Part shown: positions 1 to 64,000 of the stretch, piece after piece
Position numbering within the stretch: the first letter of the stretch is position 1
Layout of the letters: every line of letters begins with the position of its first letter
Assembly (NCBI RefSeq): GCF_012848855.1
Contig: NZ_CP051630.1
Span: 2,521,501-2,585,500, forward strand
From: Pyruvatibacter mobilis
Lineage (GTDB): Bacteria; Pseudomonadota; Alphaproteobacteria; CGMCC-115125
Direction: 5' to 3'
Length of the DNA: 64,000 bases
The notes under the pieces: model-generated
What the model was told of the DNA's origin: nothing
Database searches by the model: none
What the model saw: the letters and a program-made list of their open reading frames with translations, nothing else
Translations under genes and position numbers: made by a program

Positions 1-2595
1 CAGAAGCTGTCCCCATGGAGACAAGACGCTTTACGACGCTTGGCTATAAGTGATCAACTTACTGACAATGATTTCGCCGATCTGATGGCAATGATCAAAG
101 ATGAAGCTGGTTTCAAGTTGGAAACGCCTGCACCTTCGGCGGTCCCCTTTAACAAATCTCATTTTGGCGGTGCAAATAGAACTCCTGTCACCCTCAAAAA
201 AATTAGCAATGTTCAGAATGTCAATCGACTGGCAGCGAATGCTGAGCTTGAGTTTTGTCCAAACGCATTGACAGTGGTCTACGGTCGAAACGGCAGCGGC
301 AAAAGCGGGTTCGTTCGCATATTGCGCACGGCGTGCCGCACGCGGGTGGAAAATCCCGCCAAACTCAAGGTTCTTTCTGATGTTTACGGCGGCGGCACTG
401 ATCCGCAGTCAGCCAATATAATCATTGATACGGGCAATGGGGAAACGCCGATCCCTTGGACGACAGGGATGACGGCAGCACCCGAACTCTCGCAAATTTC
501 TGTGTTCGACACACTTTCCGCGCAGATTTATGTCGATAGCGGCAACCAGATTCGATATCTGCCCTTCGGTCTCGCCTTACCTCATCGACTCAACGGAGCT
601 TGCCTTAAGCTCAAAGAAAACTTCGACGCAGAGCGAGAGACAACGGTCGGAAACAAGGTCAGTCTAACGACGATCATGTTCCCCATCCAGCGAGAAACAA
701 AGAGCCAGCTGTTTGACAAAGCACTCAATAAAGACTCATCCGACAATGCGATTGAAGTGGCGGCAACATTTTCGACTGCAGATCAAGAGCGGCTCGACGA
801 GGTCATCGCGATCCTATCGGCAAGTGCAGCGGCGGTCGCCGACCTGACCTCTCTCATCGGCTGGGTACAGGCGGTCGCAAGCGAGTGCGAAATCGCTGCG
901 ACTGCTTTCTCAGACTCGGCCCTGACCGGATTCACAACCTTGTGGAAAAGCGCCGTCACTGCACGCCAGACAGCGCAGCTCTCGGCAAGCGCTCTGTTTA
1001 CAGATGAACCACTTCCCGGCGTAGGAAGCGAGAGTTGGCGCGCTCTATGGGCCGCAGCGCGCGATTATTCTGTCAAAGAGGCGTATGTCGGCGCAGACTT
1101 CCCGGTCACTGAAGCGGCAAGTTGCGTGCTTTGCCAGCAGCCGCTGCTTCCCGCTGGCACCGAGCGAATGCAGAGATTTAAGAATTACATCGACGATACC
1201 CTCGATGTGGCTGCCGCAAAGGCAGAGAAGGCCGTCTCCGATGCTGCCGACACACTGCCGGCTCTGACGCATCTGAGCGCGGACGGATTTTCGGAACGGG
1301 TCGAGCAGATTCGTCAGCGCGACCCGAAACTCGCCGATGCCCTATCATGTTTTCAGGTGTCAGCGACCCAGCGGCGCGAAGAGGCCGCTGCGCGGTTGAC
1401 AGGCGACGACAGTGCGCCCGTTTCGGCGCTTGTCTCGCCGCATGCCGAGTTGAAAGAATTAGCTCGAAACCTCGGCGACGAAAAGGACAAGCGTGTCAAG
1501 GCTGGCGAGGCGCAGGAGCGCGAGAGGCTCGCCAGCGAAAAGGCCGAACTTGAAGACAAGAAGATACTTGCGGCCAACCGGGAAAAGTTGGTCACGCGGC
1601 GGGATCTCCTTGAAACTGACGCAGCTTTCGAAAAAGCGTCGGCCGAACTACAGACTACGGGGATCACGCGGCGCGCAAACGAGTTGGTCGATTCGCATCT
1701 CACAAATGCGGTGGTGACGCGTTTCGACGACGAGCGCGGGCGGTTCGACATCATGCACCTCAAAGTCGGACTTTCGCGCAAGAGCGGTCAGACCAAAGCC
1801 GAATTCGAAGTCGATCCACAGACAAAACTTACCAAGGTTACTTCGGAAATTCTCAGCGAAGGAGAGCAGCGGGCACTCGCGCTAGCTGGCTTTCTCACGG
1901 AAGTAGCTTTGACCGAGGGGTCTGGACCGATAATCGTCGACGACCCAGTATCATCGCTCGACCGCGACCGGAGCGCGCGCGTTGCAGAACGCCTCGCCGA
2001 AGAAGCATGTCAACGGCAGGTGATCGTGTTCACCCATGATATTATCTTTTTCAACGAATTGTGCGGTGCTGCCGAGAACAAGGGTATTGAGCCAGTAACG
2101 ATTGCGCTTTTCGGGGATAAAGAGGCTGCAGGAAAGATTGATCCCGCCGGCATGATTTGGAAAGGCCTCAACGTTTCAAAGCGTATCGGCAAACTCAAGA
2201 ACGACTTTGCACCACTACCCAAATTGCTCACCACGAGTCCGGCCGATTACGAGTACCAAGTGAAGAACCTTTATGGCCGCTTGCGGGATACTTATGAGCG
2301 TGTTGTCGAAGAGGTAATTTTCAGGGATATCGTGCGCCGAGGCACCGACGTTATCAAGACGCAGGAACTCCGCTATGTCACCTTGTCGGACGCGCTCGCG
2401 ATCCGGTTCCATGAAGGCATGACGCGCGCCAACACCTACAGCCATGATAATCCAGCCTCAGATACTGTAGGCATTCCTCAACCGGATGATTTTACGGCTG
2501 ACATCGCAGCACTGGAGAAGCTCGTCGCAGACCTCCAGGCTGCAAGCAAGTCCGCCGAGGCAGCGAGGCCGCAGATGAAACCAAAAAAATATTGA
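1..2595 (+). CDS. RloC/AAA_13-like ATPase with CxxC hook, 5' end cut by window
   Basis: SMC/Rad50-style ATPase. Numbered from a TTG codon at base 40, it shows Walker A (GRNGSGKS, about residue 81), a coiled-coil middle with a CVLC motif near residue 362, an ABC signature-like LSEGEQRALALAG, Walker B (IIVDDPVSSLD, about 629) and an H-loop (VIVFTHD). The frame is open to base 1, and the upstream codons read like the SPWRQDALRRL leader common at the N-terminus of this family, so the true start is probably outside the window. The CxxC resembles the zinc hook of RloC, an ATPase-linked anticodon nuclease. The C-terminal part has R-x-x-x-E (LRDTYE) followed by YSHD, which could be nuclease residues, but that is inference. 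It lies convergent to the trb operon and is probably ICE defence cargo. ATPase class is sure; tRNA cleavage is not. Confidence 0.85.
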   Translation, partial: QKLSPWRQDALRRLAISDQLTDNDFADLMAMIKDEAGFKLETPAPSAVPFNKSHFGGANRTPVTLKKISNVQNVNRLAANAELEFCPNALTVVYGRNGSGKSGFVRILRTACRTRVENPAKLKVLSDVYGGGTDPQSANIIIDTGNGETPIPWTTGMTAAPELSQISVFDTLSAQIYVDSGNQIRYLPFGLALPHRLNGACLKLKENFDAERETTVGNKVSLTTIMFPIQRETKSQLFDKALNKDSSDNAIEVAATFSTADQERLDEVIAILSASAAAVADLTSLIGWVQAVASECEIAATAFSDSALTGFTTLWKSAVTARQTAQLSASALFTDEPLPGVGSESWRALWAAARDYSVKEAYVGADFPVTEAASCVLCQQPLLPAGTERMQRFKNYIDDTLDVAAAKAEKAVSDAADTLPALTHLSADGFSERVEQIRQRDPKLADALSCFQVSATQRREEAAARLTGDDSAPVSALVSPHAELKELARNLGDEKDKRVKAGEAQERERLASEKAELEDKKILAANREKLVTRRDLLETDAAFEKASAELQTTGITRRANELVDSHLTNAVVTRFDDERGRFDIMHLKVGLSRKSGQTKAEFEVDPQTKLTKVTSEILSEGEQRALALAGFLTEVALTEGSGPIIVDDPVSSLDRDRSARVAERLAEEACQRQVIVFTHDIIFFNELCGAAENKGIEPVTIALFGDKEAAGKIDPAGMIWKGLNVSKRIGKLKNDFAPLPKLLTTSPADYEYQVKNLYGRLRDTYERVVEEVIFRDIVRRGTDVIKTQELRYVTLSDALAIRFHEGMTRANTYSHDNPASDTVGIPQPDDFTADIAALEKLVADLQAASKSAEAARPQMKPKKY

Positions 2596-2659
2596 TTTGT
2601 TTTGAGGTGTTTATGGCTTCGGTTTCATTTGATGGCTAACGCCGCCAGCGCACGGCTGC

Positions 2660-2974
2660 TCAGCTAGCTTTCGCCCGGTTCCAGATCATGACGCCGGTGC
2701 CGTCCTTCTCATTCTCGAAGAAGGCCGCGCGCATCGGGCTGGCGAAGCTCGGATCATCAAGTTTGACGGCGAGGTAGGGCGTCTCGCCGTCCTTGCTTTC
2801 CTGACGCCAGGCCGCGCCGAGTTCTGCCCCGCCGGCATAGAGCCGGAAGTCGGGCGCGCCCTCTGAGGTCTTGTCACTGTTGGGGACAAGCTGGGCTTTG
2901 ACGTTGATGGTCATGGTGCGGATGGTGCCGGTATAGCTGCCATCCTTCAGGGTGAACGTGCCGATCTGTGCCAT
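2660..2974 (-). CDS. DUF736 family protein (ICE accessory)
   Basis: A 104-aa protein of the DUF736 family, which is common next to trb operons and parB on alphaproteobacterial conjugative elements. Its molecular function is unknown. The start is the ATG at 2974 (MAQIGTFTLKDGSYTG). An in-frame upstream extension exists, but it overlaps the neighbour and lacks family similarity. The body keeps the typical pattern of a conserved beta-rich core ending in an IWNR motif. It lies just downstream of the DUF2274 gene (4 bp gap) and ends the trb transcription unit. A second DUF736 gene lies at 36951-37274, so the element carries two divergent members. Confidence 0.85.
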   Translation of the reverse strand: MAQIGTFTLKDGSYTGTIRTMTINVKAQLVPNSDKTSEGAPDFRLYAGGAELGAAWRQESKDGETPYLAVKLDDPSFASPMRAAFFENEKDGTGVMIWNRAKAS

Positions 2975-2978
2975 TGGT

Positions 2979-3215
2979 TTAGGTCTCCTTGCTGGCATTG
3001 GAATGAAGGGCGCGGCGCGCCCGCTTGAACCCGGCATCTGAAGCCAGGAAGCTTTCGATCATGGCGGGGATCAGCGCTTCGGGCTTTTCCTCCGCGCCAT
3101 AGGTCTGGCGGTAGATTTCGGCATAGTCGCTGAGCGCGCTGGCGAGGTCGGGATCAACCGAGAGGCTCATGCGCACCGGCGTGCGGTCGGGTAATTTGTC
3201 GAGACGAAGGGTCAT
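2979..3215 (-). CDS. DUF2274 family small protein
   Basis: A 78-aa protein matching the DUF2274 family, usually encoded immediately after trbI in Trb-type conjugation operons. It starts MTLRLDKLPDRTPVRMS and has an arrangement compatible with a short ribbon-helix-helix-like fold, suggesting DNA binding, but this is inference. Its first four bases overlap the end of trbI, so it is probably translationally coupled. No enzymatic motifs are visible. Confidence 0.8.
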   Translation of the reverse strand: MTLRLDKLPDRTPVRMSLSVDPDLASALSDYAEIYRQTYGAEEKPEALIPAMIESFLASDAGFKRARRALHSNASKET

Positions 3216-4489
3216 CGTGTGGCTCCTTGGGGATGGGGTCTGAGGATGAGATCGCGGGTGACGACCACACGCACCGGCCAGCCGGGGCGCACGCGGATGG
3301 TCGGCTGGATGCCAAGGTTGCGCTCAACCACGCGCTGACCGGCTTGGTTGATGGTGTCCGTCGTGCCGCGGCGGATGGCGCGTTCGAGATCGCCGTCGCC
3401 GTCTGCGCCGAGTTCGGCCCCGACGCCGAGGATGGTCGCAAGACCGGCCGCGACAAACACGCGATCCCAGTGATGATCGGTTCTGTCTGAGAGGCCTGCA
3501 AAGCCCTGCGCGTCCGCGCCGGGCGCAGAGATGAGGATGGAGGACCCGTCAGGGAAGATGATCCTGTCCCAGGTCACCAGAGCCCGGTCCTGCCCGAATG
3601 AGACTTCGGACTGGTAGCGTCCGATGAGGCGTGAGCCTTGCGGGATCAGGAGATACTGCCCGGTCACGGTGTCATAAACGGGCTGCGTCACCTGCGCGAC
3701 GATTGTGCCGGGCAGGTCCGAGTTGATGCCGGTGACCAGCGAGGCCGGGATCAGCGTGCCCGCCATCACCTGATAAGGCGAGGCCGGGTCCTGCAGCCCA
3801 TGCGGATTGTAGATGTCGCTGGCAGAACCCTCGCTCGCAAAGGCGAGCTTGCGGCTTTGGAGATTGGTATCGGCGGGCTGACCGAACGCTGACGGTGCGC
3901 CTTGCGGCAGGGCCGCGAGTGCAAGAAGCTCCGAGCCGAGATCAAGTGCTGGGTCGCGATAAGCGGGGCGAGCCCCGGTGGTGCTTGCCATGCCGCTCTG
4001 AGAGTCGAGCCGGAAGAAGACCGGCGCGCGGGCGGCTTCATCGGCGAGCGCTGCCTCGCGCATGCGCCGGGCGCGTTCGGCCTCGTCAGCCGGGTTCGGG
4101 CGGAAATCGTCTTCGAAGCGGGTCACGTATTCAGGCTCGATGCCAAGCTCGCGTTCAGCGCGCAGCATGGTCGCGCCGAGATCGCCCGACAGCGGCGGGC
4201 CAAGGCGTGCTATGCGGTCTTCGACCGGCGCGATGTCGCTATAGCTTGTCGGGAGTGTGGAGAGGCCTTCGGGCTTGCGTGTGTTGGTCGTGTTGTAAAG
4301 CTCGCGGCGGGCATCGGGGTCGACCGCAGTTGGCGGCTTCAGGGCAATGCTCATGGCGGCGAACAGGGCGAGCACGCCAATGCCTGCGCCGACCATCAGG
4401 ACCTTGCGATTGATCCGTGTAACCGGCTTCGGGCTGGAGCGGATCTTCAGCCGCTCGGCATGCTCGTCGAAGGGAATGGGCTCGGACAT
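3212..4489 (-). CDS. trbI: TrbI/VirB10 conjugal transfer protein
   Basis: A 425-aa TrbI/VirB10 homologue, the energy-sensing scaffold that spans the inner membrane and reaches the outer-membrane core of the type IV secretion channel. It shows a short cytoplasmic N-terminus, one membrane segment near residues 30-50 (VGAGIGVLALFAAMSIAL), a Pro-rich periplasmic linker and the conserved C-terminal VirB10 barrel (AGTLIPASLVTGINSDLPG; LIPQGSRLIGRY). The ATG at 4489 gives the family-like N-terminus; a longer reading to 4858 overlaps trbG out of frame and is rejected. It lies 4 bp after trbG. Confidence 0.95.
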   Translation of the reverse strand: MSEPIPFDEHAERLKIRSSPKPVTRINRKVLMVGAGIGVLALFAAMSIALKPPTAVDPDARRELYNTTNTRKPEGLSTLPTSYSDIAPVEDRIARLGPPLSGDLGATMLRAERELGIEPEYVTRFEDDFRPNPADEAERARRMREAALADEAARAPVFFRLDSQSGMASTTGARPAYRDPALDLGSELLALAALPQGAPSAFGQPADTNLQSRKLAFASEGSASDIYNPHGLQDPASPYQVMAGTLIPASLVTGINSDLPGTIVAQVTQPVYDTVTGQYLLIPQGSRLIGRYQSEVSFGQDRALVTWDRIIFPDGSSILISAPGADAQGFAGLSDRTDHHWDRVFVAAGLATILGVGAELGADGDGDLERAIRRGTTDTINQAGQRVVERNLGIQPTIRVRPGWPVRVVVTRDLILRPHPQGATR

Positions 4490-4493
4490 CTTC

Positions 4494-5531
4494 CTAGCCC
4501 CCGAAGATCGCGGCCAGCGGCGGACGGCGCTCATTGCGCGAGATGCGGACAACGGTCTGATTGCGCTCGCCAAGGCGCAGCTCGGCCGCGCGGAACAGCC
4601 GGTCGACGACATAATAATTGCCGCGCACGCGATAGTTGACGAGTTCCGCGTCGCCATCCGCGCCCAGAACAAAGAGCGGCGGCATGTCCGTGGTGGCAAT
4701 GTCCTCCGGCATCTGGATGAACACCTGACGGCCATCATCGAAGACCCGCACCGGCTTCCAGTCGGGGCTGTCGCCGGAGAGCCGGTAATCGAAGTTGAGG
4801 CCTTCAAGGGTAAGGCCGCGTTCAATGCTGCCAGCGTCGCGTGCGATGGCGCGTTCATTGCGGGCGGTCAGGCCCGCGAGTTCATCAGCCGGATAGCGCC
4901 AGGAGAGCGCGGCCATGTAGCCGCCTTCGGTACTTTCCAGTTCGAGGTGATAGGTGCGCCGGTCGGTGGCGATCATCAGGTTTGTGCGGATGCCGGATGA
5001 GATCGGCTTGACCAGCACATGGGCGCGGGCCGTTGCGCCCGATCCTGAGATCGTGTCGCCGACCACCCAGCGGACCGTGTCACCCGCTGAGACCGACACC
5101 AACTCTTCGCCCGGCTGAAGCGCGATGTCGCTGACCTGACCGGGACTGGCATAGAGGCGGTAGAGCGCGCCCTCGGTATAAGGATAGACTTGGATCGCGT
5201 TGACGTATCCATCGACCGAAGGTTCGATCAGCGCGCTGGTGCGGCCTTGTCTTATCGCTTCTGCCGGTGAAACCGAGGGCGCGCTGACGGTCCTTGTATA
5301 GGTCCGCGTGACGCTGCCATCGGGATTGGTGGTGACCCGCGCGCCGATTGGCATCATCTGGCCGGGCAGCGGAAGTGCCACGGCGGTTTCGACGATTTCG
5401 ACGGGATAGTCGGCGCGGTCCTCGACGGGCGTGGCCGCGACAAAGGCCGCCGGATCAATCGGTTCGAGTTCCGTCGTGGCGCAGGCCGTGGTGAGTGCGA
5501 GGGCCGAAGTGGCAAGCAGAATACGAAGCAT
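4494..5531 (-). CDS. trbG: TrbG/VirB9 conjugal transfer lipoprotein
   Basis: A 345-aa VirB9/TrbG homologue, a component of the outer-membrane core of the conjugation channel that binds TrbI. It begins with a lipoprotein signal peptide (MLRILLATSALALTTAC), with Cys as the probable lipidation site. The C-terminal half has the VirB9 beta-sandwich signature (NYYVVDRLFRAAELRLG). Two ATGs are possible: 5540 sits only 1 base after the AGGAG ribosome site, while 5531 sits 10 bases after it, so 5531 is preferred. It is downstream of trbF with nearly overlapping ends. Confidence 0.94.
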   Translation of the reverse strand: MLRILLATSALALTTACATTELEPIDPAAFVAATPVEDRADYPVEIVETAVALPLPGQMMPIGARVTTNPDGSVTRTYTRTVSAPSVSPAEAIRQGRTSALIEPSVDGYVNAIQVYPYTEGALYRLYASPGQVSDIALQPGEELVSVSAGDTVRWVVGDTISGSGATARAHVLVKPISSGIRTNLMIATDRRTYHLELESTEGGYMAALSWRYPADELAGLTARNERAIARDAGSIERGLTLEGLNFDYRLSGDSPDWKPVRVFDDGRQVFIQMPEDIATTDMPPLFVLGADGDAELVNYRVRGNYYVVDRLFRAAELRLGERNQTVVRISRNERRPPLAAIFGG

Positions 5532-5536
5532 GGGGA

Positions 5537-6229
5537 TCATTCTCCTGTGACAAGGTCCTGACCCCAGTTCAGGGCATGGACATAAAGGCCGAGCGGATTG
5601 GCGCGCAGGGTCTCTGCGTCCGTCGGCGGCTGGGTGATGAGAGTGAAATTGCCGGTGAACCTTTGGGCACGGACCAGCGCGCCATTCTCATAGGTCTTCT
5701 CGATCCAGCGGGCCTGGAAGCTGTCGTCCGAGACGCGCACCACGCTGACCACATCCACGGTGCGGGACTTGCGGCCGACATCGGCGAAGGGATCATTGGC
5801 CGAGGCGTATTCGTTGAGCGTGGTCGCGGCGCGGTCAGTCACGAAGTCATAGGCACGCAGCCAGTTCTCGCGCACGACGACAGGATCGACGGAAAGGCCC
5901 CGGACATGTTCAATGAAGTTGGCAAGGTGATGGGCGATCTGGGCATCGGTCGGCGTATAGCGTTCCGTCGCCGGAGCAACGGCGCGGGCCGCGCCGGTCT
6001 CATCGACTTCCACGACATAGGGCGTGACGGTGGACTGCATCGAGCGCCAGACCAGCGCGCCGGAGGTGACGAAGCAAAGCCCGAGACAGCCGATCGCCAT
6101 GAGCCGCCAGTTTTTCGCCTGCACGCGGGCGGAACCAATTCTTTCGTCCCATACCTGTCCGGCCTTCTGATAAGGCGTTTCGGGGAACGGGCTTGGCCCA
6201 TAGCTGGAGGAAGATCGCCTGAAAGCCAT
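5537..6229 (-). CDS. trbF: TrbF/VirB8 conjugal transfer protein
   Basis: A 230-aa VirB8/TrbF homologue, an inner-membrane assembly factor of the mating-pair formation complex. It has a cytoplasmic N-terminus with the typical PxxPxPxTPYQKAGQVWDERIG motif, a single membrane helix near residues 44-62 (LMAIGCLGLCFVTSGALVW) and a periplasmic NTF2-like domain. It is translationally packed between trbL (4 bp) and trbG. Confidence 0.95.
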   Translation of the reverse strand: MAFRRSSSSYGPSPFPETPYQKAGQVWDERIGSARVQAKNWRLMAIGCLGLCFVTSGALVWRSMQSTVTPYVVEVDETGAARAVAPATERYTPTDAQIAHHLANFIEHVRGLSVDPVVVRENWLRAYDFVTDRAATTLNEYASANDPFADVGRKSRTVDVVSVVRVSDDSFQARWIEKTYENGALVRAQRFTGNFTLITQPPTDAETLRANPLGLYVHALNWGQDLVTGE

Positions 6230-6232
6230 TGT

Positions 6233-7549
6233 CTAATCGTCCTTGTCTTTGAGGGTGGGGTTCGCGCCCGAAGCGCCGCGATCACCGTCGCGGATCGAGT
6301 GCGCGGCCATCTGCCCTGCCTGTCCCATGCGCTGGCTGGTCTGCATGCGCCGCGCCCAGCCGGGGCTTTGGGCAGAGGATGATGCGGAGGCAGGGTTTTG
6401 CATGGATGCGGTCGGCGAACCGCCGGTGGCGCGCCAGGCGCCTTGACTGCCGCGCTGGTAGGCCTCACGCATGGACTGGGCGGGACGGCTTGCTGCGCGG
6501 CGCATGGCGTCCCCGCCAGCGCGGGCGACACCGGCAAGGCCTGCGGCGACACCCGCCGCGCCGGATGCGCCGGAGGCGACAGAGCCCAGCGTATAGGAGG
6601 TGCGCGCCGCGCCCGCCATGCTCGCACCGGCCTTGACGGCGCTTGAAGCACCGCCTGCCACAGCGCCGACGGCGGCGCGCCCGCCCATCCCGGCGACATA
6701 CGTCCCGGCAGCGACACCGGCCGCCGCGCCTGCAGCGGAGCCTGCGCCAAGCTGCGGCGCGCCGGTAATGAGGCCGGAGGCAATGCCGGGCGCAAAGATG
6801 CCCATCCAGAAGAAGACAATCGCGGCCAGCACCGTGCCCATGACCTGAGCGAGCGTGACATCATCGCCGGTGCGGAATGCGTCGGTGACAGACGAGAAGA
6901 GCGTCGAGCCGATACCGATGATGACGGCGAGCACCATGAGCTTGATGCCGGAGGTGATGACATTGCCGAGCACGCGTTCAGCCAGAAACGTCGTCTTGTT
7001 CCAGAGCGCGAACGGCACGAGCACGAACCCGGCCAGCGTCGTCAGCTTGAACTCCAGGATCGTGATGAAGAGCTGCACGGCGAGCACGAAGAAGGCGACC
7101 ATGATGATGGCCCAGGCGATGAACATCACCGCGATCATGATGAAGTTATGGAAGAAAGAGATTGGCCCCAGCATGTCGCCGATCTCTTCCAGAAGCGGCT
7201 GACCGGCATCGAGGCCGACACTGGCGATGAAGCCGGGGCGCAGGAGATCATCGGCGGTCATCGTGCCGCCGCCTGCGGTCACGCCGAGTTCGGCGAAACT
7301 GTCGAAGACGATGCCTGCAAGGAGCGAAAAGTTGCCGATCACGAAGGCGAAGAAACCGACATAGAGCACCTTTTTGAGGAGCCCCGCGATGACGTCGGTG
7401 TTCTGAGACAGCGCCCAGAACAGGCCCGCCAGGGTGATGTCGATGGCGATGAGCGTGGTCGACAGGTAAGCGACATCGCCCGCCAGCAGGCCGAACCCGC
7501 TGTCTATGTAAGCGATAAAGGTCGCGAGGAAGGTGTCGATCACGTCCAT
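6233..7549 (-). CDS. trbL: TrbL/VirB6 polytopic conjugal transfer protein
   Basis: A 438-aa TrbL (VirB6-type) protein, the polytopic inner-membrane part of the conjugation channel. The N-terminal 260 residues contain several hydrophobic helices and the family LATFIAYIDSGFGLLAGDV start. The C-terminal 170 residues are low complexity, rich in Ala, Gly and Ser, and end in a charged tail, as is usual in this family. It lies between trbJ and trbF at 4-7 bp spacing. Confidence 0.94.
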   Translation of the reverse strand: MDVIDTFLATFIAYIDSGFGLLAGDVAYLSTTLIAIDITLAGLFWALSQNTDVIAGLLKKVLYVGFFAFVIGNFSLLAGIVFDSFAELGVTAGGGTMTADDLLRPGFIASVGLDAGQPLLEEIGDMLGPISFFHNFIMIAVMFIAWAIIMVAFFVLAVQLFITILEFKLTTLAGFVLVPFALWNKTTFLAERVLGNVITSGIKLMVLAVIIGIGSTLFSSVTDAFRTGDDVTLAQVMGTVLAAIVFFWMGIFAPGIASGLITGAPQLGAGSAAGAAAGVAAGTYVAGMGGRAAVGAVAGGASSAVKAGASMAGAARTSYTLGSVASGASGAAGVAAGLAGVARAGGDAMRRAASRPAQSMREAYQRGSQGAWRATGGSPTASMQNPASASSSAQSPGWARRMQTSQRMGQAGQMAAHSIRDGDRGASGANPTLKDKDD

Positions 7550-7555
7550 GGCCCG

Positions 7556-8254
7556 CTACTCTCCGAGAAAGGCCCGGGTACGGGCGCGGCCACGTTCGGC
7601 CTCGGCGAGTTGGCGGGCGCGCTCCAGCGCCTCGGCGCGGTAATGGGCCGCCATCATCGCTTCCATCTGCATCAGCTGCTCAGTCTGCAGGGCCTCGATC
7701 TGATTGCCCGCCTGCGCGACCTGGAGATTGCCGACGGCGGACTGGCTGTCTGCGATCAGCCGGTCGAGGCTGTCACTGTCAGCGCGCGCGGTTGAGACGA
7801 CCTGCGCCGTGACGGTGAGGCTTTCCCGGTAAGCCGTGCGGGACTGACGCCAGCGGGCGCGGGCCTCTTCGACGAGGACGGCCTGACGCGGCGGTTCGGC
7901 GCCATAGTCTTCCGGGTAGACCTCTTCATACTCGCGCTCGATTTCTTCGACGCGGTAGCCGATGCCTTCGGCTTCGCGCATCAGGTATTCGATGCGGCGC
8001 ATACGGCGCAATATGTCGTCGGCGATACTGTCCGGCAGGGCTTCGAGATCGCGGGCCATGTTCTCCAGCATCTCAATTTCATGGGTGAGTTGCTGGATCT
8101 GCTGGTTCACCTCCTGAAGCGAGCGGATGGCCTGGTAGATGTTCTGGATATGGTTGGCGGGGTCGTAGACCGTCCATTGGGCGGTTGCGGGTGGTGCGAT
8201 GAGGATGGAAAGCGGCGCGGCGCAGATGAGGGCGGAGGCAAGGAAACATTTCAT
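7556..8254 (-). CDS. trbJ: TrbJ/VirB5 conjugal transfer protein
   Basis: A 232-aa periplasmic TrbJ (VirB5-type) protein, thought to be a minor pilus or adhesion component. It has a cleavable signal peptide (MKCFLASALICAAPLSILIA, cleavage probably after ATAQ), then the YDPANHIQNIYQAIRSL motif and long amphipathic helices typical of TrbJ. No separate trbK entry-exclusion gene is seen between it and trbL. Confidence 0.93.
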   Translation of the reverse strand: MKCFLASALICAAPLSILIAPPATAQWTVYDPANHIQNIYQAIRSLQEVNQQIQQLTHEIEMLENMARDLEALPDSIADDILRRMRRIEYLMREAEGIGYRVEEIEREYEEVYPEDYGAEPPRQAVLVEEARARWRQSRTAYRESLTVTAQVVSTARADSDSLDRLIADSQSAVGNLQVAQAGNQIEALQTEQLMQMEAMMAAHYRAEALERARQLAEAERGRARTRAFLGE

Positions 8255-8263
8255 CGGGGGCTC

Positions 8264-10735
8264 CTATTCGGCGGCGAGGAATTGGGCGGGATGGAAGGAA
8301 GTTTTCGCCTCGGGTTCCGGCGCATCGCCGGGCCAGCGGGCGAGCAATTCCGCCGCCCAGGGCAGGCCTTTCTCGATGAGCCAGCAGGCGGCAAAGCCGT
8401 CGCCTTCCGTCTCGGCCCAGATGCGATCCATGCGGGCCTGGTCTTCCGGCGATGACGCGCCGCAAACTGAGAGGGCGATGGGGCCGAGGCCAAGATCGAA
8501 GACGCGCGCGGCCAGCGGCGACTGGTAATAATAATCGCGCTTGGGCGTGGCTCTTGAGATCAGTTCGATCTGGCGGGTATTGAGTCCGAAGCGCTCATAG
8601 GTCTCTTTCGATTGCGGTTCCTGCGCGCGTTCATTCGGGAGGAAGATCCGTGTCGGACAGGACTCGACGAGTGCAGGCGCGATGCTTGAGTTCGCGATGT
8701 CGGCCAGGCTTTGTGTTGCGAACACGACAGACACGTTCTTCTTGCGCAGGGTTTTGAGCCATTCGCGAATGCGCGCCGCGAACATCGGATCATCGAGGAA
8801 CAGCCAGGCTTCATCTAGGATGAGCAGCGTTGGTTTGCCGGTGAACCGGGCTTCAAGTCGGTGGAACAGGTAAGTGATGACGGGGGCGACCGCGCCTTTC
8901 GCGTGCATCAGCTCTTCCATCTCGAAACAGACTGTATCGGCGAGGGCGAGGCTCTCCTGATCGGCATCGAGAAGGCGGCCATGCGGGCCTTCCAGCGTGA
9001 ACGGGTGGAGCGCCGATTTGAGCGTGTCGTCCTGCAGCATCAGGCTGAGGCCTGTCAGCGTGCGTTCGTTTTCAGGCGCTGAGCTGAGAGACTGGATCGC
9101 TTCCCAGAGCCGGGCTTTCAGGTCCGGCGTCATGCTGACGCCTTCATTTGTGCAGAGACCTGTCAGCCAGTCAGCGGCGAAACTCGCGCCATGTTCGGTG
9201 TCGATGTCCTTCAGGGGCTGGAGGCTTGGGGCGTTCGAACTGCCAAGGTCGATATGCGCGCCGCCCATGCAAAGCGTTGCAGCGCGCGCGGACCGGCCCT
9301 TGTCGAAGATGAAGACCTGGGCGTTTGTGTAGCGCTTCCATTGCAGGGCGAGCAGGGACAGGAGCACGGACTTGCCCGCGCCGGTGGGACCGACGACAAG
9401 CGTATGACCAACATCGCCAATGTGGAGATTTAGGCGGAACGGTGTTGTGCCGTCGGTCTGCGCCTGAATGAGCGCGGGGGCGCCCAGGTGCCGGTTCGTC
9501 TCCTCGCCCGCCCAGACCGCCGAGAGCGGCACCATATGGGCAAGGTTCAGCGTGTGCAGGATCGGCTGGCGGACATTGGCATAGGGGTGACCGGGCAATG
9601 AGCCGAGCCAGGCATCCACGGCATTGAGGGTCTCGCGGATCGCTGTAAAGCCGCGGCCATTGACGATGCGCTCGGCCACGCGGATGTGCTCGTCAACCGC
9701 CCGCCGGTCGGGATCGGCAACCGTGATGGTCGTGGTGACATAGCCATAGGAAACAAGATCACTGCCAAGCTCCTGCAGCGCCGCATCGGCATCGGCGGCC
9801 TTGTTGTCGGCGTCATTGTCAACGAGCGCGGCGGGCTCGTTGAACATTGTCTCGCGCAGCACCGTGCCGATGGATTTGCGCTTGGCGAACCAGTGGCGGC
9901 GCTTTTTGCCGAGCACCTTCTCGGCCTGCGCCTTGTCCATGGCGATGAACCGGGTCGCCCAGCGATAGGCAAACCCTTGGCGATTGAGCTCATCAAGAAT
10001 GCCCGGCAGGGTCGAGGCCGGGAAGCCGAGAATGGTCAGTGTGCGAAGGTGAGCCTCGCCGATCATGGGTTCGAGCCCGCCGGCGAAGGGTTCATCGGCA
10101 AGTATGGCGTCGAGGAAGACGGGCAGTTCCGGCGTCACCACAGGATGGCGCTTGGTCGATATCGTCGAATGCAGATAGGTCAGCGTCTCGTCGTCAGTGA
10201 GCTTTGCGATCTCGGCGAGGCAGGTGGAGAGGAGATCGAAAACGCGAGACGCATGCTGCTGGAAGGTCTCCAGCCGGTGACGCCAGGTCGCGGCGTCTTC
10301 CGTTTCGGCACGCTGGATCAGGGCCTTTTCGGCACGGCCTGTGGCGTCGGCGGGCGGCAGCCAGAGCAGGGTCAGGAAGTAAGCACTCTCAAAGCGGGTT
10401 CCGGATTCTTCGGCTTGTAATGCCCGTTCCTGATCGACAAGCCAGGACAGCGCATCGGGGAACTCCGCCTCCGGATAGTCATGCACGTCATGGCGCTGCG
10501 CTTCGAAGAAGAGCGCCCAGCCCGAGCCGAACCGGCGAAGCACATTGTTCACACGGGCATTGATCGAAACGAGTTCTTCCTCGGTGGAGCTTTCGAGGTC
10601 AGGGCCGCGATATTTGAATGTCGTCTGGAAACTGCCATCCTTGTTGAGCACCACGCCCGGCGCGACGAGACAGGCCCAGGGCAGGTAATCCGCGAGGAGG
10701 ACCGGGGTTTCTGCGTATTCTTTGAGGTTCAGCAT
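8264..10735 (-). CDS. trbE: TrbE/VirB4 conjugation ATPase
   Basis: An 823-aa VirB4/TrbE ATPase that powers pilus biogenesis and substrate transfer at the inner membrane. It starts with the classic MLNLKEYAETPVLLADYLPW. The C-terminal RecA-like domain has Walker A GPTGAGKS (about residue 445) and Walker B LLILDEAWLFLDDP (about 640), followed by the conserved FATQSLADI. It overlaps trbD by 7 bp. The length is normal for TrbE. Confidence 0.97.
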   Translation of the reverse strand: MLNLKEYAETPVLLADYLPWACLVAPGVVLNKDGSFQTTFKYRGPDLESSTEEELVSINARVNNVLRRFGSGWALFFEAQRHDVHDYPEAEFPDALSWLVDQERALQAEESGTRFESAYFLTLLWLPPADATGRAEKALIQRAETEDAATWRHRLETFQQHASRVFDLLSTCLAEIAKLTDDETLTYLHSTISTKRHPVVTPELPVFLDAILADEPFAGGLEPMIGEAHLRTLTILGFPASTLPGILDELNRQGFAYRWATRFIAMDKAQAEKVLGKKRRHWFAKRKSIGTVLRETMFNEPAALVDNDADNKAADADAALQELGSDLVSYGYVTTTITVADPDRRAVDEHIRVAERIVNGRGFTAIRETLNAVDAWLGSLPGHPYANVRQPILHTLNLAHMVPLSAVWAGEETNRHLGAPALIQAQTDGTTPFRLNLHIGDVGHTLVVGPTGAGKSVLLSLLALQWKRYTNAQVFIFDKGRSARAATLCMGGAHIDLGSSNAPSLQPLKDIDTEHGASFAADWLTGLCTNEGVSMTPDLKARLWEAIQSLSSAPENERTLTGLSLMLQDDTLKSALHPFTLEGPHGRLLDADQESLALADTVCFEMEELMHAKGAVAPVITYLFHRLEARFTGKPTLLILDEAWLFLDDPMFAARIREWLKTLRKKNVSVVFATQSLADIANSSIAPALVESCPTRIFLPNERAQEPQSKETYERFGLNTRQIELISRATPKRDYYYQSPLAARVFDLGLGPIALSVCGASSPEDQARMDRIWAETEGDGFAACWLIEKGLPWAAELLARWPGDAPEPEAKTSFHPAQFLAAE

Positions 10736-10986
10736 GTCAGATGCTCCTTGTGGCGCGTCGAGCGGCCCGCGACGGCCATGAAATCCGGATCGCTTCTGGC
10801 CATGAACACCGCTGCCGAATGCCCGACGGCCCAGAGCACGAGGCCCGGTATCCAGAGCTGCAGGCCAAGGCCCACCGCGGCAGCGAGCGTCCCGATGGCG
10901 ATGGCGGCCGTGCGCGGCGCGCCCGCCATCAGGATCGGCTCGGTCAGGGACCGGTGGAGCGGGATCTCATAGCCTTCGGCAGACAT
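10729..10986 (-). CDS. trbD: TrbD/VirB3 conjugal transfer protein
   Basis: An 85-aa inner-membrane VirB3/TrbD protein. It has the family motif PLHRSLTEPILMAGAPR, then two hydrophobic stretches (residues about 27-60). It overlaps trbC by 1 bp and trbE by 7 bp, so the three are probably translationally coupled. Confidence 0.93.
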   Translation of the reverse strand: MSAEGYEIPLHRSLTEPILMAGAPRTAAIAIGTLAAAVGLGLQLWIPGLVLWAVGHSAAVFMARSDPDFMAVAGRSTRHKEHLTC

Positions 10987-11321
10987 CAGATGAGCGCTCC
11001 GCCGCCGAAGCTGAAGAAGGTCAGGAAGAAGCTTGTCGCGGCAAAGGCGATGGACAGCCCGAATACGATCTGGATCAGCTTGCGCATGCCGCCGGAGGTC
11101 TCGCCAAAGGCCAGCGTCAGGCCGGTAATCGTGATGATGATCACCGCAACGATGCGCGCGACCGGACCCTCAATCGAGGTCAGGATCTGATCGAGCGGGC
11201 CTTCCCAGGGCATGCCGGAGCCTGCTGCATGGGCCGGACCGGCGATCATGAGGCCGATACCGATACAGGCCGCGACCTGGACCGTTCGGTTCACCGTCTG
11301 GAGGTGATTATAGAGCGTCAT
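10986..11321 (-). CDS. trbC: TrbC/VirB2 conjugative pilin
   Basis: A 111-aa VirB2/TrbC prepilin. It has a long signal sequence ending in PAHAAGSG, then two hydrophobic segments separated by a short basic loop (GETSGGMRK), the standard pilin layout. In RP4-type systems the TraF peptidase matures and cyclises TrbC. A TraF-like gene is present here at 35162-35662, which fits. It overlaps trbB by 4 bp. Confidence 0.93.
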   Translation of the reverse strand: MTLYNHLQTVNRTVQVAACIGIGLMIAGPAHAAGSGMPWEGPLDQILTSIEGPVARIVAVIIITITGLTLAFGETSGGMRKLIQIVFGLSIAFAATSFFLTFFSFGGGALI

Positions 11322-12313
11322 TGGGTTTCTCCATGTTGGACGAGGGACAGGGAACGGGAGACGAGCGGGGCGGTCTGATACCCCTCGCCGTCAAAACCTG
11401 TGACGCGTAGCGCCTCTTCAACGCGGCGCTGGCCGCCTGCGCGGCTCATGAACACGACCACGTCAATCGCTTCAGCGATGAGGTCGAAGGGCGCGCGCGG
11501 TGTGGCTTCCAGTGTCAACTGTTCAAGCCGCGCCAGCGCGCCGTGTGCCGAGTTGGCGTGCAGCGTCGTGATCCCGCCCGGATGGCCGGTGTTCCAGGCT
11601 TTTAGCAGGTCGAGTGCTTCAGCCCCGCGCACCTCGCCGACAATGATCCGGTCTGGCCGCAGCCGCAGCGTCGAGCGCACAAGGTCCTGCAGGCTGGTGC
11701 TGCCGCGATGGGTGCGAAGCTGCACCACATTGGGCGCGGCGCAGCGAAGCTCGCGCGTGTCTTCGAGGATGACGATGCGGTCACCACGCAGGGAGGGTTC
11801 GGCGAGCAGCGCGTTGGTGAAGGTCGTCTTGCCGGAGGACGTGCCGCCCGCGATCAATATGTTCGCATGACTCGCAATCGCGTCTTTCAGCGCCGTAGCC
11901 AGCGCAGGCGCGAGCACGCCCTGGGTGACATAGTCACCGAGTTCAAACGGCGTTGTCGCAGGCTTGCGGATCGAAAAGCATGGGCTGGTCGAGACAGGTG
12001 GGAGAAGCCCCTCAAACCGCTCGCCGCTACCTGGGAGTTCGGCAGAAACAATCGGGGCGGACCGATCAAAGGCCTCGCCTATGCTGCTCGCGACAAGGCG
12101 GATGATCCGTTCGCGCGCGGTGGCTGAAATGATTTCGGGACTGACCTCGACCCCTCGCCCCGCCCGCTCGATCCAGATCGAGCCGTCAGGGTTGGCGAGG
12201 ATTTCGATGACGTCGTCAGCTTCCAGCGCTGCCCGCACCGCGCCTTCGCAGGCAGACCGCAGCATGGATACGCGTCGTTGGTCGGTCTCAAGCGTTCGGG
12301 CGGGTGCGGACAT
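11318..12313 (-). CDS. trbB: TrbB/VirB11 hexameric ATPase
   Basis: A 331-aa secretion ATPase of the VirB11/TrbB family. Walker A is GGTSSGKTTF. Further motifs are the Asp box, Walker B (RIIVGEVRGAEALDLLKAW) and the His box (GHPGGITTLHANS). The ATG at 12313 follows an AGGAG by 11 bases and gives MSAPARTLETDQRR. An in-frame TTG at 12349 would extend it by 12 residues and is less likely. It is the first gene of the trb run, after a roughly 200 bp gap that probably holds its promoter. Confidence 0.95.
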   Translation of the reverse strand: MSAPARTLETDQRRVSMLRSACEGAVRAALEADDVIEILANPDGSIWIERAGRGVEVSPEIISATARERIIRLVASSIGEAFDRSAPIVSAELPGSGERFEGLLPPVSTSPCFSIRKPATTPFELGDYVTQGVLAPALATALKDAIASHANILIAGGTSSGKTTFTNALLAEPSLRGDRIVILEDTRELRCAAPNVVQLRTHRGSTSLQDLVRSTLRLRPDRIIVGEVRGAEALDLLKAWNTGHPGGITTLHANSAHGALARLEQLTLEATPRAPFDLIAEAIDVVVFMSRAGGQRRVEEALRVTGFDGEGYQTAPLVSRSLSLVQHGETQ

Positions 12314-12516
12314 CGGGGGAAAGGCTCCTGTAGTTGCTGACAGGTCCAATCCTCTGATTTAACGCCAGTTTCTGATAGCTGGGAAAGTCGCAAACGGTCG
12401 GAACGGATCGAGAGGTCTTGCAAGATCGGGCCGTCTAAGGGCTGCATAAAAGATGCAGCACTAATGCGTCGGATATCACTCAATAGCCCTGGAAAATGCG
12501 CTGTATGCGTCAAAAC

Positions 12517-12936
12517 TCAATCATTAAGGTCGTCGGCAGCCGAGGCAGACAAAGCCCGCTTCGATAGCGGTTCATCCGAGGCCACGCGCCTGGCGACCTG
12601 ATCGATGAAGAATTCAAAACGGCGCTGGCCGAGGAGCTGGGCGGCGTCACGTTCGGCTTCTGGGATCGGGTCTGTCCGAGTGAGCCAGTAAAGGACGAAC
12701 TGGCCGAGGGTTTCTAGGCATAGGGCGAGGTCTCGCTCCATGGCGTTCTGGCGCGCCTCGATCCGGTCGAGGCGCTGCAACAGAATGTCATCGCGCGCCG
12801 CGGTCCGCTGCGGATCGAGATAGGCCCGTAGCGCATCTTCCATGATCGCGGATTTTGTTGCGCCGGGCGCAAGGACCATCTCGTCCAGCTTGCGATGCAA
12901 CTCATGGGAGAGGCGGATATTGACGCGTGGCTTCAT
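12517..12936 (-). CDS. CopG/ribbon-helix-helix family regulator
   Basis: A 139-aa protein with an N-terminal ribbon-helix-helix module (PRVNIRLSHELHRKLDEMV) and a helical C-terminal extension. Such proteins sit between traG and trbB in alphaproteobacterial ICEs and plasmids and probably bind DNA to control transfer genes or help the relaxosome. It lies 2 bp after the traG stop codon and is therefore likely co-transcribed with it. The target site is not identified. Confidence 0.88.
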   Translation of the reverse strand: MKPRVNIRLSHELHRKLDEMVLAPGATKSAIMEDALRAYLDPQRTAARDDILLQRLDRIEARQNAMERDLALCLETLGQFVLYWLTRTDPIPEAERDAAQLLGQRRFEFFIDQVARRVASDEPLSKRALSASAADDLND

Positions 12937-12938
12937 GA

Positions 12939-14903
12939 TCAGAATTTCGGAAAGAAGTCGCCGTCCGCGCGGTCCATGCCAAGGGCGCGCTGGGCTGGCT
13001 TGAGGGATTTCACAGCTGCCGCATCAAGTTCCCCATCCTCTTTCGGCAGGTCAGGCACCTCCTCGCGTGCGGGCGTTTCTTTTTCTGGCGGATCGAGGCT
13101 CGGCGTCTGGCTGTGTTGCAGTCCGCCCTCGTCTGACCCGGTCGGGCTGACAGTTGGCGGCACAGGCTCCACGCTGGCCAATACGCCATCCCAGTCATGA
13201 CCCCGCCTCTCCGGAAGAAACGGATTGGTTGGCGGCGGCAGAACCCGCGCGGTGAAATTCCGGTCTTCGAAATAGCGGAGTTTCTTCGCCTTCAAGGGCC
13301 GCGCGCCGGAGACCATGACGAGTTCTTCGTCAGAGGGCAGCTGCATCACCTCGCCCGGCGTCAGAAGGGGCCGCTGGGTTTCCTGGGCCGAGACCATGAC
13401 GTGGGAGAGCCAGGGCGCGAGGCGGTGGCCGGCATAGTTGCGCTGGGCGCGTTGCTGGGTGGTTGTTCCGAGGGCGTCGGAAATTCGTTTCGCTGTGCGC
13501 TCATCATTGGTCGCAAAGGCGATGCGCACATGGCAATTGTCGAGAATGGCATTGTTTGGCCCATAGGCCTTTTCGATCTGGTTCAGGGACTGGGCGATCA
13601 GATAGGCGCGCATGCCATAGCCCGCCATGAAGGCGAGCGCGCTCTCGAAGAAATCGAGCCGCCCGAGCGCCGGAAACTCGTCCAGCATCAGCAACACTTT
13701 GCGACGCCGCTCTCCCTTGCGTGGCAGGTCCTCGGTCAGCCTGCGTCCGATCTGATTGAGGATCAGCCGCACCAGCGGTTTTGTCCGTGAAATGTCTGAT
13801 GGCGGGATGACCAGATAGAGCGAGCATGGCCGCTTGCCCTCGATCAGATCGGCGATCCGCCAGTCACTGGCGCTGGTGGCGCTGGCAATGACCGGGTCGC
13901 GGTACAGCCCCAGAAAACTCATGGCGGTGGAAAGTACGCCGGATCGCTCATTCTCGGACTTGTTCAGGAGTTCGCGGGCAGCCTGCGCGACGATCGGGTG
14001 CACCGCGCTGCCCAGATGTGGGGTATTCATCATGGCGGACAGGGTCGCCTCGAAGCTGCGGTCCGGGTCAGACAGAAACCGCGCACAACCGGCCAGCGTC
14101 TTGTCTGTTTCGGCATAGAGCACGTGCAGGATGACACCGACCAGGAGCGCATGCCCGGTCTTCTCCCAGTGATTGCGGCGTTCCAGCGAGCCCTCGGGAT
14201 CGACCAGGATGTCGGCGATGTTCTGCACGTCGCGCACTTCATTGTCGCCGCGCCTCACCTCCATGAGCGGATTGAACCGAACCGAACCTGTATCCGTCGG
14301 CTCAAAGCGCAGGCAATGGGAAAAGCGTGACCGCCAGCCTGAGGTCAGGTCCCAGTTCTCGCCCTTGATGTCATGAATGACCGCGCTGCCGGTCCAGCCG
14401 AGAAGGGTTGGCACAACGAGCCCCACGCCCTTGCCGGAGCGGGTCGGCGCGAAGGCCATGACATGTTCCGGGCCGTCATGGCGCAGATAGGCGGATTTCC
14501 AGCGCCCGAGAAAGACACCATCCTCGACCAGAAGTCCGGCCTTGCGGACATCATGCGCACTGGCCCAGCGCGCCGACCCATAAGTTGTCAGATGCTTCTT
14601 CGATCGCGCCCGCAAGAGCGAGCCGATCACGGCGACCACCGCCCCCAAAAACCCGCCACCAGCGGCAATCAGTCCGCCGCGCGCAAACACGCCCGGCGCA
14701 TAGGCTTCGTAAGCGTACCACCACTGGAACAAACGCCAGGGCCGATAGACCGGCGTATCGCCAAGCATGAACCAGGGTCGCCCAAGCCCCGGCTGGAAGC
14801 CAAGCGCCTCTGCGGTCCACTGGGTCGCGCCCCACATCGAGAACAGGATGATCAGGCAGACCAGACAGAAGGTGCCGATAAGAACTTTTGTGCCGGTCAT
14901 CAT
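12939..14903 (-). CDS. traG: TraG/VirD4 type IV coupling protein
   Basis: A roughly 654-aa coupling protein that recruits the relaxosome to the mating channel. The N-terminus has two membrane helices (VLIGTFCLVCLIILFSMW and AAGGGFLGAVVAVIGSLL). The ATPase domain has Walker A (FAPTRSGKGVGLV) and Walker B (LLMLDEFPALGRL), then the conserved IAQSLNQIEKAYG. ATG codons at 14903/14900 give the usual MTGTKVLIGT start. A TTG at 14933 would add ten residues and no good ribosome site decides between them. The C-terminal 100 residues are Pro/Asp/Glu-rich and variable. Confidence 0.95.
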   Translation of the reverse strand: MMTGTKVLIGTFCLVCLIILFSMWGATQWTAEALGFQPGLGRPWFMLGDTPVYRPWRLFQWWYAYEAYAPGVFARGGLIAAGGGFLGAVVAVIGSLLRARSKKHLTTYGSARWASAHDVRKAGLLVEDGVFLGRWKSAYLRHDGPEHVMAFAPTRSGKGVGLVVPTLLGWTGSAVIHDIKGENWDLTSGWRSRFSHCLRFEPTDTGSVRFNPLMEVRRGDNEVRDVQNIADILVDPEGSLERRNHWEKTGHALLVGVILHVLYAETDKTLAGCARFLSDPDRSFEATLSAMMNTPHLGSAVHPIVAQAARELLNKSENERSGVLSTAMSFLGLYRDPVIASATSASDWRIADLIEGKRPCSLYLVIPPSDISRTKPLVRLILNQIGRRLTEDLPRKGERRRKVLLMLDEFPALGRLDFFESALAFMAGYGMRAYLIAQSLNQIEKAYGPNNAILDNCHVRIAFATNDERTAKRISDALGTTTQQRAQRNYAGHRLAPWLSHVMVSAQETQRPLLTPGEVMQLPSDEELVMVSGARPLKAKKLRYFEDRNFTARVLPPPTNPFLPERRGHDWDGVLASVEPVPPTVSPTGSDEGGLQHSQTPSLDPPEKETPAREEVPDLPKEDGELDAAAVKSLKPAQRALGMDRADGDFFPKF

Positions 14904-15130
14904 GCGGTCCGAACAGACAAGGGGAGCGCTCAAGCATCAGCCAAAGCGAAGCCCTCGCCCAGACGGGAAAGGCGCAAGAATTCGCAAATCCGAGATTGGA
15001 CCTTTTCAACTCCGGAGCGTCATTTTCCGGATTGCGGGAATCGAACAACCCGACTACGGTCTGCGTGCAACCAGTTTCTGTGTGAGCAAAGTTACTGGAT
15101 CAATCATGTCGGCAGGAGGACATGGGCGCA
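14904..15130. promoter_or_regulatory. Divergent intergenic region between traG and the defence operon
   Basis: About 225 bp separate the minus-strand coupling protein from the plus-strand WYL gene, so promoters for both directions should lie here. An AGGAGG at about 15115 is the ribosome site for the WYL gene. I could not pick -35/-10 boxes or a clear operator palindrome by eye. A WYL-type autorepressor would be expected to bind here. Confidence 0.5.
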
Positions 15131-15997
15131 ATGAACAAGTCGGAGCTTCGCTGGGGCGTCGAGCGGCGTCTCGAGTTTATCGAGTTCCGGCTGTACTGGG
15201 AGGGGCATGTGAACCGCGGCGATCTGATGGAAGTTTTTGGCGTCTCGGTGAATCAGGCTTCGACCGATCTCAACCGTTATCTGGAGCTCGCGCCGGGCAA
15301 CATGCTCTACGATAAGAGCGAACGCACTTATGTGCGCGGCGATCACTTCTCGCCGAAATTTCTACAACCGGATGCGGGTCGTTATCTTTCACAGCTTCAT
15401 TTGCTTGATCAGGGGATCTTGGAGCGGTCCGATGCCTGGCTGGGCCATCTCCCGGAATTTGAAGCGTCGCCAACACCAGCCCGCGGGGTCGAGGCCCCGA
15501 TCCTTCGTTCAATTCTCAAGGCCATCGAAAACAGCGAAGCGATCGAGGTGCGATATCGGTCCATGTCAAACCCGGATCCCGTCTGGCGCTGGATCGCGCC
15601 ACATGCGCTCGGTTTTGACGGGTTCCGCTGGCATGCCCGGGCCTGGTGCCTGAAGGACGAGGTGTTCAAGGACTTTGTGCTTTCGCGCATGCTCAAGGAA
15701 CGAAGGCGCAAACCTTCAGAAATAGATCCGCAGGCTGACCTCGACTGGCACAGGAAAGTCGAGTTGGAGGTCGTCCCGCATCCGGCCCTGTCCGAAGCCC
15801 AGCGGGCCGCAATCGCGCTCGACTATGGCATGACCAATGGCAGCGCCAGTCTCTTGGTCAGAGGCGCTATGCTTTACTACACACTCCGCCGCCTGGGACT
15901 GGACACTGATCCCGACGCCCGCAAACCCCAGGATCAGCACATAATTTTGCAAAACCGCAGTCGGGTCCTTGATTCGGCAAACACCAATCTGTCGTGA
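15131..15997 (+). CDS. WYL-domain transcriptional regulator (BrxR/CapW type)
   Basis: A 288-aa regulator with an N-terminal winged-helix part (LRWGVERRLEFIEFRLYWEG, then VNRGDLMEVFGVSVNQAS) and a WYL-type ligand-binding domain. The diagnostic APHALGFDGFRWHARAWC lies at about residues 155-172. A C-terminal domain follows. WYL regulators of the BrxR/CapW group repress phage-defence operons and are relieved by nucleic-acid or nucleotide ligands. It is the first gene of the plus-strand operon, 10 bp before the giant helicase. ATGs at 15122 and 15131 both follow AGGAGG (2 and 11 bases); 15131 was chosen because 2 bases is too short. Confidence 0.88.
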   Translation: MNKSELRWGVERRLEFIEFRLYWEGHVNRGDLMEVFGVSVNQASTDLNRYLELAPGNMLYDKSERTYVRGDHFSPKFLQPDAGRYLSQLHLLDQGILERSDAWLGHLPEFEASPTPARGVEAPILRSILKAIENSEAIEVRYRSMSNPDPVWRWIAPHALGFDGFRWHARAWCLKDEVFKDFVLSRMLKERRRKPSEIDPQADLDWHRKVELEVVPHPALSEAQRAAIALDYGMTNGSASLLVRGAMLYYTLRRLGLDTDPDARKPQDQHIILQNRSRVLDSANTNLS

Positions 15998-16007
15998 GTG
16001 AAATGCA

Positions 16008-19000
16008 ATGAAAGCTTTTGAATTCGACCAGCATTTGATCACGGCCTATGAACGGTTCTCGCGTTCCTTCACCTCCATTCGGTCAAATGACCTGCGATCT
16101 GAAATTGATCGCCAGTATGACGAAGGGCGTTTTTGGCCTGAGGCATTGTTGTCACTGAATCCCCGCTATCGGTCGGACAAGAATATCGATGAACTTGTAG
16201 CGTCGGGCGATCTGGATAGCGCCACTGGCAAGGTTTTCCGCTTTGGTGACGTCCCGATGACGTTTTATCGGCACCAAGCCGAAGCCATCGCCAAGGCGAA
16301 AGCGGGTAAGAGTTTCGTCGTTACGACCGGCACGGGATCAGGAAAATCCATGTGCTTTTTTGTGCCGGTGGTGGACGCGATTATCCGGGCCTTACGCGCA
16401 GGAAAACCAAGAAAAACCAGGGCGATCATCGTTTATCCAATGAACGCGCTGGCTAATAGCCAGTTGAAGGAGATTGATAAATTCATCAGCCAGTCGGACC
16501 TTCCGGACAAGATGCGCCCAGTGATCAAGCGATATACCGGACAGGAAAGTCAGGAAGAGCGCCAGAAGATCGCAGCGAATCCACCGGATATACTTCTGAC
16601 AAACTATATGATGGCTGAGCTCCTTCTGACGCGTCAGGATAAGCTGGACGCGCAGGTGGTCGAGAATGCGAGCAGCTTGGAATTCATTATTCTGGATGAG
16701 CTGCATACCTACCGGGGGCGACAAGGCGCAGACGTGGCCGTTCTTGTCCGGCGACTTCGGGACAGATGCGCGCCCGACGGGGCGCCTGTATGCATCGGTA
16801 CTTCGGCCACGATGGCATCCGAGGGATCAGATGAAAGCAGAGCTGTTGCCGTGGCAAAAGTCGCCTCCCGTCTGTTCGGCGCGGATATCGGTCCCGATGC
16901 CGTCATTGATGAGTCTCTTCAGCGAGCTACGGATGACAATATCAGTTTGGCAGAAGCTATTTCTGCCTTGCCATCCGCTCTTGCCGAGGGCGTTCCGAAT
17001 GTTTTGGACGATCAGACACTCAGAACGCATCCATTAGCGGTCTGGACGGAGCTTGCTCTTGGCCTTGACGATGGGCTCGAGCTCAAACGGCAAAAGCCGG
17101 TTCCTTTCCAAAGTGCTGTCGATCGGCTCGTTGCAGACAGCGGTTCAAGCTCTGAAGTTTGCAAACGGGTTCTTCAGGATTTCCTGACCAAGGTCAGCCT
17201 CCCGGAGAGTGACAGAGGCGGAAGCGGAGAACGGGCATTTCTTGCGTTCAAACTTCACCGCTTCATCTCCGGCGCTGGTGAGGTCTTCACGACGCTGACA
17301 AAACATCCGCGAACCGTCCTGTTCGAAGGGCAGCTGGAGGATCCAAACGCGCCCGGAAACCGACTGTATCCAACACGCTTCTGCAGAAACTGCGGTCACG
17401 AATATCATGTCGTTACGAAGACTGACGATGACGGCCATACCAGATTTCTGCCGCGAGGAATCGACGATACACCACTTGAGTCCGAAGACGGTTCTGAGGT
17501 CGCTGGTTATCTCTGCCCCGTGCCAGAAGGCGACGCCGATTTTGTATTCAACGGAGACCTGAGCACGTTTCCCGAGAGCTGGCTTGAGGAACGCAATGGC
17601 ATGGAGCGGTTGCGGTCCTATCGCAGAGCGCGTGCACCTGTTTCGTTTTTTGTTGAACCCGATGGACGTCACAGTTCAGGCGGCCGGGAGTTCTTCTTTG
17701 TGCCGGGCAAATTCGCGTTCTGCCTTTGCTGTCAGGATGAACCTAATCAGGGCATGCGGGAACGCAGCAAACTTGCTGGCTTATCGGGCGAAGGCCGGAG
17801 TTCGGCGACAACGCTATTGGTGTCGAGCACCCTTGAATGGATGAATTCGGCCGAGAGTGGCGTTCCGGATACGAAGCGAAAGCTTCTCGGATTTACGGAT
17901 AACCGCCAGGACGCGGCGCTTCAGTCCGGTCATTTCAATGATTTTCTTTTCGTCAGTCTTTTGCGCGGCGCCATATTGCGGGCAATACTTGACGATGGCC
18001 ATGACGGCCTGAGTGAGGATGAATTCGGCCTCAGAGTCGTCAAGGCGCTTGGCTTCGTCTCATCCAATGCTGGCGCGCGGGTTCATTGGATGCTGGATCC
18101 ATCTGCGGGCGCCGTCATTCGTGAGGATGCGCAGCGCGCCCTCGCCAAAGTGCTTGCCCATCGAGTCTGGACAGATCTCCGTCGCGGGTGGCGTTACACG
18201 AATCCCAGCCTGTCAGTTCTCAATCTGATTGATGTGCGATTTGTTGGTCTTGAGGAAATTGCCAACGACCGCGAACGAATGATGGCTGTGCTGCCGGAGT
18301 TGGGAGAAGTCTCCGCCGACCAACGTCAACAACTCATCAAGGAACTGCTGAGCGCAATGCTCGCTGGTCTTGCGGTCAACACAGAGTCTCTCGACCTCGC
18401 GGTGCTCGACGGCGTGGCGCAGAAATCCAGATCGCTGCTCCGTTCGCCCTGGGCCATCGACAGTAAGGAAAAGCCTCGCGGGAGGTCTGCGCTGGTTCAG
18501 CGCGCACCCGGCAAGGGCGTGGTCAGCCTACGCGAAGAACAAACGCTACTCCGCGCGGGTCATAATTCTCGTATCGCCAGACTGATCAACAAGAATAGCG
18601 TCATCGGAACAAAACTGGGCAAAAATGACTACCTGGATTTTCTCGGGCGCCTTCTCGAACTTCTTTCCGATGAAGGTCTCGTTGTCCCCGTCGAGATCGA
18701 CACAAATGTCATGGGCTGGCGGCTTACGCCGTCGGCTGTCAGGCTCGTGCCAGGGGCAGCGCTACGGGACGTGGCTGCGCGGGGAAATGAGTATTTCCAT
18801 AACCTGTATCTCTCCATTGCGAATGATCTCGCCTTGGGGCGGAGCGCATATTGGGGGTTGGAAGGCCGGGAGCACACCGCACAGGTATCTCAAAAACAGC
18901 GCGAGTGGCGCGAATGGCGCTTCCGGTTCGAAAGCGACGACCAGAGCAATCTGCAGGGTTCTGAATACAGGACCGAGATAAAGGCGACAGGTGAGTCAGA

Positions 19001-21194
19001 CCAGTTCCTTCCGGCGCTCTTTTGTTCACCGACAATGGAACTCGGTGTTGATATCTCAGCACTGAACGCCGTTTACCTACGCAACGTGCCGCCAACGCCG
19101 GCCAACTATGCGCAACGCGCTGGACGTGCCGGGCGCTCTGGTCAGGCTGCGGTGGTGGTCGCGTATTGTGCTTCAGGGTCGCCACACGATCAGTATTTCT
19201 TTGATCGCCGCAACGATATGGTTGCCGGTGTTGTGAGGCCGCCAGCTCTCGACATCACAAATGAAGAACTCGTTCGCTCCCATCTTCATGCTGTCTGGCT
19301 TGCAGAATCCAAGCTGGCCCTGTCTCCGGACATCCCAGAAATACTCGATTTGCAAGCGGAGAAATTCCCGCTCAAAGACGACATCCTGAGCGCCATTAGC
19401 AAACCATCGCTGGTTTCCTCCGCAATGGTCCCCATGAAGCGCGTATTTCATGCCATTCTGGCGGCTGATGGCGGAGCGCTCCCAACATGGATGGATGATG
19501 CCGATGACTTCGTCCTCAGCGTGGCCATGGAAGCGCCGAGGTCGTTTGACCAGGCGTTTGGTCGATGGCGGGACCTCTATAAGTCAGCGCGCAGCCAACT
19601 GTCAGAGGCCAATGCTCGATCAGAGATAACGGGACTCTCAGGAGCTGATCGACGGAAGATCAAGTCGGCGCAAATTCAGGCGAGTGATCAGATCGCCATC
19701 CTTGAGCAAGGCAAGGCATCGAATGGTTCGGATTTCTACTCATATCGGTATCTGGCAACTGAGGGCTTTTTGCCGGGATATAATTTTCCACGACTGCCAC
19801 TTTACGCTTTTATTCCGGGTGAAGACAAAACCGGATCGTTTTTATCACGAGCTCGGTTCCTGGCGATTTCCGAGTTCGGCCCACGGAGTCTGATTTATCA
19901 TGAGGGCCGCGCCTATCGTGTCATGAAAGCGAAGCTGCCCCCGGAAGCACGAAGTGGTGACGGTTCGGAGCTTGCAACTAAGGATATCTTTATCTGCCAG
20001 GATTGTGGCGCTTGCCATGAAAATGAGGTGGAACGTTGTCATGGCTGCAACGCGCACATGGCAGGTGAAGTGCCGATCAAGAAGACACTGCGGATCGACA
20101 ATGTCGAGGCCATGCCCACCGAGCGCATTTCGGCAAATGATGAAGAGCGGGTGCGTCAGGGTTTTGACATTCAGACGGTCTTCTCCTGGCCTCGCAAGGA
20201 AGGACAGATTCAGGTCACCGATGCTGATTTCCGGTGTGGTGAGAAAAGTCTGTTGGCGCTGCAGTATGCCAACAGTGCCGAGATCAGTCGTTTGAACAAG
20301 GGTCTCAAGCGCCGACGGGATCAAACCGTCTTCGGCTTTTATATTGATCCAAGAACAGGGTATTGGGCCAAATCCGAGGATGAAGACGCAGAGACTGACG
20401 CGGCGCCGGACGTTGTGAGGCCCGTGCGGATTGTGCCGATCGTCAGGGACCACAAGAATGCGCTTTTGCTCCGGATCACAGATCCGCAAGCCTATACTCC
20501 TGAAACAATCACCACCCTGCAGCATGCCCTGCTCAGGGGCATTGAGGTCGTCTACCAGCTGGAGGAAGGTGAAGTATTGGGCGAGCCCTTGCCCGCACGG
20601 GACAATCGCCGGGCAATCCTTGCTTATGAAGCGACCGAAGGCGGCGCGGGCGTTCTGACGCGCCTTATCGATGACCCAAAGGCAATCGCGCTGGTGGCCA
20701 AGACGGCGCTTGAGCTGATGCACTTTCAAAATATCGACAAGGCGATTGGCGCAGGTGATGCCGCGTTGCTCGCTGACGCAGACCATGAGGCCTGCGTCAG
20801 AGGCTGCTATCGGTGCCTGCTCTCATATTTCAACCAGCCCGATCACGAGCAGATTGATCGGGCGAGCGATGAAGTGAAGCAGTTTCTGATTGACCTTGCC
20901 CGTGGCGAAACAATTGTTCTGCAAAGGATAAAGCCGGATGCGGGGGCGCATTTATGGCTCAATGCCTTTGCCGCAGCCAATCTGCCTAAACCAGATGCGT
21001 TGCATCTTGAACTCGGTGACTCGACGATCGAGTTTGGCTGGAAAACACATCGTGTCGCGGCAACTCTGCAAGCGGTGACAAATGAGCTGGCAGGCGAGGC
21101 CCTGGAAAAGGGTTGGGAGATCGTCTCTCTGCCCTCTAGTCCTGACGATGGCCTCCCATCTCAGCTGGTGACACTGTTGGGGGGCGACGCATGA
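16008..21194 (+). CDS. Giant DEAD/DEAH helicase with C-terminal DUF1998 (DruE / DrmA+DrmB-like)
   Basis: A 1728-aa superfamily 2 helicase. Visible in order: Q-like motif YRHQAEAI (about 87), Walker A GTGSGKS (108-114), DELH box (230-233), TSAT (265-268), CRNCGHEY (459) and CLCC (572-575) Cys sites, FTDNRQDA (629), motif V/VI SPTMELGVDISAL...QRAGRAGRSG (about 1010-1040), a CxxC...CxxC knuckle (about 1329-1346) and a DUF1998 end with CVRGCYRCLLSYF (about 1595). This is the architecture of Druantia DruE, and it also resembles DISARM DrmA and DrmB fused. It probably translocates on or remodels invading DNA. Its stop overlaps the start of the SNF2 gene by 4 bp. Family is firm; assignment to one named system is not. 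Confidence 0.9.
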   Translation: MKAFEFDQHLITAYERFSRSFTSIRSNDLRSEIDRQYDEGRFWPEALLSLNPRYRSDKNIDELVASGDLDSATGKVFRFGDVPMTFYRHQAEAIAKAKAGKSFVVTTGTGSGKSMCFFVPVVDAIIRALRAGKPRKTRAIIVYPMNALANSQLKEIDKFISQSDLPDKMRPVIKRYTGQESQEERQKIAANPPDILLTNYMMAELLLTRQDKLDAQVVENASSLEFIILDELHTYRGRQGADVAVLVRRLRDRCAPDGAPVCIGTSATMASEGSDESRAVAVAKVASRLFGADIGPDAVIDESLQRATDDNISLAEAISALPSALAEGVPNVLDDQTLRTHPLAVWTELALGLDDGLELKRQKPVPFQSAVDRLVADSGSSSEVCKRVLQDFLTKVSLPESDRGGSGERAFLAFKLHRFISGAGEVFTTLTKHPRTVLFEGQLEDPNAPGNRLYPTRFCRNCGHEYHVVTKTDDDGHTRFLPRGIDDTPLESEDGSEVAGYLCPVPEGDADFVFNGDLSTFPESWLEERNGMERLRSYRRARAPVSFFVEPDGRHSSGGREFFFVPGKFAFCLCCQDEPNQGMRERSKLAGLSGEGRSSATTLLVSSTLEWMNSAESGVPDTKRKLLGFTDNRQDAALQSGHFNDFLFVSLLRGAILRAILDDGHDGLSEDEFGLRVVKALGFVSSNAGARVHWMLDPSAGAVIREDAQRALAKVLAHRVWTDLRRGWRYTNPSLSVLNLIDVRFVGLEEIANDRERMMAVLPELGEVSADQRQQLIKELLSAMLAGLAVNTESLDLAVLDGVAQKSRSLLRSPWAIDSKEKPRGRSALVQRAPGKGVVSLREEQTLLRAGHNSRIARLINKNSVIGTKLGKNDYLDFLGRLLELLSDEGLVVPVEIDTNVMGWRLTPSAVRLVPGAALRDVAARGNEYFHNLYLSIANDLALGRSAYWGLEGREHTAQVSQKQREWREWRFRFESDDQSNLQGSEYRTEIKATGESDQFLPALFCSPTMELGVDISALNAVYLRNVPPTPANYAQRAGRAGRSGQAAVVVAYCASGSPHDQYFFDRRNDMVAGVVRPPALDITNEELVRSHLHAVWLAESKLALSPDIPEILDLQAEKFPLKDDILSAISKPSLVSSAMVPMKRVFHAILAADGGALPTWMDDADDFVLSVAMEAPRSFDQAFGRWRDLYKSARSQLSEANARSEITGLSGADRRKIKSAQIQASDQIAILEQGKASNGSDFYSYRYLATEGFLPGYNFPRLPLYAFIPGEDKTGSFLSRARFLAISEFGPRSLIYHEGRAYRVMKAKLPPEARSGDGSELATKDIFICQDCGACHENEVERCHGCNAHMAGEVPIKKTLRIDNVEAMPTERISANDEERVRQGFDIQTVFSWPRKEGQIQVTDADFRCGEKSLLALQYANSAEISRLNKGLKRRRDQTVFGFYIDPRTGYWAKSEDEDAETDAAPDVVRPVRIVPIVRDHKNALLLRITDPQAYTPETITTLQHALLRGIEVVYQLEEGEVLGEPLPARDNRRAILAYEATEGGAGVLTRLIDDPKAIALVAKTALELMHFQNIDKAIGAGDAALLADADHEACVRGCYRCLLSYFNQPDHEQIDRASDEVKQFLIDLARGETIVLQRIKPDAGAHLWLNAFAAANLPKPDALHLELGDSTIEFGWKTHRVAATLQAVTNELAGEALEKGWEIVSLPSSPDDGLPSQLVTLLGGDA

Positions 21195-23956
21195 GTTTCA
21201 ACGTATCACCGGGAGATCTTGTCCGGGCAAGAGGACGGGAGTGGGTCGCACTCCCTGCACCTGATAGTGACGTTCTGGCACTACGTCCGCTTTCTGGGAA
21301 CGAAAACGACATCGTTCTGCTCAACCCCGAACTCGAACTGACGACAGTGGAGCCTGCTCGTTTCGATCTGCCAACCGATGCGGTGCCAACTGTTCAATCG
21401 AAGGCGGCCCTGCTCAGCGACGCGCTGAGACTTACACTGCGTCGCGGCGCCGGCCCGTTCAGGTCGGCGGCTCATCTGGCCTTCGAGCCTCGTACTTATC
21501 AACTTGTGCCCTTGCTAATGGCTCTGAGGCTTCAGGTTCCGAGACTTCTCATTGCTGACGATGTGGGGATTGGGAAAACCATCGAAGCCGGACTAATCCT
21601 CCGAGAGTTCATGGACCGGGGCGAGGTAGACTCGTTTTCTGTACTCTGCCCGCCGCACCTCGTGGATCAATGGATCATTGAGCTCAAGGACCGGTTCGGG
21701 ATTGATGCGGTTCCGGTGACCTCGGGAACAGCAGCCCGTCTTGAACGCAATCTGCCCCTGGCCCAGACGCTGTTTGACGCATTTCCCTTTACCGTTGTCA
21801 GTCTTGACTACATCAAAGCTGAGAAGCGCCGGGATGGGTTTGCAAGAGCTTGCCCCGATTTCGTTATTGTGGATGAGGCTCACGCCTGCGTCGGCACTCA
21901 CAAGGGCAAACAGCAGCGCTTTGATCTCCTTCAGGGGCTTGCAAAAGACGTCAGTCGTCGCCTGATCATGCTGACTGCAACGCCGCATTCGGGCGATGAA
22001 GAGGCTTTCGCGCGGCTCCTATCACTCATCGATGGTGAATTCGCCAGCGCAGACTTTGACAATGTGCGCTATCGGGAGCGCCTCGCGCGGCATTTTGTTC
22101 AGCGCCGACGCGTGGACCTGATTGAAGGTGACTGGGATGAGACGCGGTCCTTTCCAAAACATGAGACCACGGAGTTTTCCTACCGGCTGACGGGACCGCA
22201 CCTGGACTTTCAGGAGGCGGTTATCGACTACTGCCTTGGCGTGGTGTCACGCGCGGGAAGTCAGCGGCGCGATCAAAGGTTGGCGTTCTGGGGAACGCTC
22301 GCGCTTATGCGCTGCGTTGGGTCGTCACCGGCCGCGGCGCTCAGTGCCCTGAGGAACCGCGCCAGCAATGAGACTGAGCGCCTCGAACCCCAGATATACG
22401 ATGAAGACGGCGATGACGAAGATGCAGTGGACCTCGAGCCGGGCACGGTCTTCACGTCGGACCCTGAACTGCTAGCGCTGCTTGATAAAGCATCAGGGCT
22501 CACAACCGAGACAGACCCGAAAATTGACGCGCTCGTCAGTGCCTTGAAACCTCTTATCAAAGACGGGGCAAACCCGGTCGTGTTTTGCCGCTATCTGGCA
22601 ACTGCGGAATATGTGAAGGAACGGCTCCGCAAGGCGTTCAACAAGGTCACTGTGGAAGCGGTCACCGGTGAACTGACACCCGATGAGCGCCGTGATCGGG
22701 TTGCCGAAATGGCGTCCGAAGATTCACAAAAGCAAACCCAGCGCATTCTTGTGGCCACCGATTGCCTGTCTGAGGGCATCAACCTCCAGCAACTCTTCGA
22801 CACCGTGGTTCACTACGATCTTTCGTGGAACCCGACACGCCACCAGCAGCGAGAGGGTCGCGTTGACCGCTTTGGGCAGCCTGCTGAACTGGTTCGGTCA
22901 ATCATGATGTTCTCGCCTGACAGCGCAATCGACGGCGCGGTTTTGGACGTCATCTTGCGAAAGGCAGAAGAGATCAGGAAAGCAACCGGCGTCACTGTTC
23001 CGCTACCGGAAGAACGCGGAGCGGTCACAGACGCCCTAATGGCGTCGATGATGCTGCGTCGCGGCGGACAGCAACAGCTTGCTCTGGATTTGCGCCTCGA
23101 TGACGGCACGCGCGCCATCGAGGCGCGGTGGCGCGATGCCAGTGAAAATGAAAAGAAATCACGCGCACGGTTTGCCCAGAACGCCATGAAGCCGAGTGAA
23201 GTCGCACCGGAATGGAATAAGGTGAAAGACCTGCTCGGCTCGCCGGATGATGCCAGGGTATTTGTTGATCTGACCATGAGGAAATTCGGCGTACCGCTCG
23301 AGAAGAAGGGCGCGGTCCATCTCGCCCATGTCCACGCATTGCAGCCGAGCCTGAAAGAGAAACTGGATCAGCGCGGACTCAAGGGATCAGTGAGGCTTGC
23401 CACTGCCGAACCGGCGCCTTCGGGAACCAGTCTTCTGACGCGGACCCATCCCTTGACATCTTCGCTGGCGGAAAGCCTGCTCGAAGCCTCTCTCGAACCT
23501 GAATCATTGCCCGATCTTGGGATCGGCCGCGTCGGCGCCTGGCCGACGCCAGCGGTGTCGGTCATAACGCGCATTGCTTTGCTGCGGATCCGGTACAAGC
23601 TGACTATTCATGCGCGGAAGGAAAGGCTTCTTCTTGCGGAGGAAGCTGCGCTTGTCGCGCTACAAGGCCAGACCCTCGTTGCGTCCGGCAACACGGTGCG
23701 CGACTGGCTCGGCACGCCGGCGACTGCTGACCTCGCAGACATTGCGCGTAAACGCCTGTCTGACGCTGCCAAGGCTGAGCTTCCTGCGATGCTTGAAGGT
23801 CCGCTTGCGGACTTTATCAGGCAACGAGCGGAGGAACTCGTGGAAGATCATGCCCGTCTGCGCGCCGCTGCAGGGTCAGCGTCCAGAGTTAGCGTCGAAG
23901 CCGTGCTGCCGCCGGATGTGATCGGGCTCTTTGTTCTCATCCCGGACGGGGTTTAA
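21191..23956 (+). CDS. SNF2-family helicase, DrmD-like
   Basis: A 921-aa Swi2/Snf2 ATPase. The N-terminal module starts SPGDLVRARGREWVALP, as in DISARM DrmD and related helicases. Walker A is DDVGIGKT (123-130), followed by LRE, the DEAH box (IVDEAHACVG, about 226), TATPHSGDEEAF and the helicase C-terminal domain VATDCLSEGINLQ...QREGRVDRFGQ (about 520-565). It lies between the DUF1998 helicase (4 bp overlap) and the methylase (2 bp gap), so the three genes are one translational block. In class 1 DISARM, drmD is paired with an adenine methylase gene, as here. Confidence 0.9.
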   Translation: MSFNVSPGDLVRARGREWVALPAPDSDVLALRPLSGNENDIVLLNPELELTTVEPARFDLPTDAVPTVQSKAALLSDALRLTLRRGAGPFRSAAHLAFEPRTYQLVPLLMALRLQVPRLLIADDVGIGKTIEAGLILREFMDRGEVDSFSVLCPPHLVDQWIIELKDRFGIDAVPVTSGTAARLERNLPLAQTLFDAFPFTVVSLDYIKAEKRRDGFARACPDFVIVDEAHACVGTHKGKQQRFDLLQGLAKDVSRRLIMLTATPHSGDEEAFARLLSLIDGEFASADFDNVRYRERLARHFVQRRRVDLIEGDWDETRSFPKHETTEFSYRLTGPHLDFQEAVIDYCLGVVSRAGSQRRDQRLAFWGTLALMRCVGSSPAAALSALRNRASNETERLEPQIYDEDGDDEDAVDLEPGTVFTSDPELLALLDKASGLTTETDPKIDALVSALKPLIKDGANPVVFCRYLATAEYVKERLRKAFNKVTVEAVTGELTPDERRDRVAEMASEDSQKQTQRILVATDCLSEGINLQQLFDTVVHYDLSWNPTRHQQREGRVDRFGQPAELVRSIMMFSPDSAIDGAVLDVILRKAEEIRKATGVTVPLPEERGAVTDALMASMMLRRGGQQQLALDLRLDDGTRAIEARWRDASENEKKSRARFAQNAMKPSEVAPEWNKVKDLLGSPDDARVFVDLTMRKFGVPLEKKGAVHLAHVHALQPSLKEKLDQRGLKGSVRLATAEPAPSGTSLLTRTHPLTSSLAESLLEASLEPESLPDLGIGRVGAWPTPAVSVITRIALLRIRYKLTIHARKERLLLAEEAALVALQGQTLVASGNTVRDWLGTPATADLADIARKRLSDAAKAELPAMLEGPLADFIRQRAEELVEDHARLRAAAGSASRVSVEAVLPPDVIGLFVLIPDGV

Positions 23957-23958
23957 TC

Positions 23959-26900
23959 ATGGCCCGTCGTCCTGTCACCGACCTTTCCGCCTGGCCATCG
24001 ATCAGCCTCGAAGGCAATCTGATTGCGCCCGCCATGCTGGCGCGGATCGATGAACGCGCCGCGCCTGAACAGAGCCCGGAAGACTATAGCGTCCGCAAGG
24101 GTCTGACGCTTCGCGAGGAAATCTCCACCGCCTTCCGGGTCGGCCAGTCGCATTTCGATGCCTTCAGCAAGCTGAGCAATCCGTCTGCCGACGCAACGCG
24201 CCGCTTCATGAAGGCCTTCCTGAAAGAGACGTTTGGGTTTGATGATATCGAGGATGGCGGAGGGCTGATCGCGCTCTCTGCTGGTGGTCATCGCATTCCT
24301 GTCATCGTCGTGCCGCCGGATGAAGACCGGCTCGACCGGCGCAGCGCGACGCTCTCGGTCGAGCGCTCCCGCTCGCCTGCCTTTGCGTTGCAGGACTATC
24401 TCAACGACGAGGATGACGCGCTCTGGGGCCTCGCGACCAATGGCACTGTCATCCGCCTGATGCGGGACAACGCCTCTCTGACGCGCCCCGCATTCATAGA
24501 AGCCGACCTTGCCCAGATATTCACCAACGAAGACGCTGCGTCGTTCGGTCTGCTCTGGCTGCTCATTCATCGCAGCCGCTTCGGAAATACAGGTGCCCCC
24601 GCGACAGACTGTGCGCTGGAGCGCTGGCGGGAAACGGGCACGAAGGAAGGCGAGGTTGCGCGTGACCGGCTCGCGGCGCAGGTCAAACTCGCCCTCAACA
24701 TTCTGGGTTCGGGCTTCCTTGAGGCCAATCCGGCGCTTGCGGCCAAGCTTAAGTCAGGCGAGCAAAACCTCACCGAGTGGTTCAACGAGTTGCTGCGTCT
24801 CGTCTACCGGCTGATCTTCCTGATGGTGGCCGAAGACCGAAACCTTCTGCACCCGGAGGTTTCCCGCGCCGAGGCCCGCAAGCTCTACGCCGATGGCTAC
24901 AGCCTCGCCCATCTTCGCGCCCAGTGTTTTCGCGGGGCGACCTGGGATCGCCACCATGACCGCTATGAAGGGGTCAAGATCGTCTTCCGCTCACTGGCGG
25001 GCGGACAGGAAGCCCTGGCGCTGCCCGCGCTTGGCGGGCTCTTTGCGCCAAACATGCTGCCAAGCCTTGAAACGGCGAAGCTGCGTAACCGCGCCTTCAT
25101 GGAGGCGCTCTATCGCCTGTCATGGCTGCAGGGCAAAACCGGCATGGCGCCGGTCAACTGGCGCGCCATGGAGACCGAGGAACTGGGGTCGGTCTATGAA
25201 TCGCTGCTCGAACTCCAGCCCCAGCTCGGCGATGACGGCAAGTCGCTCGTCTTTGCCTCCGATGCGGCCGAGCAGAAGGGCAATCAGCGCAAGACCACCG
25301 GCTCCTACTACACGCCCGACAGCCTCGTGCAGGCGCTGCTCGATACCGCCCTCGATCCCGTCCTCGACAAGACAGAAGCCGAAGCGGACGACCCGGAAGC
25401 CGCGCTCCTCAGTCTGTCCGTCATCGACCCTGCCTGCGGCTCGGGTCACTTCCTGCTCGCGGCGGCAAGACGGATTGCGACGCGCGTCGCCCGTATCCGT
25501 GCGGATGGCACACCGGCGCAGGAGGATTTCCGTCATGCCCTCCGCGATGTCGCGCGGTCCTGCATCCACGGGGTGGATCGCAACCCGATGGCGGTGGAGC
25601 TGACCAAGGTCGCGCTCTGGATCGAGACCGTCGATCCCGGCCTGCCGCTGGGCTTCTTCGATGCGCAGATCCGCTGCGGCGATGCGCTGCTCGGCGTGTT
25701 TGATCTGGCCGTTCTGGAAGAGGGTATTCCGGATGCGGCCTACAAGCCGCTGACCGGCGATGATAAGGACGTCGCCAAATACTACCGCGAGAAGAACAAG
25801 CGCGAGGTGGCGGAGCGGGACCGGATCGCAACCGGCTTCGGCTTCAATCGCCAGCAGGATTTCATGCGCGAGTTTGCGCGCCTGCGCGCCATGCCGGAAG
25901 ACACGGTGCGGCAGATCGAGGCAAAGGCCGAAAAGCTGCGTGGACTGACGGCGGAAGGCGCGACAGCCTGGACGCTGGAGACCGCCTGCGATCTCTATGT
26001 CTCGGCCTTCCTCCTGCCCAAAACAAAAGAAGACCCCCATGCTGGACCGGACGGCCTGCCGCGCCGGGGCACTGAAACTGTGCCGACCTCCGGCGCGATC
26101 TGGGAATGGCTGCGCGGGGTGCAACTGTTCGGCCCGCTTTTCGGCAGCAGCATCGACGCCGCCCGCAAGGCCCGCGCCTTCCACTGGCCGCTTGAGTTTC
26201 CGGATGTCATGGCGGGCGGCGGTTTTGATGTCGTGCTGGGGAATCCACCGTGGGAGCGGATCAAGCTACAGGAGCAGGAGTTCTTTGCGACACTGTCGCC
26301 CGAGATTGCAAGCGCAGCGAACAAAGCCGCGCGGGAAAAGCTGATCAAGGCGTTGGAGAAGGCCGAGCCGGGCACCCCCGATCGCACGCTGTTCGATGCC
26401 TTCACCATGGCCAAGCGTGAGGCTGAGGCGAGCAGCGAGTTCGCTCGCGTGCCGGGTGAGGATGGAGGGCGTTTCGCCCTGACCGGACGGGGCGACGTGA
26501 ATACCTACGCGCTATTCGCGGAACTGTTCGCCAACCTTTCGCGGAAGCGCGCCGGGGTGATTGTACCAACTGGAATCGCCACGGATGCGACGACCGCGCC
26601 ATTCTTTGCACATCTGGTTGAGGCTCAGCGACTTGCGCGGTTGATAGATTTCGAGAACTCAGCGCCGATTTTTTCAGGCGTCCACAGAAGCTTCAAGTTC
26701 ACGCTTCTGACCTTGGGGCGAAAGGAAAAAGAAGCGGTCTTCGCATTTTTCCTGACCGATCCAAGCCAAATAATTGATGAGGCGAGAAACTTCTCACTCT
26801 CTGCGGAAACCATCGGAAAATTGAATCCGAATACAAAAACTGCGCCGGTTGTGAGGTCCCGGGCGGACGCCGAATTGATATCAAAATTCTACTCCGCAAC

Positions 26901-28440
26901 AGATGTGTTTTTGAATGAGTCAAGCGGCCCGGATGGAAACCCATGGGAAGCTGCATTCTATACTCGAATATGGCATATGGCCGAAGACTCTGAGTGGTTT
27001 CGAACCGCTCATGATTTAGCTAATCTTGGCCTTGTCAAAGATGGGGCTGACTGGATTGATCCAGCCGACATCGGAAACCGTTATGTGCCGCTCTACGAGG
27101 CCAAGATGATGCACATCTACGATCATCGATGGTCGAGTTATGGCATGACCGACGATGCAGCGACGGAGTTGACGAAGGAACAGAAGGCAGACCCTGAGAC
27201 TGATCCAATTCCACGATATTGGGTTCCACACTCAGAAGTTGCTACACGCCTTGAACGTCAGGGCTGGCGACGTGAGTGGCTATATGGATGGCGAAAAATT
27301 ACGAACACCACGAATGAGCGAACCCTTATCTCAGCCGTCTTTCCACGTTCCGCGGCTGGCGATTCCCTGCCGCTCGCATTGTCAGCCGAAAGAACCGAAC
27401 TGGTTCCGGGGCTAATCGCGAACCTTTCTTCTTTGCCATTGGACTATGCAGAGCGAAGAAAGCTCGGCGGCACGAATCTGACTTTCCAATACTTATTTCA
27501 ACTGCCTGTATTCCCTCCGAACTTCTACACCGACCCCCGCCTCGCCTTCATCACCCCGCGCGTGCTGGAACTCACCTACACCTCTCACAGCCTCGCCCCC
27601 TTCGCCCGCGATCTGGGCCATGACGGCCCGCCCTTTGGCTGGGATGAGGACCGCCGCGCGGCCTTACGCGCCGATCTCGACGCCTTCTACGCCCGCGCCT
27701 ACGGCCTGACCCGCGACGAGCTGCGCTACATTCTCGATCCCGCAGACGTCATGGGCGAGGACTACCCGTCCGAAACCTTCCGTGTCCTGATGGAAAAGGA
27801 AATCCGCCTCCACGGCGAATACCGCACCCGCCGCCTCGTCCTCGAAGCCTGGGACCGGATGGAAGCGAACGGCACCTTCGCCGAACTCGGCCTTGCCGAC
27901 GGGGTCGCAACGCCTGCCCAACAACCCATCCAACTCCCGCCACTCGTTACCTTGCCGGATGGCGCATGGGCGCGTGCCGCGCCGTCTCCCCAGCATGATC
28001 CGACAGCCGCACTGGCTGCAATCCTGAAGTCGCTTGACGAGCCGACGCCCATTAGGACGGTGAGATTGGTTGCAGTTATGATGCTGGAGCCTCATCTTCT
28101 CACCCCGCTGCTCGCCACCGATCAGCAAGCGCAATGGCGCCGCCTCGTTGGCCCGGAAGCCGAACCCCATTCCGGAAATGTCATTGGCTTTGCTGCGCGG
28201 ACCACACCGGGTTGGAATACCGCGCTTACAAACCATCGCGGCAATGGAAGACTGATTGAGGATCGCGCGGCAGGGACCTGGGCGGCTGGAGCGGGGCTTG
28301 AAGGTTTCGATACAGCAGGTTGGCCAGACGGTCGCGCGGAATTTGTTCTCACAGCTCTCAGCGCACTCGATATCGACGTCACAGTAAGCTCAGCACCTGA
28401 TGAAGTGCGGGACTGGATCGCCAATGCCGCAGCCGGATGA
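23959..28440 (+). CDS. Eco57I/DrmMI-like adenine-specific DNA methyltransferase
   Basis: A 1493-aa N6-adenine methylase. After a roughly 440-residue N-terminal region come [12 protein letters not shown] (about 448), the SAM-binding motif [15 protein letters not shown] (about 490), [17 protein letters not shown], and the catalytic motif IV NPPW (about 762, in [11 protein letters not shown]). The part after NPPW, expected to hold target recognition, is markedly AT-richer (about 26.57-27.51 kb) than both sides. It probably marks self DNA for the helicase system. I saw no clear PD-(D/E)xK motif, so restriction activity in the same chain is not claimed. The stop overlaps the next gene. Confidence 0.9.
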
Positions 28441-30400
28441 CCTCTTCCCAGAGCCGCCATTGAGCGTTGAGGTTCCAGCTGGCCTCACGCAACCGAGGCT
28501 TTGGGTGCGGCGTCTGAAGATCTGGGCCGAACCTGGCGGCGAAGTCATCCGTGATATCGAGCTTCGGCCCGGATTAAATATCATCTGGTCTCCGGACGGA
28601 GGTGATGATCCCGTTGGGTCCCAAGCCGGTATTGGCCACGGCAGCGGCAAGACACTGCTCTGTCGGCTGCTCCGCTACTGCCTCGGGGAGACCCGATTTG
28701 CCGATGAGGTGCAACGCGACGCAATCTCCACGGCGTTCCTGAATGGCGTTGTCGGCGCTGAAGTCATGCTGGACGGTATCTGCTGGGCCGTCGCCCGACC
28801 TCTCGGCGTTAACAGAAAACACTTTGCGATCGAGGGGGGTGACCTGGATACCGTTGCCTCGATGGAAGGTACCGCATCTGGTATCGAACCTTTACTGGAC
28901 GCCATTGAGAACAACATCCTTGGGAACCAAACGGCCCAGCTCGCGCGGCTACCATCAGGGCAAAAAGCTTGGCCAGTGGCTCTGGCCTGGGCCTCACGGG
29001 ATCAGGAGTGCCGGTTCAACAATGTACTCGAATGGCGGTCGCCTTCGTCGGAGTCGGACGCGCCACAACCCGCAAGCGGCGAAGCCAAAGGCCCCCGACT
29101 GCTCGCGCTACGCGCATTTGTTAACGCGATTACTGAAGACGAGCAGGCCGCACGAAGCCGCGAACAACAGACTGCCAGTGAGCTTGAGAATTCGAAGCGG
29201 CAGAAGTCCTTCCTGGAATGGGATCAACAACGCCGGATTGAGCGACTCATTCGTGATCTGGGATTGGACGGAGAGTCCCTTCCAGAGATGCCGTTGCTCA
29301 TAGACTCCTTAAAGTCGGTTGCAGAAGAACGCCTTGCAGCTGCTGCGAAGTTGCCCGCGGGTGATAAGGGTGAGTTGGCTGCGGCCCGCCGTGATCTTCA
29401 GAACGCAAGCACCCAGCTGCGAGAACTCGAACTGAAACTCGAACGTCTGAATGCACAAAAGCCAGTCGAAGAGAAACTCCTGGCACAAATCAACAGCGCG
29501 CTACCAGGCCTTTCAGCTGCCGCTCAAACCGCCGCGACCCCTGTCTGCCCAATCTGTGAGGTGCCTATCGATAAGGTTCTCGCTGACGGCTGTAAACTGT
29601 CTCACAAACTGCATGACGAAGCTGAATGTCGAGCGCGCTGGGAAGCGCAACGTCGAGAGGCAAGTGATCAGCAAGCCAAGATCGATGGCCTGAGATCAGA
29701 GATCGAGGCTAGCAAGCCTCAAATCGCTATAGCGCAGCAGGCGAGGCAACAGGCGGAAGATAGGGTTCGTCGGCTCGAGCAGGCGGCTGATGCCCGAAAC
29801 TCAACTTGGCGCTCTGCGACAAGATACGTCGATGACGTCCAGCGTTCCGCTGACCTGGTCGACGAACTGGAGAAAGCAAAAGTCGGTATCAGCGCTCTTG
29901 ATGGCGACCTGCAGCGCGCGCGCGAACAGCTTCGGGGCTTCGAAGGTAAGCAGGCCAAAGCAATTCATGCGATATCTGAGAAATTCTCTGCGATAATCCG
30001 ATTGCTACTCGGGGAAGAGGCGAAAGGCACCGTTCGTCTCACTGGCAAGGGTATCGACTTAACGGTTGACGTCGGAGGAGACCGCCGGACGGCTGCTATT
30101 CAATCGCTCAAGGTTCTTGCGTTCGACCTCGCTTGTCTCTGTCTAAGTATTGAGGGCCGAACGCGGATCCCCGCATTCTTCATCCATGACAGCCCACGCG
30201 AAGCAGATCTCGGTCAGACCATCTACGAAAGATATTTCCAGATACTGCTCGATATCGAAGAGCGACTTGCCGGTGCAGTATTTCAATATGTGATCACGAC
30301 CACAACGAAGCCCCCAGTATCGCTCAATCAACTGCCGTGGCGTCGCGAGGTATTGCGAGGCGAGCCGGGCGATCAACGCTTGCTCCGGCGCAATTTGTAA
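28424..30400 (+). CDS. SMC/Rad50-like ATPase with CxxC hook
   Basis: A 658-aa ATPase with Walker A GHGSGKT (71-77), long coiled coils, a CPIC motif at about residue 377 in the middle of the coil (zinc-hook-like, with a further Cys/His-rich stretch after it) and a C-terminal half-site ending FFIHDSPREADLG, where Walker B-type acidic residues are expected. It resembles DUF2326-type or other stand-alone SMC-like proteins of defence loci. The start at 28424 (MPQPDDLF) overlaps the methylase by 17 bp; an ATG at 28400 would overlap by 41 bp. It could sense DNA ends or topology, but that is inference. The next gene follows after 17 bp. Confidence 0.82.
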   Translation: MPQPDDLFPEPPLSVEVPAGLTQPRLWVRRLKIWAEPGGEVIRDIELRPGLNIIWSPDGGDDPVGSQAGIGHGSGKTLLCRLLRYCLGETRFADEVQRDAISTAFLNGVVGAEVMLDGICWAVARPLGVNRKHFAIEGGDLDTVASMEGTASGIEPLLDAIENNILGNQTAQLARLPSGQKAWPVALAWASRDQECRFNNVLEWRSPSSESDAPQPASGEAKGPRLLALRAFVNAITEDEQAARSREQQTASELENSKRQKSFLEWDQQRRIERLIRDLGLDGESLPEMPLLIDSLKSVAEERLAAAAKLPAGDKGELAAARRDLQNASTQLRELELKLERLNAQKPVEEKLLAQINSALPGLSAAAQTAATPVCPICEVPIDKVLADGCKLSHKLHDEAECRARWEAQRREASDQQAKIDGLRSEIEASKPQIAIAQQARQQAEDRVRRLEQAADARNSTWRSATRYVDDVQRSADLVDELEKAKVGISALDGDLQRAREQLRGFEGKQAKAIHAISEKFSAIIRLLLGEEAKGTVRLTGKGIDLTVDVGGDRRTAAIQSLKVLAFDLACLCLSIEGRTRIPAFFIHDSPREADLGQTIYERYFQILLDIEERLAGAVFQYVITTTTKPPVSLNQLPWRREVLRGEPGDQRLLRRNL

Positions 30401-30417
30401 AAAACGGAACTCAACCC

Positions 30418-32238
30418 ATGCAAACTGGAATATTGTCAGTACAGAGATTGTTTGATCGCGAGGTACACTACGCCGTCCCGCTCTATCAGCGCCCTTATGT
30501 CTGGAACGAAGAAGAACAGTGGCGGCCACTATGGGATGATTTGTGCCCTCTCGCCGATATGGTCGCGCAAGGAAAAGAGGGGCGCGCTCACTTCCTGGGC
30601 GCGTCGGTACAGGAAGTGATCCCGGTTCCGGCTGGCACCACTGAAGTCCGCCGCGTTATTGACGGCCAACAGCGGATGACAACGCTTCAGATACTTCTAA
30701 AAGCATTTCGCGACGTTGCCGTTGCCTTGGGCCATCCAAACTATGGCGATGCCGTATTACCTCTCGTTCGAAACCGGGACCCACTGATCGTTGACAACGC
30801 CAAGAAGCAAAAACTTTGGCCAACTCGCGCCGATCAGTCAGACTATCAGCAAGTGATGGACGCGCATTCTCCTTCAGGGTTGTTGCTAGCACTTGGGAAG
30901 CCGGAACAGTCCTATCCTCTGGAAAATCACGCGATCGCTAACGCTTACCTGTTCTTTTACCGTGAGATCGTTTCCTGGGTCGAAGCCTCCGAGGGGAACA
31001 TCGAGGAACGTCTGAAGGGACTATATGGCGCGATCCGCGACCGTCTGAGGCTCGTCGTGATAGATTTGGACGATAAGGACGACGCCCAGGCGATCTTCGA
31101 AACGCTGAATGCGCGAGGAGCTCCCTTATTGTCAGCGGACCTTGTGAAGAACTCTCTGCTGAGCGACTTGTCGCCTTCCGAGGCGGAGGACGCCTATCGG
31201 ATGTACTGGCAGAGCTTTGATGCGAACGGTGCTTTCTGGCGCAAACTCATCGGCCGTGGCCACGCACAGAGAGCACGAATAGAGACCTTTCTGCAAAACG
31301 CATTGACGCTGATGACGGGCGAAGCGGTAAGTGCTGGTCACTTGTACAACGCATATCGTGATTTCGCTGCCACTGAAGAAGCAGGAAGCGCCAAGGATAT
31401 GTTGGCCAGGTTCAAACGTCTGGGCGACATCTTTTACAAACTTCAACAACCTCAATATGATCGCCGTCTATCGGACTTCTTCTACCGCCTTGGCGTCCTA
31501 GACGTCGTGACTGCTTGGCCGTTTATTTTGGCTCTGTACGAGAAGTACGAGGACAGGCCAGCCACCGTCAAAAATGTACTCATCGATCTGGAGAGCTATC
31601 TGGTCCGTCGAATGGTATGTCGTTTGAGCACCAGAGGCTACGGCAGCGCATTTTCAAAACTGGCGGGCATCGTCAAAAGTGCAGATGCCGATATTCAAGC
31701 AGCTATTCGTGCGGAGTTGCTTGATGGTACAGCTGAAGTTGATCGCTTCCCGACAGACGAAGAGTTCGAACGAGCGTGGACTTCCAACCCTCTTTATCAA
31801 AACTTGACGCGCCCAAGGATCAGAATGCTTCTTGAGGCGATGGAGGAGGCCGCCCGTACTGGATTTGCGGAAACAGATAGGGCTCCGAGGAATCTGACGG
31901 TCGAGCACGTCATGCCGCAAGGCTGGCGCGAAAACTGGGCAGTGTTATCAAACGTTCGCGCAGACGAACGCGATGTGAGAATTCACACGATTGGAAATCT
32001 GACGTTGTTGAATGGTAAGTTCAACACATACCAGTCTAATCGACCATGGGACTGCGTAGGCGAAGACCTGTCAGCTCCGCAAAGTGTTGGAAAAAGAGAG
32101 AACCTAAAAAAGCACACAACCCTCGCGCTCAACCGGGAGCTTTGTGAAGAAGAAACGTGGACAGAGACCCAGATATCCGATCGGGCCAAAACCCTTTTTG
32201 ATTATGCGAAAAGTATCTGGGCAAGACCGTCGGCATAA
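30418..32238 (+). CDS. GmrSD-like DUF262/DUF1524 protein
   Basis: A 606-aa protein with an N-terminal DUF262 ParB-like NTPase/nuclease domain (VPLYQRPYVW at about 20, and the signature VIDGQQRMTTLQ at about 80) and a C-terminal DUF1524 His-Me nuclease domain (NLTVEHVMPQGW at about 495, then HTIGNLTLLNGKFN at about 524). This is the layout of the GmrSD type IV restriction family and of BrxU-like proteins, which cut modified phage DNA. Here it is the penultimate gene of the helicase-methylase operon, with its stop overlapping the HNH gene. An in-frame upstream extension to 30337 lies within the preceding gene and is rejected. Its target modification is unknown. Confidence 0.9.
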   Translation: MQTGILSVQRLFDREVHYAVPLYQRPYVWNEEEQWRPLWDDLCPLADMVAQGKEGRAHFLGASVQEVIPVPAGTTEVRRVIDGQQRMTTLQILLKAFRDVAVALGHPNYGDAVLPLVRNRDPLIVDNAKKQKLWPTRADQSDYQQVMDAHSPSGLLLALGKPEQSYPLENHAIANAYLFFYREIVSWVEASEGNIEERLKGLYGAIRDRLRLVVIDLDDKDDAQAIFETLNARGAPLLSADLVKNSLLSDLSPSEAEDAYRMYWQSFDANGAFWRKLIGRGHAQRARIETFLQNALTLMTGEAVSAGHLYNAYRDFAATEEAGSAKDMLARFKRLGDIFYKLQQPQYDRRLSDFFYRLGVLDVVTAWPFILALYEKYEDRPATVKNVLIDLESYLVRRMVCRLSTRGYGSAFSKLAGIVKSADADIQAAIRAELLDGTAEVDRFPTDEEFERAWTSNPLYQNLTRPRIRMLLEAMEEAARTGFAETDRAPRNLTVEHVMPQGWRENWAVLSNVRADERDVRIHTIGNLTLLNGKFNTYQSNRPWDCVGEDLSAPQSVGKRENLKKHTTLALNRELCEEETWTETQISDRAKTLFDYAKSIWARPSA

Positions 32239-32996
32239 TGAGTATCGTCGCGCCCCAATCCTTCGTCGTTTCAACCGAGTGCAGCAAGGCTGCCGAACAG
32301 AACGGTTTTCGTCGTCGACTTGGCGAAACAGACGGGTGGGCGGCGTTCCAGTCGACAACGGCGCAAGGGACAATCTGGCTCGCCGCCGAAGGGGCACCGG
32401 GGCCATGGTACTTGGCGCTGGATCATTCCGGTGTGATCGCTGAAGCAGGTCTTGCAACGGCGGCTGTGAATGGCCCGGGCAAAGCGCGTTTCAGGTTCGA
32501 GTCGCTCCGGGAACTCTATGCCGTGCTACCTCGTATCTATGCGCTCGCCGCAAGCCTTCCGGATGCGCCGCTTCGGGTTTTCGAGAAGGAGATTGAAGGC
32601 CTTCCCAGATCGACGGAAGCCGAGCGACTCGTCGTTCAGCGGATCGGACAGGGTGTGTTCCGCGAGAGCTTGCTGGAATACTGGGATGGGAAATGCCCTC
32701 TCACTGGGATCGATGATGCTGCCTTGCTGCGCGCCTCTCACATCATTCCCTGGAAAGACTGTGCGTCAGATGCTGAGCGCCTCGATGTGCACAACGGTCT
32801 TCTGCTTTCGGCGCTTTGGGACGCAGCCTTCGACAGAGGTCTGGTGACCTTCGATGACGGTGGAGAGCCTCAATACTCTTCGATCCTTGGATGGTCTGCG
32901 CGGGAAAATCTCAATTGGACAACGCCGATTGCGTTGACCCAAAGCCACACTGTCCGGCTGGCATGGCATAGGAGCAATGTCTTCGTTACCGGCTGA
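32238..32996 (+). CDS. HNH endonuclease
   Basis: A 252-aa protein whose C-terminal half has an HNH nuclease signature: CPLTGI (about 153), ASHIIPWKDC (His-containing core, about 165) and LDVHNGLLLSALWDAAFDRG (Asn/His residues, about 183-200). This is the subfamily often annotated as HNH endonuclease of restriction systems. The N-terminal 110 residues have no motif I recognise and may bind the target or a partner. It overlaps the GmrSD-like gene by 1 bp and ends the plus-strand operon, meeting the relaxase gene tail to tail. Confidence 0.88.
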   Translation: MSIVAPQSFVVSTECSKAAEQNGFRRRLGETDGWAAFQSTTAQGTIWLAAEGAPGPWYLALDHSGVIAEAGLATAAVNGPGKARFRFESLRELYAVLPRIYALAASLPDAPLRVFEKEIEGLPRSTEAERLVVQRIGQGVFRESLLEYWDGKCPLTGIDDAALLRASHIIPWKDCASDAERLDVHNGLLLSALWDAAFDRGLVTFDDGGEPQYSSILGWSARENLNWTTPIALTQSHTVRLAWHRSNVFVTG

Positions 32997-33021
32997 ATGA
33001 TGCTGGGTAGATTGGCGGGCC

Positions 33022-34953
33022 TCACCGCCCAATCCCCCTCGCACGGCCCACGCTCCAGTCGAGGCCGCCTGCGCGGGCTTTCACGCTGATTTCCGCGCCG
33101 CGATAGCGCTCCAGTTCAGGTCGCCAGGGGACGAGGGTAAATTCCTTCGCGCGCACCACCAGAGCGAACCGGCCCTGGGCAAGGTCCACGGGACGCTCAT
33201 AGACACCGCTGATAGCCATGCCGTCTTCGAGTTTCAGGAATGCGCCTTTGCCTTCAATTCCATTAGCGGCGGATTTCAGTTCTTCGGCGGCGAGACGGTC
33301 CCTCATGCCGGGCTTCAATTGACCATCCTCTCCGAGCCAGCCTTCACGCTCCAGAAAGGCGCGCCTCGCGCTGAGCGCTGATGCGGTTTCCTGGCCAAAC
33401 CCTTTGCCCGTCAGACTTCCGTGATCCACGCCGTCCAGCCAGACAGGTGCGTGCCGCTCGATCTGCGCTTCAACAGACAGCCAGGATTTCACCTCCAGCC
33501 GCACGCCGCCGGTGCGTGCGGTTTCGAAGCTTGCGGCCTTGGCCAGATAATCGGCACCAATCGCAAAACGACCGTCTGGATCACGGGTCACGAGGCCTGC
33601 CCGCCGCATAGCTTCGAGGCGGCGGATATGGGCAAGGCGATAGTCTGGCCGTGATGCGGGATCGAAAGCCTCGTGCGACGCTTCAGAATACATCCCTCCA
33701 TTCAACGCGGCGATGCGGGCAATGGTCCTGTCGGAGGCGCGCGCGGCCCCGGCTGCGGGCGAAATCTCCACCACAGCATCTTTCGGCGGCACGGCGCCCG
33801 GCAGGGTCTCACCGAGGCTGACATGCCAGCGCTCGCCATCGAGGGCTTCGAGGATGAGATAGCGGCGATTGCGAGGTTCGTCCTCGGGGCCGTCGGTGAC
33901 GACCCGTCCGACAACCGCGCGGGTATGTTCATGGCCCGGATCATAGACCCTGCCAGAGAGGCCGTCGCCTGTATTGAAGGCGGCGGCGATTTCACGGATG
34001 CGGTCACCGTCGCGGCCAATGGCCTGAAGCCGGTCCTTCCAGCCCTCTTCAAGCGCGAAGGCTCCATCGCCGCGCGCGGACGCAAGTCCCAGCCCTCGCA
34101 AATGCTTCAGCCTTCGCTGGATCAGCGCACGCTCAAACCGGCTCAGTTTCTTAAAGGCCTCAGGCCGTGTCATGTCGCCGTTTCGCGCAAGCCGTTCGAT
34201 CTTCCTATCGAGCCGTGTCAGCCGGCCCGCTGTGACGTCGCGTTCCTGAGCGCGGGCAATCTCGAGATCGCGGCGGGGGCCGAGTTCATCTGACACGATC
34301 GCGCTGGCGCGCTCGCGAAGGCCCTCGGTCAGATAATCGCGGGCGATGACCAGATCGCGTCCCATCTGATCCTTGCCGCGCACGACGATATGGGTGTGGG
34401 GATGGCCGGTATTGTGGTGATCGACGGCGACCCAGTCGAGCCTTGTGCCGAGATCCTTTTCGGCCTGCGCCATCAGGGCGCGCACGGTCTCTTTCATGTC
34501 GCCGAGTTCTGAGGCGTCCTCGGGCGACACGATGAAGCGAAACTGATGGCGGTCAGCGGCGCTGCGCTCTTCGAACAGGGACCCGTCCATTCTGTTTGCG
34601 TCCCGGCCATAGAGTTCACCGCCTTCGCCGTCCCGGTCGACACCGTCGCGCTGGATGTATCGAAGATGGGCTCTGAAGGCGGCCTGGCCGAGGCCTTGCC
34701 CAGCGCGTGCTATGTGGAGTTTCACCACGACGCGCCGCATGCGAAATTTCGGGTGCGGCGTCTGGCGAAACTGGCTTGCCCGTCCCGCGCCGCTGCCACG
34801 GGCCATCTGAGCCCCGCTGAAAGCGGACTTGCCGGGCCTTGAAGACAGTCGCCGCGCGGCGCGTTTGAGCTCGGCCCTGAACCGCCTGCCGCCTGTGGCT
34901 CCAGCATCGCGCAGGCGCCCAAGGCGCGGGGTGAATTCATCCTCCCCGCTCAT
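33022..34953 (-). CDS. VirD2-like relaxase with DUF3363
   Basis: A 643-aa MOB_P-type relaxase. The N-terminal domain includes the RYIQRDGV region, GSLFEERS and the metal-binding histidine triad in the stretch HHNTGHPHTHIVVRG (about residues 175-190). The C-terminal half matches DUF3363, usual for this alphaproteobacterial ICE group. It should nick oriT and lead the single strand into the recipient. The ATG at 34953 follows an AGAGGCG and is adjacent to inverted repeats that may be the oriT. It is not transcribed with the defence operon, which faces it. Confidence 0.93.
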   Translation of the reverse strand: MSGEDEFTPRLGRLRDAGATGGRRFRAELKRAARRLSSRPGKSAFSGAQMARGSGAGRASQFRQTPHPKFRMRRVVVKLHIARAGQGLGQAAFRAHLRYIQRDGVDRDGEGGELYGRDANRMDGSLFEERSAADRHQFRFIVSPEDASELGDMKETVRALMAQAEKDLGTRLDWVAVDHHNTGHPHTHIVVRGKDQMGRDLVIARDYLTEGLRERASAIVSDELGPRRDLEIARAQERDVTAGRLTRLDRKIERLARNGDMTRPEAFKKLSRFERALIQRRLKHLRGLGLASARGDGAFALEEGWKDRLQAIGRDGDRIREIAAAFNTGDGLSGRVYDPGHEHTRAVVGRVVTDGPEDEPRNRRYLILEALDGERWHVSLGETLPGAVPPKDAVVEISPAAGAARASDRTIARIAALNGGMYSEASHEAFDPASRPDYRLAHIRRLEAMRRAGLVTRDPDGRFAIGADYLAKAASFETARTGGVRLEVKSWLSVEAQIERHAPVWLDGVDHGSLTGKGFGQETASALSARRAFLEREGWLGEDGQLKPGMRDRLAAEELKSAANGIEGKGAFLKLEDGMAISGVYERPVDLAQGRFALVVRAKEFTLVPWRPELERYRGAEISVKARAGGLDWSVGRARGIGR

Positions 34954-34964
34954 GGCGAAAACGC

Positions 34965-35150
34965 CTCTGGCGCCCTCTCAACCCCTTGTGATATATGGGT
35001 TTTTCTAAAAAGAGGGCGCCACAAGGTTTTGCAAGAGGCGCCAAAAAAATGATGTGCAGACAAGGGGTTAAGGGGCCGAGGGCGCCAACCCTTTAATCTT
35101 GCCCTCCGGGTCCGCACATCCATTCCTTGCCAATCCTTGCAAGCGCTTGC
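34965..35150. other. Candidate origin of transfer (nested inverted repeats)
   Basis: The roughly 200 bp relaxase/traF gap is AT-richer than the flanks and full of symmetric sequence. GGCGCCCTCT (34969-34978) pairs exactly with AGAGGGCGCC (35011-35020). AACCCCTTG (34980-34988) pairs exactly with CAAGGGGTT (35061-35069). More GAGGGCGCC/GAGGCGCC copies lie at about 35035-35042 and 35079-35087, and a perfect palindrome GCAAGCGCTTGC lies at 35139-35150. Its position directly upstream of the relaxase is where MOB_P elements carry oriT. The nick site was not identified with confidence. Confidence 0.5.
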
Positions 35151-35161
35151 GAGATCGCCGG

Positions 35162-35662
35162 TCATCGCTGTTTCCACAGCAGGGTCGCCACACCCTCGAG
35201 ATCGCTGTCCTGCATGATCCCGAAATAGCGCCCATCGAGGGATCGGGGATGCTCATTAAGGAGAAAAACCTCGCCGTCCTGGAGCACATGACAGCCCTGC
35301 CAGCGCGGTAAACTGAGGCCGCCGGGCGCGTGCAAAATCACTTCGGCAACTTGCGTCTGATTGATCAGGATGGTCTCGTTTTCGCGGCAGATTTCATCGC
35401 CGGGAAGCGCTGCAATCCGCTTCACCAATGGCCAGTCCGTGCCTGTAAATCCGTTTTCAGAAGTCCATCTTGCGGCCTCTGAGCTGGCAGAGACGACGGC
35501 CCACCCGTTCAGGGTGAGCGGGCCGTCGCTCCGCCAGTAGAGGCCAATAGGCGCGCTTTCCGTGCGGTTCCAGATGAGCCGGTTCTGATCGACCAGAACG
35601 CTTGCTGCACCCATCATCGCGATGGCGAGGCCCGTGAGGATAAGAGCCGATCTTCGCCTCAC
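35162..35662 (-). CDS. traF: TraF-like S26 conjugal signal peptidase
   Basis: A 166-aa S26-family serine peptidase like RP4 TraF, which processes the TrbC pilin. It has an N-terminal membrane anchor (LILTGLAIAMMGAASVLV), a Ser-containing SAPIGLYW motif (nucleophile) and a Lys-containing VKRIAALPGDEIC motif (general base), then SLDGRYFG near the C-terminus. The stop codon of the upstream AlpA-like gene overlaps its start by 4 bp, so they are coupled. Confidence 0.93.
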   Translation of the reverse strand: MRRRSALILTGLAIAMMGAASVLVDQNRLIWNRTESAPIGLYWRSDGPLTLNGWAVVSASSEAARWTSENGFTGTDWPLVKRIAALPGDEICRENETILINQTQVAEVILHAPGGLSLPRWQGCHVLQDGEVFLLNEHPRSLDGRYFGIMQDSDLEGVATLLWKQR

Positions 35663-35886
35663 GGCCGCACCCGTGTCGCGCTATCCTTGAACTTTCTGCG
35701 CTCGGACCATTCGATGAGATCATCGATGTGATAGAAGACGAGTCCACCATGTTTGCGGTAGCTCGGCCCGCCTCCGATCCAGCGATAATGCTCAAGAGTT
35801 GAACGGGTCAGCCCGAGATAATCTGCGGCTTCCTGAGCGCGTAAGAACGGGCTCTTGCGCCCGCCATTTTCATGTGTGTCTGTCAT
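35659..35886 (-). CDS. AlpA-like helix-turn-helix regulator
   Basis: A 75-aa protein with a MerR/excisionase-like winged helix-turn-helix (FLRAQEAADYLGLTRSTLEHYR) and the typical wing GGLVFYHIDDLIEWSERR. Small proteins of this type on ICEs control excision or transfer genes. The ATG at 35886 gives the family start; a longer in-frame reading to 35943 starts in the intergenic region. It is coupled to traF. Confidence 0.88.
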   Translation of the reverse strand: MTDTHENGGRKSPFLRAQEAADYLGLTRSTLEHYRWIGGGPSYRKHGGLVFYHIDDLIEWSERRKFKDSATRVRP

Positions 35887-35960
35887 TGTGATCTGTCCTT
35901 TCCGGTCGCTTCGGGACCGGGGAAAGATCAGCACAGCTTGCAAGATTTCAGGGGGATCGT

Positions 35961-36800
35961 TCAGCCGGTGGCGGCCAGCGATCCCCCTTCAGACCGGGCT
36001 GGAGTCATCAGATCGAGATAGCCGCCCTGCATCAGGGAGAGGCCTTTCTTGCGGAGCCTGCGCATGCGGTTTCGCACGCTCTCATCAGGCGATTTATAAC
36101 GCTCGCTCCCATCCTCTTCGCCGTAAATCACCATCGCCGCGTCACGATGGGAGCCGCCTTCAAGGTGAACATCGAGGGCGATCAAGGCATCACGCAAGCC
36201 AAGGGCGGTGCTGGTCCATTGCGGGCCTGCAGGCGGCTCGGGAAGGAAGCCTTCATAGACCATTTTCAGCCTGCGAAGCGTCTCCACCTTCGCGTCAACG
36301 GGCCCGAAAAATCGCAGCATGAAACGCAAATCAACATCGCCCAGAAGCAAGCTGTCGCCCTCGCAGCGCAGCTGGATTGTGCGCTTGCAATAGACGATCC
36401 GAAGGTGCTGCGTGCCGTCATGATCGATGAAGAGCGACCGGCGACAGGTCAGCCGCGAAAGGTTGAACAGGCCCTCAAGGCAGCGATCCCGAAGGCTCGG
36501 TTCAACCGCGCGGACATCCACAGTGGTCACCCGATGATTGGCCTCTTCGGTCCAGAAGATCGGGGCATCGAGACAGCTGCGTCGGGGGCTGACGAAGAAG
36601 GAAAGACCAAAACGCGCCGCATCCGGTTCGGGCCTCGAGAGCTCAAGGATTTCCATGCCGCAGGGTCGGCTCGTTCGCGTCAAAGCGCCGTCGCAATGAT
36701 CGGCATGCGCGTTTGCATAATCGGGCCAGCGGCGGGCGAATTCCCAGGCCCAGCTGCCCAGCGTCACGTTCTTGAGATAGGCGTAGTCGTCTGCATTCAA
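35961..36800 (-). CDS. DUF6499/DUF2285 domain protein
   Basis: A 279-aa ICE accessory protein. The N-terminus (YLKNVTLGSWAWEFARRWP) matches the DUF6499 module and the C-terminus (residues about 190-270) the DUF2285 module. The C-terminal region is basic and may bind DNA. These proteins are regularly found beside AlpA-like regulators and relaxase genes on alphaproteobacterial ICEs and are suspected to regulate excision or transfer; function is otherwise unknown. It lies 75 bp upstream of the AlpA-like gene. Confidence 0.85.
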   Translation of the reverse strand: MNADDYAYLKNVTLGSWAWEFARRWPDYANAHADHCDGALTRTSRPCGMEILELSRPEPDAARFGLSFFVSPRRSCLDAPIFWTEEANHRVTTVDVRAVEPSLRDRCLEGLFNLSRLTCRRSLFIDHDGTQHLRIVYCKRTIQLRCEGDSLLLGDVDLRFMLRFFGPVDAKVETLRRLKMVYEGFLPEPPAGPQWTSTALGLRDALIALDVHLEGGSHRDAAMVIYGEEDGSERYKSPDESVRNRMRRLRKKGLSLMQGGYLDLMTPARSEGGSLAATG

Positions 36801-36892
36801 ACGCTGAAAATCCTTGGGCCTTCTTCAATCTTCAAGAGCAAAATGCGTGCCAACACGCGGGCTAGGCGAGGAGCTGTTGGCATGAAAGCAAA

Positions 36893-36927
36893 CACAAAAA
36901 CCGCCCCGAAGGTGATCTCCGGAGCGG
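36893..36927 (-). terminator. Rho-independent terminator after DUF736 gene
   Basis: Reading the minus strand, CCGCTCCG and CGGGGCGG form an 8-bp stem (one G-U) with an 11-base loop, followed directly by TTTTTGTGTTT. It lies 24 bp past the DUF736 stop codon and should separate that gene from the DUF2285 unit. Confidence 0.75.
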
Positions 36928-36950
36928 CTCATTGGCGATGGATCGGACCC

Positions 36951-37274
36951 CTAATCCCGCGGGTTCCAGAGGATCACGTGACGGCCCTTTTTGCCTTTCA
37001 CGGGGGCGAGGTTCGCGTAAATCTTGCGCGGGCCGATCTGCGGGTCTGCGAGCGTGATCGAGACATATTCGCGGCCTGAAGCCTTGGCTTTGCGAAGCCA
37101 CCCGCCGCCGATTTCGGTCGAGGTTTCGCCGGCGAAGATGCGGTAGTCGGGCTGTCCGTCGGCGGCTTTCTCCGCATTCTTCTCGATGCGGATGGCAGCC
37201 GAGAGGTTCATCATTGCAAGAGCGCCTTCGAAGCCGGTCTTGGTCTCAGAGACATATCCGAGTGCGTTGGCCAT
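36951..37274 (-). CDS. DUF736 family protein (second copy)
   Basis: A 107-aa DUF736 protein (MANALGYVSETKTGFEG start, IWNPRD end). It is a different paralogue from the one at 2660-2974 and of the longer type that starts with the YVSETKTGFEG motif. Function is unknown; this family marks conjugative elements. A strong inverted repeat lies 117 bp upstream, and a terminator follows. Confidence 0.87.
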   Translation of the reverse strand: MANALGYVSETKTGFEGALAMMNLSAAIRIEKNAEKAADGQPDYRIFAGETSTEIGGGWLRKAKASGREYVSITLADPQIGPRKIYANLAPVKGKKGRHVILWNPRD

Positions 37275-37390
37275 GGTGTGGTTCCTTTCGTTTCCATGTG
37301 TCTGAGAGGACCCCTTGTCCCCGTCGACGCCGGACCGAAAGGACGGCGCAGGGCGGGCCTGAACCGCTCGCGGGCGAAACGTAGTGGAGC

Positions 37391-37461
37391 ACCGGACAGG
37401 CAAGAAAACTTGGTCCGCGAGGAGCCGCGCAGCGGCGGGGAAGTTTTCTTGAATGGCCGGT
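37391..37461. repeat. Strong inverted repeat upstream of DUF736
   Basis: CAAGAAAACTT (37401-37411) and AAGTTTTCTTG (37441-37451) are perfect 11-bp inverted arms. Outside a symmetric 5-base mismatch, ACCGG (37391-37395) and CCGGT (37457-37461) pair again. The 29-base spacer itself holds a GCCGC-GCA-GCGGC hairpin. It sits in the otherwise gene-free stretch 37275-37635, where I see no other feature. It could be an operator, a structured RNA or a single-strand initiation structure. Confidence 0.6.
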
Positions 37462-37635
37462 TTCAAGGCCCGACAGGCGTCGTCCAGGTCACACGGCATG
37501 AGACGGGAACAAGGGGTTCGGAGTGCATCAGGTGGAAACGGATGAAGCGGCGCTGGCCGACGTTCTGGATAGCTCGACGTAACACAAAAGGCGATGTAGC
37601 TTGATTGGGACCTAAAGTAATTCAATGGAATGCAC

Positions 37636-38109
37636 ATGCCAGATATTGAGCCTTCTCGAAAGCTCTCAGCAGATCAGGAAGAATACCGGATTTGCTCAAA
37701 GCCTTATGTCTTCTTTCGCTTGATCTTCGATAAGCACGGAGCAAGGCTTATGACCGCGACGGCGTCTGAAAACTGCGGCGGTTACAGGGCGTTCGAGGAC
37801 CAAAAAACACTGACCGCCGCGACAGCTAGAGTTCTAGAAGATGCGGGGCTCCATCCCACACTTAAAGAGGATCACGCCCAACGATCCTACATCGAAACAC
37901 CCATTCCACTTGATCGCGTTGACCGCGAAGAACTGGTTCATCTGGCATCAACCGTTCTGCTCACCCTGGGCATAACCGATGTTCAAGTCTTGGCTCTGGC
38001 GGAAATGCTTGCGCTATACGACAAATTTTCGGTTAGTGAGAATGATGAGGCGGTATATTTAAGTGACGGAATGTGGATTACCACAGATGGAAAAATAGTC
38101 GAGAAATAA
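37636..38109 (+). CDS. Hypothetical protein (ICE cargo)
   Basis: I do not recognise this 157-aa protein. It is acidic and soluble, with no signal peptide or membrane segment and a mixed alpha/beta composition. An ATG two codons upstream (37630) is also possible; neither has a good ribosome site. Base composition is AT-richer than the neighbouring conjugation genes, and the direction is opposite to them. It is followed after 42 bp by a second unknown gene on the same strand, so the two probably form one cargo unit. Confidence 0.6.
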   Translation: MPDIEPSRKLSADQEEYRICSKPYVFFRLIFDKHGARLMTATASENCGGYRAFEDQKTLTAATARVLEDAGLHPTLKEDHAQRSYIETPIPLDRVDREELVHLASTVLLTLGITDVQVLALAEMLALYDKFSVSENDEAVYLSDGMWITTDGKIVEK

Positions 38110-38151
38110 GTAGGCTAGTTTATGGCAGTGTGCCGGTGGATTTAGGGGGAA

Positions 38152-38976
38152 ATGATGTGGTTGGATAAGTTCATCAAGCGCAAGGTTCGTGACTACCACA
38201 AGGGAAAAGAATTGTTTGAGCAAGGGGTTCATGCTGCAAACAACGGCGATTTCAAAACAGCATTTACGTTCTACACCCAATCCATCGCGGAGCGTGGCGA
38301 TCCTTCACCTTATCTGAATCGCGCCCGCATATTGTTCAAAAGGATCCGCTACTGGGAGGGACTCCAAGACCTTCTGGTGGCGAGAGACTTGGACTTGGAA
38401 AAAGACCGCCTATTCATTCGGGACGAGATCGATCAAGAGATTGTCTTCGCTGAAGCTATGACTGGGAACTATCGAAATGGCATCCGAGAAAAGCTCATAG
38501 CTGACTTCGACCGGAGAAGCGATGAGCATGATATCGCTATGCGAATTGTGGAGGTTTCATTTGGTCTTCCAGAAGGCAGTTGGGGCTTTGCGCTTGGTGC
38601 CAATCCGCTGTTTGAGTTCCATTTTTTCAATGAACTTGATAATATTAGGCTCTTCGATGAACTCGAAAACTACCCGACTGCAAGAGAGTATTTGCAACTC
38701 TATCCGGCTGATTTCATTCAGCAGAAGATCAGTGTGCCGATAGATGACGATGCTTACAAAAAGGCTGAGTTAATGCTGCACGGCTTCCTCTGTTCGTACG
38801 ACCAAAAGCGAATGTGTCAGCTTCGCGAATACATCCTCTATCGTATGCACGACGCATTGCTCACTGCCGACTATGGCTCCACGGGATTGAGTTCAGAATG
38901 CCGTGGAGTGACGAAAGACGCCTACGAATACCTAATCAAAAACAAAACAATTCAACGCGGCGACTACGTTGGATGA
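38152..38976 (+). CDS. TPR-like hypothetical protein (ICE cargo)
   Basis: A 274-aa protein. Residues about 15-90 look like two to three tetratricopeptide-type helix pairs (GKELFEQGVHAANNGDFKTA, then FTFYTQSIAERGDPSPYLNRA). The rest is helical and acidic with no motif I recognise. There is no signal peptide. GGGGGA before the ATG at 38152 is an acceptable ribosome site. It forms an AT-rich pair with the preceding gene. Protein binding through the TPR part is likely; function is unknown. Confidence 0.6.
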   Translation: MMWLDKFIKRKVRDYHKGKELFEQGVHAANNGDFKTAFTFYTQSIAERGDPSPYLNRARILFKRIRYWEGLQDLLVARDLDLEKDRLFIRDEIDQEIVFAEAMTGNYRNGIREKLIADFDRRSDEHDIAMRIVEVSFGLPEGSWGFALGANPLFEFHFFNELDNIRLFDELENYPTAREYLQLYPADFIQQKISVPIDDDAYKKAELMLHGFLCSYDQKRMCQLREYILYRMHDALLTADYGSTGLSSECRGVTKDAYEYLIKNKTIQRGDYVG

Positions 38977-39097
38977 TTTGGCTTTCTCTTCATTAAGTGA
39001 CTTTGGGATTGGCGCGCGTTCAGTAGCACGTCCAACTGTCAGCCGATTGCTGTCTCAGGACAAAATTGAAGAGCCGCCTGACGAGGAGACTGAAAGG

Positions 39098-40870
39098 TCA
39101 GGCGGCGTGTGGCTGATCGAAGGCTTGCGTCCCGGCTCCATCAATGTGTTCTCCGCGCTCGAACAGGCCCGCAATCCGTGCCCATGCGTCTGCGGGCGGT
39201 GAGCCTGCCCCCTCGACAAGGCGGGCTGGCGGCACCTGCATCCATGCGGGCCGCCAGTCGCGATTGGGCTCGCATCCATGGCCCATGATCCGGTTGCCGA
39301 TGATGGCTTTCTGGACCTTGGCGGTGTCGCTGGCGCAGCTTTCCGCCAGCGATCTCGAGCCGATGTCAGCGACCATGGCATTGATTGCGCGCTTGTCGCG
39401 CAACAGGTCGAAGAAGGCCGCGTCCGGCTTCCAATGTTCGGATAAGTCCGTCTCGCAGACATGCAGTACGGCCTCGACAACCGGCCCGCCTGCTTCCAGC
39501 GTCTGCGCCATCGTAAAGGCCAGCACCTCCATGACTTCCTCGTCTGACATGGCCAGCAAGGCGGCGAAGATTTCGCTAAGGCGGTAGGCGTCTGTGTTGC
39601 GCCGCGCCTCGCCGCGCACGCCAAACGCCTCGAACAGGGCCGCGATGCGAGCACGCTTTTCTTCCATCTCTGCGGCGGCTTTCGAGCCTTGAAGGCTCGC
39701 GCGTGTCTCCTCCTTGCGGCTTGTGCATTCATGGGTGCGGACTTGCCAGAGCGCGCTGCCGGTCATGGCGTGGGCAACCATCAGGCGCAGCGCGATGGCA
39801 GGCTGGCCCGCAAGGCTTGCCGACGCTGCGCCATGACGATGCAGGAGAATGTATTCCGCCAGCGGGCCGGACATTTCCGGTTTGACGGGCGCGGCAGGCG
39901 CATCGTCATCGCCCTTCTTCGCCGTCTCCATCCGTCGCGCCTCGGCCTGTGAGACATAGCCCTCATGGAAGGTCACGGTGCCGTCATGGCGTAGCTCGAC
40001 GTAGACCTTGCCACCTTGCTTCTTCGTACGCGTCTGGTGGTCCCAGCGATGGAAGAACGCCCCGCGCTCAAGGCAAATGACATCCTTCCAGCCGTCTGCA
40101 ATGTAAGTCTCGATGCGCTGCGCCACGGCGGCTGACTGCGCCTTCCAGAAGGCGTCGGGATCGGCAAACACGCCATGCTCGCCGAACAGGTCGGCGGTGA
40201 TCTGGCCGTCATAGTCGGCGATGTCGAACAGCGCCTTGTCGGTGGTGATGACCGCCCCGCCGGTGATCCAAGCCTTGCAGTTGCGGCCTCGCGGTGCGCG
40301 TTCGTCCTCGCTCTCGTAGAGCCGCAGCCATTCGGCCTGCTGGTCTGGCGTGGCGAGCGTCAGGGCGCGGATCGTCTCGCGGTCGATCTCGTCCTCGGCG
40401 TAGAGTTTTCGGATCGGGTCTGCGAGCGAGGCGAGCGCCAGAACGCGGCGCACCAGAAGGTCTGTGACGCCAAAAAAGGCGGCAATTTCGTCCACGCCTC
40501 GCCCTTCATCGTGCAGGCGCTTGAAGGCGGTGTATTGCTCCATTTCGGAGGCTGGCAGGCGTCCGACATTCTCGATGACAGAGGCGGCGATGGCGCTCGC
40601 GGCGTCGTTCTCGGCCATGATCGCGCAAGGCACAAGCGGGGTATCGCCCGTCTCTTTCTCGATCTCTTTGAGAGCGAAATAGCGCCGCCGTCCGGCGACG
40701 ACGCCATAATGATCGCCCTCTTTGCGGACCAAGAGCGTCTGCCGGATTCCGCTCTCGCGGATGGACGGCAGGATGTCGGACACGTCCGGCTTCTTGCGGC
40801 TGTGGCGCATGTTGAGTTTTGAAATCCGAAGCTCGGACAGGGGGATGGTTTTGAGAATGGGCTGGGCCAT
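39098..40870 (-). CDS. ParB/RepB-like partition or nuclease domain protein
   Basis: A 590-aa ParB-family protein of the ICE type. The N-terminal ParB domain has the VAGRRRYFALKEI box (about residues 58-70) and an ENVGRLPASEMEQ motif, then a helix-turn-helix region (RGVDEIAAFFGVTDLLVRRVLALA). The long C-terminal part is typical of conjugative-element ParB proteins rather than chromosomal ParB. No parA lies beside it. It may bind element DNA for maintenance or regulation. Its ribosome site and first bases (AAGGAGCCAGATCATG) are identical to those of the small gene at 42682. Confidence 0.9.
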   Translation of the reverse strand: MAQPILKTIPLSELRISKLNMRHSRKKPDVSDILPSIRESGIRQTLLVRKEGDHYGVVAGRRRYFALKEIEKETGDTPLVPCAIMAENDAASAIAASVIENVGRLPASEMEQYTAFKRLHDEGRGVDEIAAFFGVTDLLVRRVLALASLADPIRKLYAEDEIDRETIRALTLATPDQQAEWLRLYESEDERAPRGRNCKAWITGGAVITTDKALFDIADYDGQITADLFGEHGVFADPDAFWKAQSAAVAQRIETYIADGWKDVICLERGAFFHRWDHQTRTKKQGGKVYVELRHDGTVTFHEGYVSQAEARRMETAKKGDDDAPAAPVKPEMSGPLAEYILLHRHGAASASLAGQPAIALRLMVAHAMTGSALWQVRTHECTSRKEETRASLQGSKAAAEMEEKRARIAALFEAFGVRGEARRNTDAYRLSEIFAALLAMSDEEVMEVLAFTMAQTLEAGGPVVEAVLHVCETDLSEHWKPDAAFFDLLRDKRAINAMVADIGSRSLAESCASDTAKVQKAIIGNRIMGHGCEPNRDWRPAWMQVPPARLVEGAGSPPADAWARIAGLFERGEHIDGAGTQAFDQPHAA

Positions 40871-40918
40871 GATCTGGCTCCTTGTTGATTGATTGGCTTG
40901 TGGATTGGGGGCGCGCCA

Positions 40919-41395
40919 TCAGGCGCGCGCCCCGCTGGTCTCCAGCGCCGCGCAAATGCGGCGGGCGGCGGCGCGGCCTGCGTCCAAGGCTTCGGGCAGA
41001 AGCTCCCGTGCGACCTCGGTCAGATAGGCGTTGTCACTATCGGGATAGTTGGCCTCAATGCCCCAAAGGCTCGCCGCATGGGCGTCCAAAGTGACGCCTT
41101 CCAGCGCGACGGAAAGAACGATCCCGCAAAAGAACCATTCATCCTTGCGCCATGCTTCCATGACGGCCTCGGCTTTAGCCTGCGCTTCGGCAAAGCGTTG
41201 CCGGTGGTTCGGACCGGGGCCGATGAACCCCGGCGCGTCCTTGTAGAGTGAAGGCCAGAATCCGTCCTGGCGCTCGTCGGGTGCGTCGCCGCAATCATCG
41301 CGCACAATACGTGCGATGATCTCGAAGCCTTGGGCCTCGCAGGTGATGCTGTCGCCCTCGCAAACGAAGGTCTGGAAGCGTTCCGTGAACGTCAT
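40919..41395 (-). CDS. Hypothetical ICE/plasmid protein
   Basis: A 158-aa protein starting MTFTERFQTFVCEGDSITCE. It looks like a widespread but uncharacterised protein of alphaproteobacterial plasmids and ICEs, with conserved DERQDGFWPSL and HAASLWGIEANYP stretches. No catalytic motif is evident. It overlaps the 70-aa gene by 4 bp, so it is translationally coupled in the ardA unit. Confidence 0.75.
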   Translation of the reverse strand: MTFTERFQTFVCEGDSITCEAQGFEIIARIVRDDCGDAPDERQDGFWPSLYKDAPGFIGPGPNHRQRFAEAQAKAEAVMEAWRKDEWFFCGIVLSVALEGVTLDAHAASLWGIEANYPDSDNAYLTEVARELLPEALDAGRAAARRICAALETSGARA

Positions 41396-41604
41396 GCCGC
41401 GCCCTCCTTGAAGAGTCCGGCAATCGCGATCCAGTGCGGGCCGTAGACGGCATGCTCGCCGCATTCATCGCATGGATAGGCGCTCGCATCGGGTTCGCAG
41501 CACTCGCGCGGGGCGCGGCAGGCAAGGCAAAAGCCTTCTGACCAGTCGTCGGCCTGCTGCAATTCTTCGACGGTGAAACGATAGCGGGTGGTTTCGGGAG
41601 TCAT
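41392..41604 (-). CDS. Small Cys-rich hypothetical protein
   Basis: A 70-aa protein with CLAC, CC and CDEC motifs that could bind one zinc ion. It overlaps both neighbours by 4 bp (ATGA junctions) in the ardA unit. Function is unknown. Confidence 0.65.
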   Translation of the reverse strand: MTPETTRYRFTVEELQQADDWSEGFCLACRAPRECCEPDASAYPCDECGEHAVYGPHWIAIAGLFKEGAA

Positions 41605-41771
41605 GCGAAATCCTCCCCGTCTTCACGGTCCAGCGGCTGTGCCAGCGGATTGATGAAAACCTGCCAAGCATCGGCGCGAAGGGCGGCATGCCATTTGAGC
41701 GCATCGGCGGCATTTGCCGCCAGATGGCTCTTGGCTGATCCATCGCCATAAAGGGCGGTGACAAGAAACAT
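41601..41771 (-). CDS. 56-aa hypothetical protein in ardA unit
   Basis: A short frame that starts MFLVTALYGDGSAKSHLAA and ends REDGEDFA. Its TGA overlaps the ATG of the 70-aa gene by 4 bp, and it begins 15 bp after ardA, which supports translation. Codon use matches its neighbours. Function is unknown. Confidence 0.6.
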   Translation of the reverse strand: MFLVTALYGDGSAKSHLAANAADALKWHAALRADAWQVFINPLAQPLDREDGEDFA

Positions 41772-41786
41772 GTGTCTGCCCTCCGC

Positions 41787-42353
41787 CTATCGCGACCAGA
41801 AAATGTGGACTTCATCAAAGCCCGTCTGAAACACCATGATCTCGCCATTCAGCGCCATGTCGCGGGCAAGGGCCTGCCAGTCGATATAGTAGCGAAGGCT
41901 TTCGGGAATCTGGGTTCCGGTGTCCTCGTGCAGGCTCTCGGCGAAGTCTGCGGCGCTGCGATATTCGCCCGCATAGTCCTCGAAGGCGGCGCGCGCCTCG
42001 GCGAGGTCGTCGCCGAAATGGCTGAGCAATTTCGCGCCAAGCTCGCCATGCTCCTCAATGAAGTCGGCCAGTTCGCACACGGTTTCGAATGAGGCGTATT
42101 CGGAAAGGCTCGCGCCCTCGAAGCCCTCATAATCGTGGATCGCCCATTCCTCGGCGTCCGGTTCTGGCGAGGCCGCCAGCATGGCGCGAACCTGTTCCCA
42201 AATCTCGTCAGGGGTGGTCGCGTCGATCCACCGTCCGTGCAGGCAGCCATTATTGTAGGCTGCAAGGCAAGCCACGTAGATGCGCGGTCTATCGGGCTGC
42301 GCGGGTGCGGCGGTGGCTGCAAGAGGTGCAGCGGTTGCGAGTTGGTCAGTCAT
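41787..42353 (-). CDS. ardA: Antirestriction protein ArdA
   Basis: A 188-aa ArdA homologue, an acidic DNA mimic that inhibits type I restriction enzymes when the element enters a new host. It has the family start PRIYVACLAAYNNGCLHGRWID, the central EEWAIHDYEGF and the strongly acidic helical surface (many Asp/Glu). The N-terminal 20 residues are Ala/Pro-rich and variable. AAGGAG lies 7 bases before the ATG. It heads a coupled four-gene unit and has a long imperfect inverted repeat just upstream. Confidence 0.93.
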   Translation of the reverse strand: MTDQLATAAPLAATAAPAQPDRPRIYVACLAAYNNGCLHGRWIDATTPDEIWEQVRAMLAASPEPDAEEWAIHDYEGFEGASLSEYASFETVCELADFIEEHGELGAKLLSHFGDDLAEARAAFEDYAGEYRSAADFAESLHEDTGTQIPESLRYYIDWQALARDMALNGEIMVFQTGFDEVHIFWSR

Positions 42354-42388
42354 GTCAGTCTCCTTCCCCGCCCGCGTTCTTTTCCCGA

Positions 42389-42550
42389 CAGTCGGGTGGG
42401 CGGCGAGGAGGTGCTCAGCCAGAGCGTGATAGGGCGGCGCGCAAGGGGAAGCTGTAGGTATGACGCCTGAAGACGATCAGAGATCACAAAGCCCCGCCCC
42501 CTTGCGCGGCGACCGCGCTCTGGCAGACGCACCGTCCGCCCACCTGACTG
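42389..42550. repeat. Long imperfect inverted repeat upstream of ardA
   Basis: The arm 42389-42448 (from CAGTCGGGTGGGCGG to GCAAGGGG) is an imperfect reverse complement of 42498-42550 (from CCCCTTGCGCGGC to CCCACCTGACTG). The shared blocks CAGTC-GGTGGGCGG, GCCAGAGCG and CGCGCAAGGGG occur in the same order on both arms. The loop is about 50 bases. It fills most of the gene-free stretch between ardA (42353) and the small plus-strand gene (42682). It could form a folded single-strand promoter or a regulatory structure. Confidence 0.6.
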
Positions 42551-42681
42551 ATGGGAACAGATATTGAGGCGGAGGGAGGCTGGGGTGGCCGGGTCTGAAC
42601 ACTGATCCAATCGGGCGAGTGGCCCGAAACTTGCTCGCGCTTCAGTTGAGCCGACGACGAGCCGGGGAAAGGAGCCAGATC

Positions 42682-42921
42682 ATGTGTTGTCCGAATGAAG
42701 TGTGCATGAGTTCGCGTGTCCGAGCGCTGAGAGATGCGGAACGGTCGCGGGTGAAGCGTATGCCGCCTCACGATCCTGATGTTGAGTTTGATGCTCAGAT
42801 GATCTGCGACGATTGCGGCACCGCCTTTGTGGAGGGGCGACTCCATGACGTCTTTCCGCTTATCGTGTTGCTTGGGTCTTTGCATCCCCGCGCAAAGAGT
42901 CTGTCGCTGGTGAAAGCCTGA
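42682..42921 (+). CDS. Small hypothetical protein with CxxC
   Basis: A 79-aa protein starting MCCPNEVCMSSRVRAL with CDDC near the middle. The ATG has an ideal ribosome site, AAAGGAG at 7 bases, which supports translation and decides the start over a longer reading from 42619. It resembles no family I know. It is the last ICE gene before the tRNA zone; 42922-43209 holds nothing recognisable. Confidence 0.55.
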   Translation: MCCPNEVCMSSRVRALRDAERSRVKRMPPHDPDVEFDAQMICDDCGTAFVEGRLHDVFPLIVLLGSLHPRAKSLSLVKA

Positions 42922-43209
42922 GATCAAAGCTGCGACCCCTCTGGCGCCAGCCAGTGGGAAGCGCAGCGTCGGCCCCGCCGGCGAGTCCCAGCGACCTGCC
43001 TGAAAAGACTGGGGACGTCCCTGAACTGAGCCTCGCCGGGCCGGTCGGCGCAAGACGACTTCCGCGGCTCCGGTCAGAGCGCCGGGCGCAAGGTCGGCGA
43101 TCCGGCCGGACCGCCAAGATGCTCTTTGGCGGCAGGAATCCGCCGGGCGAAGTGCTCCGCGCGATGAGCGCGGACGGGGCTGAAAACGATTTTGAAGAAT
43201 CGAACGAGA

Positions 43210-43286
43210 TGGCGGTCCCAACAGGATTCGAACCTGTGACCTCTACCTTCGGAGGGTAGCGCTCTATCCAGCTGAGCTATGGAACC
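43210..43286 (-). tRNA. tRNA-Arg(CCG)
   Basis: A complete cloverleaf on the minus strand: acceptor GGTTCCA/TGGGACC (one G-U), D-stem GCTC/GAGC, anticodon stem CTACC/GGTAG with loop CTCCGAA (anticodon CCG, arginine), T-arm ACAGG TTCGAAT CCTGT, encoded CCA. It lies 180 bp from a truncated second tRNA-Arg with a different acceptor stem. Confidence 0.95.
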
Positions 43287-43466
43287 TTTGACTCTCGATT
43301 TAAGGCCAAATCCGGTTTGCGGCCAGTTCGTAATCACACAGCTTGCGAGACCTTGCGGAAATCCGTGCTGACATGGTGCTGACTCAAAAGCGGGTCGAAA
43401 AGTGCGGCCTTAGATAACTCCTTGTAATTCTTTCATAATTTCATCTCAAACAGATAAAGGTTGCGT

Positions 43467-43508
<42 letters not shown>

Positions 43509-43832
43509 GTCGCGGGCGGGGCGGGGTGCGCCCCTCGCGGGAGGGCGGAACCTAGCGTGAAACGGGGGCGGCGGCAATGTGCCTTGAGGTGCTCCGGGCT
43601 GGAAAAAGTCCCTCGAAAGCCGCTGAAAAAACCAATGAAAACCCGGGGGCGCTGAGGCCCTGGCCGCGGGCCCCGGCCGGTGGGCGCTTGGCGTGGGGGC
43701 AGGGTGGCGCGATAGTCGCATGGGATGCGGGGCGCGGCCTTGAAGCGATTCGTTTTGGGCCGATCTGATGCAGGGCGTGTGCCGGGCTGGCACAGGGCCT
43801 GCCCCACCCCGGTACCGAGGCGACATACGAGC
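43509..43832. other. Gene-free stretch at the chromosome side of the element border
   Basis: GC-rich, without a convincing gene, hairpin terminator or repeat. The promoter of the PAS-domain gene should lie here. The frame continuing upstream of that gene's ATG (to 43725) has no ribosome site and is not taken as coding. Confidence 0.4.
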
Positions 43833-44444
43833 ATGGCGACACCGGTCCAGAAAGCCACCAATGACGCAGCGCGCAAGGCGGCCCGCCGCTCGCCGCTGCT
43901 GAAGCTCGCCCCGTTCGAGGCCTATGCGGACCCGGTCTGCGCCCTCAAGGACAGCCGGCTGCAGGTGCTGCATGAATATTGGCGTGCCCGGCGCGGGGAT
44001 GTGCCCATTCCGCCGCGGGCGGCCATTCACCCGCGGGATTTCACACGGCTGCTGCCGCGCATCTTCATGGTGGACGTGCTGCCGGACGGGGGCTTCGCCT
44101 TCCGCCTGGCGGGAACGGCGATTGTTGATCTGTTCGGCTGCGAGCCGACGGGCAAGACGCTGACCGAGGCGCTGGGCCCGCGCGCCGGCAAGCTGGCGAC
44201 GGCGGTGTTCACGGCGGTTGTCGAATATGGCCGGCCGATGCGGACGTTGGGGCAGATGGACTGGTGGACGCCGCCCACAACCCCCGCCTTCGAAACGCCG
44301 GGGCACGAGCTGTCGCACATGTCGTTTGAGGCTGTGCATCTGCCGCTGTCGCCCAACGGGGCGGAGGTGGACATCATCCTGTGTGCGCTGATGCCCTATT
44401 CGGGCGATGAGCAGCCGCGCTTTCCGGAGATTTCCGGGGGGTAA
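43833..44444 (+). CDS. PAS_5-type PAS domain protein
   Basis: A 203-aa single-domain protein of the PAS_5 family common in Alphaproteobacteria. The PAS fold spans about residues 45-175 (LHEYWRARRGDVPIPPRAAIHP, IFMVDVLPDGGFAFRLAGTAI). No output domain is attached. It may sense a ligand and act through a partner. The ATG at 43833 is preferred to an in-frame earlier one at 43725. It is the first chromosomal gene after the element. Confidence 0.82.
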   Translation: MATPVQKATNDAARKAARRSPLLKLAPFEAYADPVCALKDSRLQVLHEYWRARRGDVPIPPRAAIHPRDFTRLLPRIFMVDVLPDGGFAFRLAGTAIVDLFGCEPTGKTLTEALGPRAGKLATAVFTAVVEYGRPMRTLGQMDWWTPPTTPAFETPGHELSHMSFEAVHLPLSPNGAEVDIILCALMPYSGDEQPRFPEISGG

Positions 44445-44460
44445 GCCCTGCGGCTGGTCG

Positions 44461-44508
44461 CCCCCTCACCCTCCCACCGCTGGCGCGGCGGGCCCCTCCC
44501 TCTCCCGC
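44461..44508. repeat. 48-bp dispersed intergenic repeat, copy 1
   Basis: CCCCCTCACC, CTCCCACCGCTGG and CGCGGCGGGCCCCTCCCTCT form a 48-bp unit that recurs with one mismatch at 48865-48912. It is followed by a TGTCCGC/GCGGACA hairpin (44513-44531). It lies between two convergent genes. Confidence 0.75.
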
Positions 44509-44576
44509 TTTTTGTCCGCTTCCGGCGGACACGCCGCCGAAAGGGGGGAGAGGGAATAGAGCGGTGGCTCGCCCTA

Positions 44577-45554
44577 TCAGGCGGCCTTACTGCGGGTGAG
44601 TTCGAGGAACACGTCTTCCAGGTGGCCTTCCTCGATGGAGAGGTCGCGGATGGCGATGCCGGCCTGGTTCACGCGGTCGAGGATTTCGGCCACGTTCTGG
44701 CTCGAGGGGCGGTAGGCGATTTCGAGCAGGCCGCCGGGCAGGATCTGGGTCTGATAGCCGTCGAGCCCCGCGGGGACGGCGTCGAGCGGGGTGTCGGGGG
44801 TGACCAGCAGCGACTTGCGGTCGAGCCGGGCCACGAGGTCGGGCGTCTTCTCACAGGCCACCACTTCACCGTGATTGATGATGGCGATCTCGTCGCACAG
44901 GCTTTCGGCCTCTTCCAGATAGTGGGTGGTGAGGACGATGGTGACGCCGCGCTCGTTGAGCTGCTTCACATAGGCCCAGAGCTGCTGGCGCAGCTCGATG
45001 TCGACGCCCGCCGTCGGCTCATCCAGCACGATGACGGGGGGCGAATGGACCATGGCCTTGCCCACCAACAGCCGCCGGCGCATGCCGCCTGAGAGTGTGC
45101 GCGCATAGGCGTTGGCCTTGTCGGCGAGGCCCATGGCGTCGAGGATTTCCATGGTGCGGCGCTCTGATTTGGGCACGCCGTAGAGCCCCGCCTGCAGCTC
45201 CAGCGCTTCGGCCGGGGTGAAGAACGGGTCGATGTTGAGTTCCTGCGGCACCACGCCGATGGACGCACGCGCCTGGCGGGGGTTCTGGTCGATGTTGAAG
45301 CCCCACACATCCACCTCGCCCTCGGTCTTCATGACGAGGCCCGCGAGGATATTGATGAAGGTGGACTTGCCCGCGCCGTTGGGGCCGAGCAAGCCGAAGA
45401 TGCTGCCGCGCGGCACCACCAAGTCAACGCCCTTGAGCGCGTGCTTTTCTGGCTCGTTGTTCGAGGCCTTGTAGGTCTTGCGCAGGCCGCGCGCCTCGAT
45501 GGCGGCTGTCCGCGCTGCGGGGTCTTTTGAGGCGGTTTGAGCCTGCATGTCCAT
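44577..45554 (-). CDS. ABC transporter ATP-binding protein (YadG-like)
   Basis: A 325-aa ABC ATPase. Walker A is GPNGAGKST, the Q-loop follows, the signature is LSGGMRRRLLVGKAM, Walker B is VIVLDEPTAGVD, and the H-loop is TTHYLEEAE. A C-terminal domain of about 80 residues resembles the DUF4162-type regulatory tail of YadG/DrrA-like exporters. The ATG at 45554 (or 45548) gives a normal start; the longer reading to 45653 is rejected. No permease gene is adjacent, so its membrane partner must lie elsewhere or outside the window. Confidence 0.9.
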   Translation of the reverse strand: MDMQAQTASKDPAARTAAIEARGLRKTYKASNNEPEKHALKGVDLVVPRGSIFGLLGPNGAGKSTFINILAGLVMKTEGEVDVWGFNIDQNPRQARASIGVVPQELNIDPFFTPAEALELQAGLYGVPKSERRTMEILDAMGLADKANAYARTLSGGMRRRLLVGKAMVHSPPVIVLDEPTAGVDIELRQQLWAYVKQLNERGVTIVLTTHYLEEAESLCDEIAIINHGEVVACEKTPDLVARLDRKSLLVTPDTPLDAVPAGLDGYQTQILPGGLLEIAYRPSSQNVAEILDRVNQAGIAIRDLSIEEGHLEDVFLELTRSKAA

Positions 45555-45789
45555 GGGCGTGTCCCCCGTCCCGGCGGCGGGGCCCTGAAGGCAGGCGGCC
45601 GGGCGAATTCTCGATTGTCTGGTCGGAAACTTGGTACACCCGCCCCCCTGCAAGGGTCAAACAGACCGGCGGGCGGCGGGACACCGGGCTTGGATCATCC
45701 CCATATGGTAGCTGTGGCGGCCTCTGCCAAGCGGTGCCATTATCCGCCCCCGCCAATCCCGCCCGCATTTGAGAGAATCAGGTTCGCCC

Positions 45790-48684
45790 ATGTCCGGAAC
45801 CCCCGTCACCAAGTCCAGCCATCTCTATCTGGTGGACGGGTCCGCCTATCTGTTCCGGGCCTATCACGCGCTGCCGCCGCTGACGCGCAAGTCGGACGGG
45901 CTGCCGGTGGGGGCGGTGTCGGGCTTCTGCAACATGCTGCACAAGCTGATCGTCGGCTCGAAGGCGCGGGACGACAAGGATGCGCCGACGCATTTCGCGG
46001 TCATCTTCGATGCCTCGGGCGACACGTTCCGCAACGAGATCTATCCCGACTACAAGGCCAACCGCGACGCGCCGCCGGAAGACATGGTGCCGCAATTCCC
46101 GCTGGTGCGGGATGCGACGCGGGCCTTCAACGTGCCGTGCATCGAGATGACGGGGTTCGAGGCAGATGACCTGATCGCCACCTATGCCAAGCAGGCTGCT
46201 GCGCTTGGCGCGGAAGTGACCATCGTGTCGTCGGACAAGGACCTGATGCAGCTCGTCGATGACCGCATCGAGATGCTGGACCCGATGAAGGACAAGGTCA
46301 TCGGCCCGGACGGGGTTGTCGAGAAGTTCGGCGTCGGGCCGGACAAGGTGGTGGAGGTGCAGGCGCTGGCGGGCGATTCCACCGACAATGTGCCCGGCGT
46401 GCCCGGCATCGGCATCAAGACGGCAGCGCTTTTGATCGATGAGTATGGCGATCTTGAAACGCTGCTGGCGCAGGCCGACGGCATCAAGCAGAAAAAGCGG
46501 CGCGAGAACCTGATCGAGTTTGCCGAGCAGGCCCGCATTTCGAAAAAGCTCGTGATGCTGGACCAGAACGTGCCGGTGGACGTGGCGCTGGACGAGATGG
46601 GCGTTGTGGAGCCGGACGCTGAAACGCTGATCGGCTTTCTGAAGGACATGGAGTTCAACACGCTGACCCGCCGCATTGCCGACGCGCTGGGGGCGGATGC
46701 GGACGAAATCGAGGCGGCAGGCGACCACAAGCCGGACGTGAAGCCGAAGCGCGCGGCCAACCAGGACGCAGGCGCCGGCAAGACCGGCGGCAAGCCGGGC
46801 GTCATCAACCAGGCGCTGATTGATTCAGCGCCGATTGACGCGGACGCCTATGAGTGCGTGACCGATGTGGCAGCGTTGGATGCCTGGGTCGCCGAGGCCT
46901 TTGCTGCGGGCACCATTGCCCTTGATACGGAGACCACCTCGCTTGACCCGATGTCCGGGCGGCTGGTGGGCATTTCACTGGCCACGGCGCCGGGCCGGGC
47001 CTGCTACATTCCGCTGGCCCACGGCACCCCGGCGGACGGCACGCTGGCGCTGGATGATCCGGCCCCGGAGCAAATCCCCCTCAAGGAGGCGGTGGCGCGG
47101 CTGAAGCCGCTGCTGGAGCATTCGGGCATCCTCAAGGTGCTGCAGAACGCCAAATATGATCTGGTGGTGCTGAAGCGGGTGGGCATCGACGTGGCGCCGA
47201 TCGACGACACCATGCTGATTTCCTACGCGCTGGATACGGGGCTGCACGGCCACGGCATGGACGCGCTGGCTCAGGAATTTCTCGGTCACAGCCCGATCCC
47301 CTTCAAGGAGGTGGCGGGCACCGGCAAGGCGCAGATCACCTTCGACAAGGTGCCGCTGGACAAGGCCACGCGCTATGCCGCGGAGGACGCGGATGTGACG
47401 CTGCGCCTGTGGCACAGCTTCAAGCCGCGGCTTGTGGGCGAGCGGATGGCCACCGTCTACGAGACGCTGGAGCGGCCGATGGTGGGCGTGCTGGCGCAGA
47501 TGGAAATGGCGGGCATCAAGCTCGACCCGGCCATTCTCAAGCGCATGTCGTCGGACTTCGCGCAGAAGCTGGCGGGGCTTGAAGCGGAGATCCACGAGTT
47601 GGCGGGCGAGGAATTCAACATCGGCAGCCCCAAGCAGATGGGCGAGATTCTGTTCGGCAAGATGGGGCTTGAGGGCGGCAAGAAAACCAAGACCGGCGCG
47701 TGGAGCACCGGCGCCGACGTGCTGGAAACCCTCGCTGCGCAAGGGCATGACCTGCCCCAGCGCATCCTCGACTGGCGGCAGCTCTCCAAGCTCAAGAGCA
47801 CCTATACGGACGCCCTGCCCGACTTCATCAACGAAGAGACGGGCCGCGTGCACACGAGCTATTCGCTGGCTTCCACAACCACTGGCCGGCTGTCTTCGTC
47901 AGATCCCAATCTCCAGAACATCCCCATACGGACGGAGGCGGGCCGCAAGATCCGCACGGCGTTCGTGGCCGAGGAGGGCAATGTGCTGATCTCGGCGGAT
48001 TACAGCCAGATCGAGCTGCGCGTGCTGGCGCATATGGCCTGCATCGACACGCTGCGCCAGGCCTTTGCCGACGGGCTGGACATTCACGCGATGACGGCGA
48101 GCGAGATGTTCAACGTGCCGATCGAAGGCATGGATCCGATGATCCGCCGCCGCGCCAAGGCGATCAATTTCGGCATCATCTACGGCATCTCGGCCTTCGG
48201 GCTGGCCAACCAGCTGTCGATTCCGCGCTCGGAGGCGGCCGATTATATCGACCGCTATTTCGAGCGCTTCCCCGGCATCCGCGCCTATATGGACGACACC
48301 AAGGCGTTTGCCCGGGAGCATGGCTATGTGGCGACATTGTTTGGCCGCAAGACGCATCTGCCGGAGATCAAGAGCAAGAACGGCGCCCAGCGCGCCTTCA
48401 CCGAGCGCGCGGCGATCAATGCGCCGATCCAGGGCTCGGCAGCCGACATCATCCGCCGGGCGATGATCCGCATGCCCGATGCGCTCGCGGCGGCCAAATT
48501 GCCCGCGAAGATGCTGCTGCAGGTGCATGACGAACTGATCTTCGAGGTGCCCGAGGCGCAGGCTGAGAAAACCATCAAGGTTGCGCGCCAGGTGATGGAG
48601 GGGGCAGCAGCGCCTGCCGTCGACTTGTCTGTGCCGCTGGTTGTGGATGCCAATGCGGCCTCAAGCTGGGCGGAAGCGCATTAG
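45790..48684 (+). CDS. polA: DNA polymerase I
   Basis: A 964-aa family A polymerase with all three activities. The N-terminal 5'-3' exonuclease starts LYLVDGSAYLFRAYHAL and includes SSDKDLMQLV and the helix-hairpin-helix GDSTDNVPGVPGIG. The DEDD 3'-5' exonuclease keeps ALDTETTSLDP, so proofreading should be active. The polymerase has motif A SADYSQIELRVLAHM, motif B RRRAKAINFGIIYGIS and motif C LQVHDELIFEVPE. The ATG at 45790 was chosen; 45769 is an in-frame alternative without support. It serves in gap repair and Okazaki fragment maturation. Confidence 0.98.
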   Translation: MSGTPVTKSSHLYLVDGSAYLFRAYHALPPLTRKSDGLPVGAVSGFCNMLHKLIVGSKARDDKDAPTHFAVIFDASGDTFRNEIYPDYKANRDAPPEDMVPQFPLVRDATRAFNVPCIEMTGFEADDLIATYAKQAAALGAEVTIVSSDKDLMQLVDDRIEMLDPMKDKVIGPDGVVEKFGVGPDKVVEVQALAGDSTDNVPGVPGIGIKTAALLIDEYGDLETLLAQADGIKQKKRRENLIEFAEQARISKKLVMLDQNVPVDVALDEMGVVEPDAETLIGFLKDMEFNTLTRRIADALGADADEIEAAGDHKPDVKPKRAANQDAGAGKTGGKPGVINQALIDSAPIDADAYECVTDVAALDAWVAEAFAAGTIALDTETTSLDPMSGRLVGISLATAPGRACYIPLAHGTPADGTLALDDPAPEQIPLKEAVARLKPLLEHSGILKVLQNAKYDLVVLKRVGIDVAPIDDTMLISYALDTGLHGHGMDALAQEFLGHSPIPFKEVAGTGKAQITFDKVPLDKATRYAAEDADVTLRLWHSFKPRLVGERMATVYETLERPMVGVLAQMEMAGIKLDPAILKRMSSDFAQKLAGLEAEIHELAGEEFNIGSPKQMGEILFGKMGLEGGKKTKTGAWSTGADVLETLAAQGHDLPQRILDWRQLSKLKSTYTDALPDFINEETGRVHTSYSLASTTTGRLSSSDPNLQNIPIRTEAGRKIRTAFVAEEGNVLISADYSQIELRVLAHMACIDTLRQAFADGLDIHAMTASEMFNVPIEGMDPMIRRRAKAINFGIIYGISAFGLANQLSIPRSEAADYIDRYFERFPGIRAYMDDTKAFAREHGYVATLFGRKTHLPEIKSKNGAQRAFTERAAINAPIQGSAADIIRRAMIRMPDALAAAKLPAKMLLQVHDELIFEVPEAQAEKTIKVARQVMEGAAAPAVDLSVPLVVDANAASSWAEAH

Positions 48685-48999
48685 CGGTCCGTGTGCGGCG
48701 CACCCTCCCATGGGCCCTCCGGTCAAGCCGGAGGGAGAGCGGTTTCTTTAATCGTCGCAAAAAACAACCTCTCCCCTTGCGGGAGAGGTCGGTGCGCAGC
48801 ACCGGGTGAGGGGGTTGGACCTGTCCATCTACACACCGTCAGAGATTTCACACCAAAGCTGCCGCCCCCTCACCTTCCCACCGCTGGCGCGGCGGGCCCC
48901 TCCCTCTCCCGCCAGGGGAGAGGGGCAGTTCTTGCAAGCTCCTCCACCCGCTGTCCCTCCGGCTTGACCGGAGGGTCTATCTGAGTGGGCAGGCTTGCG
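48685..48999. repeat. Repeat-rich intergenic region with copy 2 of the 48-bp repeat
   Basis: Between polA and ggt there is no gene. It holds CCCTCCGGTCAAGCCGGAGGG (about 48716-48736) and its inverse near 48954-48975, a CCTCTCCC-TTGC-GGGAGAGG hairpin (about 48769-48788), and 48865-48912, which matches 44461-44508 at 47 of 48 bases. These look like REP/BIME-type elements. Confidence 0.7.
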
Positions 49000-50535
49000 T
49001 CAGCCTTTGAGGAACACCCCTGCCCTGCGCGGGTCGCCGGCGCCTTCCAGGGAGCCGCGCTCATCGCGGGCGGCGATGTGGACGCCGCCGAAGAACATGT
49101 TGGGGTCGGGCCAGGGTTCGGTGATGTCGAAGTCGCGGGTCATGGCGTCGCGCTCGGCGTCGGGCCAGCCTTCCTCAAAGCTGAGCTTGGTGGCCTCGTC
49201 GGCACGGGTGCCTTCGACGTGGAGGCGGGGGTGCATGACGGCCTCTTCGGGGTGGGCGCCGCGGCCTAGCAGCAGGGCCGTCTGCAGGAGGGCTGAGCGG
49301 ATGCGGTTGGAGCCGCCGGAGCCCAGGGCCATCACCTTGCCGGCATCGTCATGGGCCAGCATGGGCGACATCATGGAGCACATGCGCATATTTTCCGCCC
49401 ACTGATGGAAGCCGCCGGGGTTGATGTCGTCCTCACCCAGCATGTTGTTGAGCATGAAGCCGCAGCCGGGCACCAGCGCGCCGCAGCCTTCCCCGTTCGA
49501 CACGGTAACCGACGCTGCGTTGCCGCTGCCATCCACCACGCTCACATGGGTGGTGCCGCGCAGGGCCTGGGGTTTCTTCTGCCCGTCTGCCTCAAGCTGG
49601 GCGCGGCGGGCCAAAAGCGCGTCCGGGTCGCCGTGGCATTCAGCACGCAACGTGTTCATCCATAACAGGGTGGCGGCGATATCCGGGGCCGGCACGCGCC
49701 TGCGCCGGTGGGAGGCCTCGAGCCTGTCGAGGCCCAGCGCCACCATGACCCCGCCGGTGGAGGGCGGCGGCACGGTTTCGATCCGCAGGTCACCGGCGCG
49801 TGCTTCCAGCGGCGTGCGGGTGGCAACCTCGTAGAAGCGCAGATCATCCAGGGTCAGGTGGCCGCCCTCATCATCCGCCTGCCGTGCCATGGCCTGGGCG
49901 ATCTCGCCCTTGGTCGCCAGCACCTCGCCCTCGCGGGCCAGGGCATCAAGCGCATCAGCGAGGGCCGCGTTCTTCTGCACAGCGCCTTCGGTCAGCAGCC
50001 TGCCCTCCGCATCGGTGAACAGGGCGCGCAAGGCAGGGCTTGCGGTGAGGATCGGTTCGACGACGGTGAGAAGATAGGCCTGGAACGCCGTGACCCTGAC
50101 GCCCTCCTTGGCGGCGCGGATAGCGGGCTCGGCGATCCGCGTCATCGGCACGCGGCCCAGGCGCTCATGCGCCCGGAACAGGCCGGGCAGGAGGCCGGGC
50201 GTTGCGGCAGCGCCGAGGCCGATATGAAAGGCTTGCGTGACGCTGCCGAAATCCACATGCACTTCGCGGAAGTCGATGTCACCGCGGGCGCGCTTGCGGC
50301 GTGGGGTTTGGGCGAAAAAGTCAAATACGCGGGTGGTGTCACCGCGCCCGGCATCACCTTTGCGGGCGGTCATGAAGCCGCCGCCGCCGGGGGAGGCCAG
50401 TATGGGCTCGGCCACGCAGGCAGCTAGCACGCCGGCGATGGCGGCATCGAACGCGTTGCCGCCATCCTCCAGGAGTTCGAAAGCCGCCGCTGCGGTGACC
50501 TCATGGCCCGCGGCGACGGCTCCCTTATGCGTCAT
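49000..50535 (-). CDS. ggt: Gamma-glutamyltranspeptidase family protein
   Basis: A 511-aa Ntn-hydrolase of the gamma-glutamyltranspeptidase family, which hydrolyses or transfers gamma-glutamyl groups. The autocleavage site and nucleophile is the Thr in RGTTHVSVVDGSGNAAS, followed by VSNGEGCGALVPGCGFMLNNML. It starts at once with the mature fold (GAVAAGHEVTAAAAFELLEDGGNA) and has no signal peptide, so it is probably cytoplasmic or exported in another way. It lies 21 bp after pckA on the same strand. The substrate is uncertain. Confidence 0.9.
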   Translation of the reverse strand: MTHKGAVAAGHEVTAAAAFELLEDGGNAFDAAIAGVLAACVAEPILASPGGGGFMTARKGDAGRGDTTRVFDFFAQTPRRKRARGDIDFREVHVDFGSVTQAFHIGLGAAATPGLLPGLFRAHERLGRVPMTRIAEPAIRAAKEGVRVTAFQAYLLTVVEPILTASPALRALFTDAEGRLLTEGAVQKNAALADALDALAREGEVLATKGEIAQAMARQADDEGGHLTLDDLRFYEVATRTPLEARAGDLRIETVPPPSTGGVMVALGLDRLEASHRRRRVPAPDIAATLLWMNTLRAECHGDPDALLARRAQLEADGQKKPQALRGTTHVSVVDGSGNAASVTVSNGEGCGALVPGCGFMLNNMLGEDDINPGGFHQWAENMRMCSMMSPMLAHDDAGKVMALGSGGSNRIRSALLQTALLLGRGAHPEEAVMHPRLHVEGTRADEATKLSFEEGWPDAERDAMTRDFDITEPWPDPNMFFGGVHIAARDERGSLEGAGDPRRAGVFLKG

Positions 50536-50556
50536 GATCTGTCCGTTGCCTGACGG

Positions 50557-52170
50557 TTATTCGGCAGCGGCGGCCTGGATCGGCGCTGCGTCGCGCACGT
50601 CCGGGTCCACGTGATCTTCGAACTTCTTGAAGTTGTCGATGAACATGGAGACGAGCGCCTTAGCCTGCTTGTCGTAGGCGTCCGCATCGGCCCAGGTGCC
50701 GCGCGGGTTGAGCAGCTTTTCGTCCACGCCGGTGACGGAGACCGGCACTTCGAAGCCGAAATTCGGGTCAACGCGCATCTCGGCGTCGAGCAGGCTGCCG
50801 TCGAGCGCTGCGTTGAGCAGGGCACGGGTTTCCTTGATCGGCATGCGGTGGCCGACGCCATAGACGCCGCCGGTCCAGCCGGTGTTGACCAGCCAGCAAT
50901 TCACATCATGCTCGTTGATCAGGGCACGGAGCAGATTGCCGTACTCGCTGGGGTGGCGCGACATGAAGGGCGCACCGAAGCAGGTGGAGAAGGTGGCTTC
51001 CGGCTCGGTCACGCCCTTTTCGGTGCCCGCCACCTTGGCGGTGTAACCGGACAGGAAGTGATACATGGCCTGGCTCGGGGTGAGCTTGGCGATGGGCGGC
51101 AGCACACCGAAGGCGTCAGCCGTCAGCATGATGATGGTGTTGGGCTGGCCTGCAACGCCGGTGAGGCTGGCATTGGGGATGTAGCTGATCGGATAGGCGC
51201 CGCGGGTGTTCTCGGTCAGCGTCGCGTCGTTGAAGTCGAGCTGGCGGGTGTCCTCGTCCATCACCACGTTTTCGAGCACGGTGGCGAAGCGGCGGGTGGT
51301 CGAGAAGATTTCCGGCTCCGCCTGCGGCGACAACTTAATCATCTTGGCGTAGCAGCCGCCTTCGAAATTGAACAGGCCGTTGGGGCCCCAGCCATGCTCG
51401 TCGTCACCGATGAGCTGGCGGTCGGGGTCGGCGGAAAGCGTCGTCTTGCCGGTGCCGGAGAGGCCGAAGAAAATGGCGGCGTCGTCCTGCTTGCCGACAT
51501 TCACCGAGCAGTGCATCGGCATGATCTTCTTCGGCGGCAGCTTGTAGTTGAGCATGGAGAAGACCGACTTCTTCATTTCGCCCGCATAGGACGTGCCGGC
51601 GATCAGCACGATCTGGCGGGTGAAGTCGCAGGCGATCACGGTCTCGGTGCGGCAGCCGTGACGGGCCGGATCGGCCTTGAAGCTCGGCAGGTCGATGATG
51701 GTGAATTCCGGCGTGAAGTCATCGAGCTCGTTGGACATGGGCTCGATGAGCAGGTGCTGGATGAACAGCGAGTGCCAGGCATATTCGGTGACCACGCGGG
51801 TCGGCAGACGGTGGTCCTTGTCGGCGCCGCCGAACAGGTCCTGGACGAACAGCTCCATACCCTTGGCGTGGGCCAGCATGTCGGCGTGCAGGGCGTCGAA
51901 CTGCTCGGTGGTCATGGACTTGTTCGAGTCCCACCAGACCTGATCCTCGGAGGACGCGTCACGGACGATGAACTTGTCCTGAGCGGAGCGGCCGGTGTGG
52001 GCGCCGGTCTTGACGACGAGCGGGCCGTCGGCAGCGAGCTTGCCTTCACCGCGCTCCAGCGCGATCTCGACCAGGGACGCAGGGCGGTGGTTCCAATGGG
52101 CTGCCTTGATGTCGGTGAAGCCCATCTTGTCGAGGCCGTAGCTCGATGCTTTGGGACCGGTCTGTGTCAC
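50557..52170 (-). CDS. pckA: Phosphoenolpyruvate carboxykinase (ATP)
   Basis: A 537-aa ATP-dependent PEP carboxykinase that converts oxaloacetate to PEP at the first committed step of gluconeogenesis. Motifs are the P-loop [14 protein letters not shown], the kinase-1b [18 protein letters not shown], and [12 protein letters not shown]. It begins with GTG at 52170, with a GGAGA 9 bases upstream; the protein starts [15 protein letters not shown]. It is divergent from chvI, and in other Alphaproteobacteria pckA is controlled by ChvI, so a shared regulatory region is plausible. Confidence 0.97.
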
Positions 52171-52903
52171 TGTCGCTGTCTCCGTTACCGTCCGCGCGCG
52201 GGGCCGGGCGGGACCACGTCCCCCCCTGACGCGCGAAGCTCAAATCTCTCAAAAACCGGCCCCTTGCGGGTCCGGCGACCGTCATGCAGGCGAAACCGCC
52301 TTGCTGCCGCTGCGTGAATGCAGCGTGGATTAACGCCTTGGCGCGGCAGAGTCGATAAGCAAAAGCCGCAATTCGTGCCGCTTTTTTCGGACCGTCCGCC
52401 ACGCTGCACGCCCGCCGCCCATGCAGGGCGCGGGCCAGCCGGCGCAGGGTCCGTCAAAAGCGGCCCGGAATCCGCCAAATTCCCTTGGCGTGCCGGGGGT
52501 TAGGGCCCCGGAATGCCAAGCGCGGCCAACTTAGGCTGCGTCATAATGTTGCGCAACATGGGGCCGGAGATTTCGGGAATTGCCGATGGCGGGAAGGAGT
52601 GCCGCCGTGCCCATTTTGCAACGGATTCGCATGTGGAAGGGCGGGACCGGCCCCGGCGCGGACATATCCGGGACGCGATGCTGTGCCGGGACGGCACGGC
52701 ACGGCGCGGCTATGCGATGGGCCTTCGCACCCGTGCGGGGCAGTAGGTCTTTGGCCCCGTGCGGAGAGGCTGTATGAGAATGGTATGAAGGCGGACCGGT
52801 CATCTTGATGCCCGATTCCCTGCGGATACCAGCCCTGCCCTCCCCGCGCGGCCGTGCGCCCGGGGTTGCGGCGAGCCAGACGGAAGAAAAGCGAACACAT
52901 AAA
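52171..52903. promoter_or_regulatory. Divergent pckA/chvI regulatory region with hairpin and palindrome
   Basis: A 733-bp gap without a convincing gene. CTTGGCGTGCCGGGG (52484-52498) and CCCCGGAATGCCAAG (52506-52520) form a 15-bp stem (13 paired) with a 7-base loop. ATGTTGCGCAACAT (52546-52559) is a perfect 14-bp palindrome that could be an operator. Promoters for pckA and chvI must lie here; the boxes are not assigned. Confidence 0.6.
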
Positions 52904-53653
52904 ATGCCGACAGTTGCCCTGGTGGATGACGACCGCAACATCCTCACCTCCGTGCAGATCGCGCTGGAAGCCGAAGGCTTTACCGTGCGCACCTACAGCG
53001 ACGGTGCAGCCGCGCTGGAAGGCCTTGCGGGCAAGCCCTGCGACATTGGCGTGTTCGACATCAAGATGCCGCGCATGGACGGCATGGAGCTGTTGCGCAA
53101 GCTGCGCCAGAAAAGCGAGATGCCGGTCATCTTCCTGACTTCCAAGGATGACGAGATCGACGAATTGTTCGGCCTCAAGCTGGGGGCGGACGACTACATC
53201 AAGAAGCCGTTCTCCCAGCGCCTGCTGATCGAGCGCATCAAGGCGGTGCTGCGGCGCGGCAGCCCGAAGGACAATGGCAAGGGCACGACGGCGGCAACAG
53301 CCCCTGCGGCAGCCGGAGAGGCTGCCGGTGCCAATGGGCGCGAGGCGGCTGGCGTGATCGAGCGCGGGCGGCTCAAGATGGATCCCGAACGGCATGCCTG
53401 CACCTGGGGCGGCAAGGACGTGACCCTGACGGTCACCGAATTCCTGATCCTGCATTCGCTGGCACAGCGGCCGGGCTATGTGAAAAGCCGCGACGCGCTG
53501 ATGGACGCGGCCTATGACGACCAGGTCTATGTGGATGACCGCACCATCGACAGCCACATCAAGCGCCTGCGCAAGAAATTCAAGGCGGTGGATACAGAGT
53601 TCGACGCTATCGAGACGCTCTATGGCGTCGGCTACCGCTACAAGGAAGATTGA
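52904..53653 (+). CDS. chvI: ChvI response regulator
   Basis: A 249-aa OmpR-family regulator. The receiver domain starts [16 protein letters not shown] and has phospho-acceptor Asp52 ([12 protein letters not shown]) and Lys in [16 protein letters not shown]-binding winged helix follows ([46 protein letters not shown] end). Between the domains is an Ala/Gly-rich linker of about 35 residues. With ChvG it controls envelope, acid and carbon metabolism genes in Alphaproteobacteria. The start at 52904 fits the receiver; an upstream ATG at 52805 would add 33 unlike residues. Confidence 0.95.
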
Positions 53654-53734
53654 GTAGCGGGGAAGACTGAGTAGCGGGCCCTCCCCGCTCTCACCACGCA
53701 CTCACAGCGGCACCAGAGGAAAGCCAGCCCGATC

Positions 53735-55501
53735 ATGACAGACAGCGCGCGCCGCAGCCGGGATGCGGGGCACCGGATCACCCGGTGGCTCAGGCAGGCG
53801 CGCGGGCGGATCACGCCGCTGATGGCGCCTGCCATGCGGGCCGTCAACGAGGTGCAGGTGCGCGGGCGCTTTTCCACCCTCACCCGGCGCATCGTGGCGT
53901 TCAACGTGCTGGCGCTGGCGCTGCTGGCGGTGGGCATTCTTTACGTCAACCAGTTCCAGGCCGGGCTGATCGACCAGCGCATCCAGAATCTGCGCGCCCA
54001 GGGCGAGATCATCGCCGGCGCGCTGGCGGAAGCTGCGACCGTCGAGCTTGAAACCCAGATCATCGTGCCGGACGGGCCGGTCCCGCAGATCGACCTGACG
54101 GTGGCCGCCCGCCAGGCGCCGATCGATCCCAACCGCGCCGCCGCCATCCTGCGCCGTCTGGTGCTGCCGACCGATGCGCGTGCCCGGCTCTACAACACCA
54201 ATGGCGTGATCGTGGTGGATTCCCAGTTCATCGATGCGGGGCGCGACGTCATCGCCTATGAGCTGCCGCCGCCGGCGCAGGAGGAACGGGTCACGCTTGT
54301 GGATTGGGTGAATGTGCTGATCACCAATCTCCTGCGCGAAGGCGACGTGCCGCGCTACGAGGAGCTGCCGGGCAGCCAGGGCCTCAATTACAAGGAAGTG
54401 CGCGGCGCGCTGAGGGCCGAGCCCACCGCCATGGTGCGGGAAAATGACCGCGGCCAGCTGATCGTGTCGGTCGCCGTTCCGGTGCAGCGTTTCAAGGCGG
54501 TGATGGGGGCGCTGCTGCTCTCTACCGAAGGCGGCGACATTGACGCGCTGGTGCGGGCTGAACGGCTGGCGGTGCTGCGGGTCTTCGTGGTGCTTTTGGT
54601 GGTCACGGTGCTGCTGGCGATCCTGCTGGCGGGCACCATCGCGGCCCCGGTGCGGCGGCTGGCGGACGCAGCCGAGAGGGTGCGCCGCCAGCGGCATACG
54701 CGGGTGGAGATCCCAGACTTCCGCGACCGGCGCGACGAGATCGGCGAATTGTCCGGCGCCCTGCGCGAGATGACGCGCGAGCTTTATGCGCGCATTGATG
54801 CCACCGAGCGCTTTGCCGCTGATGTGGCGCATGAGCTGAAAAACCCGCTCACCTCCCTGCGCAGCGCCATCGAGACCTTGTCGATCGCTAGGGACGACAC
54901 GGCGCGGGCGCGGCTGACGGAGATCATCAATCACGACGTGGTGCGGCTCGACAGGCTGATCACGGACATTTCCGATGCCAGCCGGATCGACGCGGAGATG
55001 AGCCGTGCCGAAGCCGTGCCGGTGGACCTCGCCGAGGTGGTGGCCACCTTCGTGCGCAACTACACCCAGTCGCGCAAGGGCACGCGCACGGCCGACATCG
55101 AGGTGCATTTCGTAGCGCCAGACACCACCGAACCGCTGATGGCGGATGTGATCGAGCTGCGCTTCGGCCAGGTGCTGGCGAACCTCGTGGACAATGCGGT
55201 GTCGTTCAGCCAGCCCGGCGACCGGGTGGAGATCGGTATGGTGCGCCGGGGCGAGGAAATCGAGATCACCATCGACGATACCGGCCCGGGCATTCCGCCG
55301 GACAACATCGAGACAATCTTCAAGCGCTTCTATACGGACCGGCCGGACCCGAGTGCCTTCGGCAACAATTCGGGCCTCGGCCTGTCAATCTCGCGGCAGA
55401 TCATGCAGGCGCATGGCGGCTCGCTGCATGCGGAGAACCGGGTGGATGAGGCAGGCGACATCACCGGCGCGCGCTTCGTCATCCGGCTACCGGCAGCATG
55501 A
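53735..55501 (+). CDS. chvG: ChvG sensor histidine kinase
   Basis: A 588-aa membrane histidine kinase. Two membrane segments (about residues 57-75 and 285-310) flank a periplasmic sensor domain. HAMP follows, then HisKA with the phosphorylated His366 in FAADVAHELKNPLTSLRS, the N-box QVLANLVDNAVSFS, G1 IDDTGPGIPPDN and the F-box/G2 KRFYTDRPD...NSGLGLSISRQI. It phosphorylates ChvI. The stop overlaps hprK by 4 bp, so sensing is genetically tied to the PTS regulator. Confidence 0.95.
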   Translation: MTDSARRSRDAGHRITRWLRQARGRITPLMAPAMRAVNEVQVRGRFSTLTRRIVAFNVLALALLAVGILYVNQFQAGLIDQRIQNLRAQGEIIAGALAEAATVELETQIIVPDGPVPQIDLTVAARQAPIDPNRAAAILRRLVLPTDARARLYNTNGVIVVDSQFIDAGRDVIAYELPPPAQEERVTLVDWVNVLITNLLREGDVPRYEELPGSQGLNYKEVRGALRAEPTAMVRENDRGQLIVSVAVPVQRFKAVMGALLLSTEGGDIDALVRAERLAVLRVFVVLLVVTVLLAILLAGTIAAPVRRLADAAERVRRQRHTRVEIPDFRDRRDEIGELSGALREMTRELYARIDATERFAADVAHELKNPLTSLRSAIETLSIARDDTARARLTEIINHDVVRLDRLITDISDASRIDAEMSRAEAVPVDLAEVVATFVRNYTQSRKGTRTADIEVHFVAPDTTEPLMADVIELRFGQVLANLVDNAVSFSQPGDRVEIGMVRRGEEIEITIDDTGPGIPPDNIETIFKRFYTDRPDPSAFGNNSGLGLSISRQIMQAHGGSLHAENRVDEAGDITGARFVIRLPAA

Positions 55502-56010
55502 CGGCTGACGCGGCATCTCAGGCTCAGCCCCTGCACGGCACCTGCCTTGCCCGGCGCGGCCGCTGCGTGCTGCTGCGGGGGGCATCCGGCAGCGGCAAAT
55601 CCGATCTGGCGCTGCGCTTTCTCGACCGCTTTGCCGATGCCTGGCTGATCGCCGATGACCGGGTGCTGCTGGAGGCCCGGGACGGCGCGCTCTACCCCAA
55701 AGCGCCCGCGCCGCTGCAAGGGCTTCTGGAAGTGCGCGGGCTGGGGCTGGTGCGCCGGTCGGTGCCTGCCCGTGACGCGGTGCCGCCGCTGGCGCTGATC
55801 GTTGATCTCGACACGCCGGACGCCATTGCCCGCATTGCCGAACCGCGCACGGACAGCCTGCACGGGGTGACGCTGCCGCTGGTGGCGCTGGCGCCCTTCG
55901 AGGGCTCCGCCCCGCTGAAACTCGCTCTGGCGCTTGAAACGATCGGCGTGGCTCCGGGCGCAGGGCCTGTGCTGTCCGGCTTTGCCGGGGATGACGGGCT
56001 GCTCGGCTGA
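55498..56010 (+). CDS. hprK: HPr kinase/phosphorylase, short alphaproteobacterial form
   Basis: A 170-aa HprK with only the C-terminal kinase domain, as usual in Alphaproteobacteria (Gram-positive HprK is about 310 aa). The P-loop is GASGSGKSDLALRF (28-41), followed by LIADDRVLLEARDG and the EVRGLGLVRR signature. It should phosphorylate the regulatory Ser of HPr and so control carbon or nitrogen signalling. It is coupled to chvG; the EIIA gene follows after 187 bp. Confidence 0.94.
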   Translation: MTADAASQAQPLHGTCLARRGRCVLLRGASGSGKSDLALRFLDRFADAWLIADDRVLLEARDGALYPKAPAPLQGLLEVRGLGLVRRSVPARDAVPPLALIVDLDTPDAIARIAEPRTDSLHGVTLPLVALAPFEGSAPLKLALALETIGVAPGAGPVLSGFAGDDGLLG

Positions 56011-56197
56011 ACGGGGCCTTCAGCGCCAGGGTGGGAGCAGGTGCGGGTTTTTTTCGCACCCGCGTCAATTATCCTTGCAATGGGGGGCCGGAACGCGGTG
56101 TGATCTGGCCTTCTCCCGCGCGTGCTGAGCCGTTTACAGCGGCACGTGTACAGGCGCGGTTCACCAGTATCTTTCCGCACACGGATCACGTCTTTCC

Positions 56198-56602
56198 ATG
56201 ATCGGTCTTGTTATCGTCACCCATGGCCATCTCGCCACCGAATTCGTTGCCGCGATGGAGCATGTGGTGGGCCCCCAGGCCAATACCCGCGCCATCTGCA
56301 TCGGCCCGGACGACGACATGGAGGAGCGGCGCAAGGAGATCCTTGCCGCTGTCGGCGCGGTGGATACGGGGGACGGGGTGATCCTGCTCACCGACATGTT
56401 CGGCGGCACCCCCTCCAACCTGGCCATCTCCGTCATGGAGCAGGCCAATGTGGAGGTGATCGCGGGGATTAACCTTCCCATGCTGATCAAGCTGGCCAGC
56501 GTGCGCAATGATGCCAAGCTGGCGGAAGCCGCTGCCATGGCGCAGGAATCAGGCCGCAAATACATCAATATCGCCAGCGAACTTCTGGCCAACGATACGT
56601 AA
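56198..56602 (+). CDS. PTS EIIA, mannose family
   Basis: A 134-aa EIIA-Man domain. The phosphorylated His is in IVTHGHLATEF (His9 or His11 of the THGH motif); LLTDMFGGTPSNLAIS follows. No EIIB, EIIC or EIID lies near, so it is probably regulatory, receiving phosphate from HPr and not importing sugar. It lies between hprK and HPr and is likely in the same signalling chain. Confidence 0.93.
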   Translation: MIGLVIVTHGHLATEFVAAMEHVVGPQANTRAICIGPDDDMEERRKEILAAVGAVDTGDGVILLTDMFGGTPSNLAISVMEQANVEVIAGINLPMLIKLASVRNDAKLAEAAAMAQESGRKYINIASELLANDT

Positions 56603-56626
56603 GCCGGCACGCGCCGGTACGGGGAC

Positions 56627-57001
56627 ATGACCTCAGGAGCCGACACACCCTCCGGCACGACCGCCGGACGCAGCGCCACATCCGACACCGGCACACCGGC
56701 CGGTCATGGCGATGCCGATACGGATGGGGGCGCGCCGTTGTCGCGCATTCTCACCATCACCAATGCCCGCGGGCTGCATGCCCGCGCCTCGGCGCGCTTC
56801 GTGAAGACGGCCGAGGCATTCGACGCGGATATCCGCGTCACCAAGGACGGCCAGACCGTGTCGGCCACCTCGATCATGGGGCTGATGATGCTGGCGGCCT
56901 CAACCGGCAGCACCATTGCGCTTGAGGCGTCCGGCCCGCAGGCACAGCAGGCCATGGACGCGCTGGAAGCGCTGGTGACGGATAATTTCGGCGAGGAGTA
57001 G
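56627..57001 (+). CDS. ptsH: Phosphocarrier HPr with N-terminal extension
   Basis: HPr domain at residues about 38-124: the phosphorylated His51 is in ARGLHARASARF, and the regulatory Ser82 in SATSIMGLMML is 31 residues later, matching the canonical His15/Ser46 spacing. Before the domain are about 37 Gly/Thr/Asp-rich residues not seen in standard HPr. The true start may therefore be the TTG at residue 38 (bases 56738-56740). No enzyme I gene is in the window. HprK upstream should act on the Ser. Confidence 0.92.
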   Translation: MTSGADTPSGTTAGRSATSDTGTPAGHGDADTDGGAPLSRILTITNARGLHARASARFVKTAEAFDADIRVTKDGQTVSATSIMGLMMLAASTGSTIALEASGPQAQQAMDALEALVTDNFGEE

Positions 57002-57057
57002 GGCGCCGAGGAATGAGGCGGGCGAACACGCCTTAAGCGACTGCTTGGGGCAATAGC

Positions 57058-59352
57058 CTAGCGGCTGCTGCCGGCGACCCTGAGACCGGACGAGGTTTCG
57101 TCCTTGCCGCCCTCAACGGCGTCCTGGCCGTCTTTCACAGCATTGAGGTCACCATAGGCCCGCACGCAGTTGCGGCCTGCGCCCTTGGCCTCATAAAGCG
57201 CCTCATCCGCCTTGCGGAACAGCTCATCCACTTCGCGCGCATCCTGCGGGAAGGCTGAGACACCGATACTGCCGGAGATGCTGACCTCCACACCCTGGGA
57301 CAGGCGGATGGGCACCTCGATGGCGCGCAGCAGGCGCTGAGCGAAGCGGACGGCACCGCGGATATCTTCCAGGTGCAGCATGACGATGATGAATTCGTCG
57401 CCGCCGGTGCGCGCCACGAAATCCGTATCCCGCACTTCCTCACGCAAGCGGGCAGAGAGCTCCACCAGCACCTCGTCGCCTGCCCCGTGGCCATAGGCAT
57501 CGTTGACCGGCTTGAAGCCGTCGAGGTCCAGCGCCAGCACGGCGGCCACCTTGCCCGAGCGTTCCACATGCCGGAACATGGAGCCGGTGAACTTGTCCAG
57601 CGCGTTGCGGTTGGCCAGCCCGGTCAGCGGATCGGACGTTGCCTGCTCGCGCATGATGGCCGCCTGCTCGTGCCGCTCGGTTATGTCGGTGGCGGAGAAA
57701 ACAATGGTGCCGTCGCCACGGCGGACGATCTCAAGCGCCAGCACGAACTGGCCGCCGAAACTCTGGTCATAGCGGTAGACCCCATCGCCCAGTTCGCGGT
57801 CGATGGTCTTGATTACCCTGTCTGCGATCTGGGTCGGGTCGCCGACGCCGTAATCGCCTCGGGTGGCGAGATAGAGGATCAGTTCCTTCAGTGTGCGCTC
57901 GCGGGTGAACCAGCCGAGCGGCACGCCGGTGAGCTCAGCCAGGCGCGGGTTCCAGAACATCAGCTTGCCGAAGCCGTGGGTTGCCAGCACGCCCTGGGAC
58001 AGGCTCTCGATCACGCCGCCGATCATGTCGACGCTGGTGCCGGCGCTGGCGGCACGTGCTTCGGCGCTTTCGGCGCGGGCGGTCATCTCGTCGAGATCCT
58101 TGCGCACGGTCGCGAGCTTGCCGCTCAGCTGATCGTTTTCCGCCGCGAAGCTGTCCACCTGCGCTTCGCCTTCCACGGCCTGCTCGCGGCGGAACCACAG
58201 GGTACGGCGGATGGCGTTGAAGGGCGTTTCAAGGGCGGCGAATTCTGCCGGCAGGCCGGAATAATCCTGGTTCCTGTCGAATTCCTCCTTGGCCAGGCTG
58301 TCGGCGATGTCGGTCACCTGATCAAGCCAGGACGGCACAGCCTTCATAAGGCCAAGGCAGACGCGCGCGAACTGCAGCACGAACGGCACGAGGAACACGA
58401 CAATGAGGACAAGGGCCAGCCACCTGACCGTCACGAGCCCGGCCCCCACCTCGCGGGTGCGCTCGTTGAGGCGGGCGATGGCAAAGCCGCGCAGGGTTTC
58501 GTAGGCGCTGAGGGCGGGGACATCATCCACACGGATGGCCTTGTCAATTTCCCGCGCCGGCACCCCCTCTGCCACCATCTCCGCGGCGATGGTGAGGCCG
58601 CGGGCATAGTCATCAATGGTGCGGCCGATGATGCGCACGGCCTCGCGTTCGGTGCCGGTCATGGCGCGCGCCTTCAGGACAGCGAGAGTCGCCTGGGCAC
58701 GCTCAAGCGCCGCCGTGGCCGCGTCGAGCGCAGCCGGGTCGCTGGTCAGCACATAGACCTTGAGATGATGGATCAGCCCGTTGAGGCCGATGGCCGCCTC
58801 GAACGCGCCCAGCAGATGCTGGCCGTCCTGCCTGTCGCCTTCACGCGGGCCGCTGACCATGGCAAGTGTCTCGACCGCCCGTGCCATGCGGTCCGGCGTC
58901 ACGCCGAGGCGGATATAGGTCCGCTCCGGCGACATGGAAGTGAACTCACCCTCTTCAAGCGCGCGCAGGGCCAGGTTGAACTGTTCGAGCTCTTCCCGGA
59001 TGATTTCGATGGCGGTGCGCTCCAGCGGACTGATGTCGAGCGCGCCGAATTCCTTCAGTGCGCTTTCCACCCCGCCGATACCGAACGCGACCTGCTGGGT
59101 GCTGGCTTCTTCCGGCCGCAGGATGGTGTTGAGATAGTGGTGGACGAGCCCGCCATAGCCCAGCTCATGGCGCAGGCGGCTGATCGCCGCCGGGCGGGCA
59201 TCGTGCAGGCTTGCCGCCTCGCCCCAGCGGCTCTCGGCCACCGACAGCTCATAGGCCATGTACAGCAGGCCCGCGCACAGCACGCTGCCAAGCACCGACA
59301 TCCGGACAAGATGGCGCTTGATGATCTGTGAGACTGAGGCTGCCTTGCGCAT
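57058..59352 (-). CDS. Membrane PAS-GGDEF diguanylate cyclase
   Basis: A 764-aa protein: membrane helix near residue 20-35 (SVLGSVLCAGLLYMAYEL), a helical periplasmic sensor region, a second helix near 310-330 (ALVLIVVFLVPFVLQF), a coiled coil, a PAS domain (about 450-560, LSQGVLATHGFGKLMFWN) and GGDEF (about 590-750) with intact ARTGGDEF and an RDTD I-site five residues before it. It should make cyclic di-GMP with product inhibition. It is a close structural paralogue of the next gene. Confidence 0.93.
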   Translation of the reverse strand: MRKAASVSQIIKRHLVRMSVLGSVLCAGLLYMAYELSVAESRWGEAASLHDARPAAISRLRHELGYGGLVHHYLNTILRPEEASTQQVAFGIGGVESALKEFGALDISPLERTAIEIIREELEQFNLALRALEEGEFTSMSPERTYIRLGVTPDRMARAVETLAMVSGPREGDRQDGQHLLGAFEAAIGLNGLIHHLKVYVLTSDPAALDAATAALERAQATLAVLKARAMTGTEREAVRIIGRTIDDYARGLTIAAEMVAEGVPAREIDKAIRVDDVPALSAYETLRGFAIARLNERTREVGAGLVTVRWLALVLIVVFLVPFVLQFARVCLGLMKAVPSWLDQVTDIADSLAKEEFDRNQDYSGLPAEFAALETPFNAIRRTLWFRREQAVEGEAQVDSFAAENDQLSGKLATVRKDLDEMTARAESAEARAASAGTSVDMIGGVIESLSQGVLATHGFGKLMFWNPRLAELTGVPLGWFTRERTLKELILYLATRGDYGVGDPTQIADRVIKTIDRELGDGVYRYDQSFGGQFVLALEIVRRGDGTIVFSATDITERHEQAAIMREQATSDPLTGLANRNALDKFTGSMFRHVERSGKVAAVLALDLDGFKPVNDAYGHGAGDEVLVELSARLREEVRDTDFVARTGGDEFIIVMLHLEDIRGAVRFAQRLLRAIEVPIRLSQGVEVSISGSIGVSAFPQDAREVDELFRKADEALYEAKGAGRNCVRAYGDLNAVKDGQDAVEGGKDETSSGLRVAGSSR

Positions 59353-59440
59353 TCGGCCTTCTACCTGCTTTCTACCAAAGAGCGAGGGTCGCAGGCCGGG
59401 GTCAATATCCCGTTAATCGTACGGGTATCAGCCGGGCGGG

Positions 59441-61699
59441 TCAGGATGCCGAGGAGGCTGCCGTCAGCACGTTCACGGCCTGGGTTTCCGGCAATTCGTA
59501 CATCACCACCGCGTTGCGGCCCTTTCCCTTGGCTTCATAGAGCGCCATGTCGGCCAGCACGCAGAGGGGCTGGGCCTCGCGGCCGTGATAGGGGAACAGG
59601 GATATGCCGGCGCTGGCGGAGACATGCACCTCGGTGCCGTCCTCCAGGGTCACGGGCATCTCGATGGCGCGCAGCAGGCGCTGGCCGAATCTCAGCGCAC
59701 CGTTGCCGTCTTCCAGGTGCAGCAGCACGATGATGAATTCATCGCCGCCGACACGGGCGACAAAATCGGTCTCCCGCGCCTCCTCCTGCATGCGCGTGGC
59801 AATCTCGCGCAGCAACTCATCGCCGGCGTGATGGCCGTGCGTGTCATTGATCGGTTTGAAGCCATCCAGGTCGATCGCCATGATCGCGGCCACCTCACCG
59901 GAACGCTCGGAGTGCTTGAGCATGGCTGTGGTGAATTCGTCCAGCGCCACGCGGTTTGGCAGGCCCGTCAGCGGGTCAGAGGTGGCCTGCTGCTGCATGG
60001 CTTCCACCTGCTCGTGATGTTCGGTCACATCCGCCGCCGAGAACACGATGAGACCGGAGGTGCTCTTGGACATCTCCAGGGCGAGTACGCGCCCATTGGC
60101 GAACTTGTGATCGCTGCTGACCACGCCGGCGCCGAGGCGCTCCTCGAGCCGGTCGAGTGCCGCGTCGGCGATCACCACCGGGTCGCCCTGCCCGTATTCG
60201 CCACGGGAGGCGAGATAGATGATCAGGTCACGGAGCGTTCTGCCGCCCGACAGCCATTCCGGGCTCACGCCGATGAGCTCCGGCACGCCGCTGTTCCAGA
60301 ACACGATCTCGCCAATGCCGCGGCTGGCGAGGATGCCGTGGGAGAGGCTGTCCATGACGCTGCTGAGCGTCTTGCCGTCATTCACCGCTTCGACGGCGCG
60401 CTGATGGGCCGTGCGGGCGCGTTCCCGGGTCATGTCCTGTTCGATGCGCAGGGCCTCCAGCTCGCTGTGGAAGCGCTCGTTTTCCGAGGTCACCGCGGCC
60501 ACCTGCACCTGGTCCTGAAGGGCGGTTTCGCGGCGATGCCATATGGTATTGCGGATCAGCCCGAAGGGTGTTTCGAGATTGGCGAATTCCGATGGCAGGG
60601 AGGAGAAGTCATGCACCTTGTGCAATTCCTCATGGGCCAGGTCGGAGGCGGCATCCGACAGCTTGCGCTCCCAATCCGGCAGGCCGGTAATCAGACTGAG
60701 GCAAAAGCTGCCAAACTCGGTGATCATTGGCAGCAGGACGAACAGCACCAGCCCGATCATCGTCCACTCCAGCTGCTTGAAGCCGCTTGCCACGGTGGCC
60801 GTGCTTTCCATCAGGCGCAGTTTCTCGAAGCCCAGCAGGGTGGCGTAGGCACTGATCGCCGGCACGTCATTGATGCGGATGACGGCATCTATCTCGGCAG
60901 CGCTGGCACCGTCCCTTGTCATGTCCCCGGCCACGCGGATGGCGTGGCGATAGGTGCTGATCGTGTCGTGGATGACGAACAGCGCCTCGGCTTCGGCGAC
61001 GGAGGTCGCGTGCTGGCGCAAGGCACCGAGAATGGTCAGCGCCTGGTCAAGGCAGGTCTCCGCATCGTCGAGCAATTGCGTATCGCCCGTGAGCAGGAAC
61101 AGCTTCAGGTTCTGGATCATGCCGTTGAGACCGATGGCGGCCTCGAAGTCCGACAGCAGGCCGTGATAGCCGCTGCTGGCAGTGCTGGTCCCGGCGCTGA
61201 TCTTCGCCAGGGTGTCGACGGCGGCGGCCAGGGCATCGAGATCCACGTCGAGGCTGCGGAACACGTCTTCCGGGGCCTGGCCCTTGAATTCGCCGCTTTC
61301 TATACGGCGGGCGGCGACGTAGATGCGGTCCAGTTCCTCGGCGATGATGATGCGGGAGGAGCGCTCCATCGGGCTGACGTCGAGGCTGTCGTAGTAAAGG
61401 AGTGTGCCGCGCACCGCGCCGAGGTCGATGGCGGTATCCTCTTGCCGTTCAGCGTCGGGCCGCAAAATCGAGTTCAGGAAATTGTGGACGACGCCGCCAT
61501 AACCCAGATGGTGCCGCAGGCGGCTGACGATCAGCGGCCGGGGGTCATGCAGCACGCCTGCCCGGTCCCATTGCTCCTTGGTCCGGTCGAGGATGAAGAG
61601 CATGCCGAACAGGCCAGCGCTCAACATGATTGCCAGGATGGACATCCGCATGCGGTGCCGCCTGACTGTCTCCAAAACAGAGCCTGCACGTTGAAACAT
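59441..61699 (-). CDS. Membrane PAS-GGDEF diguanylate cyclase (paralogue)
   Basis: A 752-aa paralogue with the same layout as its neighbour: N-terminal membrane helix (ILAIMLSAGLFGMLFIL), helical sensor region, second helix, coiled coil, PAS (LSHGILASRGIGEIVFWN) and GGDEF with ARVGGDEF and I-site RETD. The ATG at 61699 follows AGGTGG, while 61735 has no ribosome site, so 61699 is chosen. The two genes (88 bp gap) probably arose by tandem duplication; sequence between conserved motifs has diverged, which suggests different signals. Confidence 0.93.
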   Translation of the reverse strand: MFQRAGSVLETVRRHRMRMSILAIMLSAGLFGMLFILDRTKEQWDRAGVLHDPRPLIVSRLRHHLGYGGVVHNFLNSILRPDAERQEDTAIDLGAVRGTLLYYDSLDVSPMERSSRIIIAEELDRIYVAARRIESGEFKGQAPEDVFRSLDVDLDALAAAVDTLAKISAGTSTASSGYHGLLSDFEAAIGLNGMIQNLKLFLLTGDTQLLDDAETCLDQALTILGALRQHATSVAEAEALFVIHDTISTYRHAIRVAGDMTRDGASAAEIDAVIRINDVPAISAYATLLGFEKLRLMESTATVASGFKQLEWTMIGLVLFVLLPMITEFGSFCLSLITGLPDWERKLSDAASDLAHEELHKVHDFSSLPSEFANLETPFGLIRNTIWHRRETALQDQVQVAAVTSENERFHSELEALRIEQDMTRERARTAHQRAVEAVNDGKTLSSVMDSLSHGILASRGIGEIVFWNSGVPELIGVSPEWLSGGRTLRDLIIYLASRGEYGQGDPVVIADAALDRLEERLGAGVVSSDHKFANGRVLALEMSKSTSGLIVFSAADVTEHHEQVEAMQQQATSDPLTGLPNRVALDEFTTAMLKHSERSGEVAAIMAIDLDGFKPINDTHGHHAGDELLREIATRMQEEARETDFVARVGGDEFIIVLLHLEDGNGALRFGQRLLRAIEMPVTLEDGTEVHVSASAGISLFPYHGREAQPLCVLADMALYEAKGKGRNAVVMYELPETQAVNVLTAASSAS

Positions 61700-61826
61700 A
61701 AGGCCACCTCTCTGGAACTGGCCTGATCGTGCCATATCAAATTAAATTGCGAGTTAATTGCTACCCATAGTTACATTCGGGTATTGTGCCGCGATATAAA
61801 CCTTTCTTTATATGACCTTGTTACGT

Positions 61827-61905
61827 GGCGGCAGGGCTGTTAGAACCCCTGCAACCTCCGCCCGCCATCTTCATGCGGGGGGAATCCCTCACCCGGTCCC
61901 GCATG
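61827..61905 (+). promoter_or_regulatory. Structured leader upstream of ahcY
   Basis: CAGGG (61832-61836) and CCCTG (61847-61851) form a hairpin inside outer GGCGG/CCGCC (61827-61831, 61858-61862). Then CATGCGGG (61872-61879) pairs exactly with CCCGCATG (61898-61905). The structures end 36 bases before the ahcY ATG. They do not match the SAH, SAM-II or SAM-V consensus as I remember them. Confidence 0.45.
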
Positions 61906-61940
61906 CGGCGGTGCCCCGGGCATCCATGGAGAGAGCGCTT

Positions 61941-63338
61941 ATGAGCGAGCAGGATTACGTCGTTGCCGATATTTCCCTGGCGGAGTTCGGCAACAAGGAA
62001 ATCGAGATTGCCGAAACCGAGATGCCGGGCCTGATGTCCTGCGTGGAGGAATTCGGCGAGAGCAAGCCGCTTGCCGGCGCGCGCATCACCGGCTCGCTGC
62101 ACATGACGATCCAGACCGCGGTGCTGATCCGCACGCTGGAAGCGCTTGGCGCCAAGGTGCGCTGGGCGTCGTGCAACATCTTCTCGACCCAGGACCACGC
62201 CGCCGCCGCGATTGCCGCCGCCGGCACGCCGGTCTTCGCGGTAAAGGGCGAGAGCCTGGAAGAATACTGGACGTATACGGACAAGATCTTCCAGTGGCCT
62301 GATGGCGAACCCTCCAACATGATCCTGGATGATGGCGGCGACGCCACAATGTACATCCTGCTGGGGGCGCGGGCAGAAGAAGGCGAAGACATCCTGTCCA
62401 ACCCGGGGTCCGAGGAGGAAGAGTATCTCTTCGCGCAGATCAAAAAGCGCATGGCGGAGACGCCGGGCTTCTTCGTCAAGCAGCGCCACGCCATCAAGGG
62501 CGTGTCGGAAGAGACCACCACGGGCGTCAACCGGCTTTACCAGCTGATGGAAAAGGGCCACCTGCCGTTCCCGGCGATCAACGTCAACGACTCGGTCACC
62601 AAGTCGAAGTTCGACAACAAATATGGCTGCAAGGAATCGCTGGTGGACGGCATCCGCCGCGGCACCGACGTGATGATGGCCGGCAAGACCGCCATCGTCT
62701 GCGGCTATGGCGATGTGGGCAAGGGTTCCGCCGCCTCGCTGCAGGGCGCAGGCGCCCGCGTGAAGGTGACGGAAGTGGACCCGATCTGCGCATTGCAGGC
62801 CGCCATGGACGGCTATGAGGTCGTCACCCTGCGCGACGCCGCCCCCACCGCCGACATCGTCATCACCACCACCGGCAACAAGGACGTGGTGACCATCGAC
62901 GACATGCGCGCGCTGAAGGACATGGCGATCGTCGGCAATATCGGCCATTTCGATAACGAGATTCAGGTCGCTGAACTCAAGAACCACAAGTGGACCAACA
63001 TCAAGCCGCAGGTGGACATGGTCGAGTTCCCCGACGGCAAGCGGATGATCCTGCTGTCCGAAGGCCGCCTGCTCAACCTCGGCAACGCGACCGGCCACCC
63101 GTCGTTTGTGATGTCCGCGTCCTTCACCAACCAGGTGCTGGCGCAGATCGAGCTGTTCACCAAGGGCGATGAGTACGAAAACAAGGTCTATGTGCTGCCG
63201 AAGCACCTGGACGAGAAGGTTGCCCGCCTGCATCTCGAGAAGCTGGGCGTCCAGCTCACCGAGATGACCGACCAGCAGGCCTCCTATATCGGCGTGTCCA
63301 AGCAGGGCCCGTTCAAGCCGGAGCATTACCGCTACTAG
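61941..63338 (+). CDS. ahcY: S-adenosylhomocysteinase
   Basis: A 465-aa S-adenosylhomocysteine hydrolase, which splits S-adenosylhomocysteine to homocysteine and adenosine and so keeps methylation going. NAD-binding motif [16 protein letters not shown]; substrate region DHAAAAI and [16 protein letters not shown]; conserved GHFDNEIQ and C-terminal [16 protein letters not shown]...KPEHYRY. The ATG at 61941 has GGAGAG at about 7 bases. Length is normal for the long proteobacterial form. A terminator follows. Confidence 0.98.
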
Positions 63339-63372
63339 GCGGACGCGCCCCGCGCCTCACTCACCACACCGA

Positions 63373-63407
63373 ACGGGGTGTCCTTTACGGGACACCCCGT
63401 TTTTTTG
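63373..63407 (+). terminator. Rho-independent terminator after ahcY
   Basis: CGGGGTGTCC (63374-63383) and GGACACCCCG (63390-63399) form a perfect 10-bp stem with a 6-base loop, followed by eight T residues (63400-63407). It lies 35 bp after the ahcY stop codon. Confidence 0.93.
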
Positions 63408-63502
63408 TTGCGCGCCTCAGGGCTGCATCTGCGCACGCATGGTTGCATGGGGCGGCGGATACGGGTTTCCTAGGCGGGGGAAGACGAATCAAACACAGAG
63501 CC

Positions 63503-64000
63503 ATGCGCCCATCGCGTCCACACAACCGCGCCGCTGCCACATGTCTGCTTGCAGGCGGGGCGGGCATGGCCGCCTTGCTGCCCGCAAGCGCCCAGGCGCA
63601 GGGCACCACCCTCCTTGATCCGGGCCTTGATCCAAGTGCATCTGTGAGCACGCTGCTGGCCAGTGTCGCTGCCGGGGCCGTGGCGGTCGCCATCGGCGCC
63701 CTTTGGGCCGCCGGGCGGGCGCATAGGCGCAGCCGCCGCGACATGGCCGCCCGCGCCGAGCGGATGACCGAGCTTGAAACCAAGCTCGACAGCGCCGAGA
63801 GCATTCTCTCAGCAGAGCCGGACGCGGTCTTCATCTGGTCGCCGGAACGCACCGTGGCGCCCACTACCGGCGCCCGCACCTGGAGCCGCCCGCGCGTTGT
63901 CGGCTCCACCGCGGGACTGGCCGACCCGTCCTCCGGCGCGGTTGATTTCGATTTTGTGCTGACGCGGCTTGAGCCCGAGGATGCCGAGGCCCTGCGCAAC
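63503..64000 (+). CDS. Membrane sensor protein, probably PAS histidine kinase (3' end outside window)
   Basis: An open frame to the window end (166 codons seen). It starts MRPSRPHNRAAATCLLAGG, has a signal-like segment ending SAQAQG, then a membrane helix (LLASVAAGAVAVAIGALWAAG), a basic stop-transfer and a short coiled coil leading to EPDAVFIWSPERT, which looks like the start of a PAS domain. In related genomes ahcY is followed by a PAS histidine kinase, so this is the likely identity, but no kinase motif is inside the window. Confidence 0.6.
   Translation, partial: MRPSRPHNRAAATCLLAGGAGMAALLPASAQAQGTTLLDPGLDPSASVSTLLASVAAGAVAVAIGALWAAGRAHRRSRRDMAARAERMTELETKLDSAESILSAEPDAVFIWSPERTVAPTTGARTWSRPRVVGSTAGLADPSSGAVDFDFVLTRLEPEDAEALRN

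Follow-up and report, generated by a model that had tools for sequence, protein, structure and literature searches.

An operon of seven plus-strand genes occupies positions 15131-32996 of the window (the whole 64,000-nt stretch of DNA analyzed here), between traG and a relaxase gene that both run in the opposite direction. The successive spacings in the order WYL, YprA, SNF2, methylase, SMC, GmrSD and HNH are +10, -4, +2, -5, +14 and -1 nt, computed with the SMC start at 28436 and the GmrSD start at 30415. These coordinates and spacings bear out the tight packing and opposite-strand flanks of the original prediction, and its domain calls were also confirmed: WYL, DUF1998 (=MZB) helicase, SNF2, adenine methylase, SMC-like ATPase, GmrSD_N plus GmrSD_C, and HNH_2. 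The features are as follows.

12939-14933, minus strand: traG, neighbor on one side of the operon
15131..15997, plus strand: WYL-domain protein, optional and probably a regulator (Pfam WYL 3e-11)
16008..21194, plus strand: YprA/DUF1998-family SF2 helicase, ARMADA ArmC-like, 1728 aa (PADLOC DruE models to 4e-81; Pfam DEAD, Helicase_C, MZB)
20808..21191, plus strand: C-terminal tail of this helicase past its Zn cluster, a degenerate Vsr/PD-(D/E)xK domain with the catalytic motif lost (alignments A3/A5)
21191..23956, plus strand: SNF2/RapA-type helicase, BrxHII/DrmD/DpdE-like, ARMADA ArmA-like, 921 aa (PADLOC DpdE 4e-187, DrmD 7e-78)
23959..28440, plus strand: PglX/DrmMI-like N6-adenine DNA methylase, ARMADA ArmB-like, 1493 aa (Pfam Eco57I 2e-17; PADLOC DrmMI 1e-72)
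26288..27921, plus strand: target-recognition part of the methylase, aa ~777-1321 (blastn against L029 and L031)
27934..28437, plus strand: C-terminal tail domain (CTD) of the methylase, aa ~1326-1493, ~170 aa, predicted SMC partner domain
28436..30400, plus strand: LmuB/Rad50-like SMC ATPase, ~655 aa (PADLOC LmuB 2e-17; profile-profile match)
30415..32238, plus strand: GmrSD-family (DUF262+DUF1524) Type IV restriction enzyme (Pfam GmrSD_N 4e-31, GmrSD_C 2e-25)
32238..32996, plus strand: HNH_2 endonuclease (Pfam HNH_2 5e-12)
33022-34953, minus strand: relaxase, neighbor on the other side of the operon

In the relatives G004 and G051, homologs of the relaxase and traG adjoin each other. The 18-kb operon is therefore an insertion between these two genes, and it is carried within a conjugative element.

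The original prediction read the seven genes as a single operon combining DNA marking, translocases, an SMC protein and nucleases. This holds for the core enzymes (YprA, SNF2 and methylase), SMC and HNH, a combination that recurs across dozens of genera. GmrSD and WYL lack such conservation and are optional in relatives, and the view of all seven genes as one conserved set was rejected. The proposal that the last three genes might be a second, adjacent system is thus only partly borne out: the core keeps SMC and HNH as companions, but not GmrSD. The GmrSD protein carries its motifs (QRPYVW, DGQQR, EHVMP and GNLTL), and a homolog lies between SMC and HNH only in L028, from the window's lineage, and L041; by this distribution we class it as optional cargo. 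One of eight relatives (Tropicimonas, L033/G746) has a WYL gene, which lies 36 nt ahead of YprA, and neither of the two nearest relatives, L029 and L031, has one in its genome; WYL is likewise judged to be an optional part.

Assignment of the core to ARMADA type I

ARMADA type I was named in a 2025 preprint by Bell et al. (PMC12458937), with a core order of YprA/DUF1998 helicase, BrxHII-like SNF2 helicase and PglX-like methylase. In the window, the first enzyme combines DEAD, Helicase_C and MZB in one chain, with Walker A (GTGSGKS), DELH and MZB intact, and is followed at -4 nt by the SNF2 helicase (GIGKT, DEAH, TATPH and QREGRVDRFGQ) and then at +2 nt by the methylase, whose Eco57I/N6_Mtase motifs are DPACGSGHF at 490 and NPPW at 762. 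Because this order equals the published one, we assign the core to ARMADA type I on gene order and content. The DISARM/Druantia/GmrSD hybrid originally proposed was thus rejected, since YprA, SNF2 and the methylase together make up the ARMADA type I core as published. The SNF2 protein had been called DrmD-type; the SNF2 domain is there, but the protein is closest to DpdE by PADLOC (4e-187, with DrmD second at 7e-78) and scores under the NCBI DrmD cut-off (294 vs 610 bits).

An active Vsr nuclease is predicted at the C-terminus of the type I helicase as a typical trait, not one stated to be invariable (PMC12458937). Its motif is lost in the window's helicase; as the core and its order are kept, we file the locus as a variant subclade.

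The methylase differs from its nearest counterparts in its target-recognition part. DNA identity by blastn over 18419-26288 is 92% to L029 and 84% to L031, nothing in 26288-27921 can be aligned with either, and similarity returns at 27921. The alignments indicate that the target-recognition part was replaced relative to these otherwise near-identical loci.

The SMC ATPase and the methylase tail

By hhalign, the SMC protein is an SMC-like ATPase of the Lamassu LmuB kind: it matched the LmuB family at 99.5% probability over 570 columns, against 5.9% for an RloC-like control, and it had no Pfam match. Motif counts gave Walker A GHGSGKT, a CPIC hook and a Walker B-like HDSPREAD that lacks the catalytic Glu. 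LmuB itself is a probable Rad50-like sensor with a zinc hook and an altered Walker B (review PMC10586767). The methylase tail was predicted with an AF2 pLDDT of 90.8 (alignment rows from plasmid records were left out of the structure predictions), and its two nearest folds are Lamassu LmuC (9ny5_C and 9uxh_D), both weak matches (Foldseek E 0.19/0.28, TM 0.40). Against sampled LmuC it gave no sequence or profile match in hhalign and PADLOC, which leaves an identification as LmuC by sequence unsupported. A PDB sequence search with the SMC and the tail returned no convincing relative.

The SMC gene and a methylase or HsdS tail are both present in 86 loci and both absent in 13. Nine loci have an SMC gene and no tail match; three are truncated or degenerate and six carry a distant SMC subfamily. 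All six supported independent comparisons agree with the pairing (p=0.03). On these counts the SMC is coupled to the methylase tail domain rather than loosely added, and the two are predicted to be in contact. The SMC changes ~9 times among relatives, and some ARMADA I loci do without the SMC module, so that not all of them need it. The tail and SMC also occur on HsdS in HsdR-HsdM-HsdS Type I R-M operons of Burkholderiales (L078, L079 and L084), whose SMCs are nested in the SMC tree beside the ARMADA SMCs L116/L117. Since the same pair sits on HsdS, the tail and SMC form a portable module. In the main texts of the open-licence literature, no account of HsdS with an attached SMC partner came to light. 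Even sampling of Pseudomonadota (398 genomes) gave only two tails; the SMC had no match in phage records and one in IMG/VR (L153).

We tentatively propose that a Lamassu-type sensor pair (an LmuB-like SMC and an LmuC-like domain) may have become a restriction-system plug-in, in which the partner is a tail on the DNA-reading subunit (ARMADA methylase or Type I HsdS) and the SMC reports to a modification-based system instead of LmuA. It is unlikely that the module is instead an anti-anti-restriction guard, or a dimer clamp that steadies the methylase or HsdS on DNA, serving modification control and not attack. Such a role would suit a Walker B without catalytic Glu and an attachment, in ARMADA as well as in Type I R-M, to the DNA-recognition subunit common to modification and restriction; however, the SMC is homologous to LmuB, whose presumed role in its own systems is to trigger an effector.

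The helicase Vsr domain and the HNH nuclease

The degenerate helicase tail was predicted with an AF2 pLDDT of 83, and Vsr (1cw0) is among its weak fold matches. When aligned with the window helicase (A3/A5), HNH-negative relatives display intact tails of the form 'PDFxY..(Y/F)(I/C)DGxxH'. The motif is lost in 56/56 scorable HNH-positive relatives and intact in 19 of the 20 HNH-negative ones. The one exception is Kozakia L011, which has an IS21 inserted after its methylase. In the HNH-positive L073 the tail reads 'ADFYY..VMLGTP', which looks transitional. In L127 and L129, loci not assigned here to either HNH group, the regex missed 'ADFGY..YIDGPHH' and the motif was intact by eye.

HNH directly follows SMC (<=100 nt) in 54 of the 65 loci that have both, and it is also found in ARMADA loci that lack SMC (L008-L010, L012, L108 and L111). 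It is kept across the Vsr-less group in Alpha-, Beta- and Gammaproteobacteria and in myxobacterial, acidobacterial and verrucomicrobial records. The two states are separated by 1-2 transitions on the SNF2 tree; the association therefore does not represent many independent events, and repeated independent swaps are unsupported. The pattern looks like one ancient swap of a nuclease in cis for one in trans. So few transitions would also be expected if Vsr decay and HNH presence were unrelated lineage traits, with HNH hitch-hiking and the system working without cutting or via host nucleases. We consider this improbable, as HNH is kept in every scorable Vsr-less member while other cargo varies and the SMC comes and goes. 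It is very unlikely that the locus is two neighboring systems, an ARMADA I core and an appended, Lamassu-like abortive cassette of SMC, GmrSD and HNH: LmuB-like SMC systems with HNH effectors do exist (PMC10586767), and some ARMADA loci lack HNH and some lack SMC, but the SMC goes with a fused tail rather than standing free, HNH occurs in SMC-less ARMADA loci too and tracks the helicase Vsr state, and GmrSD is not conserved.

Proposed mechanism and comparison with known systems

We favor, as reasonably likely, the reading that the operon is an anti-phage system belonging to a distinct subclade of ARMADA type I, in which modification-guided restriction is joined to an SMC check of DNA structure; we infer each of its biochemical steps (docking, sensing and the HNH takeover of cutting). 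The ArmB-like methylase would mark host DNA, with its exchangeable recognition domain specifying the target sequence, and the SNF2 and YprA helicases would move along and unwind unmarked invading DNA. Cutting would fall to the HNH protein in place of the built-in Vsr nuclease that the YprA helicase has lost. The LmuB/Rad50-like SMC ATPase would dock on the methylase tail and there license attack by serving as a sensor of DNA structure or as a clamp, much as is thought for LmuB in Lamassu. GmrSD may be an inserted second restriction enzyme that covers phages with modified bases, and WYL an optional regulator.

One recently named defense core bears two exchangeable units: (i) a nuclease, either Vsr in cis or HNH in trans, and (ii) an SMC ATPase tied to the DNA-reading subunit, a unit that is carried by Type I restriction enzymes as well. 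Should the SMC report on DNA structure, such systems would sense the shape of DNA in addition to its sequence marks. HMM tools will break such loci up into separate fragments of Druantia, Dpd, DISARM, R-M and Lamassu.

The operon shares an SNF2 helicase and a PglX/DrmMI-like adenine methylase with class 1 DISARM. Unlike in DISARM, helicase and DUF1998 are one protein, which scores best with Druantia models; PADLOC and Pfam found this one fused helicase among the seven proteins and not separate DrmA and DrmB or DrmC, in agreement with the original remark that stand-alone DrmB and the PLD protein DrmC are absent. The giant DUF1998 helicase, with DruE models as its best PADLOC scores, resembles Druantia, whereas the methylase and SNF2 helicase do not; only this DruE-like helicase was matched by PADLOC among the seven proteins, and none of the Druantia partners (DruA-D, DruH and others). 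With Lamassu/ABC-3C (LmuA-LmuC-LmuB) the operon shares an LmuB-like Rad50-type ATPase of ~650 aa with a CPxC hook and altered Walker B; the putative partner of this ATPase is a small domain that has LmuC as its top, though weak, fold matches. The operon differs in that this domain is part of a methylase or HsdS chain and that the LmuA effector is absent (no PADLOC model match among the seven proteins). The intact single-chain protein with DUF262 and DUF1524 is shared with GmrSD Type IV restriction, where GmrSD is the system and not, as here, cargo. ARMADA type II is antiphage and non-abortive, requires all four of its genes and is the only type phage-tested in the preprint's main text (PMC12458937); its GajB-like helicase with a RelE domain, which follows the core, was absent from the seven proteins by PADLOC and Pfam. 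That main text mentions neither SMC nor GmrSD, and HNH only in a reference title. The window operon has the same three core enzymes as ARMADA type I in the same order, but is unlike the type I of the main text in its lost Vsr motif, HNH in trans, tail-SMC module and GmrSD cargo.

An ARMADA type I operon between conjugation genes

Seven plus-strand genes occupy 15131-32996 of the window and, as originally predicted, are tightly packed (spacings of +10, -4, +2, -5, +14 and -1 nt) between traG and the relaxase gene, both of which run in the opposite orientation. The encoded proteins are, in order:

P0001: WYL protein
P0002: YprA/DUF1998 helicase
P0003: SNF2 helicase, DpdE/DrmD/BrxHII-like
P0004: PglX/DrmMI-like adenine methylase, with DPACGSGHF and NPPW intact
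P0005: SMC-like ATPase
P0006: GmrSD protein
P0007: HNH_2 endonuclease

With the PADLOC 2.0 models, the operon matched scattered families (DruE, DpdE, DrmMI, LmuB, mREase_IV and HNH), and no one named system spans the whole set. The original interpretation is partly right; the core, P0002-P0004, shares content and gene order with the type I core of the defence system ARMADA (PMC12458937, 2025 preprint). The main text of that preprint mentions neither SMC nor GmrSD proteins, and HNH appears there only in a reference title. The operon is a new variant of ARMADA type I, and its most interesting part is a portable SMC module.

The genome is a single 3.33 Mb contig, and the operon matches a Hyphomonas sp. 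record (L028) at 99.98%. Because relaxase and traG homologs adjoin in two relatives (G004 and G051) and both are missing from three other searched genomes of the genus, the operon is most simply read as cargo of a conjugative element. At the left edge of the window, 40-2595 encodes an 851-aa AAA_13/SMC-type ATPase that matches the PADLOC candidate family PDC-S06 (2e-168) and has weak RloC/PrrC-like similarity.

The SMC gene and the methylase tail

Plasmid ARMADA I relatives were gathered by the methylase (L003-L012 and L108-L115) or by its C-terminal tail (L116-L118); GTDB species genomes were searched by the SMC, giving 80 loci (L028-L107), and other genomes were added. In about 70 of the 80, the SMC gene lies directly 3' of an ARMADA-type methylase; SMC frequency itself cannot be read from these loci, which were collected by SMC. 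SNF2 and YprA genes lie upstream of that methylase wherever the contig extends far enough. SMC relatives are rare overall (7/398 Pseudomonadota genomes); a single IMG/VR contig (L153) carries one, 36% identical.

In most plasmid relatives the alignment to P0004 stops at residue ~1305, and those matching over the full length are those with an adjoining SMC gene. A tail profile (residues 1326-1493) was found in 86 loci with the SMC and in 0 of 13 without it. Nine further SMC loci had no tail match: L046, L048 and L063 are truncated or degenerate, and L127-L132 carry a distant SMC subfamily, in several with the methylase split and the recognition part on its own chain. On the SNF2 tree the SMC changes about nine times, and the tail changes with it in 6/6 supported independent comparisons (two-sided p=0.03).

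In L127, L129, L131 and L132, the lone recognition part of an ARMADA-type methylase in separate chains adjoins a distant SMC relative. The remnant L048 joins the N-terminal part of YprA directly to the SMC, and the remnant L063 has a broken HNH gene.

Helicase tail, HNH nuclease and exchanged parts

The helicase tail of ARMADA types I and II is a predicted active Vsr nuclease (PMC12458937). Alignments revealed two states of this tail: the Vsr/PD-(D/E)xK-type motif 'PDFxY...(Y/F)(I/C)DGxxH' is present in loci lacking HNH (19 intact, 1 lost) and lost in loci with HNH, including the window (56 lost, 0 intact). In the sole exception, L011 from Kozakia, an IS21 element lies immediately after the methylase. 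The model of the window tail is of fair confidence (pLDDT 83, pTM 0.57) and its fold matches are weak (PvuRts1I at rank 7, Vsr, 1cw0, at rank 10), so its probable identity as a Vsr-type domain leans mainly on alignment with intact relatives.

On the SNF2 tree of 87 loci, the HNH state needs three changes and the Vsr state two. These few changes point to one old event, perhaps two, whose outcome was then kept in many lineages, and do not support repeated convergence. L073 (1805-17362), with a half-degraded Vsr motif, HNH present and a DrmD-like SNF2 gene between SMC and HNH, is a possible transitional locus.

HNH lies within 100 nt 3' of the SMC in 54/65 loci. Other sequence intervenes in 11/65; in those not listed below it is degenerate or without assigned family:

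GmrSD: window, L041
GmrSD_N protein: L107
PD-(D/E)xK: L101
YhcG: L090
UvrD-like: L077
DrmD-like: L073

DUF262 (GmrSD-type) genes also recur beside ARMADA I operons at other positions (L012:19940-21844, L008:1020-2978, L116:13839-15677); those of L008 and L012 had no blastp match to the window GmrSD at 1e-5.

As far as 26288, the DNA of the window is 92% and 84% identical to that of its nearest relatives, L029 and L031, respectively. Nothing in them aligns to 26288-27921, which has sharp borders, and similarity returns at the tail. This matches the expected methylase recognition part, replaced between near-identical operons; such replacement is how specificity switching appears in restriction systems.

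We propose that the methylase would mark host DNA, that the two helicases would engage unmarked DNA and that HNH would make the cut that the helicase has lost the ability to make. The SMC would dock on the tail of the methylase and check DNA structure (ends, hairpins, replication forms), and GmrSD would extend protection to phages whose bases are modified.

Type I restriction-modification and Lamassu

The same tail forms the HsdS C-terminus, with the SMC gene next, in four loci from Hydrogenophaga, Methylibium and other Burkholderiales:

L078:1916-11914, Type I R-M operon with tail and LmuB-like SMC
L079:1918-11971, the same
L084:2066-11962, the same
L086, the same

HsdR- and HsdM-type genes lie upstream in the three longer loci (L078, L079 and L084), and the tail-bearing protein of L078 matches Pfam Methylase_S (4e-28) and PADLOC Specificity_I (5e-88). 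In these cases the tail always sits on the chain that reads DNA sequence. L084 also has a YhcG/DUF1016-like frame between HsdM and HsdS. The SMCs of these loci cluster with Caballeronia and Paraburkholderia ARMADA SMCs (100% SH-aLRT), and this nesting deep within ARMADA SMCs suggests that the module moved from ARMADA to Type I R-M.

For the tail model (pLDDT 90.8), the top two PDB matches are both Lamassu small subunits, each from a different structure and each weak (E 0.19 and 0.28), and sequence comparison of the tail with sampled LmuC found no link; that the tail may be LmuC-like is a lead from the model. Among the SMCs, Walker A is present in 85/87 and a CPxC-type hook in 82/87, while HDSPxEAD replaces the usual DE of Walker B in 79/87 and DE is found in none. 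LmuB, proposed as the likely sensor, has a zinc hook and a Glu-to-Gln change (PMC10586767, review). In profile-profile comparison, the SMC matched LmuB families at 99.5% over 570 columns, against 5.9% for an RloC-like control.
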